Positions 1 through 63,151 of a stretch of 63,151 nt of DNA are shown in pieces. The position numbers were made by a program, and so were the translations under genes. The notes below the pieces were generated by a model, which saw nothing but the letters and a program-made list of their open reading frames with translations, had not been told where the DNA came from and searched no databases. Every line of letters begins with the position of its first letter. Positions within the stretch are counted from its first letter, which is position 1. Source of the stretch: Lachnospiraceae bacterium (lineage in GTDB: Bacteria; Bacillota; Clostridia; Lachnospirales; Lachnospiraceae); contig JAFRXH010000009.1 of NCBI GenBank assembly GCA_017437785.1, forward strand, positions 1-63,151, written 5' to 3'.

Positions 1-76
1 GGACGGTTCTCTGTGTTCATGAACCCCAATGAACACAGAGAACCGTCCCCTGTACCCATCCCCTGTACCCATCACC
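1..76. repeat. long palindromic intergenic repeat (GGGACGGTTCT family)
   Basis: Bases 1-20 (GGACGGTTCTCTGTGTTCAT) and 29-48 are perfect inverted copies around an 8-base loop. They are followed by two tandem CCCTGTACCCAT copies up to base 76. The same core, GAGAACCGTCCCCTGTAC, recurs at 21573-21595 and a variant lies at 1231-1303, so this is a dispersed repeat. It lies downstream of the minus-strand gene that ends at 88 but has no U-tract, so it is not a standard intrinsic terminator. Repeats with this core are common in Clostridia and resemble REP-type elements; that link is from memory. Confidence 0.8.
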
Positions 77-87
77 CCCGCCAGTTA

Positions 88-1218
88 TCACCACACCTTA
101 TAGTCGTCGGAATCTATGCGGTAAGATATGCCTGGAACATAAAGATCGGAGGCTTCCTGCTTAATGCCTTCCTTCTCGGCTTTTTCCATCGCCCTGCAGA
201 AAGCTTTGTAAGAAGCACTGCTCATAACGATGGATGTAACATCTTCCTTATCGGGCTTCGTGGCCAGATACTTAAGCACAGCCTGCTGGACATAAAAGTA
301 AGAACGGATCTGGCTTTTTCTGTATTCAGTTTTACTTTCGCCATCCTTCCCCATCACATAAAGCCTGTCACCCTCACGCGTTCCCATCGTAAGCTTGGCC
401 AGTATTTCGGGAATAAATATCCTTATCTCACTGGCAAGGTTCTTATCTCCTCCCGCCAGTTCTATGCTCTTTTGTATCATGGTGTCGTACTCTTCGGCGT
501 TACTTACATCAGCCATTCTGAGTATGGTCTCCTCTGCGCAGTCCATTACCGTTTCCTGGGTGAAGGGACACTTGTCGTCTTCCCGCTGGACGAACAGCGC
601 ATACTGCTCTTCGGAAACAAAATGCTCCGATGCATCCATCTCATTATCAACATGATCAAAGAAGTACTTGGGAAGTTCCATACATACGGAACCGTTGATA
701 CGGATCTCTATATTCTTATCATCCTTATATTTTGCCAGGTATATCCTCAGCCAATAGTATTTTTTACTTCCCAGATATGACGGTATCTCATCAAGGATGT
801 AATCTACCAAGCTCTTAGGTTCTTTACCATTAACACCTATCCTGAGGATCGAAGGACAATACATATCAAAATCATAATGAGCCCCCGGCATATCCGCAGC
901 TATATGAACAGGATCTTTTTTATCGATAGAATGCTCTATACTCTTCCATACTGCGGAGTAAAACATCTCCGTAGCTGTTTCCGCCGCTTCTTTATATGTT
1001 TTGCCCCATGCGCGCACAGGTTCTAAGAGGGGCTCATCAAATCCGCTGTAGTGAACGGCATATACCGGCTTGAGGATCGCTTCGCCATCTTTCTTTTCGG
1101 GCTTGCCCGACATCACTCTTATCCCAAAGCCTCCCGGCATGATGAGCATGTCGCCATCCATCGTACCGCCCAGCTTTTCCTTAAGCGCATCGTAAAGGTA
1201 TTTCTTTATATCTTCCAT
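88..1218 (-). CDS. conserved-looking hypothetical protein, 376 aa
   Basis: This intact frame begins ATG with an AGGAGAGC-like site just upstream. I do not recognise the family with confidence; it has the feel of the Lachnospiraceae DUF proteins of about 350-400 residues (DUF5688 or DUF6348 type), which is a guess. The protein has no signal peptide or membrane segment and is probably cytosolic. It is mixed alpha/beta, with a Tyr/Lys-rich middle around residues 150-165 and an acidic stretch near 185-225. It lies 87 bases after pheT on the same strand, separated by GC-rich hairpin repeats, so it may be read through from the pheST operon or transcribed separately. No promoter is obvious in the repeat-filled gap. 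Confidence 0.75.
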   Translation of the reverse strand: MEDIKKYLYDALKEKLGGTMDGDMLIMPGGFGIRVMSGKPEKKDGEAILKPVYAVHYSGFDEPLLEPVRAWGKTYKEAAETATEMFYSAVWKSIEHSIDKKDPVHIAADMPGAHYDFDMYCPSILRIGVNGKEPKSLVDYILDEIPSYLGSKKYYWLRIYLAKYKDDKNIEIRINGSVCMELPKYFFDHVDNEMDASEHFVSEEQYALFVQREDDKCPFTQETVMDCAEETILRMADVSNAEEYDTMIQKSIELAGGDKNLASEIRIFIPEILAKLTMGTREGDRLYVMGKDGESKTEYRKSQIRSYFYVQQAVLKYLATKPDKEDVTSIVMSSASYKAFCRAMEKAEKEGIKQEASDLYVPGISYRIDSDDYKVW

Positions 1219-1230
1219 ATGCTCTCCTTA

Positions 1231-1303
1231 TGAGGACACGGGGACGGTCCTCCCGTCCTCATGTCCCTGCTTCTTGAAGACAGGGGGACCGTCCCCCCGT
1301 CCT
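1231..1303. repeat. two tandem GC-rich hairpins between pheT and the next gene
   Basis: Two imperfect copies of GAGGACACGGGGACGGTCC-type sequence lie back to back. Each folds on itself because the ends (GAGGAC or GAAGAC against GTCCTC) are complementary. They belong to the same GGGGACGGT repeat family as bases 1-76. They fill almost the whole intergenic space downstream of pheT (minus strand) and may act as a transcript-end or stability hairpin, but no U-run follows. Confidence 0.7.
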
Positions 1304-1305
1304 CA

Positions 1306-3744
1306 TTACTGTGCCCTGAGTTCTGCGCCCAGACGCTTTTCAAGCTGCTTCATAACCGAACCGGCAGCTTTCTCTATCTCCTCGGAAGTAAGGGTCTTTT
1401 CCTTTGATCCGATGGTCAGACGGATGGTCACCGATTTCTTGCCGGCGGGTATCTGCTTGCCGCGGTATTCATCGACAAAGCCTGCATTCTTGATAAGACC
1501 TGATTCTTTCTTTACGATCACATCCCTGATCTCTTCCCATGTAGCAGAGGAATCAAAGAGCATCGAGATGTCATAATCGGTCTCGGGATACTCAGCCAGG
1601 TGCGTAAACTTATTGGTCCTTGAGATCAGCGGCTTAAGCAGCGTGGTATCAATCTCAAAAAGCATTACCGACAGATTCTTAATGCCGCAGTCCATGGAAA
1701 CCTTCTTATCCAGAAGTCCCATATCGCCGACTTTAACATCACCGACATATATATTCTGCCATACCACATTATCTGCCCATACAGGCTTTGTTTCCTTGCG
1801 GAAGTTAAAGCCTTCCATATGAGTGAATCTGGGCATATATTCCAGCGTACCCTTAACTTCGCGGAAGAGTTCATTAAGGCTCTTGCCTGCACTTGCATAA
1901 GCTGCAGCTATATGGCGTCTCTGCTTGGGAAGCGACTCTGTGGCATCATAAGGCGTGGTATAATCCTCATCAAAGAATACCTGTGCCTCTTCAAAGATAG
2001 AGAACTCGCCAAAGTAGCGCTCGTTCTTTACCACTGCCTCGCAAAGGTTGGGAAGCAGGCTGCTGCGCAAGAAGCTTAAATCCGGCGCCGGAGGCGTGGA
2101 AAGCTTAAGCACTCCCTTCGTATCCTGAAGCACCGCATTTACAAATACATCGTTCATCCAGGGGTAGGTATAAACTTCCTGCAGTCCGCAGCGGATCGCA
2201 AGGTACTCCTTGATATTTCTTACAAGCGCGATATCCTTCTGGTTTATGATACCCTCAAAGCTGGTATTAAAGGAAGTAGCTTCGAAATTATCGTAGCCGT
2301 ACATTCTGGCCACTTCTTCCATAACATCATCCTTTATGGAGATATCACCGGTGGAACGCCAGGTGGGTGCGATAACATGCATGTTATCTCCCTTGATATC
2401 CACATCAAAGCCCAATATCTCAAGCTTTGAACGGATCTCATCATCCGTAAGATCCTTGCCCAGGCGCTTAGCCAGCCACTTAAGATCCACATCTATCTCG
2501 GCACGCTTAAGCTTCTTTTCGTATTTATCGCAGTAGCCTGTTATCTTAAGTTCCGGATAAAGCTCTTTAAAGTACTGCAGTGAAAGGGCCAGTGCCTGAT
2601 CGCAGCGCTCGGGATCCACTGCCTTCTCGTAACGTGAAGAAGCTTCGGTACGGTTATCATATCTGAGAGCCGTTCTGCGGATACCGGTGGATTCAAAGTT
2701 AGCCACCTCCAGTATCACCCTGGTAGTCTTGGGAAGGATCGAATCCTTAGCTCCGCCCATAACGCCCGCAAGCGCTACAGCACCTTCGCCGTCAGCGATC
2801 ACCAGATCATCTTCGCTAAGCTCCAGCTCTTTACCGTTAAGGAGCAGCAGTTTCTCTGCTTTCTCAGCGCGTCTTACCCTGATATGATCCTTGATATTAT
2901 CGGCGTCAAATGCATGGGTCGGGTTACCGGTTGCCAGCATTACATAGTTTGTTATATCAACCAGCGCGTTGATGGGACGCATGCCTACTCTCCAGATACG
3001 GCTCTGCATCTCAAAAGGCGAAGGCTTTACTTCCACGCCGCTCATCTCTACGCCGATATAGCGGGGGCAGCGCTCCGTGTCGATTATCTCAACATTAAAA
3101 TCAGAAGACACATCAATAGCAGCCGGCTCGAATTTCTTGAGAGGCAGCTTGTATAAAGCAGCTATCTCACGGGCAATGCCGTAATGTCCCCAAAGATCGG
3201 GGCGGTTAGTCATTGACTTATTGTCTATCTCGAGCAGCACATCATCAAGGCCCAGAGCTTCAGCGATGGGTGTACCTGCCGGCACGTCAAATGCAGACAG
3301 ATCAAGGATCTCTGCTTCCTCTGCTGCAGGGAACAGATCTCCCAGGCCGATCTCGCTTGAAGCGCAGATCATGCCGTAGGATTCCACGCCTCTTAATTTG
3401 GACTTCTTGATGACTACAGGTTCGCCCTCACCATGCCAGCGGACCACTGCGCCGGGAACAGATACAGCCACGCGCATGCCCACAGCCAGATTGATGCCGC
3501 CGCATACGATAGTCTTATCCTCACCGTCGCCTATATCAACGATGCATACTCTTAACTTGTCTGCATCGGGATGAGGATTTACCTCTTTGATAACACCGAC
3601 GAGCATATTCTCAAAACGCTTGCCGATATATTCAACATCTTCCACCTCAACGGTATCCATGGTCAGGTCGTAAGCCAGTTTCTTAAGATCCGTATCATCG
3701 GGAAGTGCCACATAATCTTTTATCCATGATAATGATAGTTTCAT
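1306..3744 (-). CDS. pheT: phenylalanine--tRNA ligase beta subunit
   Basis: This is the beta chain of the alpha2-beta2 PheRS, which charges tRNA-Phe in the cytosol. The start is the ATG at 3744 (MKLSLSWIKDYVALPDD), placed after GGAGG; the frame is open 24 codons further upstream but those have no ribosome site. The 812-residue length is normal. An N-terminal EMAP/tRNA-binding domain lies at about 40-150, with HPDADKLRVC typical of it. The B3/B4 editing region follows at about 210-390, then B5 at about 400-475, and a C-terminal ferredoxin-fold anticodon-binding domain lies at about 715-812. The gene follows pheS by 10 bases, so the pair is one operon under the T-box at 4833-5078. Confidence 0.97.
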   Translation of the reverse strand: MKLSLSWIKDYVALPDDTDLKKLAYDLTMDTVEVEDVEYIGKRFENMLVGVIKEVNPHPDADKLRVCIVDIGDGEDKTIVCGGINLAVGMRVAVSVPGAVVRWHGEGEPVVIKKSKLRGVESYGMICASSEIGLGDLFPAAEEAEILDLSAFDVPAGTPIAEALGLDDVLLEIDNKSMTNRPDLWGHYGIAREIAALYKLPLKKFEPAAIDVSSDFNVEIIDTERCPRYIGVEMSGVEVKPSPFEMQSRIWRVGMRPINALVDITNYVMLATGNPTHAFDADNIKDHIRVRRAEKAEKLLLLNGKELELSEDDLVIADGEGAVALAGVMGGAKDSILPKTTRVILEVANFESTGIRRTALRYDNRTEASSRYEKAVDPERCDQALALSLQYFKELYPELKITGYCDKYEKKLKRAEIDVDLKWLAKRLGKDLTDDEIRSKLEILGFDVDIKGDNMHVIAPTWRSTGDISIKDDVMEEVARMYGYDNFEATSFNTSFEGIINQKDIALVRNIKEYLAIRCGLQEVYTYPWMNDVFVNAVLQDTKGVLKLSTPPAPDLSFLRSSLLPNLCEAVVKNERYFGEFSIFEEAQVFFDEDYTTPYDATESLPKQRRHIAAAYASAGKSLNELFREVKGTLEYMPRFTHMEGFNFRKETKPVWADNVVWQNIYVGDVKVGDMGLLDKKVSMDCGIKNLSVMLFEIDTTLLKPLISRTNKFTHLAEYPETDYDISMLFDSSATWEEIRDVIVKKESGLIKNAGFVDEYRGKQIPAGKKSVTIRLTIGSKEKTLTSEEIEKAAGSVMKQLEKRLGAELRAQ

Positions 3745-3754
3745 CTTTGCCTCC

Positions 3755-4792
3755 TTATCTGAACTGTGAAAGGAATCTGAGATCCGCGCTGTGGAACAGA
3801 CGGACATCATCCACACCGTAACGCATCATGACCAGTCTGTCGAGACCGATGTTTACATAGAAGCCTGTGTATTCATCGGGATCCAGACCTGCCGCGCGCA
3901 GTACATTGGGATGAGGCGAACCTCCGGGCATTACCTCTATCCAGCCCACATGCTTGCATACGCTGCAGCCCTTGCCGCCGCATACCTGGCACTGCATGTC
4001 GATCTCAAAACCGGGCTCCACAAAGGGGAAGAAACCGGATCTCATACGTACGGGCACATCGGTACCGAATACTTTACTCAAGATGCTCTTTATTAGAACC
4101 TTACCTGATGTAAAGGTTATGTCTTTATCTACGATCAGCGCTTCGTACTGGAAGAAAGCTCTCTCATGATGCGCATCCGTAGTCTCGTTACGGTATACAC
4201 GTCCGGGATATACAAAGCGGTAAGGCGGCTTATGTGTCTGCATATAACGCACGCTGCCGCCGGTAAGATGGGGTCTTAAGCAGAGTTTCTCATTTGTACT
4301 GCCGCTGTCATGTCCTTCCAGCCAGTATGTATCCATGCTTTCACGTGCAGGATGGTTGGGAGGGAAATTCAGTTTATCAAAAGCGTAGAGCTCGCTGGTG
4401 ATGTCATCCTCCTGGAACACTTCAAAGCCCATAGATCTGAATGCATCATTCAGATCGTAGCACATCTGTGTGATGGGATGAAGGCCGCCGTTGCGGGGCA
4501 TTACGCCGGGAACGCTGCAGTCAAAATCGGGTGAAACTTCAGAAGCCTTAAGCTTAAGCTCCATCCTCTTTTCTTCGATCAGTTCCGTTACTTTGTTCTT
4601 TGCCTGATTAAGGATCTTGCCCATTTCCGGTCTTAACGAAACCTCTACAGTAGGCAGTTCCTTAAGAAGCAGAGATAACGTTCCCTGCTTACCTACGATC
4701 TCGCTTCTGACCTTCTGCAGTTCGCTTTCGGCTAAAGCTCCCGTGATCCTTTCTTTTGCTTCAGATAAAATTTTCTCGATCTTATCTTTCAT
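3755..4792 (-). CDS. pheS: phenylalanine--tRNA ligase alpha subunit
   Basis: This is the catalytic alpha chain of PheRS (class II aminoacyl-tRNA synthetase), 345 residues. The start at 4792 (MKDKIEKIL) follows GAAAGGAG; the longer open frame to 4825 runs into the terminator U-tract and is not used. The N-terminal coiled coil covers about 1-85. Motif 2 is RFVYPGRVYRNETTDAHHER, followed by AFFQYEALIVD. A four-cysteine knuckle (CQVCGGKGCSVC) sits at about 275-287, as in many Firmicute enzymes. Motif 3 is GLDRLVMMRYGVDDVR near the C terminus. The gene is regulated by the Phe T-box directly upstream and co-transcribed with pheT. Confidence 0.97.
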   Translation of the reverse strand: MKDKIEKILSEAKERITGALAESELQKVRSEIVGKQGTLSLLLKELPTVEVSLRPEMGKILNQAKNKVTELIEEKRMELKLKASEVSPDFDCSVPGVMPRNGGLHPITQMCYDLNDAFRSMGFEVFQEDDITSELYAFDKLNFPPNHPARESMDTYWLEGHDSGSTNEKLCLRPHLTGGSVRYMQTHKPPYRFVYPGRVYRNETTDAHHERAFFQYEALIVDKDITFTSGKVLIKSILSKVFGTDVPVRMRSGFFPFVEPGFEIDMQCQVCGGKGCSVCKHVGWIEVMPGGSPHPNVLRAAGLDPDEYTGFYVNIGLDRLVMMRYGVDDVRLFHSADLRFLSQFR

Positions 4793-4825
4793 GATAACTC
4801 CTTTCTTCACGACGCTTTTAAACAT

Positions 4826-4858
4826 AAAAAAACGTCCCCTGTGTGATCACAAGGGACG
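4826..4858 (-). terminator. T-box controlled intrinsic terminator of pheST
   Basis: An 11-bp stem (CGTCCCTTGTG with CACAGGGGACG, one wobble pair) with a TGAT/ATCA loop is followed on the minus strand by seven U. It begins 8 bases after the T-box sequence, so it is the attenuator that forms when tRNA-Phe is charged. Confidence 0.93.
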
Positions 4859-5078
4859 ATAATATACCGCGGTACCACCCTATTTCATGGATATCTCCAT
4901 GCGCTCATTTTGTGTAAATGTCTGCTACACGAACATCCGGCTTAACGCTATTGCTTTTCGCCGGAAAGCTCCGGTACTGAAACTTCCGTAAGGCTCATGT
5001 GAAGTGCTTTCAGCCGGTGACACCTCATCTCTGTCTTTCATTACCTCTTACGTACTCACGTACCTTCAACGCCCAACA
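4833..5078 (-). promoter_or_regulatory. T-box riboswitch, tRNA-Phe specific
   Basis: The universal T-box AGGGTGGTACCGCGG is at 4881-4867. Stem I is visible as GGTAC...GTACC closing the base, then AGTA facing GAAGTTTC, which is the loop-E/specifier loop, and CGTAAG...CTTACG above it. The specifier is in GTTTCA at 4983-4978: reading UUC (4981-4979) or UUU gives Phe either way, which fits the downstream pheST. Uncharged tRNA-Phe would favour the antiterminator and allow pheST transcription. The 5' and 3' limits are approximate. Confidence 0.93.
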
Positions 5079-5084
5079 CCCGTT

Positions 5085-5113
5085 ATTCTATGTAAACTTA
5101 CGGGTTTTGTCAA
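5085..5113 (-). promoter_or_regulatory. sigma-A promoter of pheST
   Basis: The -35 TTGACA (5113-5108), a 17-base spacer and the -10 TAGAAT (5090-5085) sit immediately upstream of T-box stem I and 18 bases after the stop codon of the preceding gene. Confidence 0.9.
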
Positions 5114-5130
5114 ATGTTTTTTCCATTTAT

Positions 5131-6465
5131 TCATAACTGCTCTATGATTATGCCGCCGTAATACTCCGGGTGGCCGTCATCGTCGCATATGACAAAAGCC
5201 CTGGGCTGCAATACCACATATGATCCGTCCGGTCTGCGCGCGCGGTACTTAAGATCCCCGGTATCGCCTCTGCCGCTTATGATCAGATCCACTATCCGCT
5301 TATACTTTTCCAGATCATCCGGATGAACATAGCCTCTCCATATCTTTCCGGCATGATACATATATTCCGACTCAAATCCATATTTATCTGCCAGGATAGC
5401 CGACCAGCGCGAAAAGTCATATCTCAGATCATTTAAGAATACAAAGCCTTCGCCCGCCACTGTGAGCAGGGCATCGAACATAGCATCCAGCTTTCTCTTC
5501 CTTCCATCAGGTATGGGTATCTCCACCTTGGTAGCATTTTCCATCCTCTGTGCGGGGAATCCGGATTTCAACACCTTCTTATTAACATACATATCCAGAT
5601 CCGCACGCTTGAACACATCGGAGAACTTGGCATCCGATGCAGGCTCATATACGGATATTCCGGTAGCTATTACAGGGCCGGAACGCGAACGGCCGTTGGC
5701 GTAGGATTCCCTCCTTAAGTTCTCGAGCAGTTCCTCCCTTATCTCGTACTCTTCGCCTGTCAGATAAACAACAAATTCATCCCCGCCTATGCGGTATACC
5801 TGACTGTGCGCAAAATTCTCACAGATCATGCGGCATGCCCTGCGAAGGAACTCATCGCCAAAGCTGTGTCCTCTGGTATCGTTATACTTTTTCAGATCGT
5901 TGACATCACACATAATGACACCAAAGCGGAGATCCTGATCCGCAGTACGTATCCGCTCATCCAGTGACTGCCCCAGTTCGGCAAATGCATTATTATTCTT
6001 GATGCCGGTGAGTTCGTCCAGCTTTACCATGCGCTCGACGGACTGAAGATTCTTCTGCTGCTGTTCTTTTTCCTTTACCTCTTCATCGATATTTTCCATG
6101 CAGAAGAGTATGTGCTTTTTATCTTTGCACAGAATATCCACATGCCTTATATGTACTATGTCTGTATCTATCACCAGCCTGCAGCTGACGGAATATGATC
6201 CGTTTTTCTTAAGATTCTCCAGTATCGTATCCTTATCATGAATACTTAAAGCAAGCTCCAGATCATCCGGATGAACATATTTATGGGCGTTAGCGCGGAC
6301 CATTGAAAAGAAATCCTCCCCCTCCCCGGGGATATCGAGTTCCTTAAACATCCGGGGCTGTACGAATACCGTATAATGTCCGGATTCCGGATCTACATAA
6401 AATACACTGTCGTAGTGTTCTGCCAGGGTGTTGGCGATCTGATCAAATGCTGTCTGATCTATCAT
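5131..6465 (-). CDS. PAS-GGDEF-PAS protein, putative diguanylate cyclase
   Basis: This soluble 444-residue protein probably makes cyclic di-GMP from two GTP. The N-terminal PAS-like domain (about 1-135) contains VHPDDLELALSIHDKD. The GGDEF domain covers about 150-300, with the active-site loop GGDEF intact at 227-231. A second PAS_3-type domain closes the protein (about 330-444; WRGYVHPDDLEKYKRIVD and RARRPDGSYVVL). A C-terminal PAS after the GGDEF domain is a less common order. There are no transmembrane helices, so the signal sensed is presumably internal. The gene is monocistronic with its own promoter at 6505-6532, and its end abuts the pheST promoter. An RxxD inhibitory site was not checked in detail. 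Confidence 0.9.
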   Translation of the reverse strand: MIDQTAFDQIANTLAEHYDSVFYVDPESGHYTVFVQPRMFKELDIPGEGEDFFSMVRANAHKYVHPDDLELALSIHDKDTILENLKKNGSYSVSCRLVIDTDIVHIRHVDILCKDKKHILFCMENIDEEVKEKEQQQKNLQSVERMVKLDELTGIKNNNAFAELGQSLDERIRTADQDLRFGVIMCDVNDLKKYNDTRGHSFGDEFLRRACRMICENFAHSQVYRIGGDEFVVYLTGEEYEIREELLENLRRESYANGRSRSGPVIATGISVYEPASDAKFSDVFKRADLDMYVNKKVLKSGFPAQRMENATKVEIPIPDGRKRKLDAMFDALLTVAGEGFVFLNDLRYDFSRWSAILADKYGFESEYMYHAGKIWRGYVHPDDLEKYKRIVDLIISGRGDTGDLKYRARRPDGSYVVLQPRAFVICDDDGHPEYYGGIIIEQL

Positions 6466-6504
6466 TGATACGTAGTCTCCCTTACAAAATATATAATCGA
6501 TTTA

Positions 6505-6532
6505 ATTATAATACAAAATTTAATAGTGTTAA
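6505..6532 (-). promoter_or_regulatory. promoter of the PAS-GGDEF-PAS gene
   Basis: The -35 TTAACA (6532-6527), a 16-base spacer and the -10 TATAAT (6510-6505) lie in a very AT-rich stretch about 40 bases before the start codon. Confidence 0.75.
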
Positions 6533-6555
6533 AGTAAAAAAAAATAGCAGAGTCC

Positions 6556-6663
6556 TCATCCTCCCGAACTACGGGAATCAAAAAATTCAAGGCTGTATCC
6601 GTCCACCTGAAGGGCTGTGGATACACGGGTGTAGATGTAACATTTGTTTTTATCCCCGTTCAT
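6556..6663 (-). pseudogene. truncated serine recombinase N-terminus
   Basis: A 35-codon frame with a good ribosome site (AGGAAAGGAGAATC then ATG at 6663) reads MNGDKNKCYIYTRVSTALQ then VDGYSLE. That is the N-terminal signature of large serine recombinases/resolvases: the catalytic Ser lies in YTRVST, and GYSLE normally continues as AQ. After residue 26 the match stops abruptly and the frame ends at 6556 with unrelated residues. This is therefore a stump left by a deletion or excision. It begins 12 bases after the stop of the ORF6N gene, so the two were probably neighbours in one mobile element. Confidence 0.85.
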
Positions 6664-6675
6664 GATTCTCCTTTC

Positions 6676-7731
6676 CTACGGCAATACAAGTACCGCATTT
6701 TTAAGCAATTTCTTAATGATTGGATCATATTTCTGAACCCCGAAATCTTCCACTATAGTTGTTATCCTGGCACCTGCATCCTTTGACGAAGCTCCGCAGA
6801 GAAATACTCGTTCATCCTTCGTCCCATAATCCAGAACGATAAAGCGATCGTGAAATACACCCCCCGTTTGCTGCATAGTTATTCTTAGCCCCGGATACTC
6901 TCGTAGAAAATCGTTATATTCCACATTGTGGAGTTTTCCACTGCCAACATTATCACTGAACAGCTTAATATCTACTCCTGACTGAACATTTTTAAGCATC
7001 ACAAATGTTCGCAACCCTATGTAGTTATCGATCACATATACGGATTTTTTCGCCTGACCGTATATAGATGAATAAGCTACATCGGCACTGCAGTATTTTG
7101 TATTATACAAAAGCCAGCCGTTATCCTCATCACTGACAAAACTGTTCATCATATCTGCAAGCTCTGACTTTGTGACCACGTCATTAAGCTGATCCATAAC
7201 GTCAGACATCTGTTTCTCAACGGATCCTATATCCATTCGAAGTTTACTGATCTCGGCGGTATTCTCAATCGTCTGCAAGGAGAGTTGTATAACTTCCCTT
7301 TGTCCTATAAGCCCTTTACTGCCAATGATATAGTCTTTCATCTTCTTAAAGGTGCGTACCAGTGCCTTACTTTGTTTTGTGGCTAACTCTCCTCTCAGAA
7401 CCGTCATTAGCATATATAACCCCTGTTCTGTAAACGCATGTGGATTATATCTGCTTTTTGAGCTTAGATTTGCGGTCAAATTTTTTGACCGCAAATCTTC
7501 AACCTCTTCATCAGAAAGTTCGAACATGAAATCATCATCAAATTTCTCAAGATTATTCTTTATCTGCTGATTAAACGCCTTGGTAGTATATCCATATATT
7601 TCAGCCAAATCTGCATCTAACATGACCTTAACGCCGCGAATCTCATATAGTTTCTCCCTTAAGAGCTCCTCAGTAACTTCTATCGTACCAATCTCGGCGC
7701 TAACCAATTCTGTTCTCTTCTTATCTGCCAT
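6676..7731 (-). CDS. ORF6N domain protein with C-terminal PLD-like domain
   Basis: The protein has 351 residues. The N-terminal half carries an ORF6N (KilA-N related) DNA-binding domain at about 20-125: IRGVKVMLDADLAEIYGY, then AFNQQIKNNLEKF and FTEQGLYMLMTVLRGE. ORF6N domains are typical of phage and mobile-element proteins. A helical segment follows at about 150-205. The C-terminal part (about 225-345) looks like half of a phospholipase D-type fold, with FHDRFIVLDYG matching the HxK-like box (Arg in place of Lys) and CGASSKDAG after it. The gene sits between a recombinase stump and a small HTH gene, inside DNA that looks more AT-rich than its surroundings. The role is unknown. DNA binding is inferred from the family; nuclease activity is doubtful because the second catalytic half is not seen. 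Confidence 0.85.
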   Translation of the reverse strand: MADKKRTELVSAEIGTIEVTEELLREKLYEIRGVKVMLDADLAEIYGYTTKAFNQQIKNNLEKFDDDFMFELSDEEVEDLRSKNLTANLSSKSRYNPHAFTEQGLYMLMTVLRGELATKQSKALVRTFKKMKDYIIGSKGLIGQREVIQLSLQTIENTAEISKLRMDIGSVEKQMSDVMDQLNDVVTKSELADMMNSFVSDEDNGWLLYNTKYCSADVAYSSIYGQAKKSVYVIDNYIGLRTFVMLKNVQSGVDIKLFSDNVGSGKLHNVEYNDFLREYPGLRITMQQTGGVFHDRFIVLDYGTKDERVFLCGASSKDAGARITTIVEDFGVQKYDPIIKKLLKNAVLVLP

Positions 7732-7748
7732 ATACTCCTCCGTCTATA

Positions 7749-7775
7749 CTTGAGGTCGAAATTTACGACCTCAAG
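7749..7775. promoter_or_regulatory. perfect 10-bp inverted repeat upstream of the ORF6N gene
   Basis: CTTGAGGTCG, seven bases, CGACCTCAAG. The dyad lies 18 bases before the ORF6N start codon and has no U-tract, so an operator for this gene is more likely than a terminator of the upstream HTH gene. A possible -35 (TTGAGG) lies within the dyad on the minus strand, but the promoter itself is weakly supported. Confidence 0.6.
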
Positions 7776-7854
7776 TTATGTCTTTTTCATCTACGCTCTT
7801 CTGTTAAGTAGCCGAATTCGACCACTTTAGATTTTGCGGTGCAAAAACTCCACC

Positions 7855-8163
7855 TCATGATTTCCCCTTCTTCTTTTTTTGCATCTCGTCATAATAAGCC
7901 TTGTACCGATAGATACTCCTCTCGCTGATTCCGTTGCGTTTTGCAATCTCCACCATGGTCATACCCTGCTCATGACAAACAACAAAATCATTGTAGATGG
8001 CCATCCATTTGGCATTGTGTCTTTGCCTGCCGCAGGCTTTTCTCTTTTTGAAGTATTCAAGCTCTTCTTTCAGATCGGCATATGCTTCCTTAAGCTCTGC
8101 ATTTTCTTTTTCCAGTTTTTCGATTCGTTTCAAAGCCTCTTCAAGTGTAGTTATCTTCTTCAC
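7855..8163 (-). CDS. small coiled-coil plus HTH protein, 102 aa
   Basis: The start is taken as the GTG at 8163 because GGAGGTGG stands 6 bases before it; the frame stays open to an ATG at 8184 that overlaps the operator and has no ribosome site. Residues about 5-45 form a Lys/Glu/Leu heptad coiled coil (dimerisation). Residues about 65-90 form a resolvase/transposase-type helix-turn-helix (MTMVEIAKRNGISERSIYRY), and the tail is Lys-rich. There is no catalytic domain. It is probably a DNA-binding regulator of the mobile island, acting on its own promoter, which carries two 22-bp matching sites. It could instead be the DNA-binding subunit of a lost transposase. Confidence 0.8.
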   Translation of the reverse strand: MKKITTLEEALKRIEKLEKENAELKEAYADLKEELEYFKKRKACGRQRHNAKWMAIYNDFVVCHEQGMTMVEIAKRNGISERSIYRYKAYYDEMQKKKKGKS

Positions 8164-8176
8164 AAGCAGCCACCTC

Positions 8177-8242
8177 CATGTCATTTCTATTATGACAATA
8201 GTATATACAGACGCCGTCGGTATGTCAATTCTATTTTGTCAT
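8177..8242 (-). promoter_or_regulatory. promoter with two matching 22-bp operator-like sites
   Basis: A near-ideal promoter reads TTGACA (8228-8223), a 17-base spacer and TATACT (8205-8200). Two similar 22-mers, at 8242-8221 and 8198-8177, share the core AATAGAA flanked by TGACA/TGTCA ends and differ at about five positions. The first covers the -35 box and the second lies over the expected transcription start, so a bound dimer pair would block RNA polymerase. Autorepression by the HTH protein encoded just downstream is the simplest reading. Between 8243 and the terminator at 8396 I see no gene, only a 21-codon frame that I do not support. Confidence 0.75.
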
Positions 8243-8395
8243 GCTGCGTGTCCTTTCTCAGAATCAGGTTTCTTCTTTTCTGCCATTTTGAAATAACCGG
8301 ACATCCGCCGCTTAACCGATTCTATAAACAAGACATAGCAAAAAGAAAAGAGCGGAAAGAATTACTGTCATTGATGCCTCATGGAAAAATTTAAC

Positions 8396-8420
8396 AAAAA
8401 ACAGAGGCTTTCGCCTCTGC
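8396..8420 (-). terminator. intrinsic terminator of the ABC importer operon
   Basis: On the minus strand a CAGAGGC stem with a GAAA tetraloop and GCCTCTG is followed by six or more U. It lies 25 bases after the stop codon of the last importer gene. Confidence 0.9.
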
Positions 8421-8445
8421 CTTTGCCTCTGCTTATAATCTTATA

Positions 8446-9174
8446 TTATATACCAGCACTCTTTAAGAGCAGCCTTGTATATTCCTCTTTGGGGTTCTTA
8501 TACATCTCTTTGGGTACGCCTTCTTCTATTATCCTGCCGTCCCTTAAGATCATGATCCTGTCGCAGAAATTATACATGGTGCGCAGATCGTGGGAAATAA
8601 AAAGGATAGCTATATGCTTCTCCTCATGCAGACGCTTGAGCAGTGCCAGCACCTGCGATGCCACCGTAACATCCAGCGCGGATACGGGTTCGTCCGCAAT
8701 AAGAAGCTTGGGCTCGCGCATAAGCGCCGTACCGATGCATATCCTCTGGCGCTGGCCTCCGGATAATTCTCCGGGCTTACGCTCCATGTAGCTCTCATCA
8801 AGCCCCACTTCATTAAGCATAAGGGCAACCTTTTCCCGGCGCTGTGCAGCGCTTAGCTTTGTCGACATGCGCAGCGGCTCCTGCATTATCCAGGATATGC
8901 TGTAAGCGGGATTTAACGAGCCGTACGGGTCCTGGAATATCATCTGGGGATGGTTTGTATTACGTTCCATACTGCCGGCCTTTATATCCACCATCTTAAG
9001 TATGGCCTTTGCAATGGTGCTCTTTCCGCTGCCGCTCTCCCCCGCCAGTCCCAGTATCTCTCCGGGTTTAATATCAAAGCTCACACCCTTAAGTACTTTC
9101 TTTTCGGTTTTCTTAAAGCTTCCCGATGTAAAGGAAACCTCCACATCCCTTAAGCTCACCAGATTCTCACTCAT
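8446..9174 (-). CDS. peptide/nickel-type ABC importer ATPase (F-like)
   Basis: This cytosolic ATPase of an Opp/Dpp/Nik-type importer has 242 residues. Walker A is GLAGESGSGKSTIAK (about 40-54), the signature is LSGGQRQRICIG, Walker B is LLIADEPVSALD and the switch His is in FISHDL. It starts inside the preceding ATPase gene (4-base overlap). Typical DppF/OppF proteins are about 310-330 residues and end in an oligo_HPY extension; this one stops right after the nucleotide-binding domain, which is more like NikE. It pairs with the next gene as the ATPase heterodimer. The substrate cannot be told from sequence. Confidence 0.93.
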   Translation of the reverse strand: MSENLVSLRDVEVSFTSGSFKKTEKKVLKGVSFDIKPGEILGLAGESGSGKSTIAKAILKMVDIKAGSMERNTNHPQMIFQDPYGSLNPAYSISWIMQEPLRMSTKLSAAQRREKVALMLNEVGLDESYMERKPGELSGGQRQRICIGTALMREPKLLIADEPVSALDVTVASQVLALLKRLHEEKHIAILFISHDLRTMYNFCDRIMILRDGRIIEEGVPKEMYKNPKEEYTRLLLKSAGI

Positions 9175-9959
9175 AATTCCACCTTGGGTATCGCTGATAT
9201 AAGCTTCTTTGTATATTCCTGCTTCGGATGGTCAAAGATATCATCCACAGCGCCTTTTTCGACCAGATGGCCGTTCTGCATCACCAGTACATTATGCGAT
9301 ATCTGTCTGATAAGTGACAGATCATGTGATATGAACAGGATGGCTACTGCGGATTCTTTGTTTATCTTCTGAAGCAGTTTGATGATCTGCGCCTGTACCG
9401 TAACGTCAAGAGCCGTAGTCGCTTCATCTGCGATCAGAAGCTGCGGTCCGCCGACCATGGCTGCAGCTATCATCACTCTCTGCCTCATACCGCCCGATAA
9501 TTGATGGGGATAAGATTCATACACCCTCTCAGGATCATCCAGCTCGACATTCTCAAGCCATTTGATGGCACGCTCTTTTCTCGCTGCATCGTTCATTTGC
9601 GTATGATGTATGCGCAGGGCTTCTTCAACCTGCGTTCCTATCTTCATAGTAGGATTTAGTGCGGTCATAGGCTCCTGGAATATCATGCATATCTCATCGC
9701 CCTGAAGGGTACGCAGTTTGTGCCTTTCCATCGTCAGCACATCTTCGCCTTCAAAGAGTATGCGTCCTTCCTTTTTCAGCTTTTTACGTGGAAGCAGACC
9801 GGCTATAGCCAGCGCTGTCATGGATTTACCGGATCCGGATTCGCCCACTATGCCCAGTATCTCACCTTTATCAAGAGTAAAGGAAACGCCTTCAACTACT
9901 CTTTCCGGCTTATCATGGTCATGAAATTCTATTCCGAAATCTTCCACACTAAGAAGCAT
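9171..9959 (-). CDS. peptide/nickel-type ABC importer ATPase (D-like)
   Basis: This is the second ATPase of the importer, 262 residues. Walker A is GIVGESGSGKSMTALA, the Q-loop is MIFQEPMTALNP, the signature is LSGGMRQRVMIA, Walker B is LLIADEATTALD and the H-loop is FISHDLSLI. Like its partner it lacks the usual C-terminal oligo_HPY extension of DppD/OppD. It overlaps the next ATPase gene by four bases and the upstream permease gene by one base (ATG/stop), so the three are translationally coupled. Confidence 0.93.
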   Translation of the reverse strand: MLLSVEDFGIEFHDHDKPERVVEGVSFTLDKGEILGIVGESGSGKSMTALAIAGLLPRKKLKKEGRILFEGEDVLTMERHKLRTLQGDEICMIFQEPMTALNPTMKIGTQVEEALRIHHTQMNDAARKERAIKWLENVELDDPERVYESYPHQLSGGMRQRVMIAAAMVGGPQLLIADEATTALDVTVQAQIIKLLQKINKESAVAILFISHDLSLIRQISHNVLVMQNGHLVEKGAVDDIFDHPKQEYTKKLISAIPKVEL

Positions 9960-10768
9960 CAGTTCTCCTCCGTAGTCCCCTCTGCAAGCAGTGCAAAGCC
10001 CAGCACCGTAAGCACTATAACAATTCCCGGAAATATTGCATACCAGGGTGCCGTAAACAGATACGACTGCGCTTCCGAAAGCATGCGTCCCAGAGACGCC
10101 GCAGGCGGCTGTACACCTATGCCCAGATAGCTGAGACCTGCCTCAGCCAGTACGGCATTATTAAAACCTATCATTACCGAACTAAGCAGCACCGGCATTA
10201 TATTAGGCAGGATATGGACAAATATGATCCTTATATGTCCCGCTCCCATTAGTGCTGCGCTTTTTACATAATCAAGCGAACACTGCTTCTTAACTTCCGA
10301 TCGCACTATCCTTGCAAAACTGGGGATAAAAGCGATGCCCAGCGCCAGGGTAACATTAAGACGCCCGGTCCCCAAAAGGCTTATGATCACAAGTGCCAGC
10401 AGGATGCTCGGGAAAGAAAAAAGCACGTCGTTTATCCTCATAAGGATATCATCCAAAAGACCGCCGAAATATCCGCAGAGCGAACCCACGATAACACCGA
10501 ACACCGTACCGATAAGTACGGTAAGCACTGCTATAAGGAAGGTATTTCCCATGCCTTCCATAACACGGCTTAAGATATCCCTGCCGTAATTATCGCAGCC
10601 CATCCAGTGTGTAAAAGAAGGCTTTGCGAATTTATCGGCAACGCTCATGGCTGTTGTATCGTAAGGCGTGGCAAAAATACTCACGAATACCGTAAAAAGC
10701 AGTATTCCCGTGATCGCTGCACCGGTTATGAAATTGAAGTTTTGATGTTTTTTAAACCACTTTTTCAT
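9959..10768 (-). CDS. peptide/nickel-type ABC importer permease (C-like)
   Basis: The 269-residue inner-membrane permease belongs to the DppC/OppC/NikC family. An N-terminal helix (about 15-35) is followed by the characteristic HWMGCDNYGRDILSRV periplasmic-side motif, then five further helices. The EAA loop that docks the ATPases reads ALMGAGHIRIIFVHILPNI. The ribosome site before the ATG is weak. A 150-base block of short repeats separates this gene from the upstream permease gene, an odd interruption of an otherwise overlapping operon. Confidence 0.93.
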   Translation of the reverse strand: MKKWFKKHQNFNFITGAAITGILLFTVFVSIFATPYDTTAMSVADKFAKPSFTHWMGCDNYGRDILSRVMEGMGNTFLIAVLTVLIGTVFGVIVGSLCGYFGGLLDDILMRINDVLFSFPSILLALVIISLLGTGRLNVTLALGIAFIPSFARIVRSEVKKQCSLDYVKSAALMGAGHIRIIFVHILPNIMPVLLSSVMIGFNNAVLAEAGLSYLGIGVQPPAASLGRMLSEAQSYLFTAPWYAIFPGIVIVLTVLGFALLAEGTTEEN

Positions 10769-10810
10769 TTTCTATAATATTTACTTCTTTGGCACAATAC
10801 ACTTTCATCA

Positions 10811-10918
10811 AGATCCTTCGGGCTAAAGCCCTCAGGATGACAGGTTGCGGTCCTTCGGCTGACGCCCTCAGGATGACAGGGGTGCGGTCCTTCGGGCTAA
10901 AGCCCTCAGGATGAAAGG
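10811..10918. repeat. three tandem copies of a 33-bp AGGATGACAGG repeat
   Basis: Units at 10811-10843, 10849-10880 and 10886-10918 read GATCCTTCGGGCTAAAGCCC followed by TCAGGATGACAGG, with small changes. Each can fold through GGGCT/AGCCC and outer CCT/AGG pairs. The block lies inside the importer operon between two permease genes. Related units, all with the CAGGATGACAG core, occur at 14699-14816 and 62291-62310. Confidence 0.88.
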
Positions 10919-10920
10919 TT

Positions 10921-11862
10921 CTAATCTTTCCTGAGCCTGGGATCGACCACCCTGTAGAGAATATCCACTACCAGGTTCATGATCAGAACAACAAATGCGA
11001 TCAGGATTATGACTGCTTCCACTACCGGATAATCCCTGTTGGCAATGGACGTCAGCAATATCCTGCCCAGTCCCGGTATATTAAATACCTGCTCTATAAC
11101 GATGGAGCCCGCGATCATATCGGCTACAGCCATACCCCAGAACGTGATAAGCGGTATCATCGCATTCTTAAGTACATGGCGGTAAAGCACCTCCATTGTT
11201 GAGAGCCCTCTGCTGTATGCCGTACGGACATAATCTTTGCCGGCCTCCGTAAGGATGGCGCTGCGCAAAAGCTTTATGCTCATGGCGCACTTGGGGATCG
11301 CTATCGCGATGGCCGGCAGTATCAGATATCCCAGGAAACCGCCAAAATCCTTTTTATAGGAGATATAGCCGCCGGGTCTGAACAGTTTTAGCACCATGCC
11401 GAAAAACCAGCTCATCATAATGCCCAGAAAGAACGAAGGCACCGCCATAACGAACTGATTGGTACCATAGCTTATCCTGTCAAACTTACTGCCTGCATAT
11501 TTTGCAATGAGCAGTGACAGGGGTATAGATATCCCTATCGTCATTATCATTGATAGTATTGTAAGTGTAACGGTAATGGGAAGTTTCTCCAGTATCATAG
11601 AAGATACCGGCAGATTATAACTGATAGATGTTCCGAAATCACCCTTCACAAAACCTGAGAGCCAGTTTAAATACCTGACAATGAAGGGTTTATCAAGCCC
11701 CATCTGCACACGCAGTGCTTCCACAGTCTCTTTTGTGGCATTACTTCCCAGGCGGGATACCGCAGCATCCCCCGGGATTATCTCAAATGCCGCAAAGACT
11801 ATGAAAGACACTGCGAGCAGAGTGAGCAGCATAGATATGATTTTTCTTAAGAATACTTTCAT
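10921..11862 (-). CDS. peptide/nickel-type ABC importer permease (B-like)
   Basis: The 313-residue membrane permease belongs to the DppB/OppB/NikB family. It has an N-terminal helix (about 8-28), then the family segment EALRVQMGLDKPFIVRYLNW, then helices at about 95-300. The EAA loop is YSRGLSTMEVLYRHVLKNAM, and the C-terminal VDILYRVVDPRLR is diagnostic for the B-type subunit. The gene lies 15 bases after the binding-protein gene and is co-transcribed with it. Confidence 0.94.
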   Translation of the reverse strand: MKVFLRKIISMLLTLLAVSFIVFAAFEIIPGDAAVSRLGSNATKETVEALRVQMGLDKPFIVRYLNWLSGFVKGDFGTSISYNLPVSSMILEKLPITVTLTILSMIMTIGISIPLSLLIAKYAGSKFDRISYGTNQFVMAVPSFFLGIMMSWFFGMVLKLFRPGGYISYKKDFGGFLGYLILPAIAIAIPKCAMSIKLLRSAILTEAGKDYVRTAYSRGLSTMEVLYRHVLKNAMIPLITFWGMAVADMIAGSIVIEQVFNIPGLGRILLTSIANRDYPVVEAVIILIAFVVLIMNLVVDILYRVVDPRLRKD

Positions 11863-11877
11863 CCGCAGATATTCGTA

Positions 11878-13392
11878 TTACTGTTCAACCTCATAAAGGC
11901 TTGCTATATCCTGTACGTACAGAGGATAGAATTTATATCCCGCATACTTCTTGTTAAGTGCCACGAAGGTAGGCAGATCCTGGATATATACGTTAGCCGC
12001 TTCCTCGGAAAGGATGCTTAAGCACTTCTTGTAATCAGCAGTCTGCTCTGCATCATCCGTAGTGGATATCGCTGCCTTAAACGCTTCATCGTAAGCAGGT
12101 GAGCTGAAGTTAACGAAGTTCTTTCCGCTGTCGGAGACAAAACGCTCAAGTAATGCTCTTGCGGTAAGTGTGGAAGCATCGACACCTACAACGGTCGTAG
12201 TGTAATTGCGTCCCACATATACATCGGAAAGCCAGCTGTCCCATTCGATCAGGTCGATCTTTGCATCAACGCCTATCTTCTTAAACTGCTCTGACAGAAC
12301 TTCTGCAGTTGAGATATGCTGCTGATAGTTGGAAGGCACGCTCATTGAGAACGAAAATCCGTTGGGATATCCTGCCTCTGTAAGCAGCTGCTTAGCCTTT
12401 TCCAGATCCTGGTCATAGGTGTGGTTTAAGCTCTCGTCATAATACTTTGTGAATGCAGGGAACATGCTGCTTCCCAGCTCGGTACCCTTGCCGCCTGATA
12501 CAAAGGTCATTATCTCGGCAGGATCGATCGCATAGCACAGTGCCTGACGTACACGCACATCGTTAAAGGGTTCGACTGCATTGTTGATGTAGAGAGCCTG
12601 TACCAGGTTCATCGTTCCTTCAAGTACGTTGAAATCACTTCCTTCAAGCTCTGCAGCCTGGGTATCGGTGATACGGGCTATCATATCGATAGAACCGCCC
12701 TTAAGCTCCATAACTATAGCATCGGGATTAGCTACCACTTTAAGTGTTACATCCTTGATATGCGCCTTTTCTCCCCAATAATCGTCAAATGCCGTGAGCA
12801 CTATTGACTCCTGGGGTGCACGGCTTACATATTTATAAGGACCTGTACCGATGACATTCGTAGCCGGATCTGTATTATCCGCAGGTATCACAGCTGTGGT
12901 AAGGGATGCCATGAATTCGGTATCCGCTTCCTTAAGTGTCAGTGTGATCGTCTTGTCATCTTTCTTTTCAAGTGAGGCAATATTAGAAAATGCCGGAACC
13001 AACGGATCATTTCCGTCCTTCCCGGCACAGCGTTCGATAGAATATATCACATCCTCCGCCGTAACCGTATTGCCATTATGAAATTTAACATTGTCACGTA
13101 ACGTGATCGTGTATACCAGACCATCCTCGCTGATATCCACCGCATTGGCAACCGCCGGCTTCAGATCCCCGCTCTCGTCATATTTGACCAAGCCCTCATA
13201 GATATTGAACAGTATCTCTTTGGTACCTGCCGCGCTAACCTTGTGCGGGTCAAGTCCGTCTTCCAGATCCTGTGGAATACCGATGGTGATCTGTCCGGAA
13301 GAAGCCTCCTTTGTCTTGCCGCCTGTGCATCCGCCCAGTGCAACAGCCATTGTCGCCAGCAAAGCTGCAAGTAATAAACCTGCCTTTTTCAT
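11878..13392 (-). CDS. ABC importer substrate-binding lipoprotein (SBP family 5)
   Basis: The 504-residue extracytoplasmic solute-binding protein is the first gene of the importer operon. It has a lipoprotein signal with lipobox LGGC (Cys 22), then a Thr/Ser linker and the mature family-5 domain. Family marks are KVSAAGTKEILFNIYEGLVK, LVYTITLRDNVKFHNG and TAEDVIYSIER, followed by FNDVRVRQALCYAIDP. The family binds di- and oligopeptides, nickel chelates or opines; no ligand can be assigned here. It starts at ATG after AGGAGGAGG and is transcribed from the promoter at 13462-13490. Confidence 0.95.
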   Translation of the reverse strand: MKKAGLLLAALLATMAVALGGCTGGKTKEASSGQITIGIPQDLEDGLDPHKVSAAGTKEILFNIYEGLVKYDESGDLKPAVANAVDISEDGLVYTITLRDNVKFHNGNTVTAEDVIYSIERCAGKDGNDPLVPAFSNIASLEKKDDKTITLTLKEADTEFMASLTTAVIPADNTDPATNVIGTGPYKYVSRAPQESIVLTAFDDYWGEKAHIKDVTLKVVANPDAIVMELKGGSIDMIARITDTQAAELEGSDFNVLEGTMNLVQALYINNAVEPFNDVRVRQALCYAIDPAEIMTFVSGGKGTELGSSMFPAFTKYYDESLNHTYDQDLEKAKQLLTEAGYPNGFSFSMSVPSNYQQHISTAEVLSEQFKKIGVDAKIDLIEWDSWLSDVYVGRNYTTTVVGVDASTLTARALLERFVSDSGKNFVNFSSPAYDEAFKAAISTTDDAEQTADYKKCLSILSEEAANVYIQDLPTFVALNKKYAGYKFYPLYVQDIASLYEVEQ

Positions 13393-13461
13393 TGCTTACC
13401 TCCTCCTTTTGGATGTATAAAATTATAAATGTGCTTCGGGTCTTTTTCCCGACCCAGTGGA

Positions 13462-13490
13462 ATTCTATATCATTTGCCGGATAATTGCAA
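13462..13490 (-). promoter_or_regulatory. promoter of the ABC importer operon
   Basis: TTGCAA (13490-13485), a 17-base spacer and TAGAAT (13467-13462). A small GGGTC...GACCC hairpin follows in the leader at about 13438-13455. Confidence 0.8.
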
Positions 13491-13515
13491 GTATTATTTA
13501 CGATCGGAAAGGGAT

Positions 13516-14628
13516 TTATGACAGCTTCATATCACCGTCTTTTACCCAGCCCAGCTTCTTTACCAGCATATGGAAACCGATCGAAAGTATAGCAGGCAGG
13601 ATAAAGCTTATAAGTATGAGGCCTGCCCAATCCATACCGGTTATGGCTGCTTTATTGCCTGCGGCCACATCCGCAACCCAGCCGGAATAAACTCCTATCT
13701 GCCCTACGAGGCCGCAGGTTCCCATACCGGAAGAAACCGGCGCACCATTCATCTGAAGCTTGAACAGACACGTTGCCAAAGGTCCAGTTATGGCACTTGC
13801 AAGTGTCGGTGCGATCCAGATGCAGGGATTCTTTACTATATTGCCCATCTGTAGCATTGATGTGCCGATACCCTGCGATACCAGTCCGCCCCACTTATTC
13901 TCCTTAAACGAGATGATAGCAAAGCCTACCATCTGGGCGCTGCAGCCGGCAACGGCAGCTCCTCCGGCAAGACCGGTAAGTCCTAACGCTGCGCAGATAG
14001 CCGCAGATGATATAGGCAGTGTAAGCGCCATACCTACGACAACGGATACTACTATACCCATTAAGAACGGCTGCTGTTCCGTTGCCCACATGATGACCAC
14101 GCCCAGCTTGCTGGCGATCGCTCCCAGCGTAGGTGCTATAAGCCATGATAAGAAAACACCGCTTCCTATGGTAACAAGAGGTGTTACAAGTATATCTATC
14201 TTTGTTTCTTTAGATACGCATTTGCCGATCTCCGATGCAAGTATCGCAACAAAAAGAACCGCCAGAGGGCCGCCTGCCCCGCCAAGTGCGTTTGAAGCAA
14301 ATCCTACTGTTATAAGTGAAAATAATACGAGAGGCGGGCATTTTAAAGCCGAACCGATAGCGACTGCCATCGCAGGTCCGCTCATCGCCGTTGCCAGGTT
14401 GCCTACCGTGTACTCGGTCCCCGCTATGGTAGCCACGGGGGTTGTCAGAAATCCCAGATGAAACTGTGTGCCTATGGTATTGATTATCGTTCCTATCAGC
14501 AGCGAACAGAAAAGGCCCTGTGCCATTGCTCCCAGTGCATCTATGCCGTAGCGTTTTAAGGATATCTCTATATCCTTCTTTTTCAGGAAAGACTTGATAC
14601 CGCCTTCTGACTTATTTGTTTTTCCCAT
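13516..14628 (-). CDS. PTS_EIIC_2 / PfoR-like membrane protein
   Basis: The 370-residue polytopic membrane protein has about nine hydrophobic segments rich in Gly and Ala. Sequence marks are GIDALGAMAQGLFCSLLIG near the N terminus, SGPAMAVAIGSAL, GGAGGPLAVLFVAI, and later FKENKWGGLVSQGIGTSML. This pattern matches the EIIC-like family that includes PfoR of Clostridium perfringens; members are stand-alone and lack EIIA or EIIB domains. Family function is uncertain: a transporter is likely, and regulation of toxin genes by PfoR is historical. It has its own promoter and no PTS partner genes nearby. Confidence 0.85.
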   Translation of the reverse strand: MGKTNKSEGGIKSFLKKKDIEISLKRYGIDALGAMAQGLFCSLLIGTIINTIGTQFHLGFLTTPVATIAGTEYTVGNLATAMSGPAMAVAIGSALKCPPLVLFSLITVGFASNALGGAGGPLAVLFVAILASEIGKCVSKETKIDILVTPLVTIGSGVFLSWLIAPTLGAIASKLGVVIMWATEQQPFLMGIVVSVVVGMALTLPISSAAICAALGLTGLAGGAAVAGCSAQMVGFAIISFKENKWGGLVSQGIGTSMLQMGNIVKNPCIWIAPTLASAITGPLATCLFKLQMNGAPVSSGMGTCGLVGQIGVYSGWVADVAAGNKAAITGMDWAGLILISFILPAILSIGFHMLVKKLGWVKDGDMKLS

Positions 14629-14660
14629 AATGAGACACCTCCCGGAAAATATCAGCGCTT

Positions 14661-14689
14661 ATCATATCATCATATATTGATAATGGCAA
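14661..14689 (-). promoter_or_regulatory. promoter of the PfoR-like gene
   Basis: TTGCCA (14689-14684), a 17-base spacer and TATGAT (14666-14661), followed by GGGAGGTG as the ribosome site of the gene starting at 14628. Confidence 0.8.
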
Positions 14690-14698
14690 GTATAAAAA

Positions 14699-14816
14699 AA
14701 GATCCTTCGCTCCGCTCAGGATGACAGGGTAGCTCCGCTCAGGATGACAGGGCTTTCAGCTTTGGATGACAGGGCGTTCAGCTTTGGATGACATGACGTT
14801 CAGCTTAGGATCACAG
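14699..14816. repeat. five degenerate AGGATGACAGG repeats
   Basis: The block starts with GATCCTTCGCTCCGCTCAGG and continues with shorter units ending in GGATGACAGG, GGATGACAT and GGATCACAG. The units decay progressively from left to right. It is the same family as 10811-10918. It fills the gap between the EIIC-like promoter and the Cys-cluster gene. Confidence 0.85.
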
Positions 14817-14825
14817 AACAGCTTT

Positions 14826-15479
14826 TCACATCGACTGCCAGGCTGCGATCCTTTCATAGATCTGCGGGTAGAATTCTTTTGTGGTATCATAGGGAGTCTC
14901 GTAGAATCTTTTAAGAAAAAGTATATGGATATTTCTCTTAACTCCCGGCTCTGCCGGTTCTTTCATAAAGTTAGTCAGATTCTTTATAAAGGCATGCCAC
15001 TTAAGGGCATATTCTTCGTATGCTTCTATATCTTCGATCTCAAGCCAGTCTTTTATCTTCACTTCTTTCCGCTCTTCGACCCGGCACTCGTATTTTTGCA
15101 GTATGTATGAAAAGCCGTCGTCATGATAATATCTGCCAAGCGGAAACAGCCTGCAGATACCGGGGCGAAACGAATGGACTTTGCATCTTTTATCGTCACT
15201 TAAAAAACCGCAGCCCGCTCCCCTGTCCTTTATGTGGGGCATGCTCAGCAGATCGTGCAGGCCTATCTCTATATACCCGTCCAGCATCAGCGCGGTAAAA
15301 TCTTTGGAAAGCCCCCTGCAGAGGGAATAGATATCATAAGGATCCAGTACGATGGTATCGCACATATTCTCACAGCAGTACGAACAGCCCCTGCAGCCAT
15401 CCGCATCAAGCTTTGCACAGTCAGCGGCAGTATAGAGCCTGCCGTCCGAAATCTCTTCTATCATTACATATCGTTCCAT
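14826..15479 (-). CDS. YkgJ-type cysteine-cluster protein
   Basis: The 217-residue protein has the zinc/iron-chelating cysteine-cluster signature. CRGCSYCCENMC lies at about 29-40, and CKVHSFRPGICRLFPLGRY at about 97-115, with a further Cys at CGFL. Proteins of this family (YkgJ/FliB-like) bind a metal or Fe-S cluster; the methylase activity of FliB is known for a different subgroup. No signal peptide is present. It starts 23 bases after the upstream GGDEF gene and is probably co-transcribed with it. Confidence 0.88.
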   Translation of the reverse strand: MERYVMIEEISDGRLYTAADCAKLDADGCRGCSYCCENMCDTIVLDPYDIYSLCRGLSKDFTALMLDGYIEIGLHDLLSMPHIKDRGAGCGFLSDDKRCKVHSFRPGICRLFPLGRYYHDDGFSYILQKYECRVEERKEVKIKDWLEIEDIEAYEEYALKWHAFIKNLTNFMKEPAEPGVKRNIHILFLKRFYETPYDTTKEFYPQIYERIAAWQSM

Positions 15480-15502
15480 ATTTAAAACCTTCCCCGTTTG
15501 GA

Positions 15503-16792
15503 TCAGAATGTGCCGTAGAGCTTATAGCAGGCTTTTCCTGAATTCTTTGCTTCGTAGAGCGCCTTATCAGCATGCTCATACAGGCTCTCAAAATCCGTTC
15601 CGTGATCCGGGTAAGTGGCTATACCTATGGACATGGTGATATGCCCTGCATATTCTTCCGCCGTAAAGGCATTTCTTATGGCTCTGCCCAGTTTCCCGGC
15701 CAGGCGGCAGGCGTCATCGGGTGTGATGTTATTGATATATACCATGAACTCATCACCGCCGATACGTCCGGTCACATCCATGCCTTTAAAATTACTGCTT
15801 ATTATCCCGCCTATAGCCGCCAGGACCTTATCGCCTTCACTGTGGCCGTATGTGTCATTTACTGCTTTGAAATTATCGGTATCAAGTATTATCAGCGCGC
15901 CGCCGTCTTCATTCTGCTCCGCTCCGTTTAAGAGTATACGGCGGATCAGCTCTTCGGTAGCCGTCTTGTTGAGCAGCCCCGTCAGACCGTCATGATCAGC
16001 CTTAAGCTTAAGCTCAAATTCCTTCATCTTATCCTCATGTATATCAACGATATGGCCTATAACATGGGCTACGTAGCCTTCTTTGCCCATGATGCTTATG
16101 ATATTTGCACGATACCATCTGTAATCATCGTCATGGTCAAAAAAGCCCATCGAGCGAAACTCTATACTGTCCCTGTGGGCATGTGACATCGCACTTCTTA
16201 ACATTTCCTTAAACGCAGCCGTATCATCCTTATGTATACCGGTAGCGGGGATATTCTCCATATATCCGTTGATGACCTCATCATGCTTAAGCGCATCCGT
16301 CTGCGCTATCTTATAGACACACACATCCGTGCGGCAGTTAAAGTCAAAGGTTATATCGGTATCCATGAGCAGGTTCATATAATCGGACTGCCGCTTAAGC
16401 TCCTCTTCGATAAGCTTCTGCTCGGTACAGTCGAGTATCACAACGCCGGCGATATTCTCGCTGCCTTCACGTGAATACAGATTGCCGTGAAGCCTAAGCC
16501 ACATCAGGCTGCCGTCATGATTGACTATCCTGAATTCCATCTCAGCCGAGCCGTTATCTGCCAGTATGTCGGTTATGCCCTGTTCAAACACAGGCATATC
16601 ATCGGGTATAATTGAAAGACGTATGTCCTTGAAGATCATATCCACGGCAGCCCGGCCGCCGCCCAGCATCCTGTAGATACCGTCATTTAAGAAAACCGGT
16701 TCTATGCTCCGTTTAATACTGTCGATCCTGAAAGCACAGATCCCGCCAATGAAATTGTTGACAACCGAAGTGATAAAGTCTTTATCTTCCAT
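15503..16792 (-). CDS. PAS-PAS-GGDEF protein, putative diguanylate cyclase
   Basis: The 429-residue soluble protein has two PAS-type domains: about 1-135, with VILDCTEQ at the end, and about 140-265, with YRWYRANIISIMGKEGYVAH. A GGDEF domain follows (about 270-425). The active-site loop is intact (GRIGGDEFMVYI, GGDEF at 345-349), as is HDGLTGLLNK before it and the closing HADKALYEAKNSGK. It probably makes cyclic di-GMP. A plausible promoter is TTGTGT, 17 bases, TATATT just upstream. It heads a two-gene unit with the Cys-cluster gene. Confidence 0.92.
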   Translation of the reverse strand: MEDKDFITSVVNNFIGGICAFRIDSIKRSIEPVFLNDGIYRMLGGGRAAVDMIFKDIRLSIIPDDMPVFEQGITDILADNGSAEMEFRIVNHDGSLMWLRLHGNLYSREGSENIAGVVILDCTEQKLIEEELKRQSDYMNLLMDTDITFDFNCRTDVCVYKIAQTDALKHDEVINGYMENIPATGIHKDDTAAFKEMLRSAMSHAHRDSIEFRSMGFFDHDDDYRWYRANIISIMGKEGYVAHVIGHIVDIHEDKMKEFELKLKADHDGLTGLLNKTATEELIRRILLNGAEQNEDGGALIILDTDNFKAVNDTYGHSEGDKVLAAIGGIISSNFKGMDVTGRIGGDEFMVYINNITPDDACRLAGKLGRAIRNAFTAEEYAGHITMSIGIATYPDHGTDFESLYEHADKALYEAKNSGKACYKLYGTF

Positions 16793-16835
16793 TTATCTGC
16801 TGTCCTTATAAATATAAAGATAGTATCATGATAAC

Positions 16836-16865
16836 ACAAAACCGGCGGCCAAACAAGCCACCGGT
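16836..16865 (-). terminator. intrinsic terminator of the acidic lipoprotein gene
   Basis: ACCGGTGGC and GCCGCCGGT pair (one G-U) around a 7-base loop and are followed by UUUUGUGUU on the minus strand, 37 bases after the stop codon at 16903. Confidence 0.85.
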
Positions 16866-16902
16866 CTGTATTAAAGTCTTTCTTAAATTATCTGAAATCA
16901 GA

Positions 16903-17688
16903 TCATTCAGCGTCTGCTACGAACTCAGCAGCCTGCTCCTCGGTAAGACGTGCTGCGCCGTAAACATTGCCCTCATCATCTACAAGGTAGATGTCTTCAC
17001 CATCCTCGATGTAACCAAGAGTAAGGTTACCTACGGTAACAAGCAGGTACTCATCTCCGTCATCGGTGGTAGCGTTCTCTACGGTGTAAGCAGCGAATAC
17101 ATCTGACTGGCCATCGGTAAGGTAGGCAACATCACAGTTAGCGCTCTCATAGAAAGCAAGTACATACTCTGCATCACCATCGGTAGCATAGAATCCGTCT
17201 ACAAAGCTTACATCACTTGCCTCTTCTGCAGGAGCTTCCTCAGCTTCAGCAGGCTGCATCTTGTCTACGATAGCACTGAGTGCATCGATCATGGTTGCCA
17301 TGCTGTCGTTAAGCTTTACCATATCATCTGAGCCGTCGAACTGGTCCTCGGTAAGCTCGCCCATCTCATCGATGATGCCCTTAGCTTCGGTAAGCAGAGA
17401 CTCAACATTGTCGTCCTGAGCTACAGCGTCGTCGTTGTAGAGCTCTTCAACCTTGTTGTAGCAATCGTTAAGGATAACGAAGTTGTCCTGCAGATCTGAG
17501 AATGTAAGCTCACCGCTCTTGGTCTCTTCTGCTGCTGCATCTGCTGCTTCATCTGCTGCTTCTTTCTCCTCGACTACGACATCGGTATCATCAGCCTTGG
17601 TAGCTTCTGCCTCTGCCTCGCCGCAGCCTGCCATAAGTGCTGCACTAAGTGCGGATACTGCAAGGATCTTTACAAGTTTGTTTTTCAT
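16903..17688 (-). CDS. acidic lipoprotein, 261 aa, unknown function
   Basis: The lipoprotein signal peptide is ILAVSALSAALMAGC, with the lipid-carrying Cys at 22. It is followed by a strongly acidic Ala/Glu linker (about 23-60), a helical segment (about 60-145) and a second acidic linker (about 145-155). The C-terminal domain (about 157-250) is rich in Tyr, Asp and Gly (FVDGFYATDGDAEYVLAFYE) and looks like a small beta fold. No family is recognised. It is anchored on the outside of the cell membrane. It is monocistronic, with a good promoter upstream and a terminator downstream. Confidence 0.88.
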   Translation of the reverse strand: MKNKLVKILAVSALSAALMAGCGEAEAEATKADDTDVVVEEKEAADEAADAAAEETKSGELTFSDLQDNFVILNDCYNKVEELYNDDAVAQDDNVESLLTEAKGIIDEMGELTEDQFDGSDDMVKLNDSMATMIDALSAIVDKMQPAEAEEAPAEEASDVSFVDGFYATDGDAEYVLAFYESANCDVAYLTDGQSDVFAAYTVENATTDDGDEYLLVTVGNLTLGYIEDGEDIYLVDDEGNVYGAARLTEEQAAEFVADAE

Positions 17689-17748
17689 AATTCATTTCCT
17701 CCCTTTTCCGGTATGTATGACCGGATATCAAATTTTCATAACGATCAT

Positions 17749-17776
17749 ATTCTACACTCTTACAGTTTATTGTCAA
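17749..17776 (-). promoter_or_regulatory. promoter of the acidic lipoprotein gene
   Basis: TTGACA (17776-17771), a 16-base spacer and TAGAAT (17754-17749). A TCCGGT...ACCGGA dyad lies in the leader at 17707-17725 just before the ribosome site GGGAGG. Confidence 0.85.
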
Positions 17777-17831
17777 CGGTGTTTTTGACCAAAATGCCAG
17801 CCTCTTCGCGTATGCATTGTGCAGTTTCAAC

Positions 17832-17859
17832 AAAAAACGCAATCCCGAGCGGGATTGCG
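17832..17859 (-). terminator. intrinsic terminator of the thioesterase gene
   Basis: A 10-bp perfect stem CGCAATCCCG/CGGGATTGCG is followed by UUUUUUG on the minus strand. An almost complementary A/T arrangement means it could also work weakly on the plus strand. Confidence 0.93.
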
Positions 17860-17886
17860 TTTATTCGAGCGGCCCGAACGCTTAAA

Positions 17887-18264
17887 TCACTGTATGTGGA
17901 ACATATCTACCGTAGCATCCGCAATATCCTTCCCGTCGGCGGTATAGACCTTAACATGTACCACCACTATGCTCGCACCTCTTCTTACTACATCGGATTC
18001 GGCATATATATCATGATCATCAGGCGTATTGCTCAGATAGTTTATATAAGCATTCTGTGTCACATAGCTCTCCCCGTCGGCGCGCGCGGTGATCCCGGCG
18101 CAGCAGTCTATCATCGTATATATCAGCCCTCCGTGGATCATGCCGTACGGATTCTTTGAATCGGGTCCTATATGAGCCACCATCCTGCTTTTTTGTTCCG
18201 ATACCTCTGTAACCTCTATATTGTTGTACTCCATAAAAGGGTTCCAGCCTTTTTCAAATCCCAT
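17887..18264 (-). CDS. hotdog-fold thioesterase, PaaI-like
   Basis: The 125-residue protein is of the 4HBT/PaaI family, which hydrolyses acyl-CoA or aryl-CoA thioesters. The family core NPYGMIHGGLIYTMIDCCAG gives the HGG segment with Asp as the likely catalytic acid, followed by beta strands with VTQNAYINYLSNTPDDHDIYAESDVVRRG. The length is typical and it probably forms tetramers. It is monocistronic with promoter and terminator. The substrate is unknown. Confidence 0.9.
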   Translation of the reverse strand: MGFEKGWNPFMEYNNIEVTEVSEQKSRMVAHIGPDSKNPYGMIHGGLIYTMIDCCAGITARADGESYVTQNAYINYLSNTPDDHDIYAESDVVRRGASIVVVHVKVYTADGKDIADATVDMFHIQ

Positions 18265-18311
18265 CTTTTTCCATCCTGCCTTTTTTTGTATTTTCCGTCC
18301 AAACGCAAGGG

Positions 18312-18341
18312 ATTATAGCATAATGCACATAATATGTTCAA
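18312..18341 (-). promoter_or_regulatory. promoter of the thioesterase gene
   Basis: TTGAAC (18341-18336), an 18-base spacer and TATAAT (18317-18312). It is divergent from the chemoreceptor promoter, with about 35 bases between the two -35 boxes. Confidence 0.7.
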
Positions 18342-18376
18342 GCTTTTCACAAAGCTGTCTAATGTTGCGAGTTTCA

Positions 18377-18405
18377 TTGACACTATACCCAAATAAGCAT
18401 AAAAT
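18377..18405 (+). promoter_or_regulatory. sigma-A promoter of the chemoreceptor gene
   Basis: TTGACA (18377-18382), a 17-base spacer and TAAAAT (18400-18405), about 34 bases before the chosen start codon. It is a vegetative, not flagellar, type of promoter. Confidence 0.88.
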
Positions 18406-18438
18406 AATAGAAAATCTATGATCCAAGGAGGGACTTAT

Positions 18439-20460
18439 ATGGGTAATAAAACAAGCAGGACCAACAGCGTTAGATTCAAACTTGTTCTCGTCATGACTCT
18501 GATCGTAGTCATCCCCGTCATTGCCCTCACACTTCTCAGTACGGTGAATACGATCAATCAGGGTTCATTTTCGGCAAACGAAGTGAACACAGCTCAGGCT
18601 TCCATTGTCCAGGCCCGCTTAAATATCATCTTTAATAAAAACATAGAAGCTCTGCGTTCTTTTGCATCTACTCCCACCGTACGTAAATATCTGCAGGGTG
18701 ATCATACCAACGAAAACCTCCGCTCCCCGGTATATACCCAGATGCTGGATATCGACCGTTATATGGATGACGGAAATTCCACCGCACTTTCCGGTGAAGA
18801 CGGCCAGCAGCTGGTGCGTACCATCGGAAAACTGGTAAATGTAGCTGAACGTGATTACTTTCAGATCCCCATGTCGGGCGCCGAGTATTATATCTCCGAT
18901 CTGATCATATCCAAGTCAACCGGTACCGCTATTGCCACCATATCCGTGCCGGTCTGGAACGATAACCGTTCTGCCGTTATAGGTATAGTACAGCGTAACT
19001 TAGACTGCGGCGTGCTCCACAATATGGTCGCTGAGGAAGTTACACAGGACCGTCAGGAGATAGTGGTCGTAGACCGTACCGGTACAGTTGTGGCTCACTC
19101 TTTACGTGAGATAAATGTTGAGGATCCCGAAAAACAGGACCAGAATCCCTTCTATACCGATTCCCGCGGCGATAAGACATCCGGCAACTATATAGCTCCT
19201 TTCATGGGAGATACCTGGATGATATCCTGGTCAAAGATAGAGATCTGCGGCTGGATAGTTGCATCCTGCCGTATAAAGGAAGTGGCTCTTCAGACTGTAT
19301 ACGTTACCGCAGCCGTGCAGTCGGTACTCGGGATCATCTTTATCATCGCGGCCATAGTTATCGCAAGTATCTTCGCACGTGCTATCACCAAGCCGCTCAA
19401 AGATGTCAACAATACCATGAACGCTCTCTCCGAAGGACGCTTCTTCCGCATTAAAGACGACGGAAAGCGCAATGATGAATTCGGCGAGATCATCCGCAGC
19501 ACCAATCATGTTATCGAAAAGTTAGAAGATATCGTCGGCGGCATAGTTCATGGTGCATCATCAGTCAGTGCGGCTTCCGAAGAACTTGACGATATGTCAT
19601 CGCAGATATCCCAGAATTCAGAGGATGTATCAAATGCTATCCAGGAGATCGCCTCCGGTGCTTCCCAGCAGGCCGATGAGATAAACGGCGCATCCGAAAG
19701 CATCGACCGTATCGGAAGCGCTGTCATCAGAGTACAGCAGTCCACTTCCGACCTGGCTGATATAGCAGCACGCATGAAAGATTCTTCCAACGAATCAGCC
19801 CACAATCTGGAAGAGCTAAAACAAAGCAGTGAAACGATGAACGGCGTGATCAATACCATTTCGGGAAAGATCAGTGCGACCAGCGATGCTGTAGGCCGTA
19901 TCAACGGAATGGTTGCCGCTATCACCAGTATCGCTACGCAGACCAATCTGCTGGCTCTCAATGCTTCTATCGAAGCTGCACGTGCCGGTGACGCCGGACG
20001 CGGCTTTGCGGTGGTAGCCGAAGAGATAGGCAAGCTTGCCTCCGACTCAAGCAATTCCGCCAGCCAGATACGTTCCGAAATGGATGAGCTGTTAAAGCAG
20101 TCCCAGGAAGCAGTTACCATGGCCGAAGAAGTCCAGAAGACCAACGGCAAACAGCAGGCTGTCATCGAATCCACTTATAACAGCGTCAATACCATGATCG
20201 ATGATATCAATAATACCGTAAATGGTGTAAGCACCATTTCCTCCGACGCCGATGAATGCGTACAAGCAAAAGATATCGTCATCGACGCAATGGCTTCGCT
20301 CTCTTCCATTTCCGAGCAGAATGCCGCAAGCAGCGAAGAAACAGGCGCTTCCATGCAGGAACTGGCTGCAACCGTTTCAACACTTACGCACAATGCAGAT
20401 TCCCTTAAGCAGGTATCTGAAGAACTTACAAAGGAGATGAGCTTCTTTAAGCTTGACTGA
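18439..20460 (+). CDS. methyl-accepting chemotaxis protein
   Basis: This transmembrane chemoreceptor has 673 residues. The start is the ATG at 18439 after AAGGAGGGAC; an in-frame ATG at 18418 lies upstream of that ribosome site. TM1 is at about 15-35. An extracellular double-Cache sensor follows (about 40-280), with [19 protein letters not shown] and [14 protein letters not shown]2 is at about 285-310, then HAMP (about 311-365). The signalling domain (about 370-670) has the hairpin tip [20 protein letters not shown] then [15 protein letters not shown]. No pentapeptide CheR tether is seen at the C terminus. The ligand is unknown; dCache sensors often bind amino acids. Confidence 0.95.
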
Positions 20461-20468
20461 AAACGATA

Positions 20469-21569
20469 ATGAAAGAATTCAAGACATATCTGTTCATAGG
20501 CTTCGGTCTTATAGGCGGTTCTATAGCCCGGGCGCTGCGCGCTGACAATAAGGACATAAAGATCATCGCCTGGGTCAGGCACCGTGAAAAGATCGAAGCC
20601 GCATTAAGTGACGGTACCATAGATGAGATCGCCGATACAATGACATCGGCTTTAGACAAAGCGGACGCTATCTTTCTGTGCGCCCCTACAGGCAGTAATA
20701 TTGCCAATCTTAAAACCATCGCTCCTCTTGTGAAGGAAGATACGCTTATCACCGATGTAGGCTCCGTAAAGGGCGATATACAGGCTGTGGCGGATGAGCT
20801 GGGTATAGCATCGCACTTCCTTGGCGGCCATCCCATGACAGGGCGCGAGACCACCGGCTATGCCTCTTCCGATGCGATGATACTGGAGAATGCATATTAC
20901 CTGCTCACCCCCTCCGAAGCGACCAAAAAAGAATATACCGAAGCAATGACGGATCTTGTCAAAAGGATCAAGTCCATACCTTTGTTGGTAAGCCCGGCTG
21001 AACATGACTATGCTACCGCAGCCATAAGCCACGTACCTCATTTGATTGCCGCGACGTTAGTCAATACCGTTAAAGGTGCCGATAACGAAGAAGGTTTTAT
21101 GAAGACCATTGCCGCAGGCGGTTTTAAAGATATCACACGTATAGCATCATCGGACCCTGCAATGTGGGAAAGTATCTGCAGGAGCAATACTTCAAATATA
21201 CGCAGGGTATTAAAGCTCTATTCCGATGAGCTTAAGCGTATCGATACTGTTTTGGAAAACGGTGATTTTGATCAGATCAGTACATTGTTTAAGGACAGCG
21301 GCAGCTACCGCAGCAGCATGAGCGAACGCCGCACCTCCGCTATCCCCAGACAGTACATCCTTTACGTGGACATTCCCGATGAAGCCGGCGAGATCGCAAT
21401 GGTCGCTACACTTTTAGCTGCCAGCGCGATAAGCATTAAGAATATCGGGATCATACACAACCGTGAACAGGCCGAAGGTGCACTGGGCATTGTATTCCAT
21501 GATGAAACATCAATGAAAGCCGCGATCCCGGTACTGCAGAAACATAATTATAAGGTGATACTTACTTGA
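20469..21569 (+). CDS. tyrA: prephenate dehydrogenase with C-terminal ACT domain
   Basis: This enzyme converts prephenate to 4-hydroxyphenylpyruvate with NAD+ in tyrosine synthesis. It has 366 residues. A Rossmann start GFGLIGGSIARAL (about 11-23) leads the NAD domain. Then come TDVGSVKGDIQAV, the catalytic-His segment LGGHPMTGRETTGYASSD, and SHVPHLIAATLVN. The C-terminal ACT domain (about 295-366; YILYVDIPDEAGEIAMVATL) suggests feedback inhibition by tyrosine. It starts 8 bases after the chemoreceptor stop with hardly any ribosome site, so its translation is probably coupled to that gene. A chemoreceptor-tyrA pairing has no obvious metabolic logic. Confidence 0.95.
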   Translation: MKEFKTYLFIGFGLIGGSIARALRADNKDIKIIAWVRHREKIEAALSDGTIDEIADTMTSALDKADAIFLCAPTGSNIANLKTIAPLVKEDTLITDVGSVKGDIQAVADELGIASHFLGGHPMTGRETTGYASSDAMILENAYYLLTPSEATKKEYTEAMTDLVKRIKSIPLLVSPAEHDYATAAISHVPHLIAATLVNTVKGADNEEGFMKTIAAGGFKDITRIASSDPAMWESICRSNTSNIRRVLKLYSDELKRIDTVLENGDFDQISTLFKDSGSYRSSMSERRTSAIPRQYILYVDIPDEAGEIAMVATLLAASAISIKNIGIIHNREQAEGALGIVFHDETSMKAAIPVLQKHNYKVILT

Positions 21570-21572
21570 TGA

Positions 21573-21595
21573 GTACAGGGGACGGTTCTCTGTAC
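21573..21595. repeat. hairpin repeat between convergent tyrA and degV genes
   Basis: GTACAGGGGACGGTTCTCTG followed by TAC; the ends GTACAG/CTGTAC pair. It is the same core as bases 1-76. It sits exactly between two convergent stop codons, where it may act as a weak two-way transcript barrier, but it lacks U-runs. Confidence 0.75.
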
Positions 21596-21603
21596 CCATT
21601 TAT

Positions 21604-22470
21604 TCAGACATTCGGATGCAGCATGATCCCAGCACCAGCTGCGTTGGGGCCGGTGTGGCAGCATACGCTCAGAGAAAGCGGATCATAATAAGTCTCTATT
21701 CCCGGCACAGTTTCCTGCACCATTTTCTGCCAGTTGAGTGCATCCTGCGGATCCAGGAAAGAACCCGCACAGCCCACGATCAGCTGGTCATCACTGTAAT
21801 CCGCGAAATTCTTCTCACGCTCCGACTTTATCGCTTCCAGCACAGCTGCTCTTGACTTTTCCACTCCCCTTATCTTCTGGAAAGTGTCGAATTTATCGCC
21901 ACGGTTTACCAGAACAGGTTTTATGTTAAGTAAGCCTCCCAACATTGCAGCCGCAGGCGTGATACGTCCGCTGCGTTTAAAATATTCAAGGCTTTCCACA
22001 GTCAGATAAATGCAGGACTTAAGCGCATCTTCTTCCAGACGCTCTTTGATCTCTCTTGCACTCTTTCCTTCGGCCGCAAGTCTGCAGGCGAGCCTCACCG
22101 ACTGCCTCTGCGTTACGGATACCCTGTGATTATCAGCCACTTCTACCTTCCCGTTAAAATCATCGGCCAGCATGACAGCCGACTGATACGAGCCTGAAAG
22201 CCCGCTGCTCATGGGAATATATATCAGCTCATCTGCCGTATCGAGCACCAGTTCCCACAGATCCATGATGACTCCGGGTGACGGCTGGGAAGATGTCACC
22301 TTCTTATCCGCCAGCTGGGCCTCAAAAAACTGTTCGTGGCTTATATCCTCATTTTCAAAATATGTATGATCTTCTATTATTACCGGCATCGGGATCACAT
22401 GTATGCCAAGACTTCTCGCTTCTTCCCCGAAAATACCGCTGTTCGAATCGGTTACTACAGCTGTCTTCAT
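21604..22470 (-). CDS. DegV family fatty-acid-binding protein
   Basis: The 288-residue DegV/FakB-fold protein binds one fatty acid and presents it to the kinase FakA, giving acyl-phosphate for lipid synthesis (family knowledge). Marks are AVVTDSNSGIF at the start, the TSQPSPG motif with the fatty-acid-head Ser/Thr, IPMSSGLSGSYQSA, and LNIKPVL after GRITPAAAMLGG. It overlaps the upstream degV-type gene by one base (TGATG), so the pair is coupled. FakA is not in this window. Confidence 0.93.
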   Translation of the reverse strand: MKTAVVTDSNSGIFGEEARSLGIHVIPMPVIIEDHTYFENEDISHEQFFEAQLADKKVTSSQPSPGVIMDLWELVLDTADELIYIPMSSGLSGSYQSAVMLADDFNGKVEVADNHRVSVTQRQSVRLACRLAAEGKSAREIKERLEEDALKSCIYLTVESLEYFKRSGRITPAAAMLGGLLNIKPVLVNRGDKFDTFQKIRGVEKSRAAVLEAIKSEREKNFADYSDDQLIVGCAGSFLDPQDALNWQKMVQETVPGIETYYDPLSLSVCCHTGPNAAGAGIMLHPNV

Positions 22471-23357
22471 CAGTTATCTCTCTCTTCCCCCCAGAAAAAT
22501 AATGCTACTGTTCCGGGGCCGGTATGACTTCCTATAAGATTGCCTATATAATTGATGGTAACTTTTCCGTCCATATTGGGGAAACGCTCCTCTATCAGAT
22601 CAGCTACCGCTCTGGCATCCTCTTCGCAATGTGAATGCGTGATCAATACTTTGCCGCTGTAATCCTTACCACCATCGGCTTTTTCTTCCATAACATCCAC
22701 TATACGTGCTATTACCTTCTTCTTGGTACGGATCTTTTCCCTGGGGATCAGACGTCCCATATAGTCCACATTGAGCAGGGGGCATATATTGAGCATCTGT
22801 CCTACAAAGCCTGCTGTCTTGGAAACACGTCCACCCTTGATGAAAAATGTAAGATCCGAAGTAAAGAACCAGTGGTTTAATTTCTTCTTCTGGCTTTCCG
22901 CAAAGTCATATACTTCTTCTATACCGTGCCCTGCTTTCTTAAGCTCAGCGAGCTTTTCCATGAGCAGTCCGTATCCGCCGCTGGCAGCCAGTGAATCCAC
23001 AACATAAAGCTTGCGGTCCGGATACTTCTCATCCAGTATATCCTTTGCCAGCTTTGCGGAATTAATGGTTCCGGATATACCTGAAGATAATGTCAGATGC
23101 AGCACATCCTTTCCTTCCTTAAGAAAACTTTCGAAATACTGTGTAAACTCCTCGACATTGACCTGAGAAGTCTTGGTATCCTCACCCTCGGCCATACGCC
23201 TGTAGAATTCCGGATACGGTACCGATACTCCCAGATCATCGGTATACTGCACACCGTTTAATTCAAAATGAAAAGGAATAAAATTGATCCCTAATCTGTC
23301 CATCTGTTCCTGGGTAAGATCGGCTGCCGAGCAGCAGCTAAGAATAAAATCGCTCAT
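22470..23357 (-). CDS. DegV family fatty-acid-binding protein
   Basis: This is a second DegV/FakB-type protein, 295 residues and first of the pair. Marks are ILSCCSAADLTQEQMDRLGI, the TSQVNVEEF segment in place of the usual TSQPSP, LTLSSGISGTINSA, and FFIKGGRVSKTAGFVGQ then LNICPLL. The altered head-group motif suggests that the two copies prefer different acyl chains, which is inference. It is transcribed from the promoter at 23410-23438. Confidence 0.93.
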   Translation of the reverse strand: MSDFILSCCSAADLTQEQMDRLGINFIPFHFELNGVQYTDDLGVSVPYPEFYRRMAEGEDTKTSQVNVEEFTQYFESFLKEGKDVLHLTLSSGISGTINSAKLAKDILDEKYPDRKLYVVDSLAASGGYGLLMEKLAELKKAGHGIEEVYDFAESQKKKLNHWFFTSDLTFFIKGGRVSKTAGFVGQMLNICPLLNVDYMGRLIPREKIRTKKKVIARIVDVMEEKADGGKDYSGKVLITHSHCEEDARAVADLIEERFPNMDGKVTINYIGNLIGSHTGPGTVALFFWGEERDN

Positions 23358-23395
23358 GTCCTCTCCCTCTTATGTGTGTATATTGTTTACATAAC

Positions 23396-23438
23396 ATCAG
23401 CCGTCGCTGATTATAGCACAAAGTAATATCTCCCGCAA
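23396..23438 (-). promoter_or_regulatory. promoter of the degV pair with a dyad at the start site
   Basis: TTGCGG (23438-23433), a 17-base spacer and TATAAT (23415-23410), with an extended TGC before the -10. A perfect ATCAGC/GCTGAT dyad (about 23397-23412) overlaps the end of the -10 and the expected +1, so it is a candidate operator. The promoter lies directly after the queA stop codon. Confidence 0.78.
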
Positions 23439-23440
23439 GA

Positions 23441-24475
23441 TTAGATTAAAAGCATCGCATCCCCGAAACTGAAGAAGCGGTATCTTTCCTTTATAGCCTC
23501 GGCATAGGCATTAAGTACTTTCTCCCTGCCTGCAAAAGCCGACACAAGCATAAGAAGGGTAGACTCCGGAAGATGGAAATTGGTGATAAGGCCATCCACC
23601 GCCTTAAACTTATATCCTGGATATATAAAGATATCCGTGTCGCGGCTTCCGCTCTTTATATGGCCGTCTTCATCGCTCATGCTCTCGAGCGTACGTACCG
23701 AAGTGGTCCCTACACAGATTATACGTCCGCCGCCCTTTCTGCATTCATTTATCGATGCAGCCACCTCAGGACTTATCTCACAGTATTCGCTATGCATATG
23801 ATGTTTAAGTATATTATCCGTCTTAACCGGCCTGAATGTTCCAAGGCCCACGTGGAGCGTGACAAAATCCGTCTTTACGCCCATATCCCTTATCTCATCT
23901 AAAAGCCCGGGGGTAAAATGAAGCCCCGCAGTAGGCGCTGCGGCAGAACCTTCGACCTTTGAATAAACGGTCTGATAACGTTCCCTGTTTTCACGCGGCA
24001 GCTTATGCGTGATATAAGGCGGCAGGGGCATCTCTCCCAGCTCGTTAAGTATCTCTTCAAATATGCCCTCATACTCAAAGCGTATTATACGGTTACCTTC
24101 ATCGACTATATCTTCTACCACAGCCGATAATAGCCCGCCGCCGAATACTATGCGTACGCCTACCCTTGCCTTCTTGCCGGGTTTTACCAGACACTCCCAT
24201 CTGTCGGCATCAAGGCGTTTTAAAAGCAGCACCTCTATCCCTGCGCCGGTACCTTCTTTTTCTCCATACAGTCTGGCCGGTATCACCCTGGTATTATTAA
24301 GTACCAGGTGGTCGCCGGGACGTAAGTACTCCTTTATATCCGTAAAGTGCTTATGTGCGATACTCCCGTCATTACGCTCAAGTACCATCAGTCTGGAAGA
24401 CGCACGGTCCGCCAGAGGATCCTGGGCTATCAGTTCGGGCGGAAGTTCATAAAAATAATCTTTTGTACTCAGCAT
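23441..24475 (-). CDS. queA: S-adenosylmethionine:tRNA ribosyltransferase-isomerase
   Basis: QueA makes epoxyqueuosine in the wobble base of tRNAs for Asp, Asn, His and Tyr by transferring the ribosyl part of SAM to preQ1. The protein has 344 residues, a normal length. Marks are [17 protein letters not shown] at the N terminus, [43 protein letters not shown] and [19 protein letters not shown]. It is the last gene of the long plsX-to-queA string, 15 bases after the TPR-protein gene. Confidence 0.97.
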
Positions 24476-24490
24476 TTTAATCCTTAGTCC

Positions 24491-25921
24491 TTACTTACAA
24501 TCTATATCTATCACAGCATCAAGGCTTTCGATCGTTATATCTGCTTTAAGACCGGCAAGGTACGGAGCTATCAGTTCAGCCAGAGCATCCTGGTCGATAT
24601 TCTGCATCGTTGCTTCTACCCTTACCACCCTGCCGTCATCCGCAGCCGTATATCTGGTAACATCCAGCACCAATGATGTGCAAAGCGTCTCTGCACCGTC
24701 AGGCATGATATCCCTGGGCGTGTAATACAGATAATCCTTACCCTTCATGGTAGTTTTGCGCACATCACATCTGATACCGTTAACGGTCTGCGATCCGCTG
24801 ACAGGTGCGGCGCCGGCTATCGCCTGATAATCAGCTATGAACTCAAAAAGGGTATCCTTTAAGCTGGTATTTTTCTCAACCTGCCTGCCTGTAAGGTCAC
24901 TCTCAACCACCATATCCTTAAGGTCCTGGTAGACCTTTATGCTCTCGCTCTGCTCTTCTTTCCTTCCCAGCATCGATAAGGTAAGATCCTCATCCACCGT
25001 CAGCACTTCAGCCCCGGGGGAAGTCCCGTCATAAAACGCGTCGATCTTAACGGTTACGGGAACAGTCAGTTTGATCCCGTGCATGTTCACCAAAAGCTCA
25101 GCCTTAACCACGGCGTCAATGTCTATCTTCTTCCACTTTTGGGAGTCATCCTCCATGCTGCTTAGTTTTGCCAGCCCCTCAAGAGCCTCTTTATTCTGAG
25201 GATCGAGTGCTAAAACCTTATCAAAGAAATACTTCGCATTCTTATCCTTATCTCCCGATTCCAGAGCGGTATTTCCCTGCGCCAGATAAACATCTATCAG
25301 CATATCCGTAAATGCATCCAGGTCGACAAATTCATTTAAAGGCGCATCTATCGCATCTTCAAGTATCTTCTGTGCTCCGGGCGCATCGGCATGATCCATA
25401 TGCATCTTCGCAAGCGCCAGTATCGAATCGCCCCAGCGCCTTGCATCATCTTTTGCAAATTTATCGGCAGCCCCCTTATCATCCATATATCCGCGCAGAT
25501 CATCTGCGGGGATCGAATTGACAAAGTCCAGCAGTTCCTTGCCTGCCCCGCCGGCCTCTATCTGCTTTGCTTCTTTCTCATATACGCTCCACTCTTTAAG
25601 GGCTATATCCTGGGATGGCGCATACTCAAGTCCTTCCCTTAATATCTCATGGGCATCTTCAAGATCCTCCGAACGCAGATATATATCTCCCAGGGCCAGA
25701 TAGGAAGAGGTATCGGTCTCATCACGGTTTAGTATATCATAATAAAGGCTCTCAGCCTTATCGTCGTTACCCTTCTCCACATATTTGCCGGCCAGGTAAC
25801 GCCTTATCTCTATCGCAGTGGGATCGTTGATAAAACCAAAGAATACTACAGCTGCCCCCGCCAGGATGACAAAGAGCAGTATAGCTATAAGTATACCCGT
25901 ACCCTTCTTCTTTTTTTTCAT
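24491..25921 (-). CDS. membrane-anchored TPR protein
   Basis: The 476-residue protein has a Lys-rich N terminus and a single hydrophobic helix (about 8-30), so most of it faces outward. TPR-like helical pairs cover about 40-260 (NDDKAESLYYDILNRDETDT, then YLALGDIYLRSEDLEDAHEI and NKEALEGLAKLSS). The C-terminal part (about 260-476) is a beta-rich domain of unknown family that might bind a ligand or cell-wall component. Its ATG overlaps the mscS stop by four bases. It probably acts with the MscS-like channel or in envelope quality control; that is inference from context. Confidence 0.82.
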   Translation of the reverse strand: MKKKKKGTGILIAILLFVILAGAAVVFFGFINDPTAIEIRRYLAGKYVEKGNDDKAESLYYDILNRDETDTSSYLALGDIYLRSEDLEDAHEILREGLEYAPSQDIALKEWSVYEKEAKQIEAGGAGKELLDFVNSIPADDLRGYMDDKGAADKFAKDDARRWGDSILALAKMHMDHADAPGAQKILEDAIDAPLNEFVDLDAFTDMLIDVYLAQGNTALESGDKDKNAKYFFDKVLALDPQNKEALEGLAKLSSMEDDSQKWKKIDIDAVVKAELLVNMHGIKLTVPVTVKIDAFYDGTSPGAEVLTVDEDLTLSMLGRKEEQSESIKVYQDLKDMVVESDLTGRQVEKNTSLKDTLFEFIADYQAIAGAAPVSGSQTVNGIRCDVRKTTMKGKDYLYYTPRDIMPDGAETLCTSLVLDVTRYTAADDGRVVRVEATMQNIDQDALAELIAPYLAGLKADITIESLDAVIDIDCK

Positions 25922-26904
25922 CTGCGCTTAACGCCTCCGCCCGGTGATGCCTCGTCAAAGTGTACATCCAGCTGTGGATAAGGTATGCTGATACCCTCTT
26001 TGTCAAAGGCTTCCTTAACAGCTTCAGTGTAGTCCCATTTTACTTCGAAATAGTCTTCGTTCTTAACGATCGCTCTCAGTCCCATTGTCACCTGCGATTC
26101 ATCAAGACTCTCAACGTATATCTGCAGTTTTTCGCCTTTTATGAAACGCGCGTCTTTCTCTACCAGTTCTTTCATTATCTGTTTGGCCTTTTTGATATCG
26201 GCCTTGTAGGAAATGCCAAAGCTCATTATCAGCCTTCTTCTGGGCGTTTCGTTTACATTGGTAAGTGACGTATTGGCCAGTGTACCGTTTGGCAGTACCA
26301 CTGTTTTCTCATCGATCGTACGCAGCTTGGTATAGAAAAGGCCTATCTCCGTAACAAAGCCTTCATTGCCTTTGCTGTCTTCCTTTATGTAATCGCCCAC
26401 CTTAAAGGGCTTAAGGATAAGCAGCAGCACACCGCCGGTAACGTTGGATAAACTTCCCTGCAATGCCAGCGCTATGGTCACACCGGCACTGCCCAGTACG
26501 GCGATCAGCGATGTAGTCTCAAAGCCGAAATACGATGCGATCCATATCAGCAGCAGCGCATACAGTCCCACTTTCAGCAGGGAGTCCAGGAAGTGCTGCA
26601 GACTGACATCCGCCTTTGCCTTCTGCATGGACTTTTTGATGATCTTGCGTATCAGGCTTATCAGCTTGCTGCCGATATAAAAGAGTACGATGGCGATCAC
26701 CGCACGCACGGCAAAAACCACCATCCTGCCCGGAAGGTCCTTTAAAAAGCGCTGCATGGCGTCCAGGTTTTCGCTTACTTCTTCCACGCTTGTTCCCGCG
26801 GCCTTAAGCAGGGTATCTGCGGATACAGAAGATATCGCCGTCCCTCCGGATACGCTCTCATTCCCCGATACCGATGTCGAAAATATCTCTATCCCTTTAA
26901 TCAC
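25918..26904 (-). CDS. MscS-family mechanosensitive ion channel
   Basis: The 328-residue channel opens under membrane tension and releases solutes. The N terminus (about 1-55) is Ser/Thr-rich and probably extracellular. TM helices lie at about 62-85 and 105-125. The pore helix TM3 is GSAGVTIALALQGSLSNVTG, followed by GGVLLLILKPFKVGDYI, the typical MscS beta-domain entry. The C-terminal cytoplasmic cage runs to about 310. It overlaps both neighbours by four bases, so the three membrane or glycogen-like genes are translated together. Confidence 0.94.
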   Translation of the reverse strand: MIKGIEIFSTSVSGNESVSGGTAISSVSADTLLKAAGTSVEEVSENLDAMQRFLKDLPGRMVVFAVRAVIAIVLFYIGSKLISLIRKIIKKSMQKAKADVSLQHFLDSLLKVGLYALLLIWIASYFGFETTSLIAVLGSAGVTIALALQGSLSNVTGGVLLLILKPFKVGDYIKEDSKGNEGFVTEIGLFYTKLRTIDEKTVVLPNGTLANTSLTNVNETPRRRLIMSFGISYKADIKKAKQIMKELVEKDARFIKGEKLQIYVESLDESQVTMGLRAIVKNEDYFEVKWDYTEAVKEAFDKEGISIPYPQLDVHFDEASPGGGVKRR

Positions 26905-29318
26905 TTTTTCTTCTTACCCTTAGTCTCAGAGCCCGAAGCTATGGCTGCTTCCGCTGCCGCTATCTTCTTTGCCAGTTCATCTTTCAGGCTGTGACGCAGC
27001 TTCATGCGTTCTTCTTTAAGCTTCTGCCTCATTGCCTCTTCTTCGCGGCGTTTTCTCGCGCGTTCTTCTTCCCTGCGCCTTATCTCTGCCTTCTCCTCTG
27101 CACTGAAAGGAACATACTGATAGATCTTTACGCTCAGTGCCGGCAGCTGCACACGTATATTATACTGCCATCCGTCTGTCTTTCCCTTACGTGCCGCCAC
27201 GGTAGATCCTTCGCATATGCCGCCGTTATCCGAAGAGAATATCTCTTTATACTTTCCTTCACGGTCAACACCTATGAAGTATTTGGGTCTGTCTACATTT
27301 GCAAAATTAAATACACAGACAAAAGATTTCTTCTTATCCTGCCTGATAAAGCACAGCACGTTATCCTCGGCGCCCTGCTCCTTAAGCCATACAAAATCCT
27401 CATCCGCAGCGTCATCGGCCGATATGGCGCTTTCGCTCCTGCACAGCTGGTTTAAGCTGCGTATATAGGAGCGCATGACTTCCGCTTCAAGTTCCTTTTT
27501 CTCGTAGGGCAGGACAGATCCCATATCTTCAAACGACAGGTTCTCACCGTATTCCTGTCCGCAGAAGGAACTGCTCTTTCCGGTATGCAGCGCCTGGTAT
27601 GCATACAGCAGCTTAAGTCCTTTCCACTGCTGTGAGGCGTCACCATACATACGCTGTCTGATACCGCCCTGACGGAAATTAACATTTGCCAGTCCTATCG
27701 GGAGCAGATAATGCTCGCAATACTGGTACAGCATGCTTCCCGTAAGCGCCTGGTGATAAGACCTGCGCACGATGGGGTCGCGGCTCAGATAATCGATCAG
27801 TTCCCTGATACAATCGGCATCCTCTACCAGATCAAAGCCCAGTCCCTCATCGGAAACCTCCGTCACCTTGGGGAAACATGCAGCCCCTGATGCTATGCTC
27901 AAAAGCCCGCTCTTTGCCTTATGCATCATAGCGTTCATCTCCTTGAAGAAAGAGATGGCTTCAAGATTCTCTACTCCGCCGTACATATTGGGGATCCATT
28001 CCCCGGGATTACGGTAATAATCCAGATAGAGCATACCGGCAAGCTCCTGAATATCCAATCCGTCTATATGATAATTCTCTATCCAGCTGTTGATCGCAGA
28101 TAAAAGATAAGTTCTCACCTGCGCCCTGCCAAAGTCAAACTTAAGCATTCCGGTCCTGGGATCCACACCCTTCCTGGGATCGGGATACTCATACAGCGCA
28201 CTTCCGTCAAAGCCTCCAAGGCCGTAACTAACATTTGAAAAGTCCCCGGGAGCCCACTGAAGTATCACGCCCACATTCTTTGCATGCATGGCATCCACAA
28301 ATGCGCACAGATCCTGTGCACTGCCGATCCTGCCATCCTGTGCCAGCAGAAGTGCGGGATGGTATCCTGCATCTTCGGCATTCGGATAAGCCATCAGCGG
28401 CAGAAGTTCCACATGGCTGTAGCCCATCCCTGCGATATAATCAGCCATATCGGACACAGCTTTTTTATCTTTAAGGAAGCCCTCAGGCATCTTCTGAAGA
28501 GGAAGCGTATACAGATTCACATAAGAAGATCCCGCCGCAAACTTTTTGCGCGCTTCCATCCACTTATCATCTTTCCATTTATGATCAATGGTCTTAACTA
28601 TGCTTATTCCGTCTTCTGCGTCCTTCTGGCACACGCTGTAGGGATCGGCTTTCATTACTTCAACACCGCCATGCATCAGCACTTCATATGCGTATTCTTC
28701 ACCTTCTTCTATTCCGGGAATGAAAAGCTCAAATATCCCGCTGTCATAAAGGCGGTTCATGGGATTTATAAGAGAGTTCCATGAATTGAACCCGCCTACA
28801 AGGTTAACCCTTATCGCATTGGGTGCCCACACACGGAAGACCACGCCCCTGCGGTTATCAACAGTCTTTTTGTGTGCCCCCATGTAGGTATAGGCTCTGC
28901 TCTCGGCTCCGCTTAAAAAGCGCGTTTCCTCATCTTCACCCAGAAGCCGGCCCTTGCCGTAGATCTCATCGCAGTCTAGTGTCTTTACTGCTTTCTTTTT
29001 CTTTTTGGATGCGTCGTCATCAAGCGCATACTCCACATGATAACGGTAATCCTTCCTGTCGGTACCGCTGAGCAGTGCTGCAAAAAAGCCCGCATCATCT
29101 GCCATCTCCATATTTATCTCTTCTTTAACGCTCTTTCCCTTAACTCCGCTGCCGTTTATATAGAGTGTAACCGCACTGGCCCCCGGAAAGAATGCCTGCA
29201 CCAGGGATGAACGTCCCCTGTTATGGGAACCCAGTATCTCATCGGGTCTATCGCATTCTCCGTAGACCAGCTCCTCTATCGCAGCCCAGTCCATCAGATC
29301 GTAGAGCTTCTTATTCAT
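26901..29318 (-). CDS. GlgB-like glycogen branching enzyme homologue lacking catalytic residues
   Basis: The 805-residue protein has GlgB architecture: an N-terminal carbohydrate-binding region (about 15-110), a CBM48-like domain (about 155-240; RVWAPNAIRVNLVGGFNSW), a GH13 barrel (about 275-620) and a C-terminal beta domain (about 640-725). A Lys/Arg/Glu coiled coil follows to the end. The fold-level match is clear (GFDGSALYEYPDPRKG; NPGEWIPNMYGGVENLEAI), but the active-site motifs are gone. Region I has QWAPGDF for DWVPAHF (Gln 354). Region II has DGLDIQ for DGLRVD (Gln 424 replaces the nucleophile, Asp 422 the Arg). Region III has SIASG for TIAEE (Ser 477 replaces the acid/base). Region IV has LPIGLANV for LPLSHDEV. 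It is therefore probably a pseudoenzyme that binds glucan or acts as a scaffold. It overlaps both neighbours. Confidence 0.88.
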   Translation of the reverse strand: MNKKLYDLMDWAAIEELVYGECDRPDEILGSHNRGRSSLVQAFFPGASAVTLYINGSGVKGKSVKEEINMEMADDAGFFAALLSGTDRKDYRYHVEYALDDDASKKKKKAVKTLDCDEIYGKGRLLGEDEETRFLSGAESRAYTYMGAHKKTVDNRRGVVFRVWAPNAIRVNLVGGFNSWNSLINPMNRLYDSGIFELFIPGIEEGEEYAYEVLMHGGVEVMKADPYSVCQKDAEDGISIVKTIDHKWKDDKWMEARKKFAAGSSYVNLYTLPLQKMPEGFLKDKKAVSDMADYIAGMGYSHVELLPLMAYPNAEDAGYHPALLLAQDGRIGSAQDLCAFVDAMHAKNVGVILQWAPGDFSNVSYGLGGFDGSALYEYPDPRKGVDPRTGMLKFDFGRAQVRTYLLSAINSWIENYHIDGLDIQELAGMLYLDYYRNPGEWIPNMYGGVENLEAISFFKEMNAMMHKAKSGLLSIASGAACFPKVTEVSDEGLGFDLVEDADCIRELIDYLSRDPIVRRSYHQALTGSMLYQYCEHYLLPIGLANVNFRQGGIRQRMYGDASQQWKGLKLLYAYQALHTGKSSSFCGQEYGENLSFEDMGSVLPYEKKELEAEVMRSYIRSLNQLCRSESAISADDAADEDFVWLKEQGAEDNVLCFIRQDKKKSFVCVFNFANVDRPKYFIGVDREGKYKEIFSSDNGGICEGSTVAARKGKTDGWQYNIRVQLPALSVKIYQYVPFSAEEKAEIRRREEERARKRREEEAMRQKLKEERMKLRHSLKDELAKKIAAAEAAIASGSETKGKKKK

Positions 29319-30570
29319 TGGATGCCTCCTCTATGCTGTGGATAAATATTCCGCTCCTGAGCTTGGGCTCAAACCAGGTCGACTTGGGAGGCATGAGCCT
29401 GCCGGCATCAGCTACCGCAAAGAGCTCGCCTATCGAAGTAGGATACATCGCAAAAGCCACGCCCTTCTGGGGAAGTGCATCCACTCTGCTCTTTAATTCT
29501 CCCAGGCCTCTTATGCCGCCTACAAACTCTATACGCTTATCCGTTTTGGGATCTTCTATGCCCAGCACAGCAGATAACAGCTTATCCTGCAGTATCGCCA
29601 CATCCAGCCCGTCCACGGGATCATCGCTTTTTACTTCATCGAGCATATTAAGCTTATACCAGCTGCCATCCAGATACATTCCCAGCTCGCCCTTGCATGC
29701 AGGGTGATACTCCGTATCCATCGCATCGCTTACGGTAAACACTTTCTTAAGCGCATCCATAAACTGCTCTACACTGTTTCCGTTTAAGTCATGTACCACA
29801 CGGTTATAGTCCATTATCATGAGCTCCTCGTCCGGGAAGATAACGGAGAGGAAGTAATTATACTCTTCATTGCCTGTATGCGACTTATTGGCAGCACGTC
29901 TCTTCTGTCCCACACGCACCGCGGATGCGCAGCGATGATGACCGTCAGCTATATAAAGCGCGTTCATGTCATCGAATGCCTTCTTTACAACGGCGATATC
30001 CTCATCACCGGAGATAACGAACACCCTGTGTCTTATCCCGTCGTCGGAAGTGAAATCATAGAGAGCTTCGCCGCTCTTTATCTTTAACATAAGCTCCCTG
30101 AGTTCCTTAGTCTGACGGTATGCCAGAAAGATAGGTCCGGTCTGGGCGTTGCAGGTATCAACGTGACGGATGCGGTCTGCTTCCTTATCAGCGCGGGTGT
30201 TCTCGTGCTTTTTGATAACCTGCTTCTCATAATCATCTATCGATGCACAGCCCACGATACCTGTCTGAACGCGGCCGTCCATCGTAAGCTCGTAAAGATA
30301 ATAAACAGCCTTATCCTCTTTAACGAAATCGCCCTTCTCAATGCGCTCCTTAAGCATCTGTGCTGCCTTTTCGTAAACACAGTCCGCATAGGTATCCACG
30401 CTGTCATCAAACTGGGTCTCAGCCCTGTCGATAGCCAGGAAAGAATCGGGATTCTTACCTACCACTACCTTAGCCTCTGCCCTGCTGTACACATCATAGG
30501 GCAACGCCGCTATCCTGCTCTCCATTCCCTTTGCAGGTCTTATCGCCTTAAAAGGTCTTATGTCTGCCAT
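29311..30570 (-). CDS. DUF1015 family protein
   Basis: The 419-residue soluble protein matches the DUF1015 pattern: a short N-terminal ADIRPFKAIRPAKGMESRIA, then PYDVYSRAEAK, an ADGHHRCASAVRV segment, and FMDYNR-like LMIMDYNRVVHDLNGNS. The ADGHHR motif is the most conserved part of the family. The family is frequent in Clostridia, often near amino-acid metabolism genes, but its biochemical role is not established as far as I know. It overlaps the GlgB-like gene by eight bases and starts 38 bases after ilvA. Confidence 0.9.
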   Translation of the reverse strand: MADIRPFKAIRPAKGMESRIAALPYDVYSRAEAKVVVGKNPDSFLAIDRAETQFDDSVDTYADCVYEKAAQMLKERIEKGDFVKEDKAVYYLYELTMDGRVQTGIVGCASIDDYEKQVIKKHENTRADKEADRIRHVDTCNAQTGPIFLAYRQTKELRELMLKIKSGEALYDFTSDDGIRHRVFVISGDEDIAVVKKAFDDMNALYIADGHHRCASAVRVGQKRRAANKSHTGNEEYNYFLSVIFPDEELMIMDYNRVVHDLNGNSVEQFMDALKKVFTVSDAMDTEYHPACKGELGMYLDGSWYKLNMLDEVKSDDPVDGLDVAILQDKLLSAVLGIEDPKTDKRIEFVGGIRGLGELKSRVDALPQKGVAFAMYPTSIGELFAVADAGRLMPPKSTWFEPKLRSGIFIHSIEEASNE

Positions 30571-30608
30571 TATCCTAACCTCCTGTTTATATGAAAGATA
30601 TTTTCTTT

Positions 30609-31829
30609 TTATATCAGTGTTCTTACTACCTTGGGCTTATATCCGCCGCTCTCAAGAGCCTTGAGTATGGCTTCTTTATGCTCCGTACCGAATGCTTCTA
30701 TGGTGATACGCAGCTCCACGGCGCTCTTTCTGTTGGTAGTAACAAACTGGTTATGCTCAAGCTTGATCACGTTACCGTTCTCCTTTGCGATCACGCCGGC
30801 CACTCCCTGCAGCTGTCCGGGCTTGTCGGGCAGAAGTACCGATACGGTAAATATCCTGTTACGGAAGATGAGCCCCTGCTGGACAACACTGCTCATCGTT
30901 ATCACGTCCATGTTACCGCCGGAAAGTATTGCCACTATCTTCTTTCCTTTGGCATCGAGCTGCTTTAACGCTGCCACGGTAAGCAATCCGGAATTCTCCA
31001 CTATCATCTTGTGGTTCTCGACCATATCAAGGAAAGAGACTATCAGATCCTCATCTTTTACGGTGATTATATCATCTATATTCTGACGGATGTAAGGGAA
31101 TATGTTGCTTCCCGGTGTCTTAACGGCAGTACCGTCGGCAATCGTATCGACCGTAGGCAGTGTTACGACCTTGCCGGCCTTAAGAGAAGCCTTCATGCAA
31201 GCGGCGCCTTCAGGTTCAACGCCTATAACCTTTATCTTGGGATTTAAAAGTTTGGCCAGTGTGGATACGCCGGCTGCCAGTCCGCCTCCTCCGATGGGCA
31301 CCAGTATCACGTCAACCAGCGGGAGTTCCTTTATTATCTCCATTGCTATGGTTCCCTGCCCCGTAGCCACTGCCGGATCATCAAAGGGATGTATGAAAGT
31401 GTATCCGTGTTCCGCTGCCAGTTCATATGCTTTTTCACAGGCTTCATCATACACGTCACCGTACAGCACCACTTCCGCGCCGAAGCTCCTGGTGCGGTTT
31501 ACTTTGATAAGAGGGGTAGTCGTAGGCATGACTATAGTGGCCTTCATACCCTTGCAGCGTGCCGCATAAGCCACGCCCTGTGCATGGTTTCCTGCAGATG
31601 CCGTGATCACACCCTTTGCCTTTTCTTCTTCGCTTAAGGTACTGGACTTATAATATGCGCCCCTTACCTTATACGCACCGGTGAACTGCATGTTCTCCGG
31701 CTTAAGATATACCTTATTCCCCGTGAGTGCGCTCAAGTGATCGCTGTATATCAGCTTAGTCTCAAGAGTCACTTCCTTTACGATCTCGGCTGCCTCTTCA
31801 AAGGCATCCAGTGTCAGCATTTCAGGCAT
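30609..31829 (-). CDS. ilvA: threonine ammonia-lyase with ACT domain
   Basis: This PLP enzyme deaminates threonine to 2-oxobutanoate, either as the first step of isoleucine synthesis or catabolically. It has 406 residues. The PLP lysine lies in FTGAYKVRGAY (about 50-60), the phosphate-binding loop is PIGGGGLAAGVSTLAK, and SAGNHAQGVAYAARC is the substrate-loop motif. One C-terminal ACT-like domain (about 325-406; FTVSVLLPDKPGQLQGVAGV) is present, as in the catabolic (TdcB/short IlvA) class. It overlaps the ftsY end by eight bases. Confidence 0.95.
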   Translation of the reverse strand: MPEMLTLDAFEEAAEIVKEVTLETKLIYSDHLSALTGNKVYLKPENMQFTGAYKVRGAYYKSSTLSEEEKAKGVITASAGNHAQGVAYAARCKGMKATIVMPTTTPLIKVNRTRSFGAEVVLYGDVYDEACEKAYELAAEHGYTFIHPFDDPAVATGQGTIAMEIIKELPLVDVILVPIGGGGLAAGVSTLAKLLNPKIKVIGVEPEGAACMKASLKAGKVVTLPTVDTIADGTAVKTPGSNIFPYIRQNIDDIITVKDEDLIVSFLDMVENHKMIVENSGLLTVAALKQLDAKGKKIVAILSGGNMDVITMSSVVQQGLIFRNRIFTVSVLLPDKPGQLQGVAGVIAKENGNVIKLEHNQFVTTNRKSAVELRITIEAFGTEHKEAILKALESGGYKPKVVRTLI

Positions 31830-33093
31830 TTTCTACATCCTCCGCATTCTCTTCATCTTCATCTTTTTCAAGCTCCACATCAAAGAGAGCTTCCACAAAA
31901 GCATCCGCATCAAACTTCTGCAGATCCTCAATATGTTCACCCACACCTATGTACTTAACCGGCACTTTAAGCTCGGACTGTATAGCCACGGCAATACCGC
32001 CCTTTGCGGTACCGTCCATCTTGGTAAGGATTATCCCGCTCAAGTCCGCCACATCATTAAAGTCCCTGGCCTGCTGCAGAGCATTCTGCCCGGTGGTAGC
32101 ATCCAGTACTATAAGATTCTCCCTGTGTGCCTGGGGAAATTCCTTATCTATCACGCGGTTCATCTTTTTAAGCTCATCCATCAGGTTCTTTTTGTTGTTA
32201 AGACGTCCGGCGGTATCTACCAGCAGCACGTCTACGCCCCTGGCCTTTGCGGCTGCCGTAGCATCATAAAGCACGCTTGAAGGATCGGCACCCTCACGTC
32301 CGCCTATCAGTTCCACACCTGCGCGCTCAGCCCATACCTTAAGCTGGTCGCCCGCAGCCGCACGGAAGGTATCGGCGGCAGCCATCATTACTTTCTTTCC
32401 CGATGCCTTAAGATGCGAAGCTATCTTTCCTATGGATGTGGTCTTGCCCACACCGTTCACACCGATAACAAATACAACCGACTGCTGCTTTTCAAAATCA
32501 TATGCCGCCTTTCCGACATACATCTGATCCCTTATATCCTTTATCAGTAATTCCTTGCATTCCGTGGGACGTACTATATGCTGTTCCTCCACCTGCTCCT
32601 TTAAGGTATCCAGGATCTCTTCGGTGGTACGCACGCCTATATCGCCCATTATGAGTATCTCTTCAAGTTCCTCATAAAAGTCATCATCTATCGATGCGGC
32701 GCCGTCAAAGATAATATCCAGACTGTATACAAAGTTGTCCCTGGTCTTTGCCAGACCTTCCTTAAGGCGTGCAAAGAAGCCCTTCTTTTGGGGCTTTTCT
32801 TCTTCCGGCTCTTCATCCTGCGCTTCATCAGCGTTACCGGCTTCAGCGCTGCCCTCTTCATCTTCCTTCACCGTATCAAAAGCACCGGTGCCGGCATCTG
32901 AAACATCCGGTATATCCTGAGTGCTTACCTCAGCAGGCGTCAGCGCTGCTGCACTCTCCTGCACGGGTTTGTTTTCTTCATCATGTCTTCTGAACAGGCT
33001 GAAATCGGCATCATCATCGCTTACCCTGAAGCTCTGTTCCTCAACGATCTCTTCCTCTTCTTTTTTCTTTTTTCCGAAAGGCCACCAGGCCAT
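31822..33093 (-). CDS. ftsY: signal recognition particle receptor FtsY
   Basis: This GTPase receptor docks SRP-ribosome complexes at the membrane. It has 423 residues. [16 protein letters not shown] membrane-targeting start is followed by an acidic A-domain (about 15-105), then the N domain (about 110-200) and the G domain. G1 is [15 protein letters not shown], then [38 protein letters not shown] and the closing [19 protein letters not shown]. It lies between smc and ilvA in the plsX operon, which is the usual Firmicute position next to smc. Confidence 0.97.
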
Positions 33094-33114
33094 AGCTTTA
33101 TCTCCTTATCTTAA

Positions 33115-36100
33115 TTAATTATCCAGTTCTTCGTCTATCAGATTTACGGATACCAGTGTAGATACACCCTTCTCCTGCATCGTGATACCGTAAAGCCTGT
33201 CTGCCTTTTCCATGGTACCGCGACGGTGGGTGATGACGATGAACTGTGTGTGAGCGGTAAGTTTATGCAGATAGCTTGCATAACGTCCTACGTTACTCTC
33301 ATCAAGCGCCGCCTCTATCTCATCCAGCAGACAGAAAGGCGAAGGCTTTAAGTTCTGTATCGCAAACAGCAGAGCTATAGCCGCCAGCGCTTTCTCACCA
33401 CCCGAAAGCTGCATCATGTTCTGCAGTTTCTTTCCGGGCGGCTGGGCGATGATACGTATACCTGCTTCCAGGATATCCTCATCTTCCATGAGCTCAAGCG
33501 TTCCCTTACCACCGCCGAAGAGCTCCTTAAATACTTTATCAAATTCTTTCTTTATCTCATCAAACTTATCGGTAAACTGTCTGCGCATCGCAGTATCAAG
33601 TTCTTCTATGATGCCCTGCAGTTCTTTCTCAGCATTGATAAGATCGTCATGCTGTCCCTTAAGGAAGGTATACCTCTCCATTACAGCCTTATAATCTTCA
33701 ATGGCATTAACGTTTACATCGCCCAGACGCTTTATCGCATCCTTTATCTCGGCGATACTGCGTTTTATGAATACCAGATCCGTAAGCGCCGCATCCTTAA
33801 GCTCTGCAGCATCTTCCAGAGTCAGTTCGTATTCATTCCACATATAATCGGTGAGGCCGTTAAGCTCATCATTCAGCTTATCGAGCTGGCTGTTAAGGCG
33901 GTAGGATTCCTTATCAAGGCCGCTTATCTTATCGCTTAATTCCTCACGCTGCGCAAAGAAGCCTTTCTGTTTTTCACCCAGGGCATCCTTCTTATCCTGC
34001 AGCTCTTTAAGCTTATTCTTTGATCCCTCTTCCGCATCAAAGCTGGCAGCTATAGTCTGCCTGATCTGCTCTATATCGGCTTCCTTCTGTGCCACGGTAG
34101 CGGCATTTGTCTCAATGGTCTCCTGCGCTTCACGTATCTCTTTTTCGATACGTGCTATCTCCGAATCGATACGCTCCACATTCTGTGCTTCAAACTGCTG
34201 CTTCTGCACCAGTTTTTCAAGCTCAACTTCGCACTCGGTCACCTTCATGGCCTGAGCCGTTTCCTTATCACGCTCTTCGTCAAGCTTAAGCTGCGCGGCC
34301 TCGATGCGTTCGTTCATTTCCTTTTCGCTTCCGGCAAAGCCTTTGAGCGTTTCGGCTATCTCCGCCTGTCTTTCCTTTATCTCTTTAACCTGCTGCTCTA
34401 TCTCGCCCTGCTCGCGGTTCAGATCATCCACGCCTTTGGTCGTGGCGTCTATCTTCTCCTGTGCCTTCTGCAGGTTCAGATTTGCGGTGTTCAGATTGAT
34501 AAATTCCTTCTGGCTCCTGACCTTGGCATCCTCTATCTCAACTCTCAGTGCGTTACGCTCAGCCTTGAGTTTCTCGATACCGTCCATATATTCATTTATC
34601 TTTGCCAGAGCATCCTTGACCTTCTTCTCCAGTTCATCCATCTCACGGCGGCGTCCCAGCAGGTTGGAATTATTTTTGAAAGCACCACCGCTTATGGCAC
34701 CGCCGGGTACCAGCAGTTCGCCTTCTATCGTTACCATCCTGATGCCGTAATCGTATTTGCGTGCAATGGCCAGCGCGTTGTCCATATTATCAACGACAAC
34801 TATGCGCCCCAGCATGCTCTTTGCCACATTGATATATTCGGGATCGGTATTGACTATCTCATCAGCCATCCCTATAACGCCCCTTTCGTTTAAGACTTCG
34901 GGTGTCTTAAACTTCTGCGGGTGCTCTATAGATGTAAGGGGCAGGAATGTCGCACGTCCGAAGCGGTTATCTTTTAAGTATTTGATCATGCGCTTTGCAC
35001 ATGCTTCGTCACGGGTTACGATATTCTGGATATTGCCGCCCAGAGCCGTTTCAATCGCGGTCTCGTAACGCTTCTCCACGCGGATGATATCGGCTACTAC
35101 ACCGATAACTCCCTTATCCTCCGCCTTTTTCTCCATTACATGGCGTATCGATCCGGAATAACCTTCATAGCGTTCAGTCAGGTTAGATATGGATTCGAGT
35201 CTTGTCTTATCCTGATGATACGCCACCTGGGTCTCCTGAAGCTTGCGGTCCATCGCTCCCAGTTCGTCATGTATCTCTCCGGCGCGCTCTTCCTTCTTCT
35301 CGCGCTCGTAATCTATATCCTTTATTCTTTTATTGATCTGCTCAAATTCACCGCGCAGCCTCTCGATTATGTTCTGTTGCTCTTCCTCATCGGTCCTTGC
35401 CTGCAGGAAACGTGAATTAAGCTCGGACCTTCTTACCTGGCTCTGTTCGAGCATGGTATCGTAACGCTCTTTCGAGCTGCGCACGTTGGCACGCTCGTTG
35501 AGCATTTCGATTATACCGTTCTTATCGTTCTCTATAGCCTGATTGTAGGCTTCTATCTTATCCTGTATCTCTTTGAGCAGGGCACGTTCATTATCGCGCT
35601 TATCCTGCGCCTCTTTAAGCACATCGTCGGCTCCGGATTTGTCGGAGTCTATGGCTTCTTTTTCTTTCTTTTTCTCATCCAGCGACGCATTCAGCTCACT
35701 GATACGCTTTGTAAAATGCTCACTGCCGTTTTTTGCGGAATTAATCTGCTCATTGAATACCGCTATCTGTCCTTCGAGCCTGGTCCTTGCGCTTCCGGCT
35801 TCAGTCAGTTCTCCCCTGGCTTTTTCCAGGTCTTCCTCCAAAGCTCCCAGCTCTTCGCTTATGGAATCGTATTCGGTCCTTATGGTCTCGAGCTGCGTCT
35901 TATGCGCCTCAAGATCGTCGTTTACGATATGCAGCTTTTCCTTTGTTTCCTTAAGTACACCGGATTTGCGCTCGCTTTCCATAAGGAAATGATTTACATC
36001 CAGGCGCTTTAATTCCTCTTTTTTCTTAAGGTATTCGTGGGCTTTTTCCGACTGTTTCTCCAGCGGCCCGACCTGTTTTTCGAGCTCGGAGAGTATATCA

Positions 36101-36675
36101 TTTACACGCGTAAGATTCTGCTTTTCGTCTTCCAGCTGCTTTACAGCCGCAGCCTTGCGTTTCTTAAACTTGACTATACCTGCGGCCTCATCAAAGAGTT
36201 CGCGCCTCTCTTCGGGCTTTCCGGATAGTATACGGTCGATCTGGCCCTGACCTATGATCGAATAACCCTCTTTACCGATACCCGTATCATAAAAGAGCTC
36301 GTTGACATCCTTAAGACGGCAGATGTTACCGTTCATCAGATATTCGCTCTCTCCCGAACGGTATATCTTTCTGGCTACAGTCACCTCATCATAATCCACG
36401 GAAAGCTGCCTGTCAGAATTATCAAGGGTTATAGCCACATAAGCGTAGCCCAGGGGCTTACGCAGTTCCGTACCCGAAAAGATGACATCCTGCATGGATG
36501 CTCCACGAAGCTGTTTTATACGCTGCTCACCCAGAACCCAGCGCACCGCATCTGCTACATTTGATTTACCGGAACCATTGGGTCCCACTATACCTGTTAT
36601 TCCGTTATGAAACTCAAATCTTATCTTATTTGCAAAGGACTTAAAGCCCTGCACCTCTATGCTCTTTAAGTACAT
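33115..36675 (-). CDS. smc: chromosome partition protein SMC
   Basis: This is the ATPase core of the condensin-like SMC-ScpAB complex. It has 1186 residues. Walker A is GPNGSGKSNVADA (about 32-44). Long coiled coils run from about 170 to 500 and about 670 to 1020. The hinge (about 505-660) has EDKGVIGVVADIIRVEKRYE and ETALGGNIQNIVT. The C-terminal signature LSGGEKALAAIALLFAIQ is followed by Walker B FCLLDEIEAALDESNV. The start overlaps the end of rnc by ten bases, as is common in Firmicutes. Confidence 0.98.
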   Translation of the reverse strand: MYLKSIEVQGFKSFANKIRFEFHNGITGIVGPNGSGKSNVADAVRWVLGEQRIKQLRGASMQDVIFSGTELRKPLGYAYVAITLDNSDRQLSVDYDEVTVARKIYRSGESEYLMNGNICRLKDVNELFYDTGIGKEGYSIIGQGQIDRILSGKPEERRELFDEAAGIVKFKKRKAAAVKQLEDEKQNLTRVNDILSELEKQVGPLEKQSEKAHEYLKKKEELKRLDVNHFLMESERKSGVLKETKEKLHIVNDDLEAHKTQLETIRTEYDSISEELGALEEDLEKARGELTEAGSARTRLEGQIAVFNEQINSAKNGSEHFTKRISELNASLDEKKKEKEAIDSDKSGADDVLKEAQDKRDNERALLKEIQDKIEAYNQAIENDKNGIIEMLNERANVRSSKERYDTMLEQSQVRRSELNSRFLQARTDEEEQQNIIERLRGEFEQINKRIKDIDYEREKKEERAGEIHDELGAMDRKLQETQVAYHQDKTRLESISNLTERYEGYSGSIRHVMEKKAEDKGVIGVVADIIRVEKRYETAIETALGGNIQNIVTRDEACAKRMIKYLKDNRFGRATFLPLTSIEHPQKFKTPEVLNERGVIGMADEIVNTDPEYINVAKSMLGRIVVVDNMDNALAIARKYDYGIRMVTIEGELLVPGGAISGGAFKNNSNLLGRRREMDELEKKVKDALAKINEYMDGIEKLKAERNALRVEIEDAKVRSQKEFINLNTANLNLQKAQEKIDATTKGVDDLNREQGEIEQQVKEIKERQAEIAETLKGFAGSEKEMNERIEAAQLKLDEERDKETAQAMKVTECEVELEKLVQKQQFEAQNVERIDSEIARIEKEIREAQETIETNAATVAQKEADIEQIRQTIAASFDAEEGSKNKLKELQDKKDALGEKQKGFFAQREELSDKISGLDKESYRLNSQLDKLNDELNGLTDYMWNEYELTLEDAAELKDAALTDLVFIKRSIAEIKDAIKRLGDVNVNAIEDYKAVMERYTFLKGQHDDLINAEKELQGIIEELDTAMRRQFTDKFDEIKKEFDKVFKELFGGGKGTLELMEDEDILEAGIRIIAQPPGKKLQNMMQLSGGEKALAAIALLFAIQNLKPSPFCLLDEIEAALDESNVGRYASYLHKLTAHTQFIVITHRRGTMEKADRLYGITMQEKGVSTLVSVNLIDEELDN

Positions 36676-37376
36676 TTCTTTTGTATCTCTTTCTTCCAGT
36701 ATTCAACTGCCTCTGCGGCCGCTGCCTTTTCGGCATTTTTTTTATTTTTTCCGCTGCCGCTTCCGCAGGCTTCTCCGTTTACCTTAACTTCCACGGTATA
36801 GCACTTATCATGATCCGGTCCCGTCTCGTTTACCAGCACATATTCGATATGTGCCTCCATCCTGCGCTGCAGCAGTTCCTGCAGAGTGGTCTTCGGATCC
36901 TTATCTATAAGATGCTCTCCGGCAGCGCTCATCACTTCGCGTTCCACAAAACGGGCAGCCTCATCAAATCCCCCGTCCAGATATACGGCGCCGATCAGTG
37001 CCTCATATGCATCCGAAGTTACCGATGCTTTTTTTCTTCCACCGCAGGCTTCTTCGCCCTTGCCCAGTCTTAAAAGCTCCCCCAGGGACATTCTCCCGGC
37101 GCACTCTGCCAAAGGCTTTTCGCTGACCAGTGACGCTCTCAGATATGTGAGCCTGCCTTCGGGAAGCTGTGGATATCTTTCAAACAGATATCTGCTGCTT
37201 ATCAGTTCCAGTACCGCATCCCCCAAAAACTCAAGCCGCTCGTTACATTCGGTCTTATTGATCTTGCGTTCATGCGCATAGGAAGAATGGGTCAGCGCGG
37301 TAAGCAGCAGGCTCTTATCCTTAAAAGTATAGCCCAGGCTCTGCTCGATACGCGATATACGCTCCTCATCATTCAT
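36666..37376 (-). CDS. rnc: ribonuclease III
   Basis: RNase III cleaves double-stranded RNA in rRNA and mRNA processing. It has 236 residues. The catalytic signature NERLEFLGDAVLELISSRYL lies at about 43-62, and a second acidic site is in SDAYEALIGAVYLDGG. The C-terminal dsRNA-binding domain (about 160-230) ends in GSGKNKKNAEKAAAAEAVE. It overlaps acp by eight bases and smc by ten. Confidence 0.97.
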   Translation of the reverse strand: MNDEERISRIEQSLGYTFKDKSLLLTALTHSSYAHERKINKTECNERLEFLGDAVLELISSRYLFERYPQLPEGRLTYLRASLVSEKPLAECAGRMSLGELLRLGKGEEACGGRKKASVTSDAYEALIGAVYLDGGFDEAARFVEREVMSAAGEHLIDKDPKTTLQELLQRRMEAHIEYVLVNETGPDHDKCYTVEVKVNGEACGSGSGKNKKNAEKAAAAEAVEYWKKEIQKKCT

Positions 37377-37608
37377 CGCACTTCACCCGGCATATCAGCT
37401 CATAAGCATCCTTAACACTTTTAACGCGTGCCCACTCGTGTATGGGAATGTTAATCTTAAGCTCTTCCTCGACCAGCTTAAATATCTGGGCCATATCGAT
37501 CGAATCGGCTCCAAGAGTGGTCTCAAATGTCGCCTCGGGCGTTATCTCGGCATTATATACCTGAAGAGTCTTCTCTATAGCCTTTTTTAATACTTCATAC
37601 TCCATCAT
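37369..37608 (-). CDS. acyl carrier protein
   Basis: The 79-residue carrier protein is in the canonical plsX-acp-rnc position and carries acyl chains for fatty acid synthesis. The phosphopantetheine Ser is in LGADSIDMAQI, the motif usually written DSLD. The protein is less acidic than most AcpP proteins and has a C-terminal Cys-Arg-Val-Lys-Cys tail, so it may be a divergent or specialised ACP. The ATG lies inside plsX (14-base overlap). Confidence 0.92.
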   Translation of the reverse strand: MMEYEVLKKAIEKTLQVYNAEITPEATFETTLGADSIDMAQIFKLVEEELKINIPIHEWARVKSVKDAYELICRVKCDE

Positions 37609-38617
37609 CGCTCCCCAGCTTCATCTTTTCCTTGATCTTTTCATTGATATGCTGCGCTTTAAAGGTCCGGCACTGCAATATCGAATTCCTGACCTCTACC
37701 GCTTCGGCTGAACCGTGCGTCTTTACCACCAGACCGTTAAGCCCTAAAAGCGGTGCTCCGCCGTACTGTTTAACATCAAAATCCTTAAGCACTTCCTTAA
37801 GTGCCGGTTTAAGCAGTAAAGCTCCCAGTTTGCTGCGCATGTTACTGAGCATCGCACGCTTTAATGCTTTGAGAATAAATGTTGCTTCGCCTTCATAAAG
37901 CTTTAATATGGCATTACCGGTAAACGCCTCGCATACGATGACATCAGCCGCGCCAAAGGGTATATCCCTTGATTCCACACAGCCTGTAAAGTTGATATCA
38001 TCGCATTCCTTAAGCAGAGGTATAGTCTCTTTTACCAGGGCATTGCCCTTTTCTTCCTCCGCCCCTATATTAACTATTCCCACACGGGGCTTATCTATAC
38101 CCAGAGCATTCTCCGCATAGATGCTTCCCATTCTGGCGAACTGCACCAGCTGTTCTGCCCTTGCGTCAACATTTGCCCCGCAGTCTATCAGCAGTGATGC
38201 TCCTTTTTCGGTAGGTATTATGGGAGCCAGGGGCGCACGTTCAACCCCGGGTATACGGCCTACTATCAGCTGTCCGCCCACCAGTATCGCTCCCGATGAT
38301 CCGGCGGATACAAAGGCATCACAGGTGCCGTCCTTTACCAGATGCAGGGCTTTTACTATGGATGAGTCCTTCTTCCGGCGTACTGCCATTACAGGCGGTT
38401 CAGCCATCTCTATCACTTCCGATGCATGCACCACCTCAATGCGCTTTTCATCATAGCTGTATTTGGAGAGCTCGTTCGCTATCACATCCTCTTTACCGAC
38501 CAGATATACTATCACGTCATCGGCTTCTTTTAAGGCGTCTATAACGCCTGCTATTATCTCTCCCGGGGCATTATCCCCGCCCATGGCATCCATGGCTATA
38601 CGTACCGTCTCGCTCAT
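37595..38617 (-). CDS. plsX: phosphate acyltransferase PlsX
   Basis: PlsX makes acyl-phosphate from acyl-ACP, the first step of phospholipid synthesis in Firmicutes. It has 340 residues. Marks are RIAMDAMGGDNAPGEIIAGV at the start, VVHASEVIEMAEPPVMAVRR, DAFVSAGSSGAILVGG, and VIVCEAFTGNAILKLYEG. It heads the long operon that continues to queA, transcribed from its own promoter at 38656-38684. rpmF, usually immediately upstream, is 11.7 kb away here. Confidence 0.97.
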   Translation of the reverse strand: MSETVRIAMDAMGGDNAPGEIIAGVIDALKEADDVIVYLVGKEDVIANELSKYSYDEKRIEVVHASEVIEMAEPPVMAVRRKKDSSIVKALHLVKDGTCDAFVSAGSSGAILVGGQLIVGRIPGVERAPLAPIIPTEKGASLLIDCGANVDARAEQLVQFARMGSIYAENALGIDKPRVGIVNIGAEEEKGNALVKETIPLLKECDDINFTGCVESRDIPFGAADVIVCEAFTGNAILKLYEGEATFILKALKRAMLSNMRSKLGALLLKPALKEVLKDFDVKQYGGAPLLGLNGLVVKTHGSAEAVEVRNSILQCRTFKAQHINEKIKEKMKLGSDDGV

Positions 38618-38655
38618 AATCCCCTCCCGATACTTTACACAAAAATACAGCCTAT

Positions 38656-38684
38656 ATTTTACTAAAATTATATAAAAAAAGCAA
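38656..38684 (-). promoter_or_regulatory. promoter of the plsX operon
   Basis: TTGCTT (38684-38679), a 17-base A/T spacer and TAAAAT (38661-38656), about 39 bases before the plsX ATG. It makes plsX independent of transcription from the giant gene upstream. Confidence 0.82.
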
Positions 38685-38705
38685 GGATAAATCCCCCCGC
38701 AACAT

Positions 38706-38823
38706 GAAAGCCCCCGCGCAGGCGCGCGGGGACTTTCGTATCTTCATCAGGCATACAGCCCGCCGCGCGATGCGCGTGGGTGTGATCACATCCGGCTTAC
38801 ACTTTCCCGCGCAGGCGCGCGGG
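38706..38823. repeat. three GC-rich palindromes after the giant gene
   Basis: Two copies of CCCGCGCAGGCGCGCGGG (within 38711-38731 and at 38806-38823) flank a related CCGCGCGATGCGCG hairpin at about 38760-38777. The first has an extended GAAAG/CTTTC base. They lie between the giant gene stop and the plsX promoter and could fold stably in RNA, but none is followed by a U-run on either strand. They are much more GC-rich than the neighbouring DNA and look like mobile REP-type elements. Confidence 0.82.
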
Positions 38824-38835
38824 GGTGCGGTCACA

Positions 38836-41800
38836 TCAATCCTTCAGTTTCTCAAATATCTTCTGCGCGGATTCGGCATCCGTCTTTCCTATCAGATCTT
38901 CAAGTCCCAGCACTGCCAGCGCCACCTTAGCCAGTATCTTTGGCTGCTTGAGCGGGTTATTATCGCTGGCCGAAAACAGCAGCGAATTCACCATGTTAAG
39001 TCTTAAGTAATCGGCAAATTCTTCTCTTCTTTCAAATCCCAGCGCCCTCTGCAGCATATCCAGCTGACCGGTCTTTATCTGATAGCCTCCGCTCACATCC
39101 GGATACAGTGCCAGCTCTTTAGGTTGCTTCTTGATATTTCTGGTGCTTGTGAACGAATTCAGTTTCCTGCGCCCTTCCATGATGCGGGATACTTCTCCTG
39201 CTCCGCCGCTTGAATAGTATTCCATGAGCGCGTCTTTATCGGACATGCACTTATAGAAGAAGTTAGCCAGATCCACAGCCACGCCCACGATCTTGTCATA
39301 TCCTTTAAGATTGGCGATATTGAGTCCCTTCTTTGTAAGCTCGCCCAGTGACTCTATGATCTTCCTGCCCTGGATGCTCTTGGTCATGCTGTTATTGGCG
39401 TTAAGCAGTGCCAGGCGGTCTTTTGAACCTTCTTCAACTTCCTTAAGGTCATCTTCGGAGAACTGGCCGGCTTTCTTTACTTCCTCTACCATCTTCCGGT
39501 CTTCCGAAGCCGCTTCAACGCCTTCAGCTTTGGCTTTATTAAGTTTGTGGATGTTTACACCTGCCTGGACGATATTCTTGAATTCACCGATCATATCTAT
39601 CGCAGGGCTCACATACTTGGAAACCGACTCCATAAATCCGGTAACAGCGCCGGCCTTTTCAACCAGTCCGTCAAGGAACTGTTTCATTTCGTTATCATCA
39701 CCGAGGTGATCGTTAAGTATCACATCTGCCAGGCTGTCGCGTTTATCCATGGTCCAGTCTCTTGCGCTCTCGTACCAGCCGGCTGCTTTGGTCGCCGTCA
39801 GTCTCTCACCGAATACTTTCTTTAAGTATTTATCGGCCATCTCGAGCTTCTCGGGATTTTCTTTGATAAACTTGTCTGCCTTATCCTTATAATCCGGAAG
39901 ACTTGAGGCAAAGCCCATTACCATCTCAAGGATAGGTTTACCCTTAAGCGGCTTTTCGACTTCCTTCATTTCCTTTGACAGTTCATCCTTGGGTTTTACC
40001 TTTTCTTCCTCTTCCTCTACGAAGATACCCTTATATTCCTTATATGTATCCTTAAACTGGTCTTTCATCTCCTTCAGGGAATCGTACTGCTCTTTTGCAT
40101 CCATGACCATTCCGGCAAGTGACTGGAGCAGAGGCACTTTCTCCTCCTCTTCCTCATTGTCGTCAGCGTCGTCATCATTATTATCCTCAGCAGCCTTTTC
40201 CTCGGGTTTCAGCTTATTTACCTGTTCGTGCAGATAGTTGGCCGTCTTGGTACTTACAAGGAAGCCGCCAAAGTCCACAGCCTTCTCAAACAGTCCCAGC
40301 TTATCCTCGATCTGTGCATAACCTTCCTTTGCCAAAAAGCGCATGAAGCGTGACCCCGTATGATGGAGATTCTTCCTCATATAGCTTCGGTCCATCTTGA
40401 GCTTGGCATTCTTATCCTTCTGTGCAACAGCCTTATAAAGTGCCTCATCATAATCCGCAGTCTTTCTCTCACGTACCGTTCTGGTAACGAACTGAAGCGC
40501 ACGCTCAAAGAGTTTCCAGTCCAAACGTGTAGCCTTACGCTGATCCGTGACTAAAAGCTGGTTGTTGACATTAATGTTCTTGTATGCCCAGTCGGAGCCC
40601 TCCATCTTTTCAAAGCTCATATCATCGTTTACCTGGGTCGATAAAAGGCTGAGTATCGCTTCCTGATATGTATCCTTCCCCAGTTCAATGCCCTCTCCGC
40701 TCTGGTTCTTTTCCAGGAATTCGTCGATCAGTGCATCCCTTTCCTTAGGATTAACGTAATCACGCTCTGCCCTTCCGAAGAAGTTCCAATACAGGTTCTT
40801 CTGAGATACATCCAGTATGTCTCTGTGCTGCAGACACTTAACAAAGAGTATCTTCTCCTGGGGTGAAAGCGAATAATAACCGGTCATCATATCGTCTATT
40901 TCCGCCCCGTCGCTAAAGAAACCTGTGACATCATTTTTATCCAGGAAATAAGCACTCTCAATGATATCATCCAGATCCTCGGGTGTATGAGCCTTGTATA
41001 TGGCCGGTCCATAAGAGGGATGCTGTAAAAACTGCACGGCTTTACTGTTCTTATTTGCATCCGTAGGTTCCGTCACCTGCTTATGCGCCAGACGAACGGC
41101 CAGCATCTTACGCTGCTCTCTCTTTATCTCATCGATAAAGTCCATGGCATGGGCCAGAAGATCCCAGTCAATGGCCTCCACACGCATCAGGCTTTCTTTG
41201 ACAAAATCGTCTTTCTGAAGCTCACCGTCCGGCAATTCCTTGTCATCCCTGACCTGGAAGCTGTAAAGGCTCTTCATCGCATTACGCAGCATGCTCTCAT
41301 CAGCCGAACGACTCAGCGCATCAAGCTTACCGTCATCAGTCATAAGCTTCTCATATAACTCAAAGCGCTTTTCTGCATTCGCATGAGGAACTATCTTTGT
41401 CTTCTCATCTTTTCCGGCTGATGAATAATCCAAAGCAGTACGATCCTGAAGCACGTAGATCAGCAGGCTCTTTTCGCCCTCACTCATCTTATCCAGTCTC
41501 TTCATTACTTTGTCGACCGATGTATTTTCCTTCCAGTCGGAAAACTTACGGAAGCCTTTGGATATAAGCCCCTGCGAATCCTGCGAAACCTTATCGGCTT
41601 GTGACTGTTCACGCAGCCGTGTGAAGAAATCCTGCTTACTCTCTATCTTGATGTCCTTCATCAGCTTGTGGCCGGTCTGCAGTCCTTCAACATCCTGCGC
41701 GACCTTTTTACGCCACTTATCGGCTGCCTCAGCATTCTTCATGCTGTCGGACATACGGCTGAAGTCTTTTACGCGCAGCATCTCACGGCGCTTATTGACC

Positions 41801-44800
41801 ATCTCGACAAAATCAAGAGCTTCTCTGAAGAGCTTGGTATCTCCCGAGATCTTAAAGTTCTTGGACTTGGTCGAAAGCGCACGTATAGCACGGTTATAGT
41901 CAGGCTTAAAGTCAACCTTTTCGCCCTTCATATAACGAAGTATCTGTTCACGGTCGGATTTGAGCATCTCCGGCTTGTTTCCGTATACGACAGACTGTGA
42001 ACCATGCTGCCCCAGCTTTGAGCAATACAGTGAGAGGACCAGCAGGCTTCGCTCATCATCATTAAGCGCCTTATATTTCTTAACCAGCTCGCTCTTACGC
42101 GTAGCAAACAGCGCATGTTCAAAATCCTTACGTGATACAACGCCGGTACCCAGCATCTGCTGTTCATACTCCTCATTGCTTATACTTTCGCCCTGGAGCA
42201 TAAGAGCATTTCTGGTTTTTTCATCCTCCACGCGCTTAAGTACATCCTGTCTTAATTCTTCCTCATTAAGCGCCACACCGTTAGTGCTGTCATTAAGTAT
42301 CTTCTCGGTAAAGTACTCTCTTAAAGATGTCCGATAACGCAGCTTGTCTTCATCGGAAAGCCTGTTGATGGATCTGTTTTCCTTCATAGCATTATCGATC
42401 ACTTCATAGGCCTTATCCGCATACGCAAAATATGCTTTCTGTGCTTCGATCATATCGCGGAAGGTCTTCGTATCTGCAGTTGTGCCGCGCTCGCTGCCAT
42501 AGAGGAACAGATATGCACGGTTCTTCTCACATGCATCGGTCAGCACGCGCTTTAATGCAGGATCCTTTACTTCTATGGCTTCCGCTTCTTTCAGCCTGTT
42601 ATAATAAGGCATGAATTCGGAAGCCAGCTTCTCTATGGCTTCGGGCGTAAATACACCCTCCTGTGAGAACTTAGCCGCATAAACAATGAACAGATCCCTG
42701 GCATCTTCAGGTACACCTTTTTCGGATTTGGCCACTCTGGAAATTATCTTTAATCTGTTGGCCTCCATCTTGATATCATCATCAACACCATCGACAAACC
42801 AGCCGGCAACCTTATCTCCCAGGCGTCCTATACGCTGATAATAACGGTGATTTACACGGCAGTACTCATCAAGACATTCGGCAAGGATATCCGAATACTC
42901 ACCTTCTTCGACTTTCTTTCCGTTCTCGTCCTTCTCAAAATATTTCTGTGCTTCTTTTAAGAGTTCCTCATCCTTCTCTTCCCCCTTGGATTTGACTTTC
43001 TTATTAAGCTTAGCCTTTTCGGGTGTATAGACCAGCGTCTGCTTCTTCTGGCCGAATTCCGTCAGCTCACTCTGCTTACCGCCGAATAGGAGTTTGCTCA
43101 TAAGTGTGCGGCCGCGGTATTTCTGCTGCATCACTTCATTCTGATCTTTCCTTCTTTCCTCGATCTTTGCCTCCATGGCTTTTTCGAGTAATTCCTTATT
43201 TACCTCAAACTCTTCTTCAACATTACGCTTCTGTTCAAGGAATTCTCTTGCATAAGTGCCTATTACCTTATTGAATCCGGTAACATCCAGTTCCACACAC
43301 TTTCCGCGCACATGACGTCTGAACTGGCTGAGAAGCTGCTCAATATCCTTCTGATCTTCCTCGGAAAGACCTCCTATCGCACTCTCGATAGCTCCTTCAT
43401 CCTCATCAACCTTTATATCATGTTCTGCCTCAAGGATGTGTCGGAGAAATGTCATCTCCGCTTTTTCATCATTTGCCAGATAGCGCTGCGTGTATTTCGC
43501 ATACATTTTCTTGGCCACATCATTGTTTACCAGCTGCTGCGCCTCTGTATCATCAGCCAGAATGACATACTGCATAGCATATATGACATCCATAGCGTTC
43601 TTCATTGATATCTGGTATTTGGTCTGCTTATGCTTCTGCGCCACCAGTTCCACGCCGGTATTCTTCGAAGTTCTGAACCACCACTTGCGGTACTTGGCCG
43701 TGCGGGTCTTAAACTGCTTTTTGACATCCTCATCCTCATACATCATGTGCTTTGCTATCTCCGTCTGGGCATCACCGCATGCCGAGTACAGCACCTGTTC
43801 TATCGACTTGGTACCCTGAAGAGTATTCGTAAAGTATTCATCGGTATAAGACTGGAGCTGTTTCTTCCAGTATTCCTCCTGGGCATTTTTGATAAGCTCC
43901 ATCTTCTTGTTATGCGAATTAATAAGCTCTTTTCTCTGGTTTTCCTTTGATTCTTTTGTTTCCTTAGACTTTTCTATTGACTTAAGCTCTTCCTCGTATA
44001 AAGCCTTCTGTGCCTCTTCATCCTTAGGCGCATTCTTACGCACCTCTTCAAGCTCTTTTGAAAGAGTCTTATGCCATTCGGGTTCACCTTTCTTATCTTC
44101 TGTCTGTCCGCCATACTTAAGCAGTATGGGGAATTTTTCTTCTATGAACTTCTTGGAAACAAAGGTATACTGCTGGTTAAGCGCTCTCGCCAAAGGCGCA
44201 TAATCATCATACAGCTTTTCAATGCGTTCTCTTGCCAGGAACTCTTCAGACCCTATAAGATCACTTAATATCTGATCGTCATTAATAAATGCTTCCCAGA
44301 ATATAGCCAGCGAACCGTCTCCATATTCTTCAAGCATCTTGCGGCGTTCCTCAAAAAGAGTCACGCTGCTCTGAACATCATTTTTTAGCTTACCGTCGGC
44401 GTCGATACAGTCAGTAAGATGATGCGTCATCTGATCTAAGTTATCATATCCGCATAAGAGTGAGTTCTTGCCATACTCTTCTGCCAGCTTGGACATATTT
44501 CCGCTGATCTCTTTCATCAGAGAAGCTGCTTTTCCCTGCTGGGACTCAATCTCCTTAAGCTCATCCTGTATCTTTTTCTCTACATTATTCTTCTCCGCTT
44601 CCAGCACTTTTACCTGTGCGCCTATCATAGTTACTCTGTCATTGGCTTCATCATATGTCCTCTTAAGATATTCAAGTTCTTCCTTTGCACCTTTGAACAC
44701 CCTTTCTCTTTCCTTGGCATATCTTGCTATGTCATCACTGAGCTTCTGCTTTTCGTCAAGTATGTTCTCCTTCTCCTTAAGCTGTGCTGACATATCATCC

Positions 44801-47800
44801 AGGATCTTCTGGCTGGCAGCTTTCTTGGATTCCAGATCTTCGAGCAGCTTCTTATCACTGTCTAAGCTTTTTTTCAGACTATCGCGTTCGTTTTTTTCAC
44901 TTTTATACTCTTTTGTTTTTGTATGCTTTGCAGCTTCTTCATACTTCTTAAGCTCAGACTCATAGTTTTCATTCTTAACCTTTTTATTTTCTTTTTTGTT
45001 GTCCTTACCAACTACTTCTACGACCACTTTCTTGCTGGGCTTTTGAAGATTATCATAAGTTGCCACCTTCGCCTGAAGCTTATCAAATCTCTTCTGCTTA
45101 TCCTGTATTCCCTTCGTCAGGTTTTTGATCTGGGCGTTGCACTCAGCTACCGTATCTACCGCTTTGATCCTTGCCTTGCTTTTATCATAAGCATCTTTAG
45201 CTGCTGCATATACAAGCTTCTCGTTATCATAAGCAGCTCTTTTTTTATTGTAATCCTCACGATTATCCTTAACCTCATCTGCCAGCTGCTCAGTCGCTAA
45301 ACGTCTGTTATTTATCTTCTCGGTAACTTCCTCAGCCAGGGCCTTCTGATTATCAACTTCCTCGTATGCTTTCTTGATACCTTCTTCAAACTCCTCAACG
45401 TCTTTCTCGTACTTTTGCCGCAGCTCCTCCTCGATCTCCTTTGTACTTCTGAGCTTCGTCATCCTGCTTATCTGATCCTGGTGCTCCTTGCTTTCTGCAG
45501 TAAGGAATATCTCCATAAGCTTATCCCGAAGCTGCATCTTAAGCTCCGGATTCGCATCATATTTAGGTGTATTGAGATAACGGTCCATGATATCAAGACG
45601 CTGATGGATGTAACGGGCATCATTCTCCATCATCTTCCTGTATGCTTCATCATCCCCATAATGCTCAAACATGGCTCCCTGGCGTATACAGCCATGGGAA
45701 TACATCTTATCCTGGGCATCGCACAGCGACAGCTCCAGCATATACTTAGCCGGATCAGCTGCTTTTACATCCATCTGGCTTTCACCATATTCACTTACCA
45801 GATCTATGTCTTTTTCGACAATCTTTCCGTCTTTACCGGGTACGGGTCTTTTGCAGGTAAGAGCTTCACGTATCGTAGTATACAGACCATCGGCACCATT
45901 GTTTCTTATCTGATACAGATTGATAAGATGATCATCCAGTTCAAAGCCCGCTTTCTTAAGCGCTTCAGGCCCTTCCTTTATCGCTTTGGCCAGTCTGCCA
46001 AGCTTCGACACTACACTTTCCTTGTCATTATCCCTGTATGCTTCTTTTATCCATTTTTTAACCTGTGCAACCGCCTCCGGCGATCTGCTTTCAAGTCTTC
46101 TCCAGGCAAAACTTGCCTGGTCCATCCTGCTGACACGCTCACCCAGCCACTTCTTGCCTTTTCCGAAATACTCCTGCCAGATGCTCTTATCCCTGTCCTT
46201 CATATCTTCGAAGCGGTACTTGACCCTGCCATCCCTTTTAAGCGACTGGCGTCCGATAAGATACTGCATACGATGACGTTTAAGCTCTTCTTTATCTTCG
46301 TGTTCCTTTAACTGCGCTCTTAACATAGCGCTGACATTTTTAACTTCCACTTTATCGCGCATCATATCAAGGAGAACGCATCTGCGCATCTGCTCAATAC
46401 GCTCATCTCCCTGGCTGCCTTCATCCAGTAGCTTTTTAAGCCCGCTCTTATTCTTCTCGAGATTATACTTGATGACATCGACCATCTTGACGAATTCCCC
46501 GTAAGGCATAGCATCCAGATCATCAAGATTCTTTATATCCTTAAGCGCAGGGAAACGCTCCTTAAGCGCCTGGTTTTTAATGATCACGCCGTCGAGATTC
46601 TCAGCTATAAAGCGTCGCATCTTATCGTCCTTTATAAGTTCCTTTACCTCTTTGGACTCCATAAGCTGTTCACCCATAAGCAGTCCCTTATAGCTGAATT
46701 CATCTACATCCGAATATGTATTTTGAGGACGGTCAGCTGCCAGCTTATTACCCGCCCAGTTCTCAAAGCTTAACTTAACCGCATCCTTTTTCGCTTTTGC
46801 TTCTTCCAAAGCGATAAGTTCCGTTACGCTTTTTCCAAACTGCGCAAGCTGGTCTTTATCATATTTGAGTGCGCCGCCAGTACTTCTTAAGATCACTTTT
46901 TCAAAACGTGCACGTACCACTTCCCATGTTGCCGCACCGGCTTTTACATCCTTTGCCGCTTTCTTTAATTCTTCAAAAACAGGCACTATGGGCTTCAGCG
47001 CCTTCTTTAACAGATCCGCAGTACTCTTCTTCTCGTCAAGCTTTCCGATAAATCCGGAATTGACCAGGTATTGCTGGATCAGCTCCTTAAAACTGTCATA
47101 GAACGGATCATCAAAAAGTTTCGCATAAGCGGACTTAAAATCCTGATCAAGACGCGCTGCACTGATATTGGTAAGTGACAGACCGTTAAGATACCTCTCC
47201 GAAAGGTCACGCACCAGTCTGTAATCACCAAAGAGCGCTTTTTCTCCAAGGAATTCCCTCAGGCCTCTATAGCTGGCTTCTCCTGCCAGAGTTCCGAATT
47301 TCTTTACAGCCATACGACGGATAACCCTGTCTATGCCTTTTACATGATTGGTTATCTCGGTTATGGCATTGGGATCATCAAGTTTATCCGAAACAATAAG
47401 ATCCTTGATGACCGCACTCTTAAATATCCTTTCGCCGCGTGCTCTCAAAAGCAGCTTATCTTCCAGTGTTTCCAGATGAGCGCTGAATTTATCCAGCTTT
47501 TTGAAATCCTCATCACTAAGTTTAGACATTATCTCCGCAGATGAGAAAGCAAAAAAGGTCACTCCCATGCCATCCGGATAGATATTTGACTCCTCACGGG
47601 AAAACATTTTCCTGTAAAGCTCAAAAAGAGCGTTTTCCACCTCGGGGAAATTAAGCCCAAGCAGCTTACTGTATCTGTTGATCTTTTGCTGAACAGCCTG
47701 ACGTTGCGCCTTGGGGGTAAAACTGTTCATCATACCCGTCATATCATCACGTAAGCGTTTTCCAAGATCCTTTTCTTTATACTCATCTTTAAATTTCTGC

Positions 47801-49146
47801 CAGTTATTCTTATAGTTCTCATTCAGTTTTTCTGCTATGGCAACAAACTGGGCGTTGGAAATGCTGTCAAAAGCATCCTGTGACAAAAACTGCTCCGCAG
47901 TACCCAAAGCTTCACCCAGTACCCATCCTTCTTTAACTTCTTCTTTGGGTGCCGCTTCCGACTCTTTAAGCGCTATGGCATTCGGATCCCAGTTCCCCGT
48001 ACGCAAAAACTTAGACCAGGCAGCACGTAACTGTCCTGCCTTTCTCTGAGCCTTTGCTCTCTCTTTTTTGATCCTTGCCTCTTCTTTCCGGCGCGCTTTC
48101 AGTTCGGCTTCATCCTGCTCTTTTTTACGCTTTTTTAAAAGCTTTTCCTGCTCTTTGCGCTGTTTTTCCTTTTCCTTCTGCGCATTGGCGATAAGTTCAT
48201 CGGCTTTTTTCTTCGCCTCCTGTATTTCCCTTATGCGCTCTTCCTCAGTCATTCCTCTCTGGCGCTCAAGTTCCTTAAGGTAAGCTTCCTCTGCTTCCTT
48301 CTCTTCGCGTTCATCTTTATAAGCCGCCTTAAGCTGCCTTACCTCATAGTCGCTGCGTCTTTCTTCAAGGCTGTAAATACCTGTTGCCTTTCTGAAGGTA
48401 AACTCCTTGTGAAGGTCGCTGTCGATATTCCTCATATAGGTCTCGTCGGCCCTTAATTCCCTTAATACTTTATTGTAATCTGCCTTGATATTCTTCTTAT
48501 CCTTAGCGCTCATCCTTCCGCTGTTTATATGTTTCAGATACATACGCAGAAGACGGTAATTTTTACGCATGCGGTTGCAGACCTTATCAAAATCAAGCCT
48601 TCCTTTTTGATCGGTCTGGGTAGCCTCCAGATACTGATCCCTTGCCTGCGCATTTAATTCGATTATCTCTTTCTCATAACTGATCAGCGTCTTTACGGAG
48701 ATCTTGTTATTGCTGCGGCCCTTCTTCCTTTTGGTATAAGCCTTGGTAAGCTTATCCATTTTATCGTTCATGAGTTCACGATATTTCTTAAAGGCCTTTT
48801 TCCTGTCCTTTTCACTCATGGACTTATATCTTTTAGCATAAGAAGCCGCCTGTTCTTCTGCCGTATTCTGGTCTTTGTACTTTTTCTCTGCCTCTATCTC
48901 GGCAAGATCTTCCATCTCTTTTTTTAATTCAAAGAAATCCCAGTCCTTTTCAAAGTCCTGTTCCTGGATGATGCAATAATCCCTGTGGACACCAACCTGT
49001 TTGTACTTACCGTCTTCGTCCAGCACGGTATCGGTCTCGGCAACACTGAATATATTTCCCTGAAGGCTTTCAAAGGCATCCAGCTTTTCCTCTTTATTCA
49101 TTTCGCTGTATTTTTTGATGTTTACAAATTCATTTATCCCGTCCAT
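38836..49146 (-). CDS. giant intracellular coiled-coil and repeat protein, 3,436 aa
   Basis: One uninterrupted frame codes for about 395 kDa of protein rich in Lys, Glu, Asp and Leu. No signal peptide, membrane helix or enzyme motif was found, and I recognise no family. Visible parts, with approximate residues, are a basic helical head (1-270), a Glu/Lys/Arg coiled coil (272-385), and a long helical region without heptads (400-1220). A strong coiled coil follows at 1220-1560, then more helical sequence. Next are three tandem units of about 200 residues (starting near 2360, 2553 and 2757), acidic tracts (near 2985-3000 and 3041-3052), and a less charged Gly/Ala/Val-containing tail (about 3150-3436). 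The ATG overlaps the GNAT gene stop by one base (TAATG), so the two are coupled. The size in one frame and the lack of stops argue for active selection. The role is unknown; a cytosolic scaffold, an effector or defence protein, or a cargo protein are all open. Confidence 0.93.
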   Translation of the reverse strand: MDGINEFVNIKKYSEMNKEEKLDAFESLQGNIFSVAETDTVLDEDGKYKQVGVHRDYCIIQEQDFEKDWDFFELKKEMEDLAEIEAEKKYKDQNTAEEQAASYAKRYKSMSEKDRKKAFKKYRELMNDKMDKLTKAYTKRKKGRSNNKISVKTLISYEKEIIELNAQARDQYLEATQTDQKGRLDFDKVCNRMRKNYRLLRMYLKHINSGRMSAKDKKNIKADYNKVLRELRADETYMRNIDSDLHKEFTFRKATGIYSLEERRSDYEVRQLKAAYKDEREEKEAEEAYLKELERQRGMTEEERIREIQEAKKKADELIANAQKEKEKQRKEQEKLLKKRKKEQDEAELKARRKEEARIKKERAKAQRKAGQLRAAWSKFLRTGNWDPNAIALKESEAAPKEEVKEGWVLGEALGTAEQFLSQDAFDSISNAQFVAIAEKLNENYKNNWQKFKDEYKEKDLGKRLRDDMTGMMNSFTPKAQRQAVQQKINRYSKLLGLNFPEVENALFELYRKMFSREESNIYPDGMGVTFFAFSSAEIMSKLSDEDFKKLDKFSAHLETLEDKLLLRARGERIFKSAVIKDLIVSDKLDDPNAITEITNHVKGIDRVIRRMAVKKFGTLAGEASYRGLREFLGEKALFGDYRLVRDLSERYLNGLSLTNISAARLDQDFKSAYAKLFDDPFYDSFKELIQQYLVNSGFIGKLDEKKSTADLLKKALKPIVPVFEELKKAAKDVKAGAATWEVVRARFEKVILRSTGGALKYDKDQLAQFGKSVTELIALEEAKAKKDAVKLSFENWAGNKLAADRPQNTYSDVDEFSYKGLLMGEQLMESKEVKELIKDDKMRRFIAENLDGVIIKNQALKERFPALKDIKNLDDLDAMPYGEFVKMVDVIKYNLEKNKSGLKKLLDEGSQGDERIEQMRRCVLLDMMRDKVEVKNVSAMLRAQLKEHEDKEELKRHRMQYLIGRQSLKRDGRVKYRFEDMKDRDKSIWQEYFGKGKKWLGERVSRMDQASFAWRRLESRSPEAVAQVKKWIKEAYRDNDKESVVSKLGRLAKAIKEGPEALKKAGFELDDHLINLYQIRNNGADGLYTTIREALTCKRPVPGKDGKIVEKDIDLVSEYGESQMDVKAADPAKYMLELSLCDAQDKMYSHGCIRQGAMFEHYGDDEAYRKMMENDARYIHQRLDIMDRYLNTPKYDANPELKMQLRDKLMEIFLTAESKEHQDQISRMTKLRSTKEIEEELRQKYEKDVEEFEEGIKKAYEEVDNQKALAEEVTEKINNRRLATEQLADEVKDNREDYNKKRAAYDNEKLVYAAAKDAYDKSKARIKAVDTVAECNAQIKNLTKGIQDKQKRFDKLQAKVATYDNLQKPSKKVVVEVVGKDNKKENKKVKNENYESELKKYEEAAKHTKTKEYKSEKNERDSLKKSLDSDKKLLEDLESKKAASQKILDDMSAQLKEKENILDEKQKLSDDIARYAKERERVFKGAKEELEYLKRTYDEANDRVTMIGAQVKVLEAEKNNVEKKIQDELKEIESQQGKAASLMKEISGNMSKLAEEYGKNSLLCGYDNLDQMTHHLTDCIDADGKLKNDVQSSVTLFEERRKMLEEYGDGSLAIFWEAFINDDQILSDLIGSEEFLARERIEKLYDDYAPLARALNQQYTFVSKKFIEEKFPILLKYGGQTEDKKGEPEWHKTLSKELEEVRKNAPKDEEAQKALYEEELKSIEKSKETKESKENQRKELINSHNKKMELIKNAQEEYWKKQLQSYTDEYFTNTLQGTKSIEQVLYSACGDAQTEIAKHMMYEDEDVKKQFKTRTAKYRKWWFRTSKNTGVELVAQKHKQTKYQISMKNAMDVIYAMQYVILADDTEAQQLVNNDVAKKMYAKYTQRYLANDEKAEMTFLRHILEAEHDIKVDEDEGAIESAIGGLSEEDQKDIEQLLSQFRRHVRGKCVELDVTGFNKVIGTYAREFLEQKRNVEEEFEVNKELLEKAMEAKIEERRKDQNEVMQQKYRGRTLMSKLLFGGKQSELTEFGQKKQTLVYTPEKAKLNKKVKSKGEEKDEELLKEAQKYFEKDENGKKVEEGEYSDILAECLDEYCRVNHRYYQRIGRLGDKVAGWFVDGVDDDIKMEANRLKIISRVAKSEKGVPEDARDLFIVYAAKFSQEGVFTPEAIEKLASEFMPYYNRLKEAEAIEVKDPALKRVLTDACEKNRAYLFLYGSERGTTADTKTFRDMIEAQKAYFAYADKAYEVIDNAMKENRSINRLSDEDKLRYRTSLREYFTEKILNDSTNGVALNEEELRQDVLKRVEDEKTRNALMLQGESISNEEYEQQMLGTGVVSRKDFEHALFATRKSELVKKYKALNDDERSLLVLSLYCSKLGQHGSQSVVYGNKPEMLKSDREQILRYMKGEKVDFKPDYNRAIRALSTKSKNFKISGDTKLFREALDFVEMVNKRREMLRVKDFSRMSDSMKNAEAADKWRKKVAQDVEGLQTGHKLMKDIKIESKQDFFTRLREQSQADKVSQDSQGLISKGFRKFSDWKENTSVDKVMKRLDKMSEGEKSLLIYVLQDRTALDYSSAGKDEKTKIVPHANAEKRFELYEKLMTDDGKLDALSRSADESMLRNAMKSLYSFQVRDDKELPDGELQKDDFVKESLMRVEAIDWDLLAHAMDFIDEIKREQRKMLAVRLAHKQVTEPTDANKNSKAVQFLQHPSYGPAIYKAHTPEDLDDIIESAYFLDKNDVTGFFSDGAEIDDMMTGYYSLSPQEKILFVKCLQHRDILDVSQKNLYWNFFGRAERDYVNPKERDALIDEFLEKNQSGEGIELGKDTYQEAILSLLSTQVNDDMSFEKMEGSDWAYKNINVNNQLLVTDQRKATRLDWKLFERALQFVTRTVRERKTADYDEALYKAVAQKDKNAKLKMDRSYMRKNLHHTGSRFMRFLAKEGYAQIEDKLGLFEKAVDFGGFLVSTKTANYLHEQVNKLKPEEKAAEDNNDDDADDNEEEEEKVPLLQSLAGMVMDAKEQYDSLKEMKDQFKDTYKEYKGIFVEEEEEKVKPKDELSKEMKEVEKPLKGKPILEMVMGFASSLPDYKDKADKFIKENPEKLEMADKYLKKVFGERLTATKAAGWYESARDWTMDKRDSLADVILNDHLGDDNEMKQFLDGLVEKAGAVTGFMESVSKYVSPAIDMIGEFKNIVQAGVNIHKLNKAKAEGVEAASEDRKMVEEVKKAGQFSEDDLKEVEEGSKDRLALLNANNSMTKSIQGRKIIESLGELTKKGLNIANLKGYDKIVGVAVDLANFFYKCMSDKDALMEYYSSGGAGEVSRIMEGRRKLNSFTSTRNIKKQPKELALYPDVSGGYQIKTGQLDMLQRALGFERREEFADYLRLNMVNSLLFSASDNNPLKQPKILAKVALAVLGLEDLIGKTDAESAQKIFEKLKD

Positions 49147-50000
49147 TATGCTTCCTCCTCTTCATCCAGTTCTTCTAATCCATCTATCCCGTTTAATACA
49201 TCCGCAGACAATCCGTTCCACCGCGCGCAGATCAGCGGGAGCGGCTTGATCTCATCACCGAATATCCCCTGCGCCAGGCCGTAAGATGCCGGGTTGATGG
49301 CGGTGAACCTGATATCAGCTTTAGGATAAAGCTCATCAACCGCGTTTATGGCTGCACATAACAGGCTGCGGAGCGTCTTGACATTTTTATCGCCTACGAA
49401 TAAAAACGAAGCCTCCACATCTTTTTCTTCAAAAACGCTTACAAGTATCGCGCCGCTTATATGATCATTCTTTATACGCGCAAACGAAAGCCGCTTATCA
49501 TAATTTCCGGCTTCGAGATCCGCAAAATCATCAAAGCCGCGTTTTCTTAAGTCTTTTTCAAAATTTGAAAGCCTGATCTTATCAAGGGAGAACAATTCTA
49601 CCGCATCCGTCTCTTTCATTGACATTTCTTTCCATTTACTGATCTTCCTTCTCTGGGAAGCAGATGCCGTAAATACATATGCACTCTCTTCAATGATAAA
49701 GTTCCCCTGTGCTTTCAGGAAAGAAAGAAGGGCTTCGCTTTCCTTCTCCTCTGCAAATCTTATCTCAAACGGCATGAAAAGGTCTTTTTCATCCAGTGCG
49801 CTAAGCACATCCTGCAAAAGATCGCTCGCTATCTTCTTTCTGCGCTCGCCCTCTTCCACAAAAATGTAAGGCATTGTTACGATCCCGTCTTCCAGCCTGA
49901 TATCAAGCCTTCCCACGATCCTCTTTTGGCTGTCGATCGCCGCAAAGCGTTTCAATCCCGCTTCCTCTGACGGAAGCATAACCGTTGTGTAATTGCCCAT
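49146..50000 (-). CDS. GNAT-like acetyltransferase, coupled to the giant gene
   Basis: The 284-residue protein has an N-terminal GNAT-type half: IVGRLDIRLEDGIVTMPYIF as beta strands, then FVEEGERRKKIASDLLQDVL, a variant of the acetyl-CoA motif R/Q-x-x-G-x-G/A. The C-terminal half (about 150-265) resembles a second GNAT fold without the cofactor motif (LSFARIKNDHISGAILVSVF; FLFVGDKNVKTLRSLLCAAI). The ribosome site AAAGGAG is good. Its stop overlaps the giant gene ATG, which suggests fixed stoichiometry or a modifying or escorting role for the giant protein; that is inference. Weak motif conservation leaves catalytic activity uncertain. Confidence 0.82.
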   Translation of the reverse strand: MGNYTTVMLPSEEAGLKRFAAIDSQKRIVGRLDIRLEDGIVTMPYIFVEEGERRKKIASDLLQDVLSALDEKDLFMPFEIRFAEEKESEALLSFLKAQGNFIIEESAYVFTASASQRRKISKWKEMSMKETDAVELFSLDKIRLSNFEKDLRKRGFDDFADLEAGNYDKRLSFARIKNDHISGAILVSVFEEKDVEASFLFVGDKNVKTLRSLLCAAINAVDELYPKADIRFTAINPASYGLAQGIFGDEIKPLPLICARWNGLSADVLNGIDGLEELDEEEEA

Positions 50001-50001
50001 T

Positions 50002-50236
50002 TCATTCTCCTTTCAAAATAAGATTTTCAGCATCATATTCCTTCAGACACGGTTTTATTCTACCTGAATAAATACAGCCTTCTTCAAATTCAAAAAAAGA
50101 AGTCTGCATTGGCTTCCGTAATAAACTGTTCTTTTAAAATCCCGGAAATCGATCCGCGCTCCTGAGCGGAGCCGGCATTATCGTACGGCTTTAGCCGGTC
50201 AAGCAGATAGGAACAGCTGCTTTTCTCGTGATCCAT
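50002..50236 (-). pseudogene. small ORF interrupted at a T7 run, ahead of the GNAT gene
   Basis: From the ATG at 50236 (GGAGG seven bases before it) the frame reads MDHEKSSCSYLLDRLKPYD and on to a stop at 50090, 48 codons. The stop comes right after a run of seven T (50098-50092 region). If one T is skipped, the frame continues EFEEGCIYSGRIKPCLKEYD then AENLILKGE and ends at 50002, one base before the GNAT ATG. So a protein of about 77 residues is split in this sequence. It could be a sequencing or assembly error, a true frameshift mutation, a phase-variable tract or a slippage site. The sequence matches no family I know. Confidence 0.7.
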
Positions 50237-50269
50237 ATACATTCCTCCGTAGATCTTAAGGATTTATAT

Positions 50270-50278
50270 ATTATATCA
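50270..50278 (-). promoter_or_regulatory. extended -10 promoter of the small ORF-GNAT-giant unit
   Basis: TGATATAAT gives an extended -10 (TGn before TATAAT); TTGCAG lies 20 bases upstream as a poor -35. It stands between the rpmF terminator (50303-50333) and the small ORF, so the unit is separate from rpmF. Confidence 0.68.
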
Positions 50279-50302
50279 CAAAAATAGTAACAAAACTGCA
50301 AC

Positions 50303-50333
50303 AAAAAAAGCCGTTCCTTTTGTAGGAAACGGC
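50303..50333 (-). terminator. intrinsic terminator of rpmF
   Basis: GCCGTTTCC and GGAACGGC pair (one bulge) around TACAAAA and are followed by seven U on the minus strand, 34 bases after the rpmF stop. Confidence 0.9.
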
Positions 50334-50366
50334 AATAGACAGCCGACTGAAAATATATTTCAGATA

Positions 50367-50549
50367 TTATTCAGCTATAGCGATGATCTCTTTCTTGTTG
50401 TACTTACCGCAATTCTTGCATACACGGTGGGGAACCATAAGAGTTCCGCAGTTGCTGCACTTAACAAGAGTGGGAGCACTCATCTTCCAGTTTGCTCTTC
50501 TCTTATCTCTTCTTGCTTTTGAAGATTTATTTTTAGGACATATTGACAT
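50367..50549 (-). CDS. rpmF: 50S ribosomal protein L32
   Basis: This 60-residue zinc-ribbon ribosomal protein has the N-terminal basic tail SICPKNKSSKARRDKRRANW and two CxxC knuckles, CSNC and CKNC (about 32-35 and 45-48), of the zinc-binding form. The ATG at 50549 follows GAGGTGAC. A consensus promoter lies upstream and a terminator downstream, so here it is monocistronic. The usual upstream DUF177 (YceD) gene is absent and plsX does not follow. Confidence 0.97.
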   Translation of the reverse strand: MSICPKNKSSKARRDKRRANWKMSAPTLVKCSNCGTLMVPHRVCKNCGKYNKKEIIAIAE

Positions 50550-50584
50550 CTTTTGTCACCTCACTTTCTTTCACGCACTTGCCT

Positions 50585-50613
50585 ATTATACCCACGATAT
50601 ATATTTATGTCAA
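50585..50613 (-). promoter_or_regulatory. consensus promoter of rpmF
   Basis: TTGACA (50613-50608), exactly 17 bases and TATAAT (50590-50585): a full consensus sigma-A promoter, as expected for a ribosomal protein gene. Confidence 0.93.
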
Positions 50614-50631
50614 GTACTTTTTTTTAGTTTC

Positions 50632-51834
50632 TCAATTCCTTTTCATAAGTATATCCATGCCGGCATCAAGCCCGCTGACTGTCAGCGGAAGCATGGGGAA
50701 TATCTCCTTGATAGCCGTCTCTGCTTCGCGCCAGGGCGCCGCTACGGGGCTCATCTTGGGATTCATCCAGATGATACGCTTATACTTGCGTTTGAGCCTA
50801 AGCAGCCATTCATGACCGGAATACCCGCCGTTGGGTCCGCGATAATTACCGTCTTTTGCATAAAGCTCTTCCGGGGCCATAGCTGCATCTCCCACTATGA
50901 TCACCTTAAAGTCCTTATCCAGGTTACGGAACATCCACTCCGTTTCTATCCAGTCACCGTTTTCGCAGCCCGGGGTATTGTATACATGCGAATAGATACA
51001 GTTGTGGAAATAATAGGTTTTTACTTCCTTATAATGATTTGATTTATGCACCGACTGGAACAGCTCATTGAGCAGGTCACAATACGGTATCATGGTACCG
51101 CCCGAATCCATGAGAAGAAGCAGTTTGACCGAATTCTTCCTGGGCTTGTCCATCACGATCTGCAGACAGCCGCCGTTATTACAGGTCTTATCTACAGTGG
51201 AATCTATATCCAGCTCTGTCTTGGGGATATCCAGCTTGGTCGAAAACTGGCGGAGCTTACGCAAAGCTGCCATAAACTGCCTGCCGGTAAGCACCTTATC
51301 ATCGCGGAAATCCCTGTATTTCCGGGCTCCTATCACCTGGAACGCGCTCTGATAGCCTGTCCCGCCGCCCACGCGTATACCGCCTATATTACCACCGGTA
51401 TTACCGAAGGAGGTCTTACCCATGGTGCCTATCCAGTACGCACCGCCGTTATGTTCACTGTCCTGGTCTTTAAGACGCTGCTTGAACTTCTTCTCCGTAT
51501 CATCCTTATCGATCTCAAAGCTTTCGACCGAATTAAGATACTCCTTATCCTTTTCATGCAGCATTTCGTTCATATCCGGCTTATCCAGCCATTTAAGCAT
51601 CCTGTCCGTGACACCCGGCTCCGATCTGACCGCCTTAAAGCATTCTTCAAAAGCCTGGTCAAACTTATCAAAGTCGGTTTCCGAATGGACCAGCACAGAC
51701 CTTGAGACATGATAAAAACGTGTGATCGAGCTTTCGCACAATCCCATGTCCAGAGCCTGCTGCAGTGTAAGCCACTCACTCACCGTCACATTCAGGCCGT
51801 ATTTTTTTAAACTGTTAAAGAAGTTATTAAACAT
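50632..51834 (-). CDS. VWA domain protein, CoxE-like
   Basis: The 400-residue protein has a helical N-terminal half (about 1-215) and a von Willebrand A domain (about 225-400). The metal-site motif reads LLLMDSGGTMIPY, with DSGGT instead of DxSxS, a variant I associate with CoxE-like partners of MoxR ATPases. Later marks are TYYFHNCIYSHVY, KVIIVGDAAMAPEEL and IIWMNPKMS. A Gly-rich stretch at about 135-165 (GNTGGNIGGIRVGGGTGYQS) precedes it. The start overlaps the MoxR gene end by eight bases. The pair probably inserts or removes a cofactor or remodels a target complex. The target is unknown. Confidence 0.9.
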   Translation of the reverse strand: MFNNFFNSLKKYGLNVTVSEWLTLQQALDMGLCESSITRFYHVSRSVLVHSETDFDKFDQAFEECFKAVRSEPGVTDRMLKWLDKPDMNEMLHEKDKEYLNSVESFEIDKDDTEKKFKQRLKDQDSEHNGGAYWIGTMGKTSFGNTGGNIGGIRVGGGTGYQSAFQVIGARKYRDFRDDKVLTGRQFMAALRKLRQFSTKLDIPKTELDIDSTVDKTCNNGGCLQIVMDKPRKNSVKLLLLMDSGGTMIPYCDLLNELFQSVHKSNHYKEVKTYYFHNCIYSHVYNTPGCENGDWIETEWMFRNLDKDFKVIIVGDAAMAPEELYAKDGNYRGPNGGYSGHEWLLRLKRKYKRIIWMNPKMSPVAAPWREAETAIKEIFPMLPLTVSGLDAGMDILMKRN

Positions 51835-52636
51835 AATGCTTTACCGTTTCCAGATCCTCATCCTTTTTAACGATAACTCCTATGAACGGCAGCTTTTCTT
51901 TAAGTGTATCCGTAGGTATGCCTCCCATCTGAAGGGCATTGACCCAGTCGATAAGTTCCGAAGTAGAAGGTTTCTTGCGCACATCCCTTATGCTCCTTAT
52001 CCAGTAGAACACCTCCATGGCATTCTTTAAGAGATTCTCCTCAATATCAGGATAATGTACCTTCACTATCTCTTCCATGAGTGCCGCATCCGGGAACTCA
52101 ATGTAATGGAATATACAGCGGCGCAGGAATGCATCGGGCAATTCCTTCTCTGCATTGGATGTGATTATCACTATAGGGCGCTGCTTTGCCTTCACCGTGC
52201 GCTTTGTCTCATGAATGTAGAATTCCATCTGATCCAGTTCCCACAGAAGATCATTGGGGAACTCCAGATCCGCCTTATCTATCTCGTCTATCAGAAGCAC
52301 TACCTGCTCATCGCTCTCAAAGGCTTCTCCCAGCTTTCCAAGCTTGATGTAGCGCGCTATATCATCCACGCCTTCCTCACCGAACTGTCCGTCGTAAAGG
52401 CGCTGTATGGTATCGTACATATACAGACCGTCCTGGGCCTTGGTCGTGGACTTGATGTTCCATATGATAAGCCTCTTGCCTAAAGATTTGGCTACAGCTT
52501 CCGCCAGCATGGTCTTACCGGTTCCCGGCTCTCCCTTTATGAGCAGCGGCTTCTTGAGCGCTATCGCCACATTTACGCTGTCCATCAGCGCCTGCGACGC
52601 CACATATTCCCCTGTAGAACTGAAATTTTCACTCAT
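51827..52636 (-). CDS. MoxR-type AAA+ ATPase
   Basis: The 269-residue AAA+ ATPase has Walker A GEPGTGKTMLAEA (about 36-48) and Walker B VVLLIDEIDKADLEFPND. Sensor 1 is in IVIITSNAEKELPDAFLRRC, with the arginine finger region RRC following. The ATG at 52636 is chosen because it follows GGAGG; the open frame extends to 52702 without a ribosome site and crosses the promoter. MoxR ATPases work with a VWA protein encoded next to them, as here (8-base overlap), as chaperones for metalloenzyme or envelope-complex maturation. Confidence 0.93.
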   Translation of the reverse strand: MSENFSSTGEYVASQALMDSVNVAIALKKPLLIKGEPGTGKTMLAEAVAKSLGKRLIIWNIKSTTKAQDGLYMYDTIQRLYDGQFGEEGVDDIARYIKLGKLGEAFESDEQVVLLIDEIDKADLEFPNDLLWELDQMEFYIHETKRTVKAKQRPIVIITSNAEKELPDAFLRRCIFHYIEFPDAALMEEIVKVHYPDIEENLLKNAMEVFYWIRSIRDVRKKPSTSELIDWVNALQMGGIPTDTLKEKLPFIGVIVKKDEDLETVKHYV

Positions 52637-52673
52637 CGCATAACCTCCGTACTTAAATATACATTCGCATGAT

Positions 52674-52702
52674 ATTGTAACACAAAACAGATGCCGGCTC
52701 AA
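52674..52702 (-). promoter_or_regulatory. promoter of the moxR-VWA operon
   Basis: TTGAGC (52702-52697), a 17-base spacer and TACAAT (52679-52674), in the short gap after the stop of the repeat surface protein. That gap also holds a GCGGCATGCCG palindrome followed by U-rich sequence (about 52711-52736), a weak terminator candidate for the surface protein. Confidence 0.8.
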
Positions 52703-52736
52703 TAAAAAAGCACAAAAGCGGCATGCCGTTTTATCT

Positions 52737-55700
52737 TTACTTGCGTTTTTTCCTCTTAGTCAGAAGACTTCCCAGTAGCAATACCGATATTGAGAAAGCC
52801 GATGCTCCGATCAGTATCGCGCGCCTGTTATCTTCTCCGGTCTGGGGAGACTTAACCGCATCAGCCGGCGCAGCAGTTGTAATGGGCGGCACAGAGGCAG
52901 GCCTTACAGGTTCATCCTTATCCTCATCCTTAGATTCAGGAGCCTTTTTCTCTATCGGTATTGAATTGTATACCGCTTTATACGTCTGGTCCTTAGTCAC
53001 CTTTTTAAGTGACGGGCTCCATCCTGCAAAGCTGTATTCATTATCATCATCCGGCGCCTTATAGGGAGTACCGGGAGTCTTAATCTTAGATGCAGGTGTT
53101 CCGTAGTCATATTCCACAGCCGCCTTAAGTACCGTCACACCGTCTTCGTCGACGAACTTTATACTGTACTGTACCGGGCTTTCGTTATATTCCGCAGTAT
53201 ATTCCGCATCCCCGGTCACACTCACTATCTCGGGTGTCCAGCCCTTAAAGCTGTACTTTGTGCTCTCCGTACTGCTGCGCTCCGGGGTCTGTCCGGTATA
53301 TACAGGCATATCTCCATATGCCACTTTATCGCTTGCTAATAAAGTCCCGTCGTAATCCTTCCAGCTTATATCATATTTCCTGAGTATTTCCTTATAAACG
53401 GCCGTATACTCCGCATCTCCGGTCACACTCACTATCTCGGGCGTCCAGCCGTCAAAACTGTAATCATACTGAGCGGTCGATCTCTTAAACGGTGTATCTC
53501 CGTTATACTCTGGCATGCTGCCGTATGCCGCCTTATCGGTCTTTAACACGCTTCCGTCATCATTTTTCCAGGTGATGTCATAGGTCCGCAGTACTTCTAT
53601 ATATGTAGCCTTGTATACGGCATCTGCCGTAACATCTGCCAGAGCAGGACTCCAGCCGCCGAATTCGTAGCTGTACTGTGCCGTCGGCTCTTTCTTCGGA
53701 TCGGCAGGTTTTGCTATCGAAGATGCATTAGTTCCGTAGTTATATGCATCCGGCCCTTTAAGCACCGTGCTTCCGTCTTCATCCACAAACGTTACACTGT
53801 ACTGCTTGGGAGTGTTGGTATAAGTCGCGTAATATGTTACGTCACCTGTAACCGCTGCGACTGCAGGGCTCCATCCGGTGAAGCTGTATGTATTCGCAAC
53901 ATCCTCTGCCTGAGTAGGCGTAGCACCGTCATATGAAGGCATTGCTCCGTACGCAACTCCCGTATCCGTCTCGATTATGCTGCCGTCGGAGTTCTTCCAG
54001 GTTACGGTATATGTCCTGAGAGTTTCGGTATACTGCGCAGTATATGTAGCATCTGCTACCACGGGCACTATCGCGGGTGCCCAGCCGTTAAAGCTGTAAC
54101 TGTACTGCGCCGTTGAAGGCTTAGCGGGTGTCACCCCCGTATAAACCGGCGTTTCCCCGTAAGCTGCCTGCGTAGTGGTTATGGTCGAATTATCATAGTT
54201 ATTCCAGGTGATGGTGTAGCTCCTGGGGCTTGCCGCAAACACGGCTGTATATACGATATCCCCGGATACAGTCGTGATCGCCGGCGTCCATCCGTCATGC
54301 GTAAAGTTCTGACTTACAGTGGAAGGTTTTACCGGCGTATCACCGTCATAGCTCGGTGTGGATCCGTAAGCAACCCCCGTATCTTTCTCCAGCAGGGAAC
54401 CATCATAGTTATTCCAGCTGACGGTATATGTCTTAGGCGTCCACTTAGCATAGAGGGTCATATCCCCAAGTACCCTGTCGGAGTTAAAATCCCACGCATT
54501 TGTACAAGCCGCTTCCTTATACCAGCCGCCGAATATATGATGTTCCTCCGTCAGATCGGCAGGCTTAGACGCGAGCTCGTTATATGATACCGACTGCAAC
54601 GGGGGTGTTACAGTCCCGATGCCGCTGTTATTAAACGATACCGTATATTTCTTAGGGCTCCATTTCGCATACAGGATAGTGTCACCGCTGACTGTATCCG
54701 TTGCGAAATTCCATTGCGTGGTGCAGCCTGCTTCCTTATACCATGCCACAAATTCATAGTGCTCATCGGTGGGATCGGCAGGTTTGACTGCTTTATCATT
54801 ATAGGCTACCGATTGCGACGCAGGTGCCTCTGAACCGTGACCATTATTATCAAAAGAAACTGTGTACTTTTTAGGGCTCCACTTGGCATAAAGGATCATA
54901 TCCGAACTGACGGTATCATTTGCAAAATCCCATGCCGTATCACATTTTGCCTCTCTGTACCATCCTCCGAAATCATAATGAGCGTCGGTGGGATCAGGCG
55001 CAGGTTTTGTCGCTTTATCTCCGTATTTTACTTTTTCGGAAGCCGGAGCACTCCCATGCCCGTTGGCGTTGTACGATACCGTAAATACCTTTGGTGTCCA
55101 CTTTGCATAAAGCGTTACATCTCCGGTTACCGTATCTGATGCAAAGTTCCAGGCATTTGTGCAAGAAGCCTCTTTGTACCATCCGCCAAAATCATAATAA
55201 GGATCACTCATCGGTGAAGGTTGATCGGCTTTCTGACCATAATCCTTTGTCTGAGTGGCCGGGGCATTCCCCGTACCATGTCCGTTCTTATTAAACGAAA
55301 CAGAGTATGATCTGAGCGTCGCGTTAAACGACGCCGTATAAGTTTTGTTTCCCGATACCGGTACGATAGCCGGTGTCCAGGTATTATTAAATATATATGT
55401 ATACTGTGCTGTAGCAGTTTTGGCCGGGGTAGCTCCGCTGTATGCAGGAATAACTCCGTAATCAAGCGATTCGGACTTTAACGTCTTATCATCTCCGTCT
55501 TTCCAGGTGATGGTATACTTATTTTTTGCGCTGTTATAACTGGCGGTATATGTTGCATCCCCCGTGACAGGCACAATATCGGGAGTCCATTTCGAAAATG
55601 TATATGTATATTCATCTGTTGCTGCTTTCGTAGGATCCGCATGGGAAGGCGTATCACCATACGCCACTTGCGTAGTGTCTATGGTCGATCCGTCATCATT

Positions 55701-56570
55701 CTTCCATGTGATATCATATATGACCGGTGTCTCCGCAAACTGCGCATAATACGTCTTATCTTCCGTCGCTGCCACCACCTGCGGATCCCAGCCGCTGAAT
55801 GTATAATTCCGGCTCACGGTAGACGCCTTTACCGGTGTTGCTCCTCCGTATACAGGTACCGTATTATACGGAACCTGGTTTGTGCTCAATACAATATCAC
55901 CGTTCTTCCAGGTTATGGTATAATTTTTGGGTGTCCACTTGGCATACAGGGTCATACTCTGTGTAACAGCCACAGAGAAAATGAACTGATTGGTGCATTC
56001 TGACTCCGTAAACCAGCCGCCGAAATCATACCCCTCAACTTCACTTGCCGGATAGGGTGATGGTTCGGTGATCAATGATCCCTGCGAGACTGTTTGGGGA
56101 TCAGGGGTATTGCCATGTCCGTTAGGATCAAAGGTGACCTTGCAGTTAAGTATTGCCTGAAGCCCGAATTCAGATATAGCCTGTCCGGAACCTTCCTTAG
56201 AGAACAGCCACCAGCCATACAGATCAGAATCACTTATCGTAGTAAATTTCAGTTCCGAAGGTTTTCCGACAACAAAAGACTCAGGCTTTCCCACTTTATT
56301 AAAGCTAACCGTATGGCACTCCTCAGGCTCATACGGATCATCTCCGACAAAATAATATGCTTTATATGGATCTGTATTGGCCTCATCAAATGTGACCGTA
56401 TCCCCCGGCTTGACTATGGTCTGATCAAAACTACCTTCATGCCAAAAATCATCATAATCAATATCTGCCGCCAGCACATCTAGGGGCAGAGAATCAAAGA
56501 CCAATATAAAGATCAGTAACCACGTAAAAAAATTGCGCTTTCTGCGCTCGATAGAATGCAATTGTTTCAT
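52737..56570 (-). CDS. surface protein with 15 Listeria-Bacteroides-type repeats and SPQTG anchor
   Basis: The 1277-residue exported protein has a long signal peptide (about 1-35, FFTWLLIFILVFDSLPLDVLA). After a short N-terminal domain there are 15 tandem repeats of about 68-75 residues, from about 130 to 1205. Five (units 1 and 5-8) are of the InlB B-repeat/Flg_new kind (VSFxxNGHG...FGGWYKE...LYAKWTPK). The other ten are a related kind (ITWKNxDGS...YSFxGWTPxIVxVTGDATYTAxY). The C terminus has a Pro/Ala linker, SPQTGED, a hydrophobic helix and KRKKRK, the layout of a sortase substrate with SPxTG in place of LPxTG. Such repeats form stiff stalks; an adhesive role is inferred. It follows the membrane-protein gene by 20 bases. 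Confidence 0.93.
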   Translation of the reverse strand: MKQLHSIERRKRNFFTWLLIFILVFDSLPLDVLAADIDYDDFWHEGSFDQTIVKPGDTVTFDEANTDPYKAYYFVGDDPYEPEECHTVSFNKVGKPESFVVGKPSELKFTTISDSDLYGWWLFSKEGSGQAISEFGLQAILNCKVTFDPNGHGNTPDPQTVSQGSLITEPSPYPASEVEGYDFGGWFTESECTNQFIFSVAVTQSMTLYAKWTPKNYTITWKNGDIVLSTNQVPYNTVPVYGGATPVKASTVSRNYTFSGWDPQVVAATEDKTYYAQFAETPVIYDITWKNDDGSTIDTTQVAYGDTPSHADPTKAATDEYTYTFSKWTPDIVPVTGDATYTASYNSAKNKYTITWKDGDDKTLKSESLDYGVIPAYSGATPAKTATAQYTYIFNNTWTPAIVPVSGNKTYTASFNATLRSYSVSFNKNGHGTGNAPATQTKDYGQKADQPSPMSDPYYDFGGWYKEASCTNAWNFASDTVTGDVTLYAKWTPKVFTVSYNANGHGSAPASEKVKYGDKATKPAPDPTDAHYDFGGWYREAKCDTAWDFANDTVSSDMILYAKWSPKKYTVSFDNNGHGSEAPASQSVAYNDKAVKPADPTDEHYEFVAWYKEAGCTTQWNFATDTVSGDTILYAKWSPKKYTVSFNNSGIGTVTPPLQSVSYNELASKPADLTEEHHIFGGWYKEAACTNAWDFNSDRVLGDMTLYAKWTPKTYTVSWNNYDGSLLEKDTGVAYGSTPSYDGDTPVKPSTVSQNFTHDGWTPAITTVSGDIVYTAVFAASPRSYTITWNNYDNSTITTTQAAYGETPVYTGVTPAKPSTAQYSYSFNGWAPAIVPVVADATYTAQYTETLRTYTVTWKNSDGSIIETDTGVAYGAMPSYDGATPTQAEDVANTYSFTGWSPAVAAVTGDVTYYATYTNTPKQYSVTFVDEDGSTVLKGPDAYNYGTNASSIAKPADPKKEPTAQYSYEFGGWSPALADVTADAVYKATYIEVLRTYDITWKNDDGSVLKTDKAAYGSMPEYNGDTPFKRSTAQYDYSFDGWTPEIVSVTGDAEYTAVYKEILRKYDISWKDYDGTLLASDKVAYGDMPVYTGQTPERSSTESTKYSFKGWTPEIVSVTGDAEYTAEYNESPVQYSIKFVDEDGVTVLKAAVEYDYGTPASKIKTPGTPYKAPDDDNEYSFAGWSPSLKKVTKDQTYKAVYNSIPIEKKAPESKDEDKDEPVRPASVPPITTAAPADAVKSPQTGEDNRRAILIGASAFSISVLLLGSLLTKRKKRK

Positions 56571-56590
56571 TTACCCCACCCTCATTATCT

Positions 56591-57895
56591 TCAGAACTGT
56601 TTCTTTTTATGTTTGCTGCCGGGAAAAGGTATATCTACCGTCTCCTGCATGATAAAACCCACAGCTATTATCATACACATCTGAGCCCTATATGTAAAGA
56701 AATAATGCAGATAAGCATGATTATGCAGCACCAGGTATCTTATATAAGGCACCAGCGCTATCGCTCCATACAACAGGATCTTATCTTTATTTACCGTATC
56801 CTTCCGATACACATACAAAACATAACATATGCCCAAAACCAGCATTATCGCGGCAATTATACCAGCATTACCATATTCCGCCGGGAACAGACACAGCACA
56901 TTACGGATAACAGCGCTGCTTAAATAGCTGCCCGTTGACAGCCCTATCTCTCCGCCCAGACGTTCCTGTACGTGCCCAGTTACATAAGGCATTACATTTT
57001 CTTTTAAGATAAGTGAAGCCAGCCCCCACTTAAGCGACCACATTCCCGCAAACGAAGCCCCCCAGCACAGCACGGCTTTTATGGCTATCCGCCACAGTTC
57101 TTTTTTATCCGCCCCTTTGCCTTCAACCCATAATATCAGCAAAAGAGGTACACTAAGGCAGATAGTCTCGGTAGTCAGGAAGTCAAAATAAGCCGTTGAT
57201 ACTCCGGAAATAACGAACAGGCAGCCATAGCTTTTTCTTTTCCCCGCCCGGGCCAGCTTATATGCCGATATCGAAAATATGAACATCAGCATAAACGTCC
57301 AGGTATACTCAAGTGAAAGCGGCACAAAGACGGCCTGCGTAAAGAGCAGACCGCACAGCATGGCAGCTAACGCTGCATATGCCCTGTCGCGGATCATGAT
57401 AATGACAAATGCTATCATCAATCCGGCCAGGACCACTGAATTGAATATATAGATCTCCCTGATGTCAAAAAAAAGAAGTAAAGGCCTTACTACCGCTATA
57501 GACCCGTGCCAGTAGCGTATGTATTGCTCATTAGCGCCCATCCCTCCTGCGACGGCATCATACAGATTATAATTCTCATTTTTCAGCGGCGTGGAATAGA
57601 AAGCCGATCTCATTACCGAGATAAACGGATGTGACTTATCGTATTGCCAGGCTATCCCAAGAAGTATCGAGTCCGCATAGCGGTCGATACAGCTTCCGTT
57701 TATCCCTTCTACAGCATCTATGAACTGTTCTCCCTCACAGAGATATTCCGCTGAAGAGCGCATATTATCATATATGCTCTCCTGCGGTATGAGCGCGACG
57801 ATTATAAGAGCTGCTGCCAGCACAAGAGCACTCACGGCAAAAGCTGCTATTTCTGCCGCTATGGTACTATGCTGCTTTTTATCCCCTTCTCTCAT
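56591..57895 (-). CDS. polytopic membrane protein, possibly GT-C glycosyltransferase
   Basis: The start is taken as the ATG at 57895 (MREGDKKQHS, 434 residues). The frame is open 23 codons further to a TTG at 57964, and an ATG lies at 57934 in it, but the strong GGAGG site upstream serves a different frame (see the mini-ORF). About ten to eleven hydrophobic segments are seen. A first extracellular loop of about 90 residues (about 35-125) with conserved-looking YWHGSIAVVRPLLLFF resembles GT-C membrane glycosyltransferases, but no catalytic pair is certain. The C terminus is Lys-rich. It precedes the repeat surface protein by 20 bases, so a role in modifying or exporting that protein is conceivable. 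Confidence 0.78.
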   Translation of the reverse strand: MREGDKKQHSTIAAEIAAFAVSALVLAAALIIVALIPQESIYDNMRSSAEYLCEGEQFIDAVEGINGSCIDRYADSILLGIAWQYDKSHPFISVMRSAFYSTPLKNENYNLYDAVAGGMGANEQYIRYWHGSIAVVRPLLLFFDIREIYIFNSVVLAGLMIAFVIIMIRDRAYAALAAMLCGLLFTQAVFVPLSLEYTWTFMLMFIFSISAYKLARAGKRKSYGCLFVISGVSTAYFDFLTTETICLSVPLLLILWVEGKGADKKELWRIAIKAVLCWGASFAGMWSLKWGLASLILKENVMPYVTGHVQERLGGEIGLSTGSYLSSAVIRNVLCLFPAEYGNAGIIAAIMLVLGICYVLYVYRKDTVNKDKILLYGAIALVPYIRYLVLHNHAYLHYFFTYRAQMCMIIAVGFIMQETVDIPFPGSKHKKKQF

Positions 57896-57950
57896 GCCAG
57901 TTTCCCAGGATATTAGGAATTTCCCTGAACTCATTTTTATCTGCAGCCAT
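57879..57950 (-). CDS. upstream mini-ORF overlapping the membrane-protein start
   Basis: A 23-codon frame starts at the ATG at 57950, just after GTGGAGGAAACC, the only good ribosome site here. It reads MAADKNEFREIPNILGNWHE then RRG. Its stop (57879-57881) lies 14 bases past the ATG of the membrane-protein gene, giving a 17-base overlap in another frame. It may be a translated leader that delivers ribosomes to the weak downstream start, or the marks of a frameshift near the gene start. There is no evidence that the peptide itself works. Confidence 0.5.
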   Translation of the reverse strand: MAADKNEFREIPNILGNWHERRG

Positions 57951-57985
57951 GGTTTCCTCCACAAATATACATTTTAACAGCTTAT

Positions 57986-57994
57986 ATTATATCA
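57986..57994 (-). promoter_or_regulatory. extended -10 promoter of the membrane/surface protein operon
   Basis: TGATATAAT is an extended -10 with no clear -35. It is nearly identical to the promoter at 50270-50278 (both continue as ATA after TATAAT). Confidence 0.62.
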
Positions 57995-58030
57995 TAAAGG
58001 CGCAACAAATATATAACCAAACACACACAC

Positions 58031-58058
58031 AAAAGCGGCGGCTTTTTCAAGCCGCCGC
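58031..58058 (-). terminator. intrinsic terminator of the metalloprotease gene
   Basis: A perfect 10-bp stem GCGGCGGCTT/AAGCCGCCGC with a GAAA loop is followed by UUUUGUGUGUG, 25 bases after the stop codon at 58084. Confidence 0.92.
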
Positions 58059-58083
58059 ATAAGCATGAACTAAAGCTTTTTCT

Positions 58084-61000
58084 TTATTCCTTCGGTTCTT
58101 CAGCCTGCTTTACATACAGGAATTTAACTACTTTCTTTCCTGAATACAGTTTATTACCCTTAACAGGTTTGATGGTTATAGAACCGATCTTGCCATCCTT
58201 TACCTTGCCTACAGCAATGGTGTAGTCCTTAGCGTCCACATTCCTTCCGTATGCCTTAAGTACAACAGCTGCAGAAAGATCCGCGCCCTTTGCCAGTGCG
58301 TCAGCGCTGCCTTCGATCACGAAACTGTACTTGTTCTTGCCTTCAGCCATCTCTGATCTGCTCGCGCTCCTGATAATACCTATCTCGGTACCGTCTGCTG
58401 CCTTTACAACGTTCTGTGATACATTATTGCTGCTTACCTGCAGTACCACTGCGTTAGAGTTAAGCTTGGTCTTAGCGATGGTAAACTTGGCGATCACTTC
58501 GGTCTTCTTTGCCTTTGCGCTCCATACAGCCTTAGGTGTATTCTTCTGTCCCTTATCCTCGATCAGACGGATGGTTACGGAAGCTTTGCCTATTCCTGCA
58601 TAATCCACGCCTTCAGACTTCTCAACCGTGTAATCAACACCCTTGGTAAGTACGATATTGCCTGCCTTGACTACTATGGGCAGATCATTGATATCAAGTT
58701 CGGAGCCGGTATAAGGCTGGGTCTTGATCTTTGATACCTTAAGGCTCTTAACTTCCTTAGGTGCGATGGTGAAGGTCCTGCTTGCGGAGCCGGTGTAGCC
58801 GTTCTTGCCTACAACAGTTACTCTTGCGGTACCTACTTCAACATTGTTGCTGTATACCACGCTGTAGTCCTTCTTGCCTAATTTGATCTCTTCGCCCTTT
58901 TCGTTAGTGTAGCTTACGGACTTGATCTTTGCCTCTACAGCCTTGCCGCTGTACTGAACAGTATCGTTCTTAAGTACGATATTGATGCTTACCGAGCCAA
59001 GTGCTGCACTCTCACTTGAAGAAGGCAGTACATAGAAGCTTACGGTCTTCTTGGAAGCATCCTTATAATTGTTAAGACCTATGTACTCAACTTCTACCGG
59101 TACTTCTTCCGCAGGATCAGCACTAACTACCTTCTTAAGGGACTGCTTGGTCTTGCCGTCTGCAGTAAATGTTACATAGAAATCCTTAAGGTAAGTAAGC
59201 TGCTTGCCGTTCTTATCCTTCATCTGCAGATAAGGAAGAACTGCACTGTCAAGATCCTCTGTGTAAACAATATCGGGAATGCTTGCAGCTGTTCCGTCAA
59301 GATTCTTGGCAACTATCTCGAACTCCTGTGTATTCTTGCCTGCATAAGTACCGATACCCTGTACGATAACCCTTGCAAAACCTACATCTGTGTTATCCTC
59401 GTATCTTACGGTATAATCAACATCTTTCTTGAGCTTTATGTACTTGCCGGTGAAAGGATTGTATGCCTCTACCACGGTATCGGGTGTAATGGCAGCGCCG
59501 GTGCACTCTGCGGTATAGGTAACATCATCGCCTGTACCCTTCTTTGTGATACCCTTGCCTTTAAGCTCGATCTTTGAATTGCAAAGTGTCACTTCATTTG
59601 CATCGGAATAGATATCAACAGCATTTACACCGTTGGTAACCTTTACCCATACATATGCGTTTCTGGTCCACTTGGTAGCGAACTGGCTGTCGGTTTCGAA
59701 GCTGATGTAGCCTTCTTCCCAGTCTTCATCCAGACTGCAGCCTACATAATAAGCTTCGCCGTCATCACCTTCGGGGCAGTAGTAAACTTCGGTATAGAGT
59801 ACACCGTCCTCATTTGCATAAGGCTCTTCCTTATTCTCACCATAGAATACTTCCCACTCAACCTCTGCATATTCGGAATTTACATCCGCATAGGTCAGAT
59901 AACCTTCGGGCTGATCGTCAAACTCAGCATAGAAGTTCTCATCCTTTGATGCCTGCCATACTACGTTTGAATAGCTGCCGTCTTCTGCCACTTTACCCTT
60001 GAAGATAACGAAATCAACGGTACCTTCGGGATATTCGGCATCGAAGTTGAAGTTAACTTCAGACATTGTCTTATTGTTGCTTGCATTGTAGAATCCGCCG
60101 TAGAACTCAGCTACAGCCCAGTTGTCATCTACAGGCGATTTGATGATCTTTCCTTCGCTGTCAAGTGCTGCGAAGGTGTAATTCTCGCTGTTGTCCTTGT
60201 ATACGCCTTCAAGTACGTCGATGTATTCCAGATCACCTTCATAAGAGAACAGAGGGTTAACCGCAAATACGGGCTTTCCTTCTACGTTCTCGATCCAGCC
60301 GTAAACTTCTACCATTCTGGAATCGCCGAAACGATAGTCATCACTGAAGTAGAAATCGCTCTCATCGGTAAAGATGGAATTCTCATCAAGCTTAACGCCC
60401 GATCTTAATGCATTGGCAAATACCTCAGCATTGCTGGGCTCTTCGGGCTGTTCTTCTTCCTGCTGCTCCTCCTCTTCTGCGGGGGGCTGGCTGTTCTCTG
60501 TCTGCTTCTCCTTAACGGTGAACTCTTTGAGCAGATGATCCCAGATTACGGAAGATGTCCAGTAGTATCCGTCACAGCCGGTGTAGCCGGAACCCATATA
60601 TGTAATGGTAGGTCCTACTACATCACCGGTAGCCTTGCCCTGTGCATCCACGCCGCCCCAGGTGATGAACTTATCCTGTGAGAGGCTGTAAGGATGAAGT
60701 GACAGCGATACCATTGTAGCTGCGCCGTTTTCGTCGATCTTATCCTTCTTGTCGCTGCTTGTAGCTGCCTTATACTCCTTGGGCGCTTTCCAGTACTCGT
60801 TTGCACCACTGGTAGCTGCGATATCATTACCGCTCGAAAAATCTCTTCCCTTATAATTGTTGGGAGGGAAGTTTACGGCGTTGTTAAAGCTTCCGCCGTC
60901 ATACTCGTCACCTACCTGATAGCAGTGTGCTATTTCGTGTACAACAGTAGGGAGCATATCAACGTCTGAATAAGTGATGATATTGGTAGGACGTCCGAAG

Positions 61001-62055
61001 GTATAACCCTGTCCGCCGCCCTGGTCCTGTCTGTACTGAACAAATGCCAGGATCAGATCATAACGGTCTTTACCGTCCTTATCCTTTGACTGAAGCTTGC
61101 ATGCCTCTTCCCAGAGCTTCTTCTGTCCGTCGCCGTTACACATATCGTAATCAGCGGTACCTGCTTCGAGTTCGTTAGCTTCGGTGATGTTCACGTCTGC
61201 TACGGGATATACATCCAGGATGTAGCTCTTAAGTTCGGAGACAAGGCTGCTCCAATCCTTTTCGTTTCCGAAAGGATCCTTGAACTTGCCATCCTTACAG
61301 CTGAAAGCACCTGCAGAAGGAGCTCCGCCTTCATAATGTGCACCCCAGTATCCCTTTACGGGCACTACCAGTATGTTTAAGACCTTGGTCTCATAGAAGG
61401 TTACACCTTCAAACTTGGCGATCTCGTTATCACCGTCATACCAGTGGAAATTGTAGGTACCCTTATCCGGTCCTGTCGGGAACTTAACGGATGCATAGTA
61501 ACCTGCAGTCAGATCGCAGTCTGCGGTATAGGTCTGCTTAATGCTGAACTGATCCGCACCGGATGCGGTAAGCTCACAGCTGTCAGCCTCCTGTCCGTTG
61601 GTAACCGCCTTTGCTTCGAGCTTGTAATTAGCTACAGCTGCCTTGGCCTGTTCTTCCGTCATAGAATCCGATCCGGGGATCTTCATCATAACAGCGGTAG
61701 CCTTCTTGGCAACGAAAGTGTTCATATAAGTCTCGTTGCCGTCGTTGAGACCGGTATGTATACTCATACCCTGATTGATCTCAATATTGTTTGTTTCTTC
61801 CTCTGCCACATCAGATGCTTCTTCTGCTGCCTCTTCTGCGGCTGCTGTTTCGTCTTCCGAAACAGCTTCTGCCTCATCCGCAGAAACAGCTGCTGCCTCT
61901 TCTGTCTCATCGGCAGAAACACTTACCTCTGCATCATCAGAGATCACTGCATCCGCTGCCAGTACCCCCACAGGCATCTGTGCGATGAGCATCATCACGA
62001 TCAGCGGGATGCACAGAAATCTTTTTAATGCAGACTTCTTAAAAAAGTTTTTCAT
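58084..62055 (-). CDS. secreted M64-like (IgA peptidase-type) metalloprotease with C-terminal beta domains
   Basis: The 1323-residue exported protein starts at the ATG at 62055; 20 further upstream codons are open but lack a ribosome site. The signal peptide is about 1-33. An acidic Ala/Glu/Asp linker follows (about 35-90), a beta domain (about 95-215), and the protease domain (about 225-540) beginning VLNILVVPVKGYWGAHYEGG. The zinc site is HEIAHCYQVGDEY, which fits the M64 pattern HExxH...DE, and the nearby DGGSFNNAVNFPP supports that. After a Glu/Pro linker come beta modules. The last four (about 850-1300) are of the kind with KDVDYTVRYEDNTDVGFARV and GKNGYTGSASRTFTI. No sortase motif or SLH domain is seen, so it is probably released or held by its repeats. 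Substrates are unknown. Confidence 0.9.
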   Translation of the reverse strand: MKNFFKKSALKRFLCIPLIVMMLIAQMPVGVLAADAVISDDAEVSVSADETEEAAAVSADEAEAVSEDETAAAEEAAEEASDVAEEETNNIEINQGMSIHTGLNDGNETYMNTFVAKKATAVMMKIPGSDSMTEEQAKAAVANYKLEAKAVTNGQEADSCELTASGADQFSIKQTYTADCDLTAGYYASVKFPTGPDKGTYNFHWYDGDNEIAKFEGVTFYETKVLNILVVPVKGYWGAHYEGGAPSAGAFSCKDGKFKDPFGNEKDWSSLVSELKSYILDVYPVADVNITEANELEAGTADYDMCNGDGQKKLWEEACKLQSKDKDGKDRYDLILAFVQYRQDQGGGQGYTFGRPTNIITYSDVDMLPTVVHEIAHCYQVGDEYDGGSFNNAVNFPPNNYKGRDFSSGNDIAATSGANEYWKAPKEYKAATSSDKKDKIDENGAATMVSLSLHPYSLSQDKFITWGGVDAQGKATGDVVGPTITYMGSGYTGCDGYYWTSSVIWDHLLKEFTVKEKQTENSQPPAEEEEQQEEEQPEEPSNAEVFANALRSGVKLDENSIFTDESDFYFSDDYRFGDSRMVEVYGWIENVEGKPVFAVNPLFSYEGDLEYIDVLEGVYKDNSENYTFAALDSEGKIIKSPVDDNWAVAEFYGGFYNASNNKTMSEVNFNFDAEYPEGTVDFVIFKGKVAEDGSYSNVVWQASKDENFYAEFDDQPEGYLTYADVNSEYAEVEWEVFYGENKEEPYANEDGVLYTEVYYCPEGDDGEAYYVGCSLDEDWEEGYISFETDSQFATKWTRNAYVWVKVTNGVNAVDIYSDANEVTLCNSKIELKGKGITKKGTGDDVTYTAECTGAAITPDTVVEAYNPFTGKYIKLKKDVDYTVRYEDNTDVGFARVIVQGIGTYAGKNTQEFEIVAKNLDGTAASIPDIVYTEDLDSAVLPYLQMKDKNGKQLTYLKDFYVTFTADGKTKQSLKKVVSADPAEEVPVEVEYIGLNNYKDASKKTVSFYVLPSSSESAALGSVSINIVLKNDTVQYSGKAVEAKIKSVSYTNEKGEEIKLGKKDYSVVYSNNVEVGTARVTVVGKNGYTGSASRTFTIAPKEVKSLKVSKIKTQPYTGSELDINDLPIVVKAGNIVLTKGVDYTVEKSEGVDYAGIGKASVTIRLIEDKGQKNTPKAVWSAKAKKTEVIAKFTIAKTKLNSNAVVLQVSSNNVSQNVVKAADGTEIGIIRSASRSEMAEGKNKYSFVIEGSADALAKGADLSAAVVLKAYGRNVDAKDYTIAVGKVKDGKIGSITIKPVKGNKLYSGKKVVKFLYVKQAEEPKE

Positions 62056-62353
62056 GTCCCTTTTCCTTCCTTTCTTTTTTATTTTTTGTCTAAGGACAGT
62101 TTGTAATAATAACAAAAAAAATTATATTTTCATAGATGAAAGAATAAATCCGCATCGACTGCTATGTATTAAGCACTTTTATGGTTTACAAAAGTAGTTG
62201 CCATTGTTTTATGGGATGCTTTACTTCCATCAGGATCCCCAAGCAGGAAAGTTCAGCTTCGGAAATCATAGATTTCCTGCTTCACTTTTTCGCTTCGCTC
62301 AGGATGACAGAAGTATGGATCCTTACTTTGCTTGCCCCGTAAGTGATTGGGTC
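62056..62353. other. intergenic region between the protease gene and the Fe-S scaffold gene
   Basis: Including the promoter and leader up to 62465, this gap is about 410 bases and holds no supported gene. On the minus strand a TATAAT about 65 bases before the protease start is a likely -10 with a poor -35. On the plus strand there is a GGAAATC/GATTTCC hairpin (62261-62277) and one copy of the CGCTTCGCTCAGGATGACAG repeat (62291-62310). The short open frames here overlap these repeats and lack ribosome sites. Confidence 0.6.
62291..62310. repeat. single copy of the AGGATGACAG repeat
   Basis: CGCTTCGCTCAGGATGACAG matches the unit at 14699-14730 and the core of the tandem block at 10811-10918. 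Confidence 0.75.
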
Positions 62354-62382
62354 TGTACAAAAAATGGGATTTACTGTATAAT
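62354..62382 (+). promoter_or_regulatory. promoter of the Fe-S scaffold-like gene
   Basis: TGTACA (62354-62359), a 17-base spacer and TATAAT (62377-62382). The leader then carries AAGGAGG at 62451-62457, eight bases before the ATG. Confidence 0.75.
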
Positions 62383-62465
62383 ACCAGCTCAGAGTGAATT
62401 TTTCTTAAAGCCGTTTTATCGGATTTAAGGTAAAACATTTTAATCTTCATAAGGAGGTCTTTTAC

Positions 62466-63151
62466 ATGATCTATTCAACAGAAGTAAAGGCAATGTGTCC
62501 GGTTCACCAGGGCGTTCATCATGGCGCTGCTCCCATACCGGAAGAAGCAAAATGGGTAAAGGCTAAAGAGGTTAAGGATATCTCCGGCTACACCCACGGT
62601 ATCGGCTGGTGTGCTCCCCAGCAGGGCTGCTGCAAGCTGTCCCTTAACGTTAAGGACGGTATCATCCAGGAAGCTCTGGTTGAGACTATCGGCTGCTCAG
62701 GTATGACACATTCCGCAGCTATGGCAAGTGAGATCCTTCCCGGTCTTACCGTGCTCGAGGCTCTTAACACAGACCTTGTGTGCGATGCCATCAATACCGC
62801 TATGAGAGAGCTCTTCCTTCAGATCGTTTACGGACGTAGCCAGAGTGCATTCTCTGAGGACGGACTTCAGATCGGTGCCGGTCTTGAGGATCTTGGTAAG
62901 GGCGCACGCTCAATGGTAGGTACCACCTACGGTACTCTTGAAAAGGGTCCCAGATATCTGGAGCTTACCGACGGTTATATCACTCATCTGGCTCTGGACG
63001 AGAACGATGAGATCATCGGTTACAAATACATCAACTTCGGCAAGATGATGGACTTCATCAAGGCCGGCGATGACGCTGTTAAGGCAGTTGAGAAGGCTTC
63101 CGGACAGTACGGACGTGTAGCAGATGCGGTCAGACTTATCGACCCTCGTAA
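62466..63151 (+). CDS. Fe-S cluster assembly scaffold-like (NifU/IscU-type) protein, partial
   Basis: The frame runs off the right edge after 228 complete codons. The N-terminal part has cysteines at CPVHQG, GWCAPQQGCCKLSL and IGCSGMTHSAAMASEI, the arrangement of IscU/NifU-type scaffold proteins in anaerobic Firmicutes. In many Clostridia this kind of protein is followed by a GGGtGRT-family gene. The ribosome site is strong and codon use looks more biased than in neighbouring genes, which suggests high expression. If the next base is A or G the frame could end right at the border: the last bases, CGTAA, leave only two bases of an AA-starting codon, so more residues follow. Confidence 0.85.
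   Translation, partial: MIYSTEVKAMCPVHQGVHHGAAPIPEEAKWVKAKEVKDISGYTHGIGWCAPQQGCCKLSLNVKDGIIQEALVETIGCSGMTHSAAMASEILPGLTVLEALNTDLVCDAINTAMRELFLQIVYGRSQSAFSEDGLQIGAGLEDLGKGARSMVGTTYGTLEKGPRYLELTDGYITHLALDENDEIIGYKYINFGKMMDFIKAGDDAVKAVEKASGQYGRVADAVRLIDPR

Follow-up and report, generated by a model that had tools for sequence, protein, structure and literature searches.

A giant helical protein and a tandem-GNAT-like partner as a candidate intracellular conflict cassette in Lachnospiraceae

Between rpmF and plsX in the window (the whole 63,151-nucleotide stretch of Lachnospiraceae DNA that was analysed), a gene for a giant, apparently cytosolic and helical protein directly follows a gene for a GNAT-like protein. 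Sequence comparison suggests that the two genes form an accessory cassette that is exchanged as a unit, with a tandem-GNAT-like protein as the dedicated partner of the giant. Our leading proposal, held tentatively and at somewhat less than even confidence, is that the cassette encodes an intracellular conflict system. No description of such a GNAT-giant pair was found in the open-access literature searched, as judged on titles and the starts of abstracts.

The giant protein and its family

The giant gene (38836..49146, minus strand) encodes 3,436 aa without a single internal stop, which agrees with the claim of the sequence-only reading that a very long frame is kept open here. Homologues were found at 56 loci, spread over 48 named genomes whose titles are, with two exceptions, Lachnospiraceae or Butyrivibrio; the lengths range from about 2.2 to 3.4 kaa (7–10-kb genes). 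The distribution is patchy, with homologues in 11 of 35 genus genomes, and 8 of the 48 genomes harbor two copies. The dN/dS values were 0.096–0.219 in the 7 of 11 giant pairs with finite dS (dS above 1.4 in three of the 7), and none of the pairs tested exceeded 1. The occurrence of similar-length homologues elsewhere, together with purifying selection, argues that the frame is not a product of chance and marks the giants as a genuine family, still without a name. The titles of the giant-bearing genomes are chiefly those of ruminant-gut Lachnospiraceae. Cultured rumen members of Butyrivibrio sp. in which the family occurs are AE3009, Su6 and AE2015.

The window giant matched 0 families at E up to 1 in Pfam and NCBIfam and 0 at E up to 0.1 in PHROGs and PADLOC, in agreement with the earlier remark that it carries no recognised enzyme motif. 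Comparison of 11 giants with Pfam gave 14 scattered weak families, the best at E 0.0026, and the same 11 giants had no match in PADLOC at E up to 0.5. The E 0.0026 match, seen in one of the 11, was Bact_surface_Ig-like. Giant sequences and profiles gave nothing at E 0.001 or better against profile libraries and the PDB; the PDB matches of the profiles (designed helical bundles, chemoreceptors, syncytin and others, all at E 0.0017 or worse) are read as helical composition. A known family spanning most of the giant, which the sequence-only reading had named as the outcome that would undo it, did not appear at E ≤0.001. Among the identities considered, a known anti-phage system was rejected, with 0 PADLOC families for P0001, P0002 (the window GNAT) and the 11 giants. 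At the sensitivities used, no relative of the giant was confirmed in viral contigs, phage records or plasmids, and both a phage tail or structural protein (0 PHROGs families for the giant) and a phage or plasmid origin of the pair were likewise rejected.

The best reading of the composition is that the giant is soluble, lysine-rich and almost entirely helical. Lysine amounts to 12.7% and proline to 1.5% of its residues. In 31 of the 35 segments of one hundred residues, hydropathy was more strongly periodic at 100 than at 170 degrees, a count that has no control proteins beside it. The top 19-residue hydropathy of the window giant is 1.34; windows above 1.6 are absent in 44 of the 48 giants, and within the first 60 residues they occur in 0 of 48 (3 of which are without the true N-terminus). 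These scans uphold the earlier claim that the giant has neither export signal nor membrane helix, and they allow the GNAT and the giant to be called an apparently intracellular pair.

The giant would be built from a variable, coiled-coil-rich N-terminal half followed by a conserved C-terminal module, which comprises three degenerate units of about 150–170 aa and a tail. All parts are given on the minus strand. The variable coiled-coil-like middle (44587..45399, residues 1250–1520) has an alignment occupancy of 14–19% over residues 1251–1500 and 30% over 1501–1550. Unit 2 (41047..41490, residues 2553–2700) matched unit 3 (40432..40881, residues 2756–2905) at E 9.9e-20, and the degenerate unit 1 (41647..42159, residues 2330–2500) matched unit 3 at E 1.7e-4 with a probability of 50%; no further N-terminal copies were convincing. 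Unit 3 lies inside the most conserved stretch, the C-terminal units are strongly conserved, and the conserved end is the C-terminus, which closes with a conserved tail (38839..39399, residues 3250–3436, ...IGKTDAES..KIFEKLKD). Large coiled-coil ATPases of the SMC/Rad50 type resemble the giant in being long, charged, proline-poor and helical, and the window's own SMC contains still less proline (1.1 vs 1.5%). Unlike them, the giant matches no ATPase head or hinge and has conserved repeats of its own.

The GNAT-like partner

The partner gene (49146..50000, minus strand) encodes a tandem-GNAT-like protein of 284 aa and overlaps the giant start at TAATG (...GCATAATGGAC), one base being common to both genes, as the sequence-only reading had described. 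The GNAT would be made just ahead of the giant, probably from the same transcript. Naming it a GNAT is weak for the window copy itself (Pfam E 0.0076, under the cut-off), whereas relatives pass: the copy in genome G030 scored 29.4 bits against PF00583 (cut-off 20.7), and that of locus L103 was also above the cut-off. The window copy had a single weak PHROGs match, an acetyltransferase at E 0.003, and 0 PADLOC families at E up to 0.1. A profile of 8 partner proteins found 6wqb/6wqc as its best PDB match (E 2.5e-5, query 44–165). The N- and C-terminal halves of the partner matched each other at E 1.6e-5 and 79% with 28 partners, and at E 0.002 with 10 window-clade partners alone.

The CoA pyrophosphate loop of GNATs has the motif [RQ]xxGx[GA]. 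At this position (49827..49844, minus strand, residues 53–58) the window copy reads RRKKIA, so that the first Gly of the motif is Lys. By eye, the loop is intact in the upstream partners of 11 window-clade loci (L063, L065, L066, L068, L069, L070, L071, L072, L074, L075 and L047), and a pattern search misses the motif in many partners of other clades. The change in the window copy and the many other-clade partners in which the motif was not found argue against obligatory catalysis. The nearest known proteins are tandem GNATs (Lha0223 of the VipF family, PDB 6WQB; MshD), at about 285 aa for the partner vs 293 aa; the partner differs from them in adjoining a giant gene and in its CoA loop. Tandem GNATs are described as usually having a single active domain per chain (PMC10936415, seen in part).

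Across the family, a GNAT-family gene lies directly upstream of the giant at 27 of the 44 loci where an upstream gene can be seen (24 of 38 after removal of 6 near-duplicate loci), on one side of it at 22 of the 37 loci with both neighbours visible, and within 5 kb at 30 of 40 loci, as detected with a GNAT HMM whose seeds were mostly giant-adjacent GNATs and which was iterated on the same loci. Giants lacking a GNAT neighbour, which the earlier reading had named as telling against it if they prevailed, are a minority by these counts. GNATs were enriched among giant-adjacent over non-adjacent genes (odds ratio 8.5, p 6e-12). The top five matches of the window GNAT in 144 genomes, its own included, all lie directly upstream of giants. 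Giant and GNAT distances for 25 pairs correlated at 0.83, a value that none of 5,000 permutations reached, although the Spearman coefficient was lower, at 0.42. Shared clades contribute part of this correlation.

On this sequence evidence, we infer that the GNAT is a dedicated partner that binds or modifies the giant. The alternative that the giant has an unassigned role and that the GNAT, although it often shares an operon with the giant, works independently, for instance by acetylating small molecules, seems improbable to us. It draws on the 17 of 44 loci where no GNAT is directly upstream, on the abundance of GNATs (19 PF00583 matches in the window's own genome) and on more distant GNAT relatives that lie away from giants, 13 among the 19 matches listed; it sits poorly with the placement of the five closest GNATs and with a giant and GNAT that differ together at rpmF-plsX and diverge in parallel.

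Some of the 17 loci carry a response regulator, SpoIIE phosphatase or AAA/nuclease gene instead. The neighbour scan covered 126 of 143 selected proteins (the 17 largest omitted), GNAT hits, proteins above 1,300 aa and 6 near-duplicate loci having been dropped beforehand, and its commonest Pfam assignments were 7 response regulators and 4 SpoIIE. No third conserved partner emerged; the largest non-GNAT BLAST cluster was mixed (39 proteins from 27 loci, 198–1,059 aa), with two-component or SpoIIE domains in the members scanned. Defence genes near giants showed no clear enrichment among the top 25 of 57 families, a count without a control set. The suggestion that the giant is cargo of an injection machine found no support, such genes being absent from the 25 most frequent of the 112 Pfam families of the 126 neighbours.

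The rpmF-plsX site and exchange of the pair

The GNAT-giant pair is accessory cargo between rpmF (ribosomal protein L32; 50367..50549), the upstream flank of the insertion site, and plsX (37595..38617), the downstream flank, both on the minus strand. The site is empty in 23 of the 27 genus genomes in which plsX was matched, rpmF lying 143–265 bp from plsX. An intrinsic terminator of rpmF (50310..50333, minus strand) separates rpmF from the pair and is kept in genome G001, and a terminator-like hairpin (38681..38700, minus strand) lies in the gap between the giant and plsX. A promoter of the pair's own, as claimed earlier, is plausible: an extended −10 promoter-like element (50270..50278, minus strand) reads TGATATAAT in the window and is kept as TGGTATAAT in G001, but it was missed by a strict scan, whose sole find, a promoter ahead of rpmF, did not exceed the yield from shuffled sequence. 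The leading small ORF (50090..50242, minus strand; 50 aa, GGAGG just upstream) is present as described, but its place in a conserved unit did not hold up. It is absent from the same site in G001, the two small pieces searched against the fetched loci had no match better than E 0.25, and it was rejected as a system component.

Comparison of the window with G001 revealed a common site, terminator and promoter box, with identities of 32% for the giant core and 30% for the GNAT against 95% for rpmF, 95% for plsX, 97% for VWA and 99% for AAA. DNA homology stops inside the promoter of the pair and restarts before plsX, and the unaligned or diverged DNA between the aligning flanks delimits a putative exchanged cassette (38697..50268, minus strand). 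In genome G031, plsX is 97% identical to that of the window, and the giant (505 aa seen) is 32% identical to the window giant and 65% to the G001 giant. With giant and GNAT at about 31% identity at a common site and flanks at about 95–99%, the pair seems to have been exchanged together, and the two genes appear to be swapped as one cassette.

In another branch, at loci L112 and L118 near plsX, identity was 79% for the giant and 71% for the GNAT vs 93–98% for four flanking genes, and dN/dS was about 0.10 vs 0.013–0.055 for the flanking genes. By these measures the cassette is diverging faster than its neighbours in some pairs; in L083/L103 and L088/L089, conservation of the giant was about equal to that of neighbour genes. 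The site in G030 is occupied by unrelated cargo, so the rpmF-plsX location is no argument for defence. An element with terminal repeats was rejected, as the 400-bp flanks have one common 10-mer (random pairs average 0.52) and no 11-mer.

The genes for an AAA (MoxR-like) protein (51827-52702) and a VWA protein (50632-51834) lie upstream of rpmF on the same strand as the pair (minus), rpmF being in between, which recalls the MoxR-vWA ternary conflict systems (PMC7159879, seen in part). We regard it as very improbable that these genes and the pair form one such system. AAA profiles match well, with bpMoxR and VWA_CoxE under the cut-off, but 24 of 35 genus genomes, 20 of them with an empty rpmF-plsX site, have an AAA orthologue at 85% identity or more. 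In G007, G028 and G029 this orthologue and the giants are on separate contigs, in G030 about 120 kb lie between them, and AAA and VWA are 97–99% identical where the pair was exchanged. AAA and VWA do not travel with the pair, and the connection was rejected.

Possible functions of the pair

Polymorphic toxins have a conserved N-terminus with an export signal, a variable C-terminal toxin and an immunity gene. This identity was rejected, as the C-terminus of the giant is conserved and 0 of 48 giants (3 without the true N-terminus) have an N-terminal hydropathy window above 1.6. In HlyC-HlyA, an acyltransferase gene adjoins a large substrate gene. The same arrangement is described for CdiC-CdiA, among the toxin-activating lysyl acyltransferases (TAATs) that also serve RTX toxins (PMC8510554, seen in part), and the likeness of the GNAT-giant pair to these is a works-like analogy. 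It could be extended to a toxin against other bacteria or eukaryotes (rumen protozoa), freed by lysis or another release route, the GNAT either activating it or conferring immunity; the joint change of giant and GNAT at the site would suit this. We consider this unlikely, and a little more so than an independent companion GNAT: P0002 has no TAAT domain, the giant has no export signal and no toxin, RTX or CDI domain, secretion and export genes are absent among the 25 most frequent of the 112 neighbour families, and the conserved end is the reverse of that in polymorphic toxins.

A stronger alternative, possible though not probable, is that the pair serves niche fitness: the giant would form a scaffold or cytoskeleton-like lattice in the cytosol, controlled by acetyl-CoA via the GNAT, and rumen bacteria would differ in their need for it. 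A soluble, helical giant with strongly conserved C-terminal units is consistent with this, as are the two-component and SpoIIE genes adjoining it at several loci (of the 126 neighbours scanned, 7 were response regulators and 4 were SpoIIE) and genome titles that are mostly ruminant-gut Lachnospiraceae. For a structural lattice, it would be unusual that close relatives carry alleles of about 31% identity at one site and that 8 of 48 genomes hold two copies, and the presence of the giant is patchy. The exchange of alleles and their fast divergence make us lean towards a conflict protein rather than a scaffold.

In the preferred conflict reading, the GNAT would bind the giant, and most members of the clade would also acetylate or acylate its lysines; with the CoA-loop glycine replaced, the window copy may act mainly by binding. 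Gain, loss and joint swapping of the pair at a fixed site suggest that its function is accessory and diversifying. The pair may counter phage or other mobile elements: the giant would sense or serve as a scaffold, and the GNAT would have a modifying or regulatory part. We infer the physical interaction, the lysine modification and the conflict or defence role alike. More speculatively, and with rather low confidence, the pair might represent an undescribed class of conflict system in ruminant-gut Lachnospiraceae, in which a giant helical sensor-scaffold is set by its cognate tandem GNAT via lysine acetylation/acylation or acetyl-CoA sensing and diversity is kept by cassette exchange at fixed chromosomal sites. 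A giant family with a cognate GNAT and divergent alleles at one site constitutes a testable unknown in abundant gut bacteria. As a conflict system it would have a new architecture; as a scaffold it would be a rare giant cytosolic bacterial protein under apparent enzyme control.

The giant and GNAT-like genes at the rpmF-plsX junction

The window, which spans all of contig C15 (one of 107 in a 3.2-Mb genome), carries on its minus strand the giant open gene claimed by the sequence-only reading, whose 3,436 codons (38836–49146) contain no stop, and the coupling proposed there held as well, since the GNAT-like open reading frame (ORF; 49146–50000, minus strand) overlaps the giant by one base. Downstream of the giant lie plsX (37595–38617), a 79-aa acpP-like ORF (37369–37608), taken as acpP from its position, then rnc and smc. 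As rpmF is upstream, the pair occupies what is otherwise the rpmF-plsX junction. A search of 35 genomes of the genus gave a plsX match in 27; rpmF lay immediately upstream in 23 of these, with 143–265 bp between tblastn matches, and the distance in the window is 11,749 bp. Giants preceded plsX in 3 of the 27: the window, the related genome G001, with rpmF on the far side of the pair from plsX, and the related genome G031, whose contig starts within the giant. The pair in the window is an insertion between rpmF and plsX. G001 has two extra genes between giant and plsX (284 aa, GNAT-family by HMM, and 336 aa). In one further genome (G030), an unrelated 447-aa gene precedes plsX, with rpmF ~3 kb further upstream, indicating that the junction accepts unrelated inserts as well; by eye, this cargo (L142:2636–3979, L177:3184–3360) has an extracellular glycoside-hydrolase-type look. 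At loci L112 and L118 from other genomes, distantly branching members of the giant family lie ~3 kb before plsX, rpmF being absent from the part examined.

The G+C content of the giant was 45.0% vs 46–50% in eleven other window genes measured, and its GC3 was similar to theirs, so composition gives no foreign mark. Upstream of the GNAT-like ORF, where rpmF also lies, a small ORF (50090–50242) had been read as leading the unit; it was dropped as a member because the small ORFs at 50002–50242 are not conserved. Two are present (50 and 35 aa); they overlap in a stretch of seven T, and the second of them stops just short of the GNAT start. A frameshift within a single small cistron, or an assembly slip, could explain them. 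Large proteins of 1,277, 457 and 1,343 aa, encoded in 52737–62115, lie upstream of the AAA/VWA gene pair, which is conserved; Flg_new/List_Bact repeats occur in five stretches of the first, and a Pfam search of the other two returned nothing at E 0.01.

Comparison of the pair between related genomes

The window and G001 have rpmF, its terminator and a −10 box in common. Their nucleotide homology ends at ~50268 of the window and restarts at ~38697 before plsX, leaving only short diverged matches of about 70% in between. Protein identity was 95% for rpmF, 94.7% for plsX, 97.0% for VWA, 98.9% for AAA, 74.7% for the acpP-like protein, 78.3% for an 83-aa rnc fragment and 74% over 450 aa for an upstream large protein, vs 31% for the giant (best local segment) and 30.6% for the GNAT; some flanks fall below 95%, yet every one is far above the pair. 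Against G031, identity was 97.1% for plsX, 92.5% for smc, 82.3% for the acpP-like protein and 85.4% for rnc, and this comparison covers the giant without its GNAT: the G031 giant was 31.6% identical to the window giant over 396 aa and 65% to that of G001 over 505 aa. In a tree built from 1,145 C-terminal columns of 42 giants, the window giant clustered with L069, L063, L064 and L065 (support 100), and the G001 giant formed with L075 a separate branch within the 13-row clade of the window. The simplest account is that homologous recombination in the flanks replaced GNAT and giant jointly; the ends of the segment are not marked by any repeat, direct or inverted. Close relatives of the window giant within the genus (G030, G007, G028) have other genomic surroundings, which indicates that the family also moves between sites.

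Spread, divergence and anatomy of the giant family

A profile built on the last 1,037 aa of the giant identified 56 loci in 48 named genomes (by accession prefix), two loci in 8 of them, in a pattern-based scan that is no proof of absence elsewhere. Apart from a Gracilibacteraceae and a Clostridiales record, all titles name Lachnospiraceae or Butyrivibrio, and many mention ruminant stomach or gut. Giants were present in 11/35 genus genomes (within 13/144 relatives), 9/397 family genomes and 4/391 of the class sample, including one marginal match outside the family (E 5e-4); none was confirmed among the viral contigs, phages and plasmids searched. By ORF, 41 of 48 aligned giants were complete, at 2,182–3,436 aa apart from the split copy L100, and open frames in the family-level sample ranged up to 3,846. 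Metagenome-assembled contigs are short, with some neighbour genes absent, and ORFs were picked mechanically. At L115, the N-terminal part is a separate 376-aa ORF immediately upstream (5660–6790 and 6794–13342), either a split giant or a frameshift. At L105:13426–18529 and L092:884–5694, a second large protein (1,285 and 1,320 aa, respectively) is encoded between the giant gene and the GNAT genes; neither has a Pfam match, and the two may be a second class. A weak BLAST link, which segment HMMs did not confirm, ties the 1,285-aa protein to giants.

The giant dN/dS was 0.096–0.219 in 7 of 11 pairs, dS being infinite in the other four, and no pair compared showed a sign of dN/dS above 1. Between L112 and L118, giant and GNAT were 79% and 71% identical vs 93–98% in four flanking genes, with dN/dS of 0.098 and 0.108 vs 0.013–0.055, and the N-terminal half of the giant diverged faster than the C-terminal half. 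Other pairs count against general fast divergence: the giants of L083/L103 and L088/L089 were conserved about as much as their neighbours, and those of L077/L078 were 95.2% identical vs 98.4–98.6% for neighbours.

The giant contains 12.7% Lys, 11.0% Glu, 1.5% Pro and 4.6% Gly (medians of 35 window proteins, 3.1% Pro and 6.9% Gly); at least four window proteins, SMC included, have less Pro. Conservation is low at residues 1251–1550 and peaks at ~2350–2950 and 3350–3436. Residues 2553–2700 and 2756–2905 are repeats (E 9.9e-20), and a third (2330–2500) matches unit 3 at E 1.7e-4. The two strong repeats have the consensus LQxRxxLDxS, SLLSxQxxD and RxTAxDWKLFxRALxFVxR, with R17, D21 and D108 invariant across 48 rows (24 sequences, two units each). 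A PDB profile search gave no match explaining them. Sequence comparison could have missed a distant known fold.

The GNAT partner and possible roles of the pair

The window GNAT alone is a weak GNAT match, and its relatives exceed the cut-off. The best match of the partner profile was the solved structures 6wqb/6wqc; 6WQB is Lha0223, a tandem GNAT of the VipF family, and in proteins of this class usually a single domain is active (PMC10936415). The two halves of 28 partners matched each other at E 1.6e-5 (79%), those of the 10 window-clade partners alone at E 0.002. Hydropathy windows above 1.6 occurred in 12 of 55 GNAT-family proteins.

The sequence-only reading had called for a test of whether GNAT and giant stay adjacent in other genomes. 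Where the gene directly upstream could be seen (44 loci), it was of the GNAT family in 27; a GNAT-family gene lay within 5 kb in 30/40, downstream in 8/48 and on either side in 22/37. These counts come from an HMM whose seeds were mainly giant-adjacent GNATs and which was iterated over the loci counted. Without six near-duplicate loci, the figures were 24/38 directly upstream and 20/32 on either side. As an independent check, the window GNAT was searched in 144 genomes; the five strongest of 19 matches, the window copy included, lay directly upstream of giants (that of G028 running off its contig), as did the weak match in G056, and 13 did not. Giant and GNAT distances were correlated over 25 pairs (Pearson 0.83, 0/5,000 permutations; Spearman 0.42). 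Loci L083, L100 and L103, from three genomes, have a conserved layout: a response regulator gene (Pfam basis for L083), the giant, genes of ~302, 216 and ~1,170 aa, a pair of GNAT-family genes (274–301 aa), and after these another large gene.

The GNAT may bind the giant and might modify its lysines; members of the window clade with an intact CoA loop favour such modification, and loss of the loop from the window copy and from other clades disfavours it. A modifier-plus-substrate pair would work like HlyC-HlyA or CdiC-CdiA (PMC8510554). Membership of that kind was rejected because TAAT, RTX and CDI domains are absent from the pair. Models of AbiEi, AbiO, ZorA/ZorB and IetA matched one to three neighbours each (best 25 of 57 families, no control set), and the neighbouring genes do not favour a conflict role; accessory presence, exchange and divergence do, and the pair may play one. 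It is a two-gene unit under selection, and both of its genes occur as different alleles at a single site.
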